Assembly: GCA_031763025.1 (NCBI GenBank)
Contig: JASSKH010000009.1
Coordinates: 2,852,001-2,916,000 of the forward strand
Reading direction: 5' to 3'
DNA from: Macrocystis pyrifera
Taxonomy: Eukaryota; Sar; Phaeophyceae; Laminariales; Laminariaceae
DNA length: 64,000 nucleotides
This document shows, one piece after another, positions 1-64,000 of the stretch; the first letter of the stretch is position 1, and the number at the start of each line of letters is the position of its first letter. Under the pieces are notes generated by a model, which worked only from the letters and a program-made list of their open reading frames with translations, had not been told where the DNA came from and did not search any database. The translations under genes and the position numbers were made by a program.

Positions 1-952
1 GCATGCCTCGCAGCATGCCTTGCCGAGGCAGCGAGGGGAACGGAAGGTGTATATGCACACGCACAGCAGTACAGCAGCAGTAGAGAGGGGTTTCTATGTT
101 TTTTCATCTATACAAACCGTAGTGGGGAAGGGGCGGGGGGGGGGGCGAGGTGCGAGGGAGGTGTTTGTTGGGTAGACAAGGACAAGGAGCGTGTGCGTGG
201 GTGTGTGTGCGTGGGTGTCCCTTCTTGCCTGCGCGTCGTCGGCGTGGTCGCAAACAACCGGGATCCCCGTGCCCCCGGCCGCATCGATCGCGGCAGCGGT
301 TTCCTCCAAAGTTCCTCCCAGTTCCTGCAGCGTCAAGGCACGTTTCGTCGTACGTAAGCAATCAATATGTAACGTGTGCGTGTGCTGTGTCCTGTGTGTT
401 CCACTGCTGTACAGCAGTTGTGCTATTAATACTGCTGTTGTTGTAGACCTCCTGAAATTAAGAACCTTCAACCTATTAAGTTTCGTGTACCTTCAACCTA
501 TTAAGTTCGTGTAATGGCTCCTGCGTGTCGTCCGATTCCGGTCCCGCAACAGAACTGCACGGGTTCTCGCACTGGGAGCACTCCAACCCACTCGCCTGTT
601 CGGTCGTGATGCCTCCCCCAGACCGGCCGGTCACATACACGATGCATCCGCGCTGCCCGAGGGTAACCGCTATCCCCTTGCCAATGCCGCGAGACGACCC
701 CGTCACTACTGCAACGGTACCTGTTAGATCGCCTCCATCCGTGGACATCATCGAGGGAACTCGAGACGAAAATCGGCCTGCGGTGCTGACATACCGGGGC
801 GCTGGTAGTAGCGCCGCCTTGGTGGTGGCGGTGGTGGTGATGGTGGTGGTCGGGACGAATGCTTCCGCAGCGGGAGCGGCGGCGAGCAATGCCACTACTG
901 CAGCAGTACATGTAGCAATCCAGGCCAACAGAGGTGTTGAGGAAGCTACCAT
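1..952 (-). CDS. plastid-targeted short-chain dehydrogenase/reductase, 5' part (runs off the left edge)
   Basis: Predicted exons are 952-491 (154 codons) and 324-229 (32 codons); the rest lies beyond position 1. Residues 1-30 form a hydrophobic signal-peptide-like segment, followed by AEAFVP and a Ser/Thr/Arg-rich transit-like region, as in plastid preproteins of stramenopile algae. The Rossmann NAD(P)-binding motif TGSSRGIG is at residues 84-91, and the strand ending IVYVTGR follows. Exon 2 supplies the LEETAAAIDAAGG segment and the PVVCDHADD motif typical of DHRS1-like oxidoreductases. The exon 1 donor (AAG|GTACAC) and exon 2 acceptor (CTGCAG|GAA) are both phase 0. Exon 2 ends at CAG|GCAAGA, a GC donor. 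The start at 952 is preferred over 1051 because it places the signal peptide at the N terminus. About 30 residues at the end of exon 1 are unusual for the family and lie next to a short tandem duplication. The substrate is unknown. Family assignment is firm; the exact exon 1 end is less sure. Confidence 0.8.
227..228 (-). other. non-canonical GC splice donor of the dehydrogenase gene
   Basis: On the minus strand exon 2 ends ...GACGCGCAG followed by GCAAGA, which matches the AG|GCAAG form of GC-AG introns. No GT donor in the next codons would preserve the DHADDAQ reading. Confidence 0.5.
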
Positions 953-2413
953 GTTTGTCGACGCCCGCCTTGAAGCTCGGCTCCGCTCAGTGTACCTTAG
1001 CTCACACGCCGTGCGCTGTAAGCTTCTCGCGCGTTGGTGCTCGGTGCACATCGCGGGTGGCTATCCCAGTTGGTGTTGAGAGGGATGGCACACAGCAGCA
1101 GCGGAGCGTACACATGATCATCACCACAACGAATGCACCGCATGTTCATGTTACGATTAGGTTCCATGATTTTGATTGGTGGCAAATTTCTCCATCTCGG
1201 AGGATACTTGATGGCATGCTTGGTCCCCATCATAAGCTATCTCACCTTCCTATGCTGGGTGTCGTAAGTTCATCCCCTTACTCAGCTGACCTGCTACTCA
1301 CAACCACAATGCGCGCAGCATGCAGCAGTTCAAGCAGTTGGGTTTAGTGGAGCGTTAGTATGTTCTACGATTAATTTGGAGTTTTTAGAGAGCCATCCTG
1401 TACAGGAAAAAGGGGTCTTGGGGTGTTTTTGACTTGAAAATTGAACGGTAGTGGTGGACAAACCTTGAAAGTAGATCTTCCTGGGGTAGCTAATTAGGCA
1501 CTCTGATTGGCTTCGTAGGGGTATGTTTTACGCGGCTCAATCAACTTTCGAGTATTTCCCAGCCACAGCATCCCCAGTCATCCCCAGTCAACCTAGAGTC
1601 TTCCCAAGCTCAGCATCCACGCCGGCCGAGCCAACCTAGAGTCTAAACAAGCACAACATCCCACCACTGACCACTGGCATTGGGTTCGGGTTCAGGTTCG
1701 GGTTAGGGTTTGGGTCGGAGGGTCGGCTTCAGGTTAGAGTCAGGGGTTGGGTTGGATCGTCGCCCGTACCCTGATCCCAACAGGAACCAAAATACCCGAA
1801 CAGCCTACCAACCTAAAGATCCAATCTTCCAGATTGTAAGGGAACCTCTCTATTTACCAGTGGGTAGGGGGGTTGTGTCGCGCTTTGTTTCAGTTTCGCG
1901 TTCGGTTTGTTCTCTCGCCACTCTTCTTGTCCGCCCTCGTGCCTTCCCGGGCGCGCCGGCCCTTGCCGGCCCTTGGGCCGGCGCGCCGGAGACGGCACGC
2001 GTAATGCGAATCGGTGGTGGGTCGACCCGATCTCCCACGCCCCGCTGTATCATAGAGTTGAGACGACGAAACGACGACGGGCGACTCTATTCAACCTTGA
2101 CCCAGACAGCAGTCTGCCATGCAGCTGACGCCTTTCGTGTGGTGCCATCGCTGGGTATGTGGCGTTCGGCTCCGACGACCGGGACCAATCTCCGTCGGCT
2201 TCACGGGGGAGGGGCTTCTTCCATGAACCCAGCAGTATCGCTGTGCCCCAACTTTGGATCGTGCCTCGCGAACCGAAGCGCAGCAAGCATAATATTTTAC
2301 CGTGTGTGTGAAGATCGCGGGTGCTGGCGCCGTTGCAAAAGCGCGCTCGCGACACAGACCCCCTACCCGCCCCCTCCCTTGCCCGCGCGGACGGCAAGAC
2401 ATGAGTGGTTAAG
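953..2413. other. intergenic stretch, no gene recognised
   Basis: No recognisable coding exon. It holds a degenerate GGGTT(C/A)GGGTT run around 1680-1770 and a perfect 13-bp GC-only inverted repeat at 1950-1987. The open frame around 1710-2417 has no recognisable domain and is probably chance in GC-rich DNA. Confidence 0.5.
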
Positions 2414-2438
2414 GTGAGTTCGAATCTCACGTTCACCA
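2414..2438 (-). other. primer-binding-site-like sequence beside LTR copy 1
   Basis: The plus strand reads as a tRNA T-arm (GTGAG, loop TTCGAAT, CTCAC) followed by GTTCACCA. On the minus strand it therefore begins TGGTGAACG, directly after the CA that ends the LTR-like repeat. The same 25 nt flank the other full copy. Confidence 0.5.
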
Positions 2439-4618
2439 TGAAATCGCTTGTTAAAGAAGCGTGAATTTCCTCGTGTCAAGAATCTGAAAAAATACTTCTG
2501 GATCCCCAAAAAAATGGAACCGCGTGTTGGTGGCACGTCGACCCGTATATCCGGTCCGTTCCAGGGGGGGAGAGGGAGAGTGTTACGAGGCTTAGATTGC
2601 CAATGGGTAGGCGATCGGTTGGCCTTTTACCAACAGCCAAACAGACTAAGGCCATAACAGAGAGGAATCGACACCCAGATGTGCTCGTCCCACTCCACGC
2701 CACAAGCTCTCCTAAATTCCTCCTATCTGACGTACCCCTATTATTGAAGTTTCCTATGGCTACCGATCGTTCTTCTGCTAATGTAAGAACTTCTCATTTT
2801 ATGGTCCTATCTCCGTTAAGGAACTTTACTTTCGTCTAACGGGTTATCCGCCATTATGATAGAGAACATTTCTAATAGAACGTTACTACTCTCGACTAAT
2901 GGAATATCCGCCGGGACAATACATTCTTTAGATTATTCCCGTAGTGCTGAGACCACAAAACTGCAGACAATATTATCTATATATATTCCATGAGTACTTC
3001 ACTCATATCACATTAGCCCACCCTGAATAGTCGTATATGCAGACCACAAGATGGTCGAAGGGTGATGACAAAGCTTATCCCAAACGACCAGGAGAACGTG
3101 GTCGAAGATGCGGCTATTCGAAACAAAAGAAATGAGGCTATAGATTCCCCCACGCGTGGTAATAAGACCCAAACACCACGAAGGGGGGGTGTTCACTGAG
3201 AACGACCACTAAAAGAGAGACCACGTGAGAGGAAGACAGATCTCAAAGCGGAGGCGAAAGGAGAAAACAGCCAAAGCGAAAACAAAGAAAGACGAAAGAA
3301 AAAGGCGACAGAATCCGAAGCGAACGCTGAAGAAGAAAACTAAGACCGAAGTGAAGGCAAAAGAAGGACGTACAAACGTATCACTGAAGCCATTGTCTGG
3401 GTCCCAAGGCGGTACAAACGGGGGTTGTTCGCTGAGCCGGATTGGCGAACGAGGAAACTTTCAAAAGGAGGCAGTGTCACAATTCATAAACGCATATATC
3501 CGGTAGGCGATCTTCTTCTGGACAAGCCGTAGTCACAGGTGTCGTCCCTTCTCCCCCCCGGTACGTGCCTTCATTTTTATCGCGCATAGGGTTCAGCATT
3601 CCCACTGCTCATCGATCTTCATCGACTGTTGCTAACTCGTGCTTTCGCGCCCTCTGAAAACTAAAAATCTGGTGAACAAAAACAAGCAAAACCCGAAAAA
3701 ACGAGCATCGTTCTTCCCACGCGGGTCGTATCGTACGAATATATAGGCCGTGTAAGCACGCGTGAACACGCGCAAACGCGCACGATTCGAGATTCTATAA
3801 CGCACGCCCCGAGGGGAAAACAATGGAACCGATTTTTTGCCCAAACAAAGTAGCGCATTCACAACGAGAATGGTGGCCCAAGGAATATGTGCCGAGATAT
3901 TTTTCATCACTAGACGCATCGCTCGGCGTTTGCGCGCTCTCCGTTGTAGATAAAACCGGCTTGGAAAAATCGAAAATATTTCGACGGGTGTCTAATTAAT
4001 TCGGTGCGAGTCGACGAGGGACTGAAAAGGTCAAAGCCTTCTCGCGACAAAAGCGCAAGGCGAGAACCGTAGCGGGAAGGAGGAAGAAGAGCCTGCTTTG
4101 TGACCCCGGATCTGAGTCATGAAATACGACTATTACTGGGGACCACAGTAAATAGGACCAAATATTGTTAATAAAAATAGGCAAATATGTAGGTTTTTGC
4201 GTCTACCGTAGGTCCTATTTACTAGGGTCCCCTGTAGTAATAGGAAATAGAGAAAAGAAGGGCGAAGACAATAAATTGGATGGAAAAAAATAAATAAATA
4301 AATAAGTATCGTGCCTGTCAAACACGCGCGCATCCGTTGTTAGCCGTACGAGTACTATGCATATTATCGCTACCGTTGGCACAAGGATTCTACCTAAAAA
4401 GTAAGAAGATAACCTAAAGCAAGAACGCAAGAACAACACGTGCAGGGTCCGACAAGGATTTTCCCGATTCCCGGAGACCTGCCGTGTGTGTTCTTCACAT
4501 AAAACCGTTATTTCTGCCCGTCGGCATCCAGCACACCCGGCCGTGAGGCTGAATGACTGTACGTACGTACAGAACCGGGGTCTTGCAGCAGACCATAAAA
4601 TGCCGCTGCTATGAATAT
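2439..4618 (-). mobile_element. LTR-like repeat copy 1 (about 2.2 kb)
   Basis: Direct repeat of 15523-17978, alignable from TGAAATCGC at the left end to a GCTGC(A/T)ATGAATAT end. The left edge abuts a 25-nt tRNA T-arm-like sequence (2414-2438), as expected of a primer-binding site beside a 5' LTR of a minus-strand element. It carries a nested MITE-1 (4131-4241). The right end has a TATA-like ATAAAATG near the terminus. What lies left of 2414 does not resemble gag-pol, so this may be the end of a mostly lost element. Confidence 0.6.
4131..4241 (+). mobile_element. MITE-1 copy nested in LTR copy 1
   Basis: Same family as the copy at 24306-24410. Ends are degenerate (CTATTACTGGGG / CCCCTGTAGTAATAG). 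The same site is occupied in LTR copy 2 (17492-17602), so the insertion is older than the duplication of the LTR-like repeat. Confidence 0.8.
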
Positions 4619-4772
4619 TGTGAAGCGATGACCGCTCTAGGGTAGTGGTAAGGGTAGTGGTAAGGGACAGGTGGTTCTGGCAGCTGGAAAGCAGTGCTTC
4701 GCTTCTTCTGATTAGATCTTGTTATTGATGGCGAGAGCTGAGGAGATGCTCTGGTAGAGAAGTGAGAGGTAG

Positions 4773-5625
4773 GGGGGCGGGACTCGACGCCCAGATATAC
4801 TCGTCCCACCCCACGCCACAAGCTCTCCTCAATTCCTCTTATCTGATGTACTCCCACAGAACTTTCCTATGGCTACCGATCGTTCTTCTGCTAATATAAG
4901 AACTTCTCACTTCGTGGTCCTATCTGCGTTAAGGAACATTACTCTCGTCTAACGGGTTTTCCGCCCTAGGGAACATTCCTATGAGAACGTTACTCTCGAC
5001 TAACGGAATATCCGCCGGGTTAATCCATTCTTTGGATTATTCTCGTATTCGTGAGACTACAAGACTGCAACGTATTATATATATCTATAGCCCATGAGTG
5101 CTCTACTCATATCACATTAGCCCACCCTGAATAGTCGTATATGCAGACCACAAGATGGTCGGAGGGTGATGAGAAAGTTCGTCCCAAACGGCCAGGAAAA
5201 AGGTGGTCGAAAATGCGGCTATTCGAAACAAAAGAAATGAGGCTATAGATCCCCCCACACCTCGTAATAAGACCCAGACACTACGAAGAGGGGGTGTTCG
5301 CTGAGAACAACCACTAAATAGGAGACTAAAGTAGAGAGAGACAGAACTCAAAGCGGAGGCGAAAGGAAGAAATCACTCAAAGTGAAAACAAAGAAAGACG
5401 AACGCAGAAGGAGACAGAAGCCGAAGCGAAGGCTGAAGAAGAAAACGAAGACCGAAGTGAAGGCAAAAGAAGGACGTACAAACGTATTACTGGAGCCATT
5501 GTCTGGGGCCCAAGGAGGTACGAATGGGTTGTTCGCTGAACCAGGTTGGCAAACGAGGAAACTCTACAAAGGAGACAGCGATCACAATTCAAAAACATAT
5601 ATATATATATATATCCGCTAGGCGC
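4773..5625 (-). mobile_element. partial third copy of the LTR-like repeat
   Basis: Matches the interior of copy 1 (about 2669-3505) and of copy 2 (about 16080-16912), including the AAGAAAGACGAA purine-rich stretch and the ACATATATATCCG end. It is more diverged than the two long copies and lacks both outer parts, so it is an older fragment. Confidence 0.6.
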
Positions 5626-6672
5626 CATGCCTTGTCTTGTGGCGAAGGTCCCAACATGGCAGACATCTCGCGAGACAGAAGGGACACAGCTAGGGTGCTA
5701 TGAGGGCTGCGTGCACTAGGGACTACTAAAACCGAGAGACGGAACGAACGACGCGGCGTCTCGGAGACCTGTTCGCGGTGTGAACAATACCAGCAAACGT
5801 AGCAAGGTAGGCAACTCAACAAAAACAAACTCAAAGACGGTGGCGGCAAGAAAATCCGCAAGAAGATCGGCCTAATGCGTGCAGTTCGAGGTGGTAGATA
5901 GCGCGGGGCCCAAACACTAGCGTGTGCAGCTCGGCCAACCGGGGCGACGTCAAACGTGGTGTCGTTTGCCAGAGGACAGAGGGGCGCGCGGAATACCGAA
6001 CAAGAAGAAAAGAGGAAGAAAAGGGAAAGAGAAAACGAAATACCATTGGGACCAGGCAACAAACCAAAAGCTGGACACAGGTCAGGAGAAATCGATCATG
6101 TCCGAACCACTATGTATGGCCGATAACTCAGCGGCCTTCCGGGGCGGCAATGCTATCGGGACCCTACTTGGCAACCGCGGAAGAAACACGGGTGAGCTGG
6201 AAGCTCGATATAGTCCTAGCTCGATGACCGTTTGAAATACGGGTCGGCGGAAGCCGACGGGGGTCAGGATACAGCCCAGGCTACAACACGATTTTACCTC
6301 GGCGTGATATAGCTGATAATTGGCTGTAGGCTAGTGGAGTACAAACACAAGTGCAAATGAAGGTATCGCTACGACACAGCGGCCTGAACGTAAGGAGGCT
6401 ACACGAAGACATAGGCGATAAGAAGAAAAGCAAACGAGGGGGGGGGAGGCGATGATACTCCCAAACACGCCCAAAAAAGAAACATAAACGGCCCCGGATC
6501 GGTAGCCAACACGGAGTCGGTCAAGCGAAACCGGTGGCGGTAGATCGAAACAAACACTCCCAAGAAGATGGCTGCTGATGACTATTGAAGAATAACCCTG
6601 AAGAACTACTCTTAAGATATTGTAGACTAACCAGAACCTAATACCCAGAACTAACAAAAGGCTAAACCAAGG
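5626..6672. other. unassigned stretch between repeat copy 3 and the gypsy coding region
   Basis: No recognisable protein domain. By position it would be the 3' untranslated part of the minus-strand element, but no clear polypurine tract or LTR boundary is visible. The sequence is AG-rich on the plus strand. Confidence 0.35.
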
Positions 6673-6801
6673 CTAACCAGGGGGGGGAGTGGAAACGGTG
6701 GGGGCTCCGCGGGACACATCAGAGTTCCGCACTACCCCACGTGCTAGGCTCCCATTGTCATGGCGTTGAAGACACCACGATCCGTACACGGCGTTCCGTG
6801 C

Positions 6802-6987
6802 TGTAGTGTAGCGGGCGGGCTGGAGGTCGATCTTGATCGGGCCGGGGTCGTCCAGGAACCGGACGATGTAGGAGCTTCCCGGTGAAGGCTCTGGCGGAGT
6901 TCCCGAAGACGCGGCAGGGGGTGAGCGGTGAGCGACCTTGCCCAGCCACCAAAGGCCGTCGCGCGCCTTGTGCCATATGTGTGCTCC
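6802..6987 (-). other. Tudor-like segment at the end of the minus-strand element
   Basis: About 60 residues with an aromatic W-H-K-x-x-D-G-L-W-W-L-G-K-V start and a YIVRFLDDPGPIKI end, the pattern of Tudor-type beta-barrels (W/Y, then a V-x-F-x-D-x-x strand). The same segment occurs in the plus-strand element. Confidence 0.5.
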
Positions 6988-7179
6988 GGAGGGGAGGATG
7001 GTGGTGCTGAAGTTGTGGAGCCAAAGGCTGCGGGAGACCAAGGCGTAGCCGGGGGCGAGGATGATTTGTCCTTGAGATCGTGCCAGTTCGCGGTAAGCGG
7101 CGCCGATGCGCATCTGGCGGTAGAGGCAGTTCGTCTGGCGGTGCTGGGTTGGTGATCGTGACCAGTAGAGTAGGATGTG

Positions 7180-7330
7180 GCGCCGCAAGTGTTGGAGGTC
7201 CAGCTCGCGTTCCCAAGAGGGGCTGAGAAGTCCAGTTCAGTGAGTTTCGTACAGAACGGCGATGACCCCGTCGCGGCTGCGTACGAGTTGATGGTCAGTG
7301 ATCTGCTCGACCTCGAGGCGTTCCGGTGGA
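7180..7330 (-). other. chromodomain-like segment behind the minus-strand integrase
   Basis: A reading with RLEVEQITDHQ and GVIAVLYETH resembles the start of a chromodomain and corresponds to the better preserved copy at 21862-22026. Chromodomains after the GPY/F module define chromoviruses. Confidence 0.55.
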
Positions 7331-10300
7331 GGAGTGACGTCGTCGACGGTGACGTGGTAAGGTGGGGACTTGGCGGCAGAGCTGTGAGCACGTATGTAGT
7401 AGAGTTCCGCGGGCAGGTGCTTGGGGATGTCGCTGGTGTCGTCGGGGTTCCGGCAAGGTTTGGATCGTTGGACGGAGACGCGTGGCTTGGAGTCCCGTCC
7501 CGGAAGGTCGGATAGAAGGTCGAGGAAAGTAGCTTGTCGTGAAGGGGGCGATTGTCGGGGGTGCTTGAGGCGGGCGTCGGTCCTACGGCGAGGACCTTGA
7601 AGGGGCCATTCCAGTTCAGGGAAAGCTTCGTCTTGAGGACGGTTGCGTCGGTGCCCTTTTTGACGCCTTGGCGGGAGGCGGAGTTGTAGACCCAAACCCA
7701 GCCGCCTACGGTGAAGGGGGGGGATGCTAGGAGGGCGGCCATGATGGGCGCGTTGCGGCGCTGGAGACGCGAGACGGTGAGTCGGTGTACTTCGCGGACG
7801 AGGGAATAGGCGCGTCGTTGTCGGTCGGTGGCGAGGTTGATGTAAACCAGGTGATCGCGGTCCAAGCTTTGGTGACCGCCGATGTTGTCGGTTTCGAAGA
7901 CCGAGAGCGGGAGGCGAGGAAGGCGGCCCATGTGGATTTCGTTAGGTGCAAGCCCTGTGGCGGCGTTCACGGAGTTGTTGTAGGTCGACGACACGTGTAG
8001 GAATAGCACGTCCCAGTCGGTCTGCTGTTCGTTGCCAACCATAAGGAGCATTTGGGCCAGCACATGGTTGACGCGCTCGACGCCGCCGTTGGTGCAGGGG
8101 TGGTAGGAGCTAGTGTTGACCTTGTGGATGCCAAGGCGCTCATAGACGATGTTCGCAAGCTTGGAGGTAAAGTGTAGTTCGTTGTCGGAGAGGAGTGTAA
8201 CCGGGCACCCCCAGAGAGGGATGCACTCGTTCAGGATGATGTCGGCAGTGCCGGCGGCCGTGAACTGCGCCGCTGAAACGGCAAACATATCGGCGCGGCG
8301 GCTGAAGCAGTCTATAAAGAGGAGGGTGTGGACGTTACCGCGCGGCGTGAGCGGTACGGGCCCGAAGTAGTCGATGCTGACGGTGATGCCAGGCCCGTTG
8401 GGCAAAGGAAGAGAAAGGATGGGCCAGCGAATGGTGTGTCGGGAGGTATTCCGCGCCTGGCATTGAAGGCAACGGCGGATCCACCAGCGGACGGAAGCGT
8501 CCATGCCAATCCACCAAAAGAAACGTGCCAGCATGCGGACCGTTCGGGTGACTCCCAGGTGTAGAGAGGTGGTGGCGTGGCATGTGTTCAGCACCCACGG
8601 GCGCATTAACATTGGCACGTAGGCGCGTAAAGGGGGGGGGTGGTGGTATGCTGTTCCCGGGTGGGGTTGTGGGTGGTCGTTGGACCAGGAGGGTGATTTC
8701 GTCGTCGGTATGGTGCAGCTTGCTTTTGGAGGCAAGAGTGAGGACGTCCGAAAGTTGTGGGCGCCGGGCGAGGGGATGAAATCCAGGAGGTCGTGCGGCG
8801 TGGGGGCGGGGGAGTCCAACGACAGGAAGCGGATGGTGGCGCAGCACAGGGGCTCCGCGCGTTGTTCTCACGCCCAGTCTTTGTAGGTGTAGTGCTCGAC
8901 GCGAGCGAGGAGGTAGGGGTCGTCATCGGGTTCGACGACGGGCTCCGGAAGGGGCTCTGACGGTGGTGTTGGAGCCGGCGGAGAAGGCGTTGTTGAAGGG
9001 GTAGCTTTTTGTGTAGTGGGCGCCAATGGCTTGGGTGGCGTCGATGGTGCGGGTGGCGCGGGGGCTATAGCTGGAGGCGTCGTCGTGTGAGGAAGTCTTG
9101 GCTGGGCCCCGGCCGGGGGCGGGGTCGCACGGAAGGCGGGTGCGGTCGGCGTCCAAACCGATAGTCGGCTGTAGGCCGAGGGGTTCCCGCGGCAGCGGCG
9201 ACGCGATGGCGGGTCCGAGAAGATACCAGACCTGGAAGGGCTGGTGTCGTGGCGCCAATGGTGGACGGCGGAGAGATGACGGACGGCCTGGAAGCCGAGT
9301 CTGGAGGAGCTCCGGTGTTCACGGCGGCATTCTCGGTGCCGGTAAGCTGTTCGGTGGTGGAGTCGCGGGTCGCAATAGGCCCGACGAAGGTGTGGGTTGC
9401 GGGGAAAAGAGTGGGGTGTTCCATACGTGGTCCCAGTAGGCGGAAGTCGCGGAAGTCGTCGTTGGTGAAGGGGAGCGGCTGGACGGTTGGGATGGGTCTG
9501 GAAGGGGGGGACACGAGCCCACCCAAGCCGATACCCGGGGCGGAAGGGTCGTTCGGCGCGAAACCACAGGGGCGGATGAGGTAGATGCCGACGGTTTCGG
9601 GACCAGTGAGGCGGTTGCACCTGGTGCGGTCGGCGTCGGTGGCTGGATGGGGAAGCCGGGAGAGGAAGTCGGCGTTGCCGTTTGCCGTGCCCTTCCGGTA
9701 CTCCAGCGTGCGGGTGTACGCTGAAAAGAACTCGAGCCAGTGCGTTGTCCGGGGGTACGGTGATCTTGAACGGCATGAGCGAGCACGAGCCGAAGTCAGT
9801 CTTGGTGGTGGATAAGAGGTCCTGTAATTCGCAGAGGGCGTCGCCCAGGTTGTTGATCACCGATGGGGTCCATCCAGAACCGTGACGGTCGAAGTCGACG
9901 TTGAGTAGGTGTAACGGCAGGCGTTGCCAGAGGTCTAGGAAGCTTTCCCGTTGATCGGCGTTGAGGCGTGCAAGGAGCTGTGCACGGGGCACGGGGCTTT
10001 TGGTATGGTGGGGGATCGTCTGTCAATGGACTCTGGTCGGCCACGGGGATGTTGTCGTGGAGGGTATGTACATCCGGAATCGGAGGGGGATGGGGAGGGG
10101 ACAACGAAGGGTGTTCAAGGGTGGAAAGTGGTACCTGTACCAGTGGGGAGCGGGAGGTTCCGAGGAGGTCGCCCGGCTCGAGATCGGTAGATCCAGGTAT
10201 TGGGACCGTTTGGTACCCGTCGGAGGCGAAAGTGGCCGTGTCGGAAAGGGGGTTCTCGCGGGGGAGCATGTTCACCATGTAGTTCCCGGTAAATGCTGGA

Positions 10301-11199
10301 GCGCCTGTCTGACGCACCAGGTTGACCTTGACGAGCTTGGGGGTAGAGGAAAGCGAAATAGCTTTGTTGCCGGCGAATTGGAGGTGGTAGACGTCGTCAG
10401 TGGAACGATCGTCGGGAATGAATGCTGAGGCTCCGTTGGGGTCATGGTGATTCAAGGAGAGCACACCGCGGGTTCGCCGAGGAAGTTGGTGGGGGGGGGT
10501 GGGCTGTTGCTGGAGCGTGGTATACGAGCGTTGCTCGAAGCGCATCCAGCTGTCTCGTCCCAGAAGGATGGGGCGCTGCATGGTTCCTGCAGGAACTACG
10601 CAGGCCCATACTGCTAGGGCAGCGGTGGGAGTCTGGAGGCGCATAAACTGGATGCTTAAGCGGATGGAAACGGAGGTGGAGAGGGTGGCTGAAGTGCCGA
10701 AACCTCCCCATGAACGGGGGGAACTGTGCCGGTCACACGCATCGGTGGCTGCCTGGGAAGCCTTCAGTTGTTCCACCGCGGCTGCGGTGATAAACGACTG
10801 GGGCGAGCCGGTATCGAGCAGTGCCACGAGTTCGCGGCGCGTAGTGGCGGTGGGGCCGCTGTGCACGAGTACCTTCGTCGTGAACGACGCGTCGTCGACG
10901 GTAATGATGCCGCTTGTACGGCATGGTCCGTGTTCCGGTATCGGCGGGCGGCGGGTAGGGAGGTGGCTGTGGGCTGCGGTGTTGATGGTGGACACTTGGG
11001 CAAAGTGGCTGCTAGGGTAGGCGTTGGGGGTAGACGGCGGTAGGAGTAGCCCAAGTGGTGAGTTAGGCGGTTGCCATGGAGGGGTCGGGCTTGTTTTGTG
11101 GATGCCGTCGGCGGTGGGGCAGACCCGGGTGGGGTCGGTGGAGGCGGGTGTTGGCTCCGGGTCGTGAAAATGGGGAGGAATTGGAGGTTGGGCGGAGCG

Positions 11200-11656
11200 A
11201 TTGGCGCCGAGACTTTCTCGAACGTCCATCGGTATCCTGCCTTGCAGATTCCGACCACGCCAACGCGTCGGGTCGCAGGCGTCCGGATGGTCGGCCTTGA
11301 AGTCTATGCCCCATATGAGGTCGTGTGGGCTGGCCTCGGCGATGTGCTTGTTCCATTAGCTCCTGCCGTAGCTCCGGGTGTTGGCGGAACTTGGAGAAGT
11401 TAATGTTGAGGACGATGGTGTAGCGGTGTCGCTCCCAGGCCGGTTCGTTGAAGTCGGAAACGGTTCGCCCAAGTGCTTTTTGGTCGGCCGGGTCGTGGGT
11501 CGCTTTAAAGCGGCGCTCAGTTGTGATGTCCCCGAAGAGCGCGGCCTTCTGCGCCATCATCATGTGCTCAGCGCAGTTGTATGTGACGCCATCGTGTTCG
11601 ATGTCGCACAGATACCACTGCGAAAAGACCGAAGAGGAATCCCAGAAGAAGTGGAA
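11200..11656 (-). other. NADAR-type (YbiA-like) domain inside the gypsy element
   Basis: The minus-strand reading shows the NADAR hallmark order: an FFW..S..FSQW start, then YNCAEHMMMAQKAALFGD, LGR..SDF, W..HR...V, and NFSKFRQHPELRQELM. A downstream stretch has the W-G-I-D-F and W-R-G-R-N-L-Q-G motifs that normally close this fold. NADAR enzymes are N-glycosidases acting on riboflavin-pathway intermediates, and some remove ADP-ribose from guanine. It lies between the gag-like and protease regions. It is part of a broken element, so present activity is doubtful. Recognition is from motifs only. Confidence 0.72.
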
Positions 11657-14600
11657 AGATGATGTGGCCTCTGCGGTGATGTGTGCAGTTGATGGCGTCT
11701 TTTTTGTTGGGGGTGGGGGGCGACGATAGTCATTCCTATCGCCGCCTGGCGTCGACGGGGGTAGAGTCAGAAACGATCTAGCGGTGCTGACCGGAACCCT
11801 CGTGTTCGCGGGGGAATTGCTCGGCAAAGCCGAGGTACAGGGGCGGTCCTCGCCGGTGCTTATACGCCGGGCGGAACGACCCTCAAGGGCCCTATCGTCC
11901 AGCTTTTGGAGAACAAGGACATACTCGCTAGGGGATGTCACTCCTGGGGTCCGTGTCCACGCGTTGCGCGAAGCAGGCGAGGAGGACGGGTCAGGGGGCT
12001 CAGGGCAGACCCTGGTCGACGTTGGTCGCGAGTCTTCCGTATTTAAAACGGGACTGTCCCTCGAGCTCAGGGACAGCGGTGGTGTCAACACCGTGGCAGC
12101 TGGAGGAAGCCCGTCGTTCGCGGGTTCAACGCTGTCACAAGAAAAGCGCGCATGCTGGAACAAGCGCGTATGGAGCGGCCGATTTGAGGCAGACTCAGGG
12201 GGCGATGGCCCGGTAGACGAAACAGTAGTTTCGTATGAACCGGAACCGCTGGTAGCCGTAATCGTCGAGACGTTTCCCAGGGTAGCAATGTCTGGGGTCT
12301 CGGCAATAGTCAGCAAGCAGCGTTGCTCACCGCCAGGAGACGTCGAGTGGAGCATCCTGGTGGGGCTCAGCGTCTTGGCCTCCTCCCGCCCACACCTCAA
12401 GGCAATCACTTGGGCAAGATGATCAGTGCTTGAACAAGTGGCTGAGCTGGGAAATGGGCTGGGGTAGGGGCGGGGCAATTGGGAGGCAGGGGTCGTCGGG
12501 GGGCGTGGTGCACGTGATTTACTCGTGCGTCCTGGGAGCCTCGGGTGCTCGCAGTAGATGCTGTTGGTGGAGATGCGGCAGTTGCTCCACCATCGGCTTG
12601 TCAGTTGGTACGGAAGGTACCCGGCTGCCTTTGGTTCGGGTGGGTACTCAAGTTGGTGCTGCCCATCCGCATGTTCGCGGGGGCGGCAGGTGCGCAAGTG
12701 TTGGTCGCAGGGTATGCACCGTCAACGCTGAAGACGAGGGGGCAGGCTTGATGCGTTGTTGTTGGAACTGTTGCCCCGGCGACTGTCGGTTGCCGTTGTC
12801 GTGTGACCGGCCGTTGTTGTGGCGCCAGTTGTCGGAGCGCCGTTGTTGCCGCGGTAGTTGCGGGAGTGGTTCTGGTTGGCGCGGTTGCTGTTGTAGTGTT
12901 TCCGCTGCGGTTGTTTTTGTTGTTGCCTCGACTGTTGTTGTTGTCGTAGCGGTTGGAGTTCCGCTCCAGGTTGCGCTCGTATTGTCCACGGCGGTAGGAG
13001 ATCATCCTTCGTTGCCATTGGCGGTAAGCGTGTCCACCATCGTTCAACTGTCCGAGTGCCGGGTTCAGGATGCCGGACGTGTTGAGGAAGCCCTCGGGGC
13101 AGGTCTTCATACTGTGGTCCGTACCATTGTAGTTGAGGCAATGCCCACCATGAGCGCGTAGGGCTTGGGCACGGGCCGAGCTCGTCAGGAGCGGTGTCAG
13201 GAGCGGCGGGGTCTGAGGGTCAAATGTGGTCGTGACCATGTATACCTCCTCGTAGTGTCGCAGCGGCCAGTCCGCCTCATCCTCGCATAACGGGTCGCGC
13301 TCCTGTTCGGCTACGTTCATGACGAACGGGTTGGAGGAAGACCCCCTTGTGTTGGTACCTGGGCCACGCGGAGCTTGCTGCCGCGCTGGGGTCGGTGGAG
13401 AGGAGGAGTACGTGACGAATCCGCCGGAGGAAGTCGCGTAAAAACGGTGCCCGTTGATTGCCGGGGTCTTGTTGGTCGCCAGCACTTCGAAAGCTGCCCA
13501 CATGTCGGCAACCGAGGAGAAGGGCTGCGGGGTAGTCATGAGGCGCCCGGACAAAGCGTGGGCATGAGGGACGGGTATTGGCTGCCCGTAGTGCCGCGTA
13601 CAATCTCGATGACCATGGCATCGCTCGGCTTGCAAGACCCGTTTCGTGCCTTGTGCGATGGACACACGTTCCTTAAAAGCACGGACGAAGGTTGCAAAGT
13701 CCGTCAGATTAGGGACGCCGAAGGTGTGGAGCTGCGCGGCCCTGGTCGCCGTCGTCGAAGTGGTTCGTGAGTAGACGTAGGAGCTTCTTGAACGCCGATG
13801 GTCCGGTGTCGTCGACGGTGAGCTCCTGGCGCACCTGGACGAAGAAATCGTCGATGAGGTGAGGCAGTGGCGATGTCATGACCTGGGGGGACGAGAGCGC
13901 CTTGCGGAAACACCTTTGGAGTGGGGCATCCCATCCCACTACCCACGGAGGTGTATCAAACGACTGCTTCTCCGAGTCATCGCACACTATCAGGATCTCG
14001 CCGAGGACTAGCTTAACGCTGGCGAGGAGCATGCCCAGGTAGACGGCAGGTTCCACATTGTCCGGGCATGTAAACCGCACTAGCGCAGTGAACTTGCGCA
14101 TATTGACCCCGGCGTAGAGGCGCCGGACACTACGACGTTCCGCCGCCTCGTCATGGGCCCGTAGTGGCTCCTGTCCTCAGGCTGAGTGCTCGTGTGGGGG
14201 GGGGGCGCTGTCATCGTGGGAGTTGTCGAGGTGGAGTGGGGCGGTGTCGCCGGCGCGTGCCCGTTGTGGGGCGGGTGGTTGGGGGTGTCGGGAGAGTGGG
14301 TCGAGGCTCGGTTGGGTTCCACACGTAGCCGTGGCCGGCGTTCGAATGAAAATACCGTCGCTCGAGTAAAAGGGTATCGGCGGCCCCGATGAACTCGGAA
14401 GAAACACCCTCGGTGGCGGTTCGGGCCAGAACAAAGGTGATCGACGGGTCGCAGTCGGGTGTGAAGAGTCGCCATACGCGGTGTGCCTCTAGTGAGACAT
14501 CCGAGGCCGTCGCGTCGCGTGTACTCTGCATCCAGAGGAGCTTAGCGTCGAGGAAGACCCAGTCATTGGGCTCAAAGCCGGACGTCTGCGGTTGCCTGTG

Positions 14601-15497
14601 CCCAGTGGGTATGGGGGCTGGCGAGGGTTGGGTCGATAGTGGTGCCTGGGACATTGTGGTCCCAGTTTGGTGTTGCGGAGGCTGGGAGGTGGTGGTCCTA
14701 GACATCGCGGCGGACGTAAAGGGTGCCCATGGTGAGGAGCGAACGGCTGCGATTGGGCCGTGGTGGCCGCGGTCGCAGCTGTAGTCCCATAGGTGGAGTC
14801 GCAAGGGTTCGAGGAAGGGGTGGGGGACGGCGGTAACACGAGTAGGAGGTCAGCGCTCTCTTTCGCGAGAAGGAGGAGCTGCTCGTGGTGGGCTTTGAGA
14901 GCCGCACGGCGCTCACGGAGGGCCGTGGGATCGCCTTGGTAGCACCATGGATTGAGAGCAAGGGTGGAGATTTCCTGTGCGAAGACCTCCGGTTCTGGTA
15001 GGTCCGGCACTGGTCGTGCCTGTGCTCCCATTGGAGAAGATCCCGGTGTGGTGGGGTGTAGCGTGAGGTCGCTCAGCATGGTTTCAAAGCCAGGGGTGTC
15101 GTCGTCGGTAGCGCGAGAAGGCCTTGCGGCATACCTCGCTTCGCGGGGGTTGATGGCGTCGGTGGAGGGGGCGCCGGATACGGTGGAGGAATATTTATCG
15201 GTCATAGGCGGGTGGAACGCTTGTACTGGAACGGGAAAAGGTTTGGTGGAAGATGGAGAGGGCGGGTGGATCCAGGCTTGGATCACGGTAGGCGGCTACA
15301 ATACCAACGAACCGATCCAGGGGAGAGAAAGGAGTGACGGTAAGGACGTACGATAGGGGATGTTGAGGGTGTGTGTGCCACGATTATAGTGCCCGTCGAA
15401 GGCTTTTTAGTCGAGGGCGTCTAGCTAGTACCAGGCGCCTCGCGTTTGATTGACGGTAGTATCACATGGCGACGACGGCAGACATGGGTGGTTGGTC

Positions 15498-15522
15498 GTG
15501 AGTTCGAATCTCACGTTCACCA
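15498..15522 (-). other. primer-binding-site-like sequence beside LTR copy 2
   Basis: Identical over 25 nt to 2414-2438: T-arm GTGAG/TTCGAAT/CTCAC plus GTTCACCA on the plus strand, so TGGTGAACG on the element strand, immediately inside the LTR-like edge at 15523. Only five bases separate the T-stem from CCA, fewer than a standard acceptor stem, so the donor tRNA is uncertain. Confidence 0.5.
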
Positions 15523-15708
15523 TGAAATCGCTTTTTAAAGAAGCGTGAATTTCCTCATGTCAAGAATCTGAAAAAATACTTCTGGATCCCCAAAAAATGG
15601 AACCGCGTGTTGGTGGCACGTCGACCCGTATATCCGGTCTGTTCGAAGGGGGGAGAGGGAGAGTGTTACGAGGCTTAGATTGGGTAGGCGATCGGTTAGC
15701 CTTTTAGG

Positions 15709-16049
15709 ACCAACGCCCCGACGGGTAGGGTGGACCGTAACTGGACAAGTCCGGCGAGAAGGCCTCATAACCTCGTTTTTTGTTAGTGGGTGAGCTCGCG
15801 CAAGTCCCATACTACCCGGGAGAGATGACTCTCCCGGGTGGCTATCTCCACCGCACCTGCTCCTCTCGGGGGTCAGATCGGGTCAACGTGCCCAAACTCC
15901 AGGGGTAACAACAGCCTGTTCTGATGTTACAACGGGAGCTATGGGCTAAATTGACACACGACACGAAATTGGAACGTGGAAGTGTGGTGAGCTTAAGCTT
16001 TATATTTTTACCAATCCGCCGGAGGATAAAAAAAAAAAAAAAAAAAATA
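15709..16049 (+). mobile_element. poly(A)-tailed insertion inside LTR copy 2
   Basis: Copy 1 lacks this block (its sequence jumps from GGCCTTTTA to CCAACAGCC near 2640). The inserted sequence ends in about 20 A residues (16027-16047), as expected of an RNA-derived insertion. It includes a perfect 11-bp hairpin, ACCCGGGAGAG-loop-CTCTCCCGGGT, at about 15813-15838. I do not recognise the source RNA. Confidence 0.55.
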
Positions 16050-17491
16050 ACCCAACAGACTAAGACCATAGCAGGGGGGAATCGACACCCAGATATACTC
16101 GTCCCACCCCACGTCACAAGCTCTCCTAAATTCCTCCTATCTGACGCACCCCTATTATTGAAGTTTCCTATGGCTACCGATCGTTCTTCTGCTAGTATAA
16201 AAGCTTCTCATTTTATGGTCCTATCTCCGTTAAGGAACGTTACTTTCGTCTAACGGGTTATCCGCCATAGAGAACATTTCTAATAGAACGTTACTCTCGA
16301 CTAACGGAATATCCGCCGGGATGATCCATTCTTTGGATTATTCCCGTAGTCTTGAGACCGCAAAACTGCGGGCTATATTATATATATATAGCCCATGAGT
16401 ACTTCACTCATATCACATTAGCCCACCCTGAATAGTCGTACATGCAGACCACAAGATGGTCGAAGGGTGATGACAAACTCATCCCAGACGACCTGGAGAA
16501 GGTGGTCGAAGATGCCGCTATTCGAAACAAAAGAAATGAGGCTATAGATTCCCCCACACGTGATAATAAGACCCAAACACCACGAAGAAGGGGTGTTCGC
16601 TGAGAACGGCCACTAAAAGGGAGACCACGTGAGAGGAAGACATATCTCAAAGCGGAGGCGAAAGGAGAAAACAGCCAGAGCGAAAACAAAGGAAGACGAA
16701 AGAAAAAGGCGACAGAAGCCGAAGCGAAGGCTGAAGAAGAAAACTGAGACCGAAGCGAAGGCAAAAGAAGGACGTATAAACATATTACTGGAGCCATTGT
16801 CCGGGGCCCAAAGAGGTACGAACGGGGGTTGTTCGCTGAGCCGGATTGGCGAACGAGGAAACTTTCAAAAGGAGACGGTGATCACAATTCATAAACATAT
16901 ATATCCGGTAGGCGATCTTCTTCTGGACAAGCCGTAGTCACAGGTGCCATCCCTTCTCCCCCCCGGTACGTGCCTTCATATGTATCGCGCATAGGGTTCA
17001 GCATCCACACTGCTCATCGATTTTCGTCGACTATTGCTAACTCATGCTTTCGCGCTCTCTGAAAACTAAAAATCTGGTGAACAAAAACAAGCAAAACCCG
17101 AAAAAACGAGCATCGTTCTTCGCACGCGGGTCGTATCGTACGAATATAAAGACCGTGTGAGCACGCGTGAACACGCGCAAACGCGCACGATTCGAGATTC
17201 TGTAACGCACGCCCCGAGGGGACAAAAATCGAGCCGATTTTTCCCAAACAAAGTAGCGCACTCACAACGAGAATGGTGGCCCAATGAATATGTCGCCGAG
17301 ATATTTCCATCACTAGACGCATCGCTCGGCGTTTGCGCGCTTCTTGGAAATTAATTCGGTGCGAGTCGACGAGGGAAGGGAAGCCTTAAGGGTCGAAGCC
17401 TTCTCGCGACAAAAGCGCAAGGCGAGAACCGCATCGGGGAGGAGGAAGAAGAGCCTGCTTCGTGACCCCGGATCTGAGTCATGAAATACGA

Positions 17492-17602
17492 CTATTACCG
17501 GGGACCATAGTAAATAGGACCAAATATTGTTAGTAAAAATAGGTAAATATGTAGTTTTCTTTTGTACCGTAGGTCCTATTTACTAGGGTCCCCTGTAGAA
17601 AT
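17492..17602 (+). mobile_element. MITE-1 copy nested in LTR copy 2
   Basis: Orthologous to the insertion at 4131-4241: same site, same degenerate right end (CCCCTGTAG). Confidence 0.8.
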
Positions 17603-17978
17603 AGGAAGGAGAGAGAAAAGAAGGGCGAAGACAATAAATTGGATGGAAAAAAAATGAAAAAATAGATATCGTGCCTGTCAAACACGCGCGCATCCGTTGT
17701 TAGCCGTGCGACTACTATGCATATTATCGCTACCGTTGGCACAAGGATTCTACCTAAAAAGTAAAAGGGCAACCTAGAGCAAGAACGCAAGAACAACACG
17801 TACAGGGTCCGAAAAGGATTTTCCCGATTCCCGGGGACCTGCCGTGTGTGTTCTTCACATGAAACCGTTATTTCTGCCCGTCGGCATCCAGCACACCCAG
17901 CCGTGAGGCTGAATGACTGTACGTACGTACAGAACCGGGGTCTTGCAGCAGACTATAAAATGCTGCTGCAATGAATAT

Positions 17979-19081
17979 ACTTCGTAGTACTCCTAGCGTC
18001 ATTCAATAGGCGATCGTTTGATAATGCACTCCAGGTCACAACAACGCTGTGTGCATTGCCCCCAGTACTTATGTCCCTCTCCACCCTCCTACCCTCCCCC
18101 CCACACCTCGGATGCAAGCCAGGTACGAACGGGTACGACCGGTGGCGAACGCGCCGATACGGTTCCGCCTCAAGCGTGAACCCTCCGCGTACATGCAGAG
18201 GTTGTCGTCCAAGGCAGACGATGTCTTCGGAAGAAGGACGCCACCGTCCCGCCGGGGAACAGCGTGAGTCTCTCGACCTGTTTCTCTGCCGTGTACTAAA
18301 TGCAGCGGAACGATCCTGTCTGCCACCCTTTTGTACCACTTCTGTAACGCTTGATTGCGACATAGGAAATATACCAGGTATTTATATGCTTGACACGGAC
18401 TGCACAGCAGTAGCCAACGCTGCGGCTGCCATAAGTCTGAGTTAGCGTCCAATGCTGCCGGATTCACTCTCACGGCCGCGCGCGCATTCTCGATGTCCGT
18501 TTTTTTTTCAGTAAAAAAAATCGTACCGTCAGCCGACGACGTATCTTCACCTATCAATGCTAACATTTTCCTCCGCATCGGACAGATAGATCACGATCTA
18601 GATTATCTAGATCATATAGATCATGTTGAAAATCTAGATCATCTAGACCAGCGAGATCATCGAGATCATCCACATTCAATTTTCCCCGAAGAACGTTGTG
18701 GGACACCAAATATTGTGCAAGAACCTTACCATCTACCTGATACATCTCACCCGGAAGGTATGCGTGGAAGAGTGGTGTCGTACAGACCTTTCCCGGAAAA
18801 CACCGTCTGGATCGTGCAGAACATAGATATGCCAATCGGGAATCTACTTGCTCCGAACGGCCTAGATCATGAGATGGGGATCTGATCTATCTGATCTATC
18901 TGATCTGTCTGATGTGTGAAGTGTTTGGTTCCGTGCCCCGCATGCCATGTTGTAGGCGAGAGAGGAAAAGTTAAAAAAAAAACAAGACGAGTGGTCGACA
19001 GGGAGGCATCATCGCGGCATGGCCAAGGCGAAGACACCTCCAGCGTGCCCACGTTGACATTTTTGCTGCAATTGTTAGCTC
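17979..19081. other. unassigned repeat-like stretch
   Basis: No host exon recognised. 18590-18680 is a degenerate tandem array of (T)AGATCAT/CTAGATC units and 18885-18915 a short TGATCTATC array. Confidence 0.35.
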
Positions 19082-19374
19082 ATGCGGTTGTTGTTGTTAA
19101 TGTTGTCAGCTTGCGTGAAACTTACGACTGCTGTGTTGCGCTCCCGTATGAAAGCGATTGACTTTTTTTTCGTTGTGCGGACCGCAGCGAAAAGCATGGG
19201 ATGCCAAAACCTGATCAAGGGGATGACGCAGTTATGTAGGTGTTATGATACTGCTTTGTTCGCTCGTGTATCTGCTTCCGTCGCCACCGTCGACCGCCGT
19301 CCTGGCTTGGGGGCTTTTTCACCTCCCGCCAACGCCGCTTTCGCTTCGGTTTTTGTCTTACCCTCCGGGGGCGA

Positions 19375-19860
19375 CCAGGGCTCTGCAGAAGCCCCCGCTG
19401 CAGCGACGATAGTCGCCCAGCGTGCTCCTCTCCCGACGAGCACCCTACAGGTCGAAGATTCCGTCGTGAGCACTGCCTCGGCCGCGTCTTCCCTCTCAGG
19501 CCAGGGCTCTGCAGAAGTCCCCGCCGCAGCGATGATTGTCGCCCAGCGCGCTCCTTCCCCGACGAGCACTTTACAGGTCGTCGTGAGCACTGCCTCGACC
19601 GCGTCTTCCCTCTCAGGCCAGGGCTCTGCAAAAGCACCCGCTGCAGCGATGCTTGTCGCCCAGCGCGCTCCTCCCCCGACGAGCACTTTACAGGTCGAAG
19701 ATTCTGTCGTGAGCGCTGCTCCGGCCGCGTCTTCCCTTTCATGCCAGGGCTCTGCAGAAGCCCCCGCTGCAGCGACGATTGTCGCCCAGCACGCTCCTCC
19801 CCCGACGAGCACTTTACAGGGAAAAGATTCCGCTGTGATCACTGATCCGGCCGCGTCTAC
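19375..19860 (+). repeat. four tandem ~120-bp repeats in the pre-integrase linker
   Basis: Each unit encodes a segment like GSAEAPAAATIVAQRAP followed by TSTLQVEDSVVS and a Ser/Ala-rich run. Units start near 19378, 19502, 19619 and 19745. The second lacks a few codons. Differences are mostly single bases, so the amplification was recent relative to the element. Confidence 0.8.
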
Positions 19861-21861
19861 CCCATCGCCGCCTGGCAACCCGGCGCCTCCGAACGTGTTG
19901 CCGTCCTCAGGCCGCATATCATCTCGGACGCGCCGACGAACAGCCGCCGCCGCTGGCACCGTGCCGCCTGCTGTTGATTATGGCTTCGGGCCCGGCGGGG
20001 CCCCTAGACCATCCGCCCGGTGTGCTACCACCCCGCTGCGAGCCCCACGGCCGCGACCGCCCGCACCCGTCGTTTTGGCCCCGACTCCTGCCGCCTCGTC
20101 CGTCCCGACGGTACCCATCCCGTCCGGCCGCGATCGCACCGAGCCCGTGGGAACTCCTCTTTTACGACTTCCGCCGCCAACAGACGCACCTCCCGTCACC
20201 TCGACCGACTTGGACGCCCTCGGCGCAGCTGCCGAGTTTCAGTTCGGTGATTCCGCAGCGCGCTATTCGCACGCCGACTGGGCTCGGGAACAACAGGCTG
20301 AGCCCGCGCGCAACGCCGCCATGCGCTACATAGCCTTTGGCCGATCGGAAGTTTTGCCAGACGACTTTTTATCGGGTTTCCCTTCCCACCAGCGCCCTCC
20401 CTTTTCGGAGGTTCAGGAGCTGGCCAACAAAGGCCGCTTGCACACCACCGACGCGGGCACCGTTCTACTTGTCCGACAGCCGTCTCCCCCCCCTGCGTTG
20501 GATACGCCACGCCCGGTGGGTCGTACGGCCTGCTTATTGAACGACGAGCCTATTCGCATTTATGTTCCGCTGCTCATGCGCCCCTGGGTCATGCAGGCTT
20601 GCCATTCCACGGCTTCCTGCCACCTAGGAACCGCGTGCACCCTACGTATGCTCGAACGTTTCTACTGGTGGATCGGTATGAGCATCTGCATCCGGTGGTG
20701 ACTACGCAACTGCTTAAAGTGCCAAGCACGGAAAACGTCGCGGCAGACGGCCCGGCGGCCCTCCATCACGTTGCCCTTGCCAGAAGGGCCCGGCATCGCC
20801 GTCAGCATCGACTATTTCGGCCCCTTCCCGGTGACGCCTCGAGGCTATACCTACATCTTGCTTTTCACTGATCGTTTCAGCCGCCGAGCTGACATGTACG
20901 CCGTCACAGCGGCCGAGTTCACCGCTGAGGGCACGGCTAACATTCTCATCAACCGGTATATCCGTCTTTGGGGGTGCCGCGCAGCATCCTCTCGGACAAC
21001 GGCCTCCAGTTGTGCTCCAAGATTTCGCACGCCGTATATCAGCTTCTCGGGGTTCAAAAAATTGCCACCAGCTCCTACCACCCAAACGGCAACGGTGGGG
21101 TGGAACGTGTAAACCACACGATGACCCAGATGTTGGCAATGGTCGTCAACGAGCTCCAAAACAACTGGGATGAACAGCTCCCTCACGTCGAATTTGCGTA
21201 CAACAATTCCGTCAGTGCCGCCACGGGTCTGGCTCCCAACGAGGTACATATGGGTCGGCTCCCTCGCCTCCCTCTCACGATTTTCGAGCGTGCTGGAGTC
21301 GCCGGTCACCAGAGCTTGGCCCGCGACCACCTCGCCTACTGCGACTTGGCGACGGACCGCCAGCAGCGCGCGTACGATATCGTTCGAGAACACCACGCCC
21401 TCACTGTCGCTCGCGTGAACCGCCGCAACTCCGCCCTCTCCGACGCTCTGCGTCCGGTCCCCAAATTTGACGTTGGTGGTTGGGTGTGTGTGTACAATAC
21501 GGCGGCCACCATCCGCCAGGGCGCGAAACCAGACACGGACGCCAAGGTCCTCAAGGCCAAACTCTCACTCAACTGGACGGGCCCCTACAAAGTTCTCGCA
21601 GTTGGCCGCTGCTCCTCAGCGGACACCCCGGATGGATCTCTCGGAGCAAAGCTCCTGTATTTGGATCTTCCTTCCGATATGCCCGGCGCAGAGGCTCGCC
21701 GGCGCGTATCTGTTCAACGCTGCAAGCCCTGTGCCAACCCCAACGACCGTGGCGACATGCCGAAGTATTTGCCGGCGGGGTTGACGCAATACGTGCTCAA
21801 CAATTTCTCCAAGAAACCCCCTCCGTACCACGTCACCGAGGACGACATTTCGACCCCTCTT

Positions 21862-22026
21862 GAACGGCTAGAAGTGGAAAAGATTACTGGACATCAATCG
21901 GTTAGAGGTCGAGGTGGCGTCATCGCGGTGATGTACGAGACGCACTGGACGGGACTATCCCGGCCATCCTGGGAACGGGAAATGGACCTTCAGCTTTCTC
22001 GCCACGCAATTTTGCGCTACTGGGCC
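21862..22026 (+). other. chromodomain-like segment behind the plus-strand integrase
   Basis: About 55 residues: RLEVEKITGHQ start, hydrophobic strand VIAVMYETHWTGL, then SWEREMDL and a C-terminal helix with AILRYW, matching the chromodomain order (E-V-E-x-I; W-x-G; W-E; helix). Confidence 0.65.
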
Positions 22027-22197
22027 GACACCCCGAACCAACACCGCCAAACCAACCGCCTGCACCGCCGAATGAGAATTGGCGCGGCACAACGGGAGCT
22101 TTCTCGGAGTAACGGCGAGCGGTTTCTGGCACCCGGCTATGGTTGCGTATCGCACGCCGATTGGCTCCGCCGATACAGCAACACTGTACTTCCCAAC

Positions 22198-22350
22198 GGG
22201 GCCCACTTTTGGTACAAGGGCGATGACGGTCTGTGGTGGCTCGGGAAAATCAGCGCAACTACACCGACGGATGGAGTATATTTGGTTCGATTTCTGGACG
22301 ACCCGGGACCAATCAAGCTTCCTCTTTCTCCGGCGCGCTACACGACTTCG
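22198..22350 (+). other. Tudor-like segment at the end of the plus-strand element
   Basis: GAHFWYKGDDGLWWLGK, a short turn, then YLVRFLDDPGPIKL and ARYTT. The aromatic-rich first strands and the V-R-F-x-D-D motif are Tudor-like. Both elements retain it. Confidence 0.5.
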
Positions 22351-22461
22351 ACGAGAGCTGTACGAGGTTCTTGGTGTCTGCAAATTCACTTGGCTAGCGC
22401 GTTTACACGGGGGGTCCAGCATAACGTAGATGAATCTCGAGGTGCCGCCGTGGATAGCTGA

Positions 22462-24300
22462 TTTTCGCTTCTTGACTGCACTCGATACTATTTTTTTTTG
22501 TCGTCTTCCTGGACTTTGGGGGATGAATTTTTGTCTGCCCGAGATGTTTCTGGTGTGTTTTCCTTTTTTTGGGCTGGGTTGGGGATGGTTTTTGCGTATT
22601 CTGTCCTGCCTACCCCCCCCGCCCAGTGTCGGGACAGGTCTGGGCACTCGGCCGCTCAATTGCGGCCCAGGACGCGCTTTCAGAGTTGTGGACTGGGTTT
22701 AGGTGGTTCTTGCCGTCTTCCGTGTTATTTTTCTTTTCGTTCCCGTCCTCACTTTCCGCTTTTCCGTGCATCTTCCCCGCCTCCCCCCCCGTGCGGGCGG
22801 CATGGCGATGGCTTTCATTGACGATTTCTTCCTGCCCCTTAAGGCTAGGTCTTGCCTTTATTTTTTTAACGTATTTTGCCGGCTTCGTTGCCTCGCCGTT
22901 CAGAGGTGTGGGAGTGGGTTTTGAGGAGCCGCATCTTCGACTCATGTTCTAGTTCGTGGAATCGGGGTTTCCACATTTCCCATAATTCTGCATATACGGC
23001 TCATCAGAGTGGGCTAGTGTTATGATAATGCTTTGTATGAGGTTGAAAGCCCGGTAATTACCTGGGTTCAGTCACTGGGAACGTATTTGTAGTACTTGGA
23101 AGGCGTATCTTAGATGGAAAACCAGGGGTTTTCCAGAGGTTTGGTCTCAGTCTCCGCGTGCACGAAAGGAATAAAACTGCTCTTCTTCTATATTAAGCAA
23201 GCAACACACGTGAGTACCAACGATTACCGACTTAAAAGGCAGACCTGTCCAGGGATACAAAGTGTCCCGCAACCTTGATCTTAACATAGGACCCGGCGAG
23301 GAAGGGAAAGTCGTTCCGAAACTCTTCCGAGGCAGCAAAGAGAAAAAAAAACAAGACACCAACCTGAAACCCGGGGTTATTTAGTCGGAGAAAAACCGGG
23401 TGTTGCTCGCGATGGAAGTTCTTATGTTTCGCCAAAAAACGGCGCGCTTTTGAGTACCGCGCTTGTAGTTTTGCAGCGTCCACTGGCGTTTCCGATTGTC
23501 GGTAGCGCCTTGTATGGATGTTGCCATAAAGGTACAATGTCTTACCACTACTGTGGCTCCGGTTCTCGGTGGTGTCTTGGTTAATACTCTCTTGGGTATG
23601 TATGCTGTGTGTGGCTGGGTTTTCAGCGAGAGATCGGGTTGTAGAAGTAGATAGAGTACCAGGTGTTGCTCGCTCGTGATGGACGTTTGTATGTTCCGCC
23701 GATAACGGCGCCACGGAGCTTTGCCTGCCGAACAGCTCTGATGATGGGTTGGTACTGATCGCTTCCGTCGCTTGGAATTGCACGTGAGAACTCACTCTGG
23801 TTGATGTGAGGAAGACCTGCCCAAACAGGCTTCAAGTACGACCACACGTTCCTCACGCCAGCCCGCGGCTTTTCGTGTGGAGATTGGCGTCGTGCGTTCG
23901 ATTCTCTACCGCGCGCGGACCGGTCGATCCCGCGGGTGCTCTCCTCGTTACCTGATTCAAGACAGCGGCTTTGATGCCGCAGGAAGAGAGGGTGGCTCCT
24001 CCCCCCTCAGCTCTGATCCTGGGATCTGGGGGACTCACGCCTTTTGTAACGAGAAAAAAAACAAAAGAATGGCGTTGGGCAATCACGCGGTCCGTCGGGG
24101 TTCGTGCTTTTGAGCACAGCACTCGTAGATTCGCAGCGTTCACAGGCGTTTCCAATTGTCGGTAACGCCTTAAAAAGTGGATGTTGCCATGTTGGTACAA
24201 GCTCTGCTTTTGTAAGTCTGGTCATCGCTGATGGGAAGGTTACCGCTCGATTAGGACGGCGATAGGGTTGCGCTTGGTGTGCGCAGGCGAGATGCTCTAT
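22462..24300. repeat. repeat-derived stretch with a 105-bp direct duplication
   Basis: About 23445-23550 and 24105-24210 are diverged direct repeats. Read on the minus strand both keep a similar peptide (GNIH..RRYRQ.ETPV.AA.L). The stretch also holds TGTTATGATAATGC at 23014 and a polyadenylation-like AATAAA near 23170. No host exon recognised. Confidence 0.5.
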
Positions 24301-24305
24301 TAATA

Positions 24306-24410
24306 TTGCGGGGGGGCATAGTTAATAGGACCTATGGTGTATATAAAAACCTATATACTTACCTATTTTTACTAACAATATTTGGTCCTATTTACTATGG
24401 ACCCCCGTAA
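24306..24410 (-). mobile_element. MITE-1 copy (family description)
   Basis: MITE-1 is a ~108-bp non-coding element with TTACGGGG...CCCCGTAA inverted ends, usually flanked by TA, as in Tc1/mariner-type (Stowaway-like) MITEs. Arms read TAGTTAATAGGACC and GGTCCTATTTACTA. The centre reads AATATTGTTAGTAAAAATAG then GTAAATATATAGGTTTTT; this direction is called plus. This copy is in reverse and has a slightly altered left end (TATTGCGGGG). Confidence 0.85.
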
Positions 24411-25370
24411 TAGGAGGGTTGTCTGCTTGCTGAGAGCTCGTACAGTGTGGAGGTCGAAGGGACCGTCGATGGTTGGCGAGAGATGTGGAGGGCTCCGAGA
24501 AAACTCATGACAACATTGAACAACCTGGGAGTGACTCCTGGTGATTGCCAGGTGTTGATTGAAGGCTGTGCTTCGCGCCGGGCCCCTATCCGCCTGTCGA
24601 GGGAGGAGTTCCTGCGGTCTGAAGCGCGCCAGTCCCTTTTCTTCTTTTTTTTTCGCATCGCTTTTACTTTCCAGCTCAACACATGGGAGGTCTTACCCTC
24701 AGCGACCTTCTGGATCAACCGTGGTCTTCGGTGTCTTCCCTTGTCCCCCCCCCCGGTACTTGCCTTGATTTTTATGGCGCTTATTTTTTCCCAAGGGAGC
24801 GAGTCACCGATCATCGACCTACAGGATACCATTCACTAATAACAGGAGGCATGTACGAGTACAACGCACTTCAACCCATTATCGCCCATGCCCTATAAGC
24901 ATTGGCAAAGGTAAGCATGGACCCTTCCGGCGAATTCAAAGATGATGCATTTCAATTCATACATGTATGATACGTTGTTAGTAATCTTTCATTTTTAAAA
25001 GACACACCCAGGGACGCGAGCTGCGCCCGTATTCCGCGGTACACGCCACAGCCAGTACTACCCGCACACTAGCAGCTGCAAACCGCGCCACCGCACCACC
25101 CGCCCGTAACACCCACCGCATCTAGGGTAGCTCTCTGCAAGGGCTGCGCAACGCACGGCTGCTTTACATGTAGCTGTATAGGTGTTCCACGGCTCCAAAG
25201 CAGCGGATAGGTGTTCCGCCCAGATACAGTACGGGTTGAGTTCGCCAGAGCCTCTCAGCAGTCGTTGGAGCTATCCAACCGGAACTACAGCTCAGGGGAA
25301 CCTGATGCGCAGTGAGCTTGGAAAGACCTCGGGCAGATTCTCCGCCGACTGCAGGAGGGGACGGGGACAA

Positions 25371-25445
<75 letters not shown>
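25371..25445 (+). repeat. homopolymer G tract, 75 nt
   Basis: Uninterrupted G run immediately left of a family A repeat end (GGTACTCATTATCG). Confidence 0.95.
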
Positions 25446-25446
<1 letters not shown>

Positions 25447-25447
25447 G

Positions 25448-25477
25448 GGTACTCATTATCGTGCATGGCCGTAGTCA
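25448..25477 (-). repeat. family A repeat, short 3' end only
   Basis: GTACTCATTATCGTGCATGG then CCGTAGTC, bounded by G tracts on both sides. Family described at 47023-47522. Confidence 0.7.
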
Positions 25478-25492
25478 GGGGGGGGGGGGGGG

Positions 25493-25700
<208 letters not shown>

Positions 25701-26352
25701 CATCGATGGTGTCCTTCTCAACACACGGAAACAGTCGAAGCGAAGCGAGAGGAAAGGCGTGGGCGTGACACACACCAGCTTAAACGGTAGTCTGGCACTT
25801 GGGTAGAGCTGTACGTATTCACCCTTAGACGATTCGTGGGAGCGGACGAGTCTCCCACCGATATAAAGGACTAGCCCGTCGGTGCAATATCACCACACAA
25901 CTTGCGCCCACGCTGGGGACAAGCTATGGTATGTTCTTGAATCCAGAGTCGGGTAGTCATGGCCATATCGTACAGGGTAAGGGCTAACCCTTGTAGAGCT
26001 GCAAAAATTATTCAACTCTAATTTCAATTTATGTATTATGTCCTCTCGAATACGGGGGTGCGGGTATCGCAGGGTCAACAAACAGCCGCTACAGGTTACA
26101 GGTGAAGCGGGCGCCAGCCAATACGTCTCCCATCTTGGCAGCTCTCCTTCCACCACATTTTGGTTGACTTGTGTGCGCGGCTACGACGGCAAAAGTTCTC
26201 GAGGGAGATCGTGTTCTCTCATAGAAAGTGGGTGATAAATTTCTTGCCGGTGACTGATATACATCAGCGCAACACAGCATTGGGGCGATGTGAATGCCAC
26301 TACCAGCTGGTAGTAGCGCTTGCTGCACAAGTGGCGTTGCGCACGACTATTA

Positions 26353-26459
26353 ATACGGGGGGCCATAGTAAACAGGAATCAAATATTGTTAGTAAAAACA
26401 GGTAAACAGATATATTTTTGTGTGTATCGGAGGTCCTATTAACTATGGCCGCCCGTAAT
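26353..26459 (+). mobile_element. MITE-1 copy
   Basis: Plus orientation; ends ACGGGGGG and CCGCCCGTAAT; mildly diverged centre (AACAGGTAAACAGATATA). Confidence 0.8.
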
Positions 26460-26769
26460 AGTAGCAACGCGCAACCTAGACAGCCACGAGCAACTACCCA
26501 CACTCACATATGGGCGTCACCAAACACGCGCACGCGCACACCAATTCCAACATCTCTTCCTTCCCCTCTTTTTTCAATTCCCTCCAAGCAAGAGCCGATC
26601 AGCAAACAAGAACCCTACCATGCACCGCCACACGCACGACGCGAAACCAACCTAACGCCCGCACCGCTGCTATTAATAGCAACCCTGTACGGTATCGCCT
26701 CTTGAAAAAAAAAACCCCCATCAATTATTGAAAATTTTCACCCCTTCGCCACCCTGATGCACAGTATAT

Positions 26770-27000
26770 GATACTCCACACTGATACAGTGAAACGGTAC
26801 TTCACAGTCCAGTGATACTGTACAGTGACATTGATATCAACACTACATTCCACTCGTAATGCACCACCCATATTCAAGCGTAGTGACATCATACCTCTCG
26901 CATCTCGTCGTGACAGCCCAACATAGTGATACAGTGATACAATACTTGACAACAAACTGAGTGATACTGCTATACCGTGATTTCCATGCCACCAATACAA
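26770..27000. repeat. degenerate GTGATACA-type tandem repeats
   Basis: Irregular repetition of CAGTGATAC/ACAGTGA units downstream of the GTPase gene. No coding signal. Confidence 0.6.
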
Positions 27001-27004
27001 CCAT

Positions 27005-27110
27005 TTACGGGGGACCCTAGTAAATAGGACCAAATATTGTCAGGAAAAACAGCGAAACATATTGGTTTTTATGTGTACCGTAGGTCCTATTTAATATGGT
27101 CCCCCGTAAT
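27005..27110 (+). mobile_element. MITE-1 copy
   Basis: Plus orientation; TTTACGGGGGACCCTAG left end, CCCCCGTAAT right end; internal AGGAAAAACAGCG changes. Confidence 0.8.
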
Positions 27111-27321
27111 ACCACCGCTATGGACGTATATTGACAGCACACCTCTCGCATCTCGTCGTAGACGCCCACATGGTGATACCAGGTAGACAAGCAGTGATGC
27201 ACAGTGCAGAGCGATACTTCGTAATCTACTAAAAGTGATCCCTGCCGCAGCTGTACAGCGACTTACATACCATCGACACCACCACTGGACGTGCAGCAGC
27301 GATGCAGTGATGTCACCATAC

Positions 27322-51249
<23,928 letters not shown>

Positions 51250-51416
51250 CTTGGAGACATGAAAGACCGGACGAAGCAGACAAAATACCTGGTGATTAGT
51301 ACGCACGAAAATTTCTGTAAATCAAAGTTTCTGAACGCCGGGTTTCGCCTCTAAACAGGCGATGTTTGCCTTCGAAAGGCGGGATTTGGGTCTGAAAGGA
51401 GATCTTCGCCTACTAT

Positions 51417-51523
51417 ATACGGGGGACCATAGTAAATGGGACCACATTTTGTCAGTAAAAATAGGGAAATATATAGGTTTTTGTGTGTACCGTAGGTCCT
51501 ATTTACTATGGCCCTCCGTAATA
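51417..51523 (+). mobile_element. MITE-1 copy
   Basis: Plus orientation; central ACATTTTGTCAGTAAAAATA as in the 27.5 kb copy. Confidence 0.85.
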
Positions 51524-51530
51524 ACCCTTT

Positions 51531-51612
51531 TACTATTGCCGTCCCGTTTTGGGGACAACATACTTCGAGAATTTGAGTGGTGTGTCCTCAAAACGGGGCT
51601 GCAGTCCTAAAA
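51531..51612. mobile_element. MITE-2 copy adjoining MITE-1
   Basis: GTCCCGTTTTGGGGACAACA, GAATTTGAGTGGTGTGTCCT, AAAACGGGGCTGCAGTCCTA; arms partly eroded. Confidence 0.65.
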
Positions 51613-52296
51613 GGCTTAAAAATCAGGTTTCGCTTTTCAAACTTCTCCTGAAAGACGGGTTTCCCTTCATAAAAAAGGCGTTTTGTTCGCCTCTGAAAAG
51701 GTTGTGCTTAGGCGTTTTAATTTTAATTTTTGCTTCTGGGGCCCTTTTCGATTTTAAAAGCGGCTCTATGCTCCTGGGAGGCGGGATGGGATATGCGGCA
51801 GGTACGAAAGGCCGAGGCCCAAGGCCGCCCAGTCTGCTACGTGGGCTCGAGGCGTAACTGCTGTTGTCGAGACGACACGCCGCCTTTGGATCTCGAGAGA
51901 GCGCAATGCTCGAAGGCGTCTCACGCTTGCCGGCACGGCACCGACCGATGACCCATTAAGCAGGATTCGCCACCCAAAGCACAAACAGGCTGGGTGTGGA
52001 CAGCAGGAACATGCGTGGTATGATACGAAAGAGGGAAGACGAAACGTTTCATCCACGAGACCCTGCAACCAAAATATAACCCGTCGAGACTAAGACTGAA
52101 ACGGCGGCCGTATTGTACGAGTAGCTATACTGAGAGCTCCTGCGCGCCGTAATACCGCGCGCCTGCCCCAGGCCGGGGAGTTTACCCCTCGGTAAAGTTC
52201 ATGCCAGTGCGCCCCCACTACCAAAGTTGGCGAACACGAAAGACGTGCGCAAGTGCAAGCAAGTAATGTTGTTGTTGAAGCTGTTGTTAAAGTTGT

Positions 52297-52403
52297 ATTA
52301 CGGGGGTCCATAGTTAACAGGACCTATGCTGTACATAAAAACCTGTATAGTTAAATATTTTTACTAACAATATTTGGTCCTGTTAACTATGGTCCCCCGT
52401 AAC
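52297..52403 (-). mobile_element. MITE-1 copy
   Basis: Reverse orientation, near consensus. Confidence 0.85.
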
Positions 52404-53689
52404 AGCTGTTGTCGGTGTTCCGACGACAGCATGAGCTCATCGTCATAATGTATGCCGCGGTCAGGTGACAGGCTCCCACCGTACCACTTCATGTCATGTA
52501 CTATACCAGGTATACAGTAGCTCAAATAGGATAGCCTAATCTCCCCACCAGTCTGACACGAGAACCTCTTTGGCACTGCACTCCAGTTTGGGGGAAAAGT
52601 TAATTATTACTGCGGGACTGGAGTCATATTGATGTTTCACGTATACCTGGTAGTACCACAGTAAAAGAGTTACCAGGTCAGTAATAATAGTTCAATTCCA
52701 TGTATTATCTTATATACTACTCCAGCTCTTTCGATCTGGGTCACATAGCAGGCACTCCTCCCCCCCCCCCCCCCGACGTGTACCTGGTATCGTACATAGA
52801 ACTACTAATAGATGTCTCGCTCTCTGAGCGTGCTCGGTTGGTACATCCCTGGCCTCTCAGAGCTCCCACTTGGGAATCGCCTCCTTTTAGTACTTGCCGG
52901 ACCTTTCCAGCGGTTCTTTGTTTTCTCCACTTCTCTTCGTACTTTCGGTCCTTTTTTCCTTTTTTCTTCTTTCGTTTTGGGTGCGTGCGTGTACTCGGAG
53001 CACGGCACCACGGGCGAGCCCGGCGCCGTCGCGGGTGTCAGCGGGTGCTGGTGGGTAGAGGGGGGGCTGCAAGGAGCGTGGTCACCGTTTTCGTGGCTAA
53101 GCGCTGCGTGTGCCTCGAAATACGAGGGAAGCATGAATGGGCTCTGTCTGGCCTCCAGTTGTGATTTTTTATAGAGTACCAGGTATGTACGAGTTTATAA
53201 GGGTCGTTCGGGATTGCGAGATAAGATTCAAGCGGTGCTTATTTTTGCGATTTTTGCGACCGGGCTTGAAGTTCAAAGAGAGAGGTACGCAGTCTAAGCA
53301 CCAACATTGTCGAGCTGGCGAACGACGGCCACGGTGAGCACCGGGCTTCATGCAAGGCGGGTGACGGGGAGCTGGCCGACGACGGCCACGGAGAGCACCG
53401 GACTTCACGCGAGGCGGGCGACGGGGCTCACTGTGGCATAGAGTGAGGAAAGCTTTACCGGAGCGAATCCGTGGCGAGGTAGTCGCGAGAGGGGCGGGCG
53501 GCGTACGAGGCTGAGAGAGAAGCTCTGCTGTTCCATTTTTTTTCTTTTTTGACCGGTGCAAGGTGTTCCAATCAGGCAGAAAATTATTAAATGAGAGGGG
53601 ACGGGGATTTCCCCCCCCCCGAAATTTCGGTTCCATTTTCATTGTTTTTGCGGTGCTGCAGCTGTGCCGTGCCGTGCTTTCTCTTTCGT

Positions 53690-53850
53690 GTGTGTGTTCT
53701 TCACATTAAACCGTTCTTTCTACCCGTCGACATCCAGCACAACCAGTGTCCGTGCCGATTCTTCAATCCTAGAAGAGATACAAGTTCTGTGGTCACAAAG
53801 CTACGCCACAGAGATACTACGTTTTCGTACATAGAGCAGTTACTCAAAGT
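53690..53850 (+). repeat. LTR-end-like dispersed repeat, copy 1
   Basis: TGTGTGTTCTTCACATTAAA, CCGTTCTTTCTACCCGTCG, CATCCAGCACAACCAG, GTGCCGATTCTT, CTGTGGTCACAAAGCTACGC. The first ~60 bp match the LTR-like repeats at 4480-4550 and 17840-17910. Confidence 0.65.
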
Positions 53851-54549
53851 GAGAAAATGAGTATCCTACGTACTACGTACTTGGGGTATGTACGTACGTA
53901 TGGCATGTGAGCGAACCGCCCGCGACGCGAAGCGTATGTGGCGTCCGAGCTGTTTTCTCCTCAATGAATGAATGAATGAAGCATGGCGGCGGGACTCTTG
54001 GCATTATCAAGTCGCCAGTTTGCAACTAAAATAATCATAAACAAACTATATTCAATCACGGACCTCTATCCGCTTCGCATAATTTGATGTACTTTTCCCT
54101 CCTGAGCGAGCGTAGCGGGCGGCGTAGGCCGCCCGTGGAGCGAAGCGCCTTGTATGTACCTATCTACTGCTGCAGTATGGTTTGGGCTTTAGCGTACCTG
54201 AGAAGCGCTGGCGGCGGTCGAAGACAATGACGACGATGAGGCCGCCACCCTGCTTGACTCGGCCAGTCTCCCCTGCTGCCCTCCGCCGCTCAGACTGAGC
54301 AAAGGGCCTGCGTGGCGACGAGCATTACCGTAGTGGATAGCAACGTAGCATGAACTATGAATACGAAGTACCCAGTGCTGTGTTATTAATAGTGTACGTC
54401 CAGAATGATGATCCGTAAAGGTAGCGATGGCAGAGCAAGAACGAACAATAAAAGCTGAAGCTGTATGATTTGTCCCGATTTCCCGATAGGCATGACAGGA
54501 TGAGCATGGTACGAGTGAGCATGGACGACGGCGAGACGACAAGCAGCAG

Positions 54550-54702
54550 TGATGTGTGTGTGTTCTTCACATTAAACCGTTCTTTCTACCCGTCGACATC
54601 CAGCACAACCAGTGTCCGTGCCGATTCTTAAATCCTATTAATAGCTATTAATAGATACACGTTCTGTGGTCACAAAGCTACGCCACAGAGATAGTACGTT
54701 GC
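54550..54702 (+). repeat. LTR-end-like dispersed repeat, copy 2
   Basis: Direct repeat of 53690-53850 with high identity; differs chiefly by extra TATTAATAGCTATTAATAG near 54637-54656. Confidence 0.7.
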
Positions 54703-55662
54703 CACGTAAGCAGCAAGCACAGCAGGGGGCAATGCAATGCCATGTCATCGTACTGGATACGACAGGCACGACATACACATTCTATGATAGAGAAACGAAA
54801 CGAAGCTAAGAAAAAAAAACATGTGCTGGTACAGCAGGGGTGGGACCGGAGTGAGCCACACTTCGAGATACAGCGGGCGCCAACACCGTACGGACGGACA
54901 CCGTAGACAACAGCATCAGCAGGATCGCTTCATCTGGCTTTGGCTGACGCTGCCACAGGTTGGTATGTACTCGCACCCTAGACCGTCACGTCTGCTTGTA
55001 GACTATATGCCGAGCAAAATGCAGCTTGTGTCATCTCTCTGACTGCTGTACATCGTGCTACAGAAACGGTTGCGGGTAGCTTGTGGTTTCGAGCTATTCA
55101 AAGCCCCCCCCATTTATGATTCACCTTTACTGGTCCATGACCCATACGTGGCGCGGTTCCACTCATCATGCACAGGGGATATTCCAGCGCCGGCGGTGGG
55201 GTGCCGTTGCCTGCTTCCAGACCACGGAGTCGCCGCCACCACGAAGCCTTCAACGGCCACAAGCTGTGCAGAGGTGTCGACGAAAGAGAGGGGTCGTTAC
55301 AGCATCTATCTGACACATGTGTAAATTGATTCAATTTCGGGTGCGCCGGGAGCATCGTGTGGGTAGTCCCACGAGTATTTCATGACACACTGAGCAAAGA
55401 GAGTAATGCTCCGTCCAGGAGGGTCAGTACCTGAGAAAAAAAAGCCAGAGATAGCGCGATGGAAGCCATGTTTTGTGCTGTGCTTGCTTGCCTTTTTCGG
55501 AGGGACCTTTGGTCTTTAGGGAGTACCAAAAGTTGCTAAGGCGTTTCACAATTGGGCTGCCCCCCTCGTTGAAAATCATGATCGTGTGCGGTGGGACTCA
55601 GGACTACAGTAGTCTCTACGGATCACAGCCCTGCTGCATCGTTCCTGGAGACAGCAGCCGCC

Positions 55663-58600
55663 ATGCCGTCAGATTCGGGAAGGAGGCTGGCCATTGGTCC
55701 GTCAACTGTCGAGGAGGTTCGCTGTTCCGTCTGTGGTAGTTCGAGTACTCGTAGATCACGGATAGCTATGTGTGTCGGAGGAAAAAGAGCATCGTAAATT
55801 GATCTGAGATGTACACCAGACAGAGCCGTGCTGTCACGCTTCAAAAATGATCTCGTGCTGGCAGGATGCCCTACCACTGAGCCTGCCACGCTGACTATTG
55901 CTGTGTCCGAACAAAGATATGGGTACACCACGCTAGCCTAACGGTTGCTGCCATAGGGCTGATCCTCGCCCCTCTTTACGGCCCAGGCTTATATCACCCC
56001 GATCTTGGCTCGTATATACCTCCAGCCCTACTTTTCTCTCCACCACTTTTTTTGTGTGTCACTCCTTATGTTCATCTCTCATGTACGACAATACCCCCTT
56101 GTCTGCAGGTGATCTGCGCGTCCCGAGGCACAGGTTTGTTCGTGACGATGATGAAAGGTGCTGTGGGTCTGGCGATTGGCACTGACGGAATCGAGGTGAC
56201 GCTGCTCAGCTATCTCGTGCCCTGCGTGGCCGCGGAGTGGGAGATGTCGTCGATCCTGCAGGGGTCCCTGACGGCGAGCGTGTTCGCTGGCGAGCTGGTG
56301 AGGATGTGCGGCCTATTCCGGGGGACCGTAGTAAAAATAGGACCAAATATTGTTGGTACGAAGGAATATCTAAACATACAGGCTTTTGTCTGTACCGGTA
56401 GGTCCTACTTACTCTATCCCCCATAATACCAGCAGGTAGTACGGCAGTAGAGTACGACACGACGTAAGAGGTACCAGGTATTAAATATTAATATTGGTAC
56501 CTGGTACTGCCTACGTACAAGGTCACAACAGGAACTATTGATATTAGCACTACAACTACATTGTAGTACTGGTATCACTAAATGCGTGTGGTGCAAGCAG
56601 GAGTGTCATTATGTTGCGCTACGGCACCAGTATACCGGTATCATACTTGACTTATGAATCAGTAGGAGTATTTAATACCTGGTACCTGGTAGTACTACGG
56701 ACGTACCAGGTATTTTTGCAAAAGTACTATTTTTTTGTATAAAAAACTAAACCAACAAAAAAAAGTAGTGTGAGCGTTGTATTGTGAAGAGGTAAAGAGG
56801 TAAATCACGTGGTTCGCTGTTCGGAATATGTGAAAGAAAAATGAAAAATCGAAGACGGCGCAGGCTCGTCGCTGGCCTGTTTTTTTTTGTGTTTTGAGTC
56901 CCCCGATCAGGTTGGGTTGGAGCTGGAACTACACCTGTACCTACCTTGATCCCAATAGGAAATATTGAAATATTAATATCATTAATAGGAATGTAGGAAG
57001 TGCCTCCTAGCCCGCAAAAAGAGACAGGCCGGCCCCTGCTGTGTATGGTCATACCTGCACCGGACTCGTTGTTATTAGTCCTCACATGAATACCTCGATC
57101 GTACGACGCCTGCTACTGCTGTACTGGTTGTGTTGGTATGCAGTACCGCCAGCAGTAGCAGTAGCAGTAGCAGCAGCAGCAGTGGCAGTAGCAGCAGCAG
57201 CACATACCGCAGTAGCTTTTGTCTACTGTCTACCTGCCTGCCTGGAAGTGCCGACCCCCAAAATCGAGATACTTTAGCTTTATCAGAAAACTGCGGGCAC
57301 TATATAAATACCTCTCTTTCGTATGTATGTACAGCAGTACCGTTAGTACGTAAGGCTTCGGTGTTGAAAACTGCAAGTGCTCGTAAAACAAAGGCCGAAA
57401 CAGCGCAACTCCCCATCTGCTTCTGATGTACAGCAGCAGCAGTGCAAAGGTGGTCAGAGTACCAGCACCAATCATCGGCACTTGGTCATCGACTCGCGAG
57501 TACTAGTCTTTCTTAAGTGTTCAGACCCAAGAGTATGAGGAGCTGAGAAGACTGCGTCCCCGCGAGTCTCGAGGGTACTAAAATGCTAAAATGACCGGGT
57601 ACCCGCGAGCCCCAAGGGTACGAGGAGCTGAGATGAATGCATCCCCGTGAGTGCCAAGGGTGCCAGGAGCTGAAGTGAATGATTGGAGTACTCGCGAGTC
57701 CCAAGGATGCCAAGACCTGAAGTGAATGATTGGAGTACTCGCGAGTCCCAACGGTACGAGGAGCTGAAAGGACTTGAGTCCTCACGAGTCTGAAGGGTAC
57801 TAAAAGCTGAAGTGACTTAGTACTCGCGAGCCCCAAGGGCAAGAGGAGCTGAAAATTACTGAGTACTCGTGTGTCCCCAGGATACGAGGAGCTGAAATGA
57901 CTGAGTAGTCGCGAGTCTCAAGGGTACGAGGAGCTGAAATGACTGAGTAGTCGCGAGTCCCAAGGGTACCGGGACCTGAAATGACTGGTACTCACCGGTA
58001 CTGGTACTCACCTTGCAACAGCGTACGCAACCAACTCTGAGTACGAGCAACGCAGCAGCACTGCTTGTATGCAGCAGTTTTGGCAAACACGTGGGTTCGT
58101 TGCGTAGGCTGATTTTTTTTTTTTATTGGGGCTGTTTTTCGCATGGCCCAGATTCGTGTATCGAGTTTCGTCTTTTCCTCTCTCGTAGTGAATTGTGCAA
58201 GTATGACGGGGTTTCGTTTGAGTTGGGAGGACGTTAGCGGGAGGAGTTACCGCAACAATATTTTACTTCGGCGGAGATACAGCAGTGCACGGCACCCATG
58301 CATCCTGTTTTTGGTACCCGCCGGGTAACATGGGGCTTGCTTTCGCAGACTCGAGCTTCCTGGACTGGGTTGGCTTCCTTCGACGAAGGGTCCCCAATCT
58401 TGGCAGTCTGCTGCAGCATCAAGGAGCAGTGCGTTGACGTTGCTGAAAGCTCAACAGCACAAAGACAACCACCAAGAGCATGCGGTGTAGTCGGTTGTTC
58501 GCCGTCACCGGAGCTTGGAGTCTCTAGCTGCCGCTACATGCCGGGATACCGTGTCAGAGACACCGAGAGAGTACAGCAGTAGTAGCGACGATATGTACAA

Positions 58601-61363
58601 GTATTAGACCCGCCACGTTACGCCTCCTGCGTGGAGCTCAAAACCAGTTTCGGCCAGCTCGGGACCATACAGAACTGGTGTCTGGTTTCGTCTGTCCGGG
58701 CCATTCCCGATCGAAATACAGAAAAATATTAAAGAGATTTCTGTTTTTTGGCCATCGATAAGATTCGATTAGTCGGATCTGGCACGAGGTTCTTCCAGGA
58801 TCTCTCTACAAACCCTGTTTCGTTTTCCGGGTTCGGCTCCCATAAGAGTCAGCCTTTTGGGCGGGGAGCTATACGGCTTCCAGTTCTGCCTGTGGTTTGC
58901 AGTGATACCTCGGCCTTTTGTGTTCTTCTCTTGTTTTTCCTTACTTTTTTTTTCTGTCTCTCCTGCGATCTATCTGGTTCACTGGCTGCGTATGTTGCGC
59001 TTGTCATAGCCAGCACATTGGCAGTGGCGTTGCCCTGCTACAGTCGAAACCTCCTCACTGCGTTTGCGATGTATCGCGTCTGGCTCGTTGTCCGTAGCCT
59101 GGAGAACTGGTACCATCTCTCTCTAGGATGAAGAATCAAATCTACGGATACTGGATGTGCAGGATGCCGACGGGTAGAAATAACGGTTTGTTACGGGGGT
59201 CCATAGTTAATAGGACCTATGTTACACATAAAAACCTATATATTTACCTATTTTTACTGACAATATTGGGTCCTATTTACTATGGACCCCCGTAATAGTA
59301 AATGGGACCAAATTTTGTTATTAATAGTAAAAATAGTTGTATTTATATGGTACCAGGGTTTTTGTGTGTACCGTACGAAGGTGCTATTTACTATGGTCCT
59401 CCGTAGTAGTGTGTTTTAACCCTTTCATGTAGGACTGCAGCACTAGTAGGATTTGAGTGGTTTATTCCTCAAAACGAGACTACTTACTGCGCAGCGCGTT
59501 TCAGGCCGTCAGAGGCTGAGACCCCGACCTAATGCAGTGGCACGTGCTCGCAGCGAGCTCAGCCGACGCTTGGGAGGGCGACGCTGGGTATGTACTGCTT
59601 GGTGAGGGTGTATACACGCTGGGTGAGGACAGAGACCATTGGACGAGCTCTATTAACCAGTAACCCCCCCGAAAGCCCACCCCGACCATGCATGGCGTGA
59701 GCACACACACACCGTATCCCCGTCCAACTTCTCTCCCCCGACCCCGACCCCAACCCTCCTTCCACCGCCCCTCCCCGCCAACACCTCCGCAGCTTGGTGC
59801 GGTAGTCTTCGGCTTGTTGAGCGATTCCTACGGCAGGCGCCCGGCCTTCCAGTTTGCCACGTTGCTCGTGGTCGTTTTTGGGCTGCTGACGGTGTTTGCC
59901 CCCAGCTTCTGGTGGCTGCTTCTGTTCAGGAGTATGGTGGGGGTGGGGGGGGGAGGGATGGAGGTGCCGTTCGATCTGCTGAGCGAGATTGTGCCCCGCC
60001 GCGAGAAGAGCCGGTGAGGTTTTCTACGGCTGTACAGCAGTGGTCCCTTTTTAGTGCCGGTTGAGTAGTACCGGCTGCCCGCTATATTACGGTGCCGGTG
60101 AGGTCGCTCGGAACAGATGGGATCAACGAGTGTGGCAGGCGGTGTGCGGAGTAGCTATTACGGGGGTCCATAGTAAATAGGACCAAATATTGTTAGTAAA
60201 AATAGGTCCGTAGTAAATAGGACCAAATATTGTTAGTAAAAATAGGTAAATATATAGATTGTTGTGTGTGCCGTAGGTCCTATTTACTATGGTCCCCCGT
60301 AATTTTGCCGGTTGCCGCTGTACTTGTATATAGTGCCGGTATTGTTGGCCGGCACATATGATACCGGCAATATAGAGGGACCACGACTGGTATGCCACTA
60401 CTCCGTCTCGAAATATAACGACCGTTGGTACTGATTACTAGTGTAGAAGCGGTGCTTGCATTTGGGGAAAAGAGCGGTAGGTTTCACGCGTCGTCGGGCA
60501 GGTCACCCGACCCCACTTGATGATTCATGATTTAGGTCTTCCAGGGCAGATGAGAGTATGGGTCTGTATTTTCTACAGCAGTGGCTCATAAAACCCTGAA
60601 CCTACATACGTAAACCTTACCCGAACCCCGACCGCCTGGGACACTTCTCGGCAGTAAATATGTAATATGGCGTTATTCTCGTGTGGACTATCAACCCTTT
60701 TGTTGAAGCTGGGCCAAGTCGCAAAGGCTACTGGACGCCTCCTCCCTCCTCCCCCCCGCCTCCTCGAAAATGTACCCCTAGGAAAACTATAATCTCCGAA
60801 TGAAGATGTATTGAGGTGTTATTATGGTGTGGATCATCAGCCATTTTGTCCAAGCTACGTGCCACGTTGTAAAACACTAATGGACCCCCCCCCCCCTCCT
60901 CAATAGCGCCTCAGCGTTGTGGTGGACGTCCAAGTAACCTGGGCTCTCGGCTCCGTCTCGGAAGGGATGCGTGGTCAATGGTCAAATGACTAAGGCAAGC
61001 AACGAATAAGCCCCCCCCCCCCCCCCCCCCAATCCCCCCACCCCTTTCCCTCATTGAAAATGCCTCAGTGTTTTGGTGGACGTCCAAGTGACCTGGGCTC
61101 TCGGCTCGATCTTCGTCGGCATCGCCGCCTGGGCCGTGCTCAGCTACGGCCACAGCTGGCGCCTACTGGCCCTCGTCTCTGCTTTACCCCCCCTGGCGGT
61201 GCTCTGCTGCTTCTCCTTCATCCCAGAATCGCCGCGCTGGCTGATTGCGAACGGACGGGAGGCCGAGGCGAAGGACGTATTGCGAAAAATGGCGAAGACT
61301 AACGGGGTGGAGTTGGTAGACATCACCATCGTGCCGGAAGAGGTGGGTCTGGGCGTGGGTCTC

Positions 61364-61411
<48 letters not shown>

Positions 61412-62255
61412 CCGCTGCTGCTGTGCGGATGTACGTATAAGGGATCGTTTGGGTGTGTTTGATTGATTTCAATACGTACGGTGTCCAGACGGTTACTTTT
61501 GAGCTTTCGGACAAGAGCGATATCTCTTTAGTCGTGTGTCTTGGTCTTTTTGACTGGTTATGCTGCTGTAGGCTGTTCTCTTTTTTGTTTATGTTTCTGT
61601 CTCTGTCGGCTTGTGTGTGCGTGCGTGTTGTCTGTGTTTTTTTGTGTATCTACGAACTGTACGGAAGACCACCAACTAAATTTGGGCTCCTTTTCGTTAC
61701 GAATGTGAGATGGTTCTTGTTGAATTCGAACAACAAAACGTGTACTCCATCCCCCCTCCCCTCCTCTTCCACGCGTCCCCCCCCCCCCTATATTTCATAC
61801 CTGGTACATACAGGTTGGGTTGGCGTCGGTTGGCGACGACGCTGTAAAACACGCCTCTCACTGCGTCAGCTTAACCAGGGTATCGTTTTTTTTATTGTTT
61901 TTTTTTTGGCGGTCACCACGGCTGGCGGTCGAGTTAGATCAAGTTTGTGCGGGAAAAAACCTTTACTCCGCACTAGGGAGATGATCGTATCACGTACTGT
62001 GTATATGGTGAAGCACCAACGAGGCAGTTATATGGTAAGCCCATGGCTGCCTCTGGAAGTGGCCACGCCGGAAAATAAATCAGTTGACGCTGTCATCCAT
62101 ATGTGACTCGCCCAACACCTCACGGCACTTCGTGCTTGGTGCAAGCAAGCATTGTCCACGTACCTGGTCGGTGAAATCCCGACGTGCTCCGTCCCGGCGT
62201 TGTAGGGATGCGAGGGTCTATGTCATACAAGACTACGGCCATGCGTGGCATGAAT

Positions 62256-62308
<53 letters not shown>

Positions 62309-63566
62309 CAAACCCCTCTACTCACCCCTCCCTCCGCCCCTCTCCCGCACGCTGCCACCGCCCGCTGCGTCGACCGCTTGCCGCGATGGCCTGCCATTTT
62401 TTTTTTTCAACTCATTCTAAAGAAACCTAAGGGTAAGGAGGGGGGTTTGTGGGACCTGTGGCGTCGCCCGGAGCTTCGAAGGCGATCGGTCTTTTCGTGC
62501 GTTGTGTGGGCCGCATTCGGGTTCTTGTACTATGGGGTGATTTTGCTGTCGTCGAAGGTCATGGGAGAGGGCGGGAGTTGCTCGTTCGACTACTCTATCC
62601 TCTTCTTCGCTTCGAGCAGGTACGGGCGTGATTTGTGCTGTGTTGTGTTCTGGTGTATGGTATTGTTTTAGTTTAGTTTTGATCGTTGTGTTGGTCATGG
62701 TGGTGGTGGTAGTGATCGTCGTGTCGTATCGTGTGCTTTGTTTTGTTTGTTCGTTTTTGTTTGTCTGTGTGTTGGTTCCGTTATGTTTGTTTGTTTGTTT
62801 GTTCGTTCGTTCGTTCGTTCGTTTGATTGTTTTTTTGTACCGTGTGTGTTGCGCGTTACCGTGCTGATGTGCTTGCTTAGCTTGCCTCGCTTGCTGTGCT
62901 TGCTTTGTCGGCTTCGCTTTGCTCTGTTTGCTTTGCTCACTTTGCTTGCTGTGTTTTCCTTGTAGCAGTGCTGTACTGTGCTGTGTTAACATGTAACGGA
63001 TAATTAGTCGCCGCGACGAGCTTTATTGCCTCTTTGTTGGTGCGCCAACCTTTAGAGAAAGGGCGCTCCCTAGGCACGGGGACCTGATACACATACTTTT
63101 GTTTCTGGACGCCCTTCCGTCTGACGCTGCTCCGCTCGAAGCACCCTCTTCGTGCACGTCCCAGCCGTGCCTTGCCGCCAATCACCCTGGCGCAAGGGGC
63201 ACTACATCCGCATTTTGACTTTTTCTGGCAAGGTACACACCATTAAGAAACGCCTTCCCCTCCCCTTTTCCCTTCCCTCCCCTTCCCCTTCCCCCCCTCT
63301 ACCTCCCGTCTTCCTGAACCGCCCGTCTTCCTGAACCTGCGTGCGGCGCATTCATTCACTGTCCGCAGTGAGCTGGTATCCAACGTGGTAACGAGGTTCT
63401 ACGTGGACAAAATAGACCGCCGCGTTAGCCTCACGATGAACTTTGTTTTGTCGGGCGTAACCACGGCGCTGTTGCCGCTGGGCAGCTCCATGTGGTGGCT
63501 GCTGCTGTTCTCCTTCGTGGCGAGAGGCACGGCTTATATGGCCGCATGCTTGGCCTGGGTGATCAC
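55663..63566 (+). CDS. SVOP/SV2-like major-facilitator transporter, six exons, 3' end beyond the window
   Basis: Membrane transporter, substrate unknown. Predicted exons: 55663-55716 (MPSDSGRR...STVEE, ATG in a GCCGCCATGC context), 56109-56297 (GTGLFVTMMKGAVGLAIGTDGIEVTLLSYL, first membrane segment with the D-x-x-E motif of SVOP relatives), 59793-60013 (VVFGLLSDSYGRRPAF, the MFS D-x-x-GRR loop motif, and three hydrophobic segments), 61069-61342 (GSIFVGIAAWAV, hydrophobic run, then FIPESPRWL, the sugar-transporter/SVOP signature), 62423-62619 (WRRPELRRRSVFS...FGFLYYGVILLSS), 63369-63566 (FYVDKIDRRVSL, the second-half GRR-equivalent loop, and membrane segments). Junction phases 0, 0, 2, 0, 2 are mutually consistent. 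The exon 1 donor GAG|GTTCGC is weak. Exon 4 has a duplicated 5' end upstream. A MITE-1 sits 17 bp after exon 2. Confidence 0.87.
56314..56427 (+). mobile_element. MITE-1 copy just inside the transporter's second intron
   Basis: Left end TATTCCGGGGGACCGTAG, 17 bp from the GTGAGG donor at 56298; centre contains an extra ACGAAGGAATATCT. Older copy. Confidence 0.75.
57146..57203 (+). repeat. (AGC/AGT)n microsatellite
   Basis: CCAGCAGTAGCAGTAGCAGT and continuing; in the transporter's second intron. Confidence 0.8.
57500..58015. repeat. minisatellite with CGCGAGTCCCAAGGGTACGA units
   Basis: About eleven units of 40-60 bp: (A/G)CTGAAATGACTGAGTA then CTCGCGAGTCCCAAGGGTAC then GAGGAG. Units vary in length and sequence. 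Intronic. Confidence 0.85.
59140..59190 (-). repeat. LTR-end-like dispersed repeat, short inverted copy
   Basis: Reverse complement reads AACCGTTATTTCTACCCGTC GGCATCCTGCACATCCAGTA; matches the 17.86 kb and 53.7 kb blocks. Confidence 0.6.
59190..59297 (-). mobile_element. MITE-1 copy, left half of a tandem pair
   Basis: Reverse orientation, near consensus. Confidence 0.85.
59294..59408 (+). mobile_element. MITE-1 copy joined to the previous one, with micro-insertions
   Basis: Starts directly in TAGTAAATGGGACC, so its own TTACGGGG end is replaced by the neighbour's CCCCCGTAA. It carries an extra TTAATA and a TGGTACCA insertion. Confidence 0.75.
59425..59480. mobile_element. MITE-2 remnant
   Basis: GGACTGCAGCACTAGTAGGA TTTGAGTGGTTTATTCCTCA AAACGAGACT; right arm and centre of MITE-2. 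Confidence 0.55.
60157..60303 (+). mobile_element. MITE-1 copy with an internal ~38-bp duplication
   Basis: The left arm through AAAATAGG is present twice (60170-60205 and 60206-60243). Confidence 0.85.
60693..60745. repeat. family C repeat
   Basis: GTGTGGACTATCAACCCTTT, GGGCCAAGTCGCAAAGGCTA, then C-rich DNA. Confidence 0.6.
60828..60885. repeat. family C repeat
   Basis: GTGTGGATCATCAGCCATTT TGTCCAAG, CACGTTGTAAAACACTAATG, then a C tract. Confidence 0.6.
60899..60950 (+). other. duplicated acceptor and exon 4 start of the transporter
   Basis: GCCTCAG|CGTTGTGGTGGACG TCCAAGTAACCTGGGCTCTC closely matches 61062-61104 (about five differences) and would splice in the same phase from exon 3. Confidence 0.75.
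60951..61010 (+). repeat. family B repeat between two copies of an exon start
   Basis: CCGTCTCGGAAGGGATGCGT GGTCAATGGTCAAATGACTA AGGCAAGCAACGAATAAG, then a C tract. Flanked on both sides by the transporter's exon 4 start. Confidence 0.8.
61810..62256 (+). repeat. family A repeat, long copy
   Basis: GGTTGGGTTGGCGTCGGTTG start, ACGCTGTCATCCATATG, CTCGCCCAACACCTCACGGC, GTCCCGGCGTTGTAGGGATG, GGCCATGCGTGGCATGAATA, then the 49-nt C tract. Inverted relative to 47023-47522. Confidence 0.8.
62257..62305 (+). repeat. homopolymer C tract, 49 nt
   Basis: Directly follows the ATGAATA end of a family A repeat. Confidence 0.95.
62640..62970 (+). repeat. (GTTT/GTTC)n and GCTTG-rich low-complexity intron DNA
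   Basis: TTTGTTTGTTCGTTCGTTCG and GCTTGCTTAGCTTGCCTCGC runs in the transporter's fifth intron; no coding signal. Confidence 0.75.
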
Positions 63567-63711
63567 GTGAGTTGTTCTTGCCTCCTACTGTATACCAGGT
63601 ATCGATCTCATCGGGGAAATGTGTAGGGGGGACATTCCGACCTTTTTGGCCGTATCAACATCCCCTATACTCACGTATGTTTATTCTTGTCGACCCGTCT
63701 TCGATGATGCT

Positions 63712-63816
63712 ATTACGGGGGACCATAGTAAATGGGACGAAATATTGTTAGTAAAAAAAAAGGTAAATATATAGGTTTTTATGCATACCGTAGGTCCTAT
63801 TAACTACGACCTCTTG
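63712..63816 (+). mobile_element. MITE-1 copy
   Basis: Plus orientation, GCTA|TTACGGGGGACC; right end eroded (CGACCTCTTG). Confidence 0.8.
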
Positions 63817-64000
63817 TGAGGTTGTTCTTGACCTCCTGTACAATTGCCGACCTGTCTCCCTTCAAATTAAGCTATCACAGCTGCCCGTGGCTGATCCCCC
63901 CCTGCACTAACACGAGTGGAATAGTCCAACAGTGTGCTCAGGCCGAACGAGGCCTTGGCGCGCCCGCAAAGAGCTATATATCCCCTCTGATCTCCTGCCA

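Follow-up and report, generated by a model that had tools for sequence, protein, structure and literature searches.

A multicopy Ty3/gypsy family of the giant kelp Macrocystis pyrifera with a NADAR domain at the Pol N-terminus

The window analysed here is a stretch of 64,000 nucleotides from the Macrocystis pyrifera genome (assembly GCA_031763025.1, contig JASSKH010000009.1, positions 2,852,001 to 2,916,000), in which a minus-strand Ty3/gypsy element carries a NADAR domain (Table 1). A preliminary description, made from the letters alone, had placed this domain at 11200-11656, and a search with the Pfam NADAR profile bears it out: the minus-strand translation of that interval matches profile positions 1-115 of 163 (93.8 bits, cut-off 35.1), and profile positions 117-162 are found in a second frame, within the open reading frame 9796-11355 (37.5 bits, cut-off 35.1). 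Both matches lie above the cut-off, and their E-values (1.8e-26 and 3.6e-9) rule out a chance resemblance. The domain of the window copy is complete, covering about 11209-11650, and is broken by a single frameshift near 11345-11350, so that the last ~45 residues are off the reading frame that had been quoted. All motifs of the quoted series are present in the minus-strand reading, and in the alignment the C-terminal piece bears the E, D and W of EASPxDxxW. A PDB sequence search with the open reading frame 9796-11355 returned no match. The domain lies between the gag-like frames and the protease, as had been described, with a zinc knuckle upstream and the protease motif LDTGS (10804-10818) downstream.

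Table 1. Features of the NADAR-bearing element and its surroundings in the window
Feature	Position	Strand	Basis
3' LTR-like repeat	2390..4618	-	same blastn alignments as 15474..17978
Third LTR-like copy, partial	4776..5604	-	blastn, 85-86% to the other two
Integrase core (rve)	8097..8396	-	PF00665.32, E 7.6e-6, 26.6 bits, cut-off of 32.6 not reached
Integrase zinc-binding domain (H2C2)	8445..8618	-	PF17921.7, E 5e-16
Junction of ~1.18 kb deletion (RT and most of RNase H)	9739..9740	-	blastn against L032
Aspartic protease region	10477..10830	-	Peptidase_A2B E 0.027, weak, below cut-off; motif LDTGS
NADAR C-terminal third, profile 117-162, other frame	11209..11349	-	PF08719.17, E 3.6e-9
NADAR N-terminal two thirds, profile 1-115	11345..11650	-	PF08719.17, E 1.8e-26
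Zinc knuckle CLNYNGTDHSMKTC, degenerate at its second Cys	13099..13140	-	read from open reading frames
Gag-like region, several reading frames, broken	12601..15295	-	open reading frames; alignment to L032
5' LTR-like repeat	15474..17978	-	blastn to 2390-4618, 90-92%, two pieces
Candidate primer-binding site	15498..15522	-	pattern, judged by eye
Gypsy fragment, family B by eye	19079..22461	+	Integrase_H2C2 E 2.9e-6, Chromo E 0.015

The gag-like region aligns at 90-93% to L032, another copy of the same family, except at 13171-14124; two pieces of it were searched against Pfam and gave no match. The intact counterpart of its degenerate zinc knuckle is CLNCHEDTHYLRQC, in L033. By blastn, position 9740 of the window joins position 4915 of L032 and position 9739 joins position 6092, and comparison with L032 shows that the window copy lacks the reverse transcriptase (RT) and most of RNase H. 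L032 is an imperfect yardstick in that its own RT is frame-broken and it is without a counterpart of window 13171-14124, inside gag. The window copy is dead, with gag and Pol in several frames and ~1.18 kb of RT and RNase H deleted; it is an old, inactive, RT-deleted member of a multicopy Ty3/gypsy family.

The LTR-like repeats flanking the element are 2.2-2.5 kb long and differ by a K2P distance of 0.075 across 2157 aligned sites. The candidate primer-binding site resembles a sequence complementary to a tRNA 3' end, CCA included, and identical letters stand at 2414-2438, so that a tRNA 3'-half-like sequence with CCA adjoins both LTR-like repeats; a primer-binding site is normally expected beside the 5' LTR only. 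ARAGORN found no tRNA genes over the window. Next to this family-A element, in the opposite orientation, is the family-B-like gypsy fragment of Table 1 (the two families are defined below), which shows 66% nucleotide identity to 6938-8606 and has motifs in common with L031; no NADAR was found in the two open reading frames of this fragment that were scanned. Dispersed repeats of ~110 bp, roughly 73-95% identical, occur in both orientations at many places in 24298-63806 (for example 33897-34009, 34297-34404, 35557-35665, 41529-41635 and 59191-59298) and are perhaps a small MITE family. An Rfam search gave no match.

We surveyed the Macrocystis pyrifera assembly (537,376,219 bases in 223 contigs) for further copies. 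The NADAR search yielded 1264 candidates, and all 150 that were scored lie above the Pfam cut-off, a lower bound from a scored set that favours intact domains; 126 of the 150 have no stop within the domain and 24 do. Loci were oriented by motif (L011, missed by the orienting pattern, was left out), and 32 of the 33 fetched loci could be assigned to one of two related gypsy families, A and B. With the window included, family A is represented by 8 rows and family B by 25; the latter correspond to 24 copies, L004 and L033 being the same one, and among the former L018 equals L017 and L030 equals L029, duplicates that were dropped for pN/pS and kept in the active-site count. The expectation that many elements would carry NADAR at the same place in Pol is thereby borne out, in two families. 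The RT/RNase H deletion junction of the window is common to seven of the eight family-A rows (window, L017, L018, L026, L028, L029 and L030), that is, to five of six distinct copies, with only L032 lacking it. This shared junction suggests that the RT-less form spread with the help of other copies; the form keeps NADAR and protease, along with integrase in the window copy.

Better-preserved copies give the domain order. In L031, of family B, an uninterrupted open reading frame of 1696 aa contains NADAR at residues 233-382, followed by the protease motif, RVT_1 at 886-1043 and RNase H at 1140-1242. In L033 a CCHC zinc knuckle, read from the sequence, lies upstream of NADAR, and integrase domains lie downstream of it in L032 and L033. 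The order gag, protease, RT, RNase H, integrase is thus found when pieced together over L031-L033, with gag recognized by its zinc knuckle only, the protease by its motif, RT and RNase H from L031 and integrase from L032 and L033; no Pfam gag model matched in these three copies. Chromo matches, both in family B, are weak and below the Pfam cut-off (E 0.0087 in a later open reading frame of L031, 0.015 at window 20941-22461). NADAR is thus, as had been described, an accessory domain carried by a Ty3/gypsy element. We identify the locus, with hardly any room for doubt, as a NADAR at the Pol N-terminus of a brown-algal Ty3/gypsy family present in many copies.

The preliminary description knew of no Ty3/gypsy family with such a domain. 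That statement no longer holds: in September 2025 NADAR at the Pol N-terminus was described for an Ectocarpus gypsy lineage (e.g. Gypsy-12_Ec32; PMC12477816), and the authors of that paper suggest a role for NADAR in processing the RNA intermediate. The pairing of NADAR with gypsy is genuine and already known from another brown alga. The kelp elements are built like the Ectocarpus NADAR-Gypsy, sharing its host group, its arrangement and the place of the domain, a likeness drawn from the published description and not from element sequences. A chromodomain is described on the integrase of the Ectocarpus lineage, and the kelp elements give the weak, sub-cut-off Chromo matches. They differ in their host, giant kelp, in which NADAR is seen in two diverged types and in a form with RT deleted. 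The kelp expansion, the two NADAR types, the brown-algal proteins sister to B and the RT-less form were not seen in the text of PMC12477816, and our search of the open-licence literature found no other NADAR-Gypsy report among the papers listed; the copies in kelp, the pair of NADAR types and the form without RT may already have been published elsewhere. One alternative, with which the dead state of the window copy agrees, is that a single dead element captured a host gene fragment on one occasion; it is excluded by the at least 150 above-cut-off matches in the genome and is further contradicted by the published Ectocarpus lineage (PMC12477816), and we regard it as vanishingly improbable.

Residues contacting ADP-ribose (PMC11543638) were mapped by alignment to PDB 8bau, which we infer from its residue numbering to be the YbiA-family NADAR of Phytophthora nicotianae and which family A matches with an E-value of 3.6e-18. 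An offset of two between the 8bau chain and the numbering of PMC11543638 was derived from the printed alignment, and 12 of the 13 residues were checked, G78 not being counted. E43, K50, K75, R79, V81, W89, R93, E125, D130 and W133 are kept in the window and in 8/8 family-A rows; in family B the same residues are kept in 25/25 rows, apart from K50 (24/25) and V81 (23/25). Eight active-site residues (E43, K75, R79, W89, R93, E125, D130 and W133) are therefore unchanged in every row of both families. Y84 is replaced by F throughout, and D86, which in the Phytophthora NADAR touches the adenine-side ribose (PMC11543638), has given way to E in family A and to C, Y or R in family B. The YbiA family is described as marked by Glu, not Asp or His, at its defining position (PMC11125620, PMC11543638), which is E125 of the Phytophthora enzyme and is E in the window, in 8/8 family-A rows and in 25/25 family-B rows. 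By profile and by this glutamate, the NADARs of the kelp elements are assigned to the YbiA family of the NADAR superfamily. They share family, active-site residues and the YbiA-type glutamate with the Phytophthora nicotianae NADAR (8bau) and with E. coli YbiA (2b3w), which are stand-alone proteins, whereas the kelp NADAR is part of a retroelement.

Between families (L032 of A against L031 of B), NADAR is 51% identical and the protease 54%, against 31%, 23% and 38% for linkers, 37% for the stretch after the protease and 68-69% for the RT part; in the codon comparison, in which synonymous change is close to saturation, pN is 0.34 for NADAR, 0.33 for the protease, 0.53 and 0.41 for the two adjoining linkers and 0.16 for the RT part. 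Eight partial relatives, gypsy-like proteins from other records, were compared (P0002 and P0016 were left out, and P0008 nearly duplicates P0009). Seven of the eight have NADARs 66-70% identical and linkers 28-58% identical, a range that leaves aside three aligned residues of one relative, and P0005, the sole one of the seven that reaches the protease, has 81% there against 69% in NADAR; the eighth, P0003, is 95-97% identical throughout. Within families, pN/pS of NADAR is 0.52 in A (6 rows) and 0.45 in B (25 rows), values biased downwards by the choice of copies by NADAR score, which makes the within-family test weak. The upstream linker gives 1.02 (A) and 0.98 (B), the NADAR-protease linker 0.47 and 0.60, the protease 0.58 and 0.53, and the stretch after the protease 0.54 and 0.59; stops in family-B rows number 7 in NADAR, 5 in the protease and 7 in the upstream linker. 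NADAR is thus better conserved than its adjoining linkers between families, but within-family pN/pS does not single it out from the linker that follows it.

Relatives of the domain were found in viral contigs (84) and in prokaryote genome contigs (206), and a NADAR tree was built from 64 chosen rows, with 4 of 80 fetched viral loci and 10 of 79 fetched prokaryote loci; neither the frame-broken copy of the window nor most of the partial proteins were included, and the bootstrap had not fully settled. Family B forms one clade (100/98) with five proteins, namely two from Ectocarpus, one each from Scytosiphon and Pylaiella, and one EukProt record, which are probably stand-alone host proteins, judging from their length (209-252 aa) and from no other Pfam domain lying over the cut-off. 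At lower support (88/89), this clade groups with bacterial proteins, including those of Nannocystis and Planctomycetes. Family A is a separate clade (100/100) whose placement is unsettled. The AU test does not reject A and B together (p 0.092) or A, B and the algal proteins together (p 0.31), both groupings having been picked after the tree was seen. Four of the brown-algal NADAR proteins (P0036, P0043, P0095 and P0099; 227-252 aa) have a short Cys/His-rich N-terminal stretch with, by eye, the pattern GCSxxC...HxxC/YC...HA, which has no Pfam name.

On the simplest view, a bacterial-type NADAR that brown algae already possessed was captured once, and A has evolved faster; the alternatives are that A and B captured it separately, that the domain of B was replaced, or that the host domesticated it. 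The first two, with B drawing on a brown-algal gene or having its domain later replaced by that of the host, would agree with the joint clade of B and the five proteins, four of them from named brown algae, and with the separate standing of A. They appear rather unlikely in view of the AU results, of the identical position of NADAR in the Pol of both families and of the similarity between A and B from 60 aa upstream of NADAR onwards, a score reached by 0 of 5000 shuffles; for the 60 aa flanking NADAR on either side, the A-B similarity is not significant (639/5000 and 510/5000). When the upstream stretch of B is compared with the algal N-termini, the score is reached by 45 (P0036), 3 (P0043), 283 (P0095), 114 (P0099) and 3 (P0065, a comparison of merely the 14 aa adjoining the domain) of 2000 shuffles, and with bacterial-type proteins by 185 (P0037) and 731 (P0084); the family-A stretch gives 253, 1527, 378, 459 and 1417 of 2000 against P0036, P0043, P0095, P0099 and P0065. 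The similarity of the B stretch to the brown-algal N-terminal part is thus weak and uneven.

What such a domain may do is suggested by the biochemistry of other NADARs. In vitro they are reported to undo the ADP-ribosylation of guanosine in both DNA and RNA (PMC11543638, PMC11125620, PMC11833690), and among the hydrolase families tested only they did so on RNA (PMC11833690); the YbiA-type NADAR of Phytophthora cleaves guanine-linked ADP-ribose (PMC11543638). A role in countering ADP-ribosylation, as had been proposed, is plausible by analogy with these enzymes. We propose that the kelp NADAR would be made as part of Gag-Pol and packaged in the particle, where it would act as a guanine ADP-ribosyl hydrolase (N-glycosidase) clearing ADP-ribose from the RNA or cDNA of the element, so that reverse transcription would be unblocked, a 'house-cleaning' task of the kind performed by retroviral dUTPases. 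This particle-borne hydrolase is favoured because the active site is kept and the domain lies inside Pol; we hold it tentatively, at a little under even confidence, and points against it are the change at the D86 position in both families and the within-family selection test, in which NADAR does not stand out from the linker that follows. The dUTPases of LTR elements are likewise nucleotide-cleaning enzymes in Pol, though different enzymes; in retroviruses their position is variable, including between gag and RT, and in rotifer elements they lie between PR and RT (PMC5408684). Retrotransposon-borne NADARs are also described in ORF1 of Tx1 LINEs of Crassostrea gigas, which differ in being non-LTR elements, with the domain in a different ORF and divergent hits (PMC12477816).

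In bacteria and plants NADARs act in riboflavin metabolism, where they clear away its reactive intermediates (PMC11543638), so that the substrate of the element enzyme need not be nucleic acid. It could be an active N-glycosidase on a small molecule, such as a riboflavin intermediate or an NAD or ADP-ribose derivative, and aid the element by altering the host cell instead; a point in favour is that the retained residues touch the ADP-ribose part of the ligand. A domain in Pol upstream of the protease would be expected in the particle, which better suits a nucleic acid, and we consider the small-molecule substrate rather improbable. Less probable still is that NADAR is retained for binding or structure, as an ADP-ribose reader, a spacer or an aid to particle assembly, without catalysis. 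RT-deleted copies, incapable of the cycle alone, do retain the domain (7/8 family-A rows, 5/6 distinct copies), yet the eight invariant residues are the same in every A and B row although roughly one NADAR position in two differs between the families. Returning to the particle-borne hydrolase, the whole explanation, a NADAR-Gypsy family as in Ectocarpus together with the hydrolase role, seems to us evenly poised between right and wrong. An extension of it, in which the particle-borne NADAR would be a counter-defence against a host ADP-ribosyltransferase acting on retroelement nucleic acid and its domain would derive from, or be the source of, the bacterial-type NADAR gene of brown algae, is speculative and on balance unlikely.

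Nucleic-acid ADP-ribosylation is known chiefly from the toxin-antitoxin systems and phage conflicts of bacteria. The NADAR of these elements is a domain open to purification and assay. The retention of a de-ADP-ribosylating type of enzyme by a eukaryotic retroelement, in at least 150 copies and two diverged families, would suggest that such modification acts on the retroelements of brown algae.
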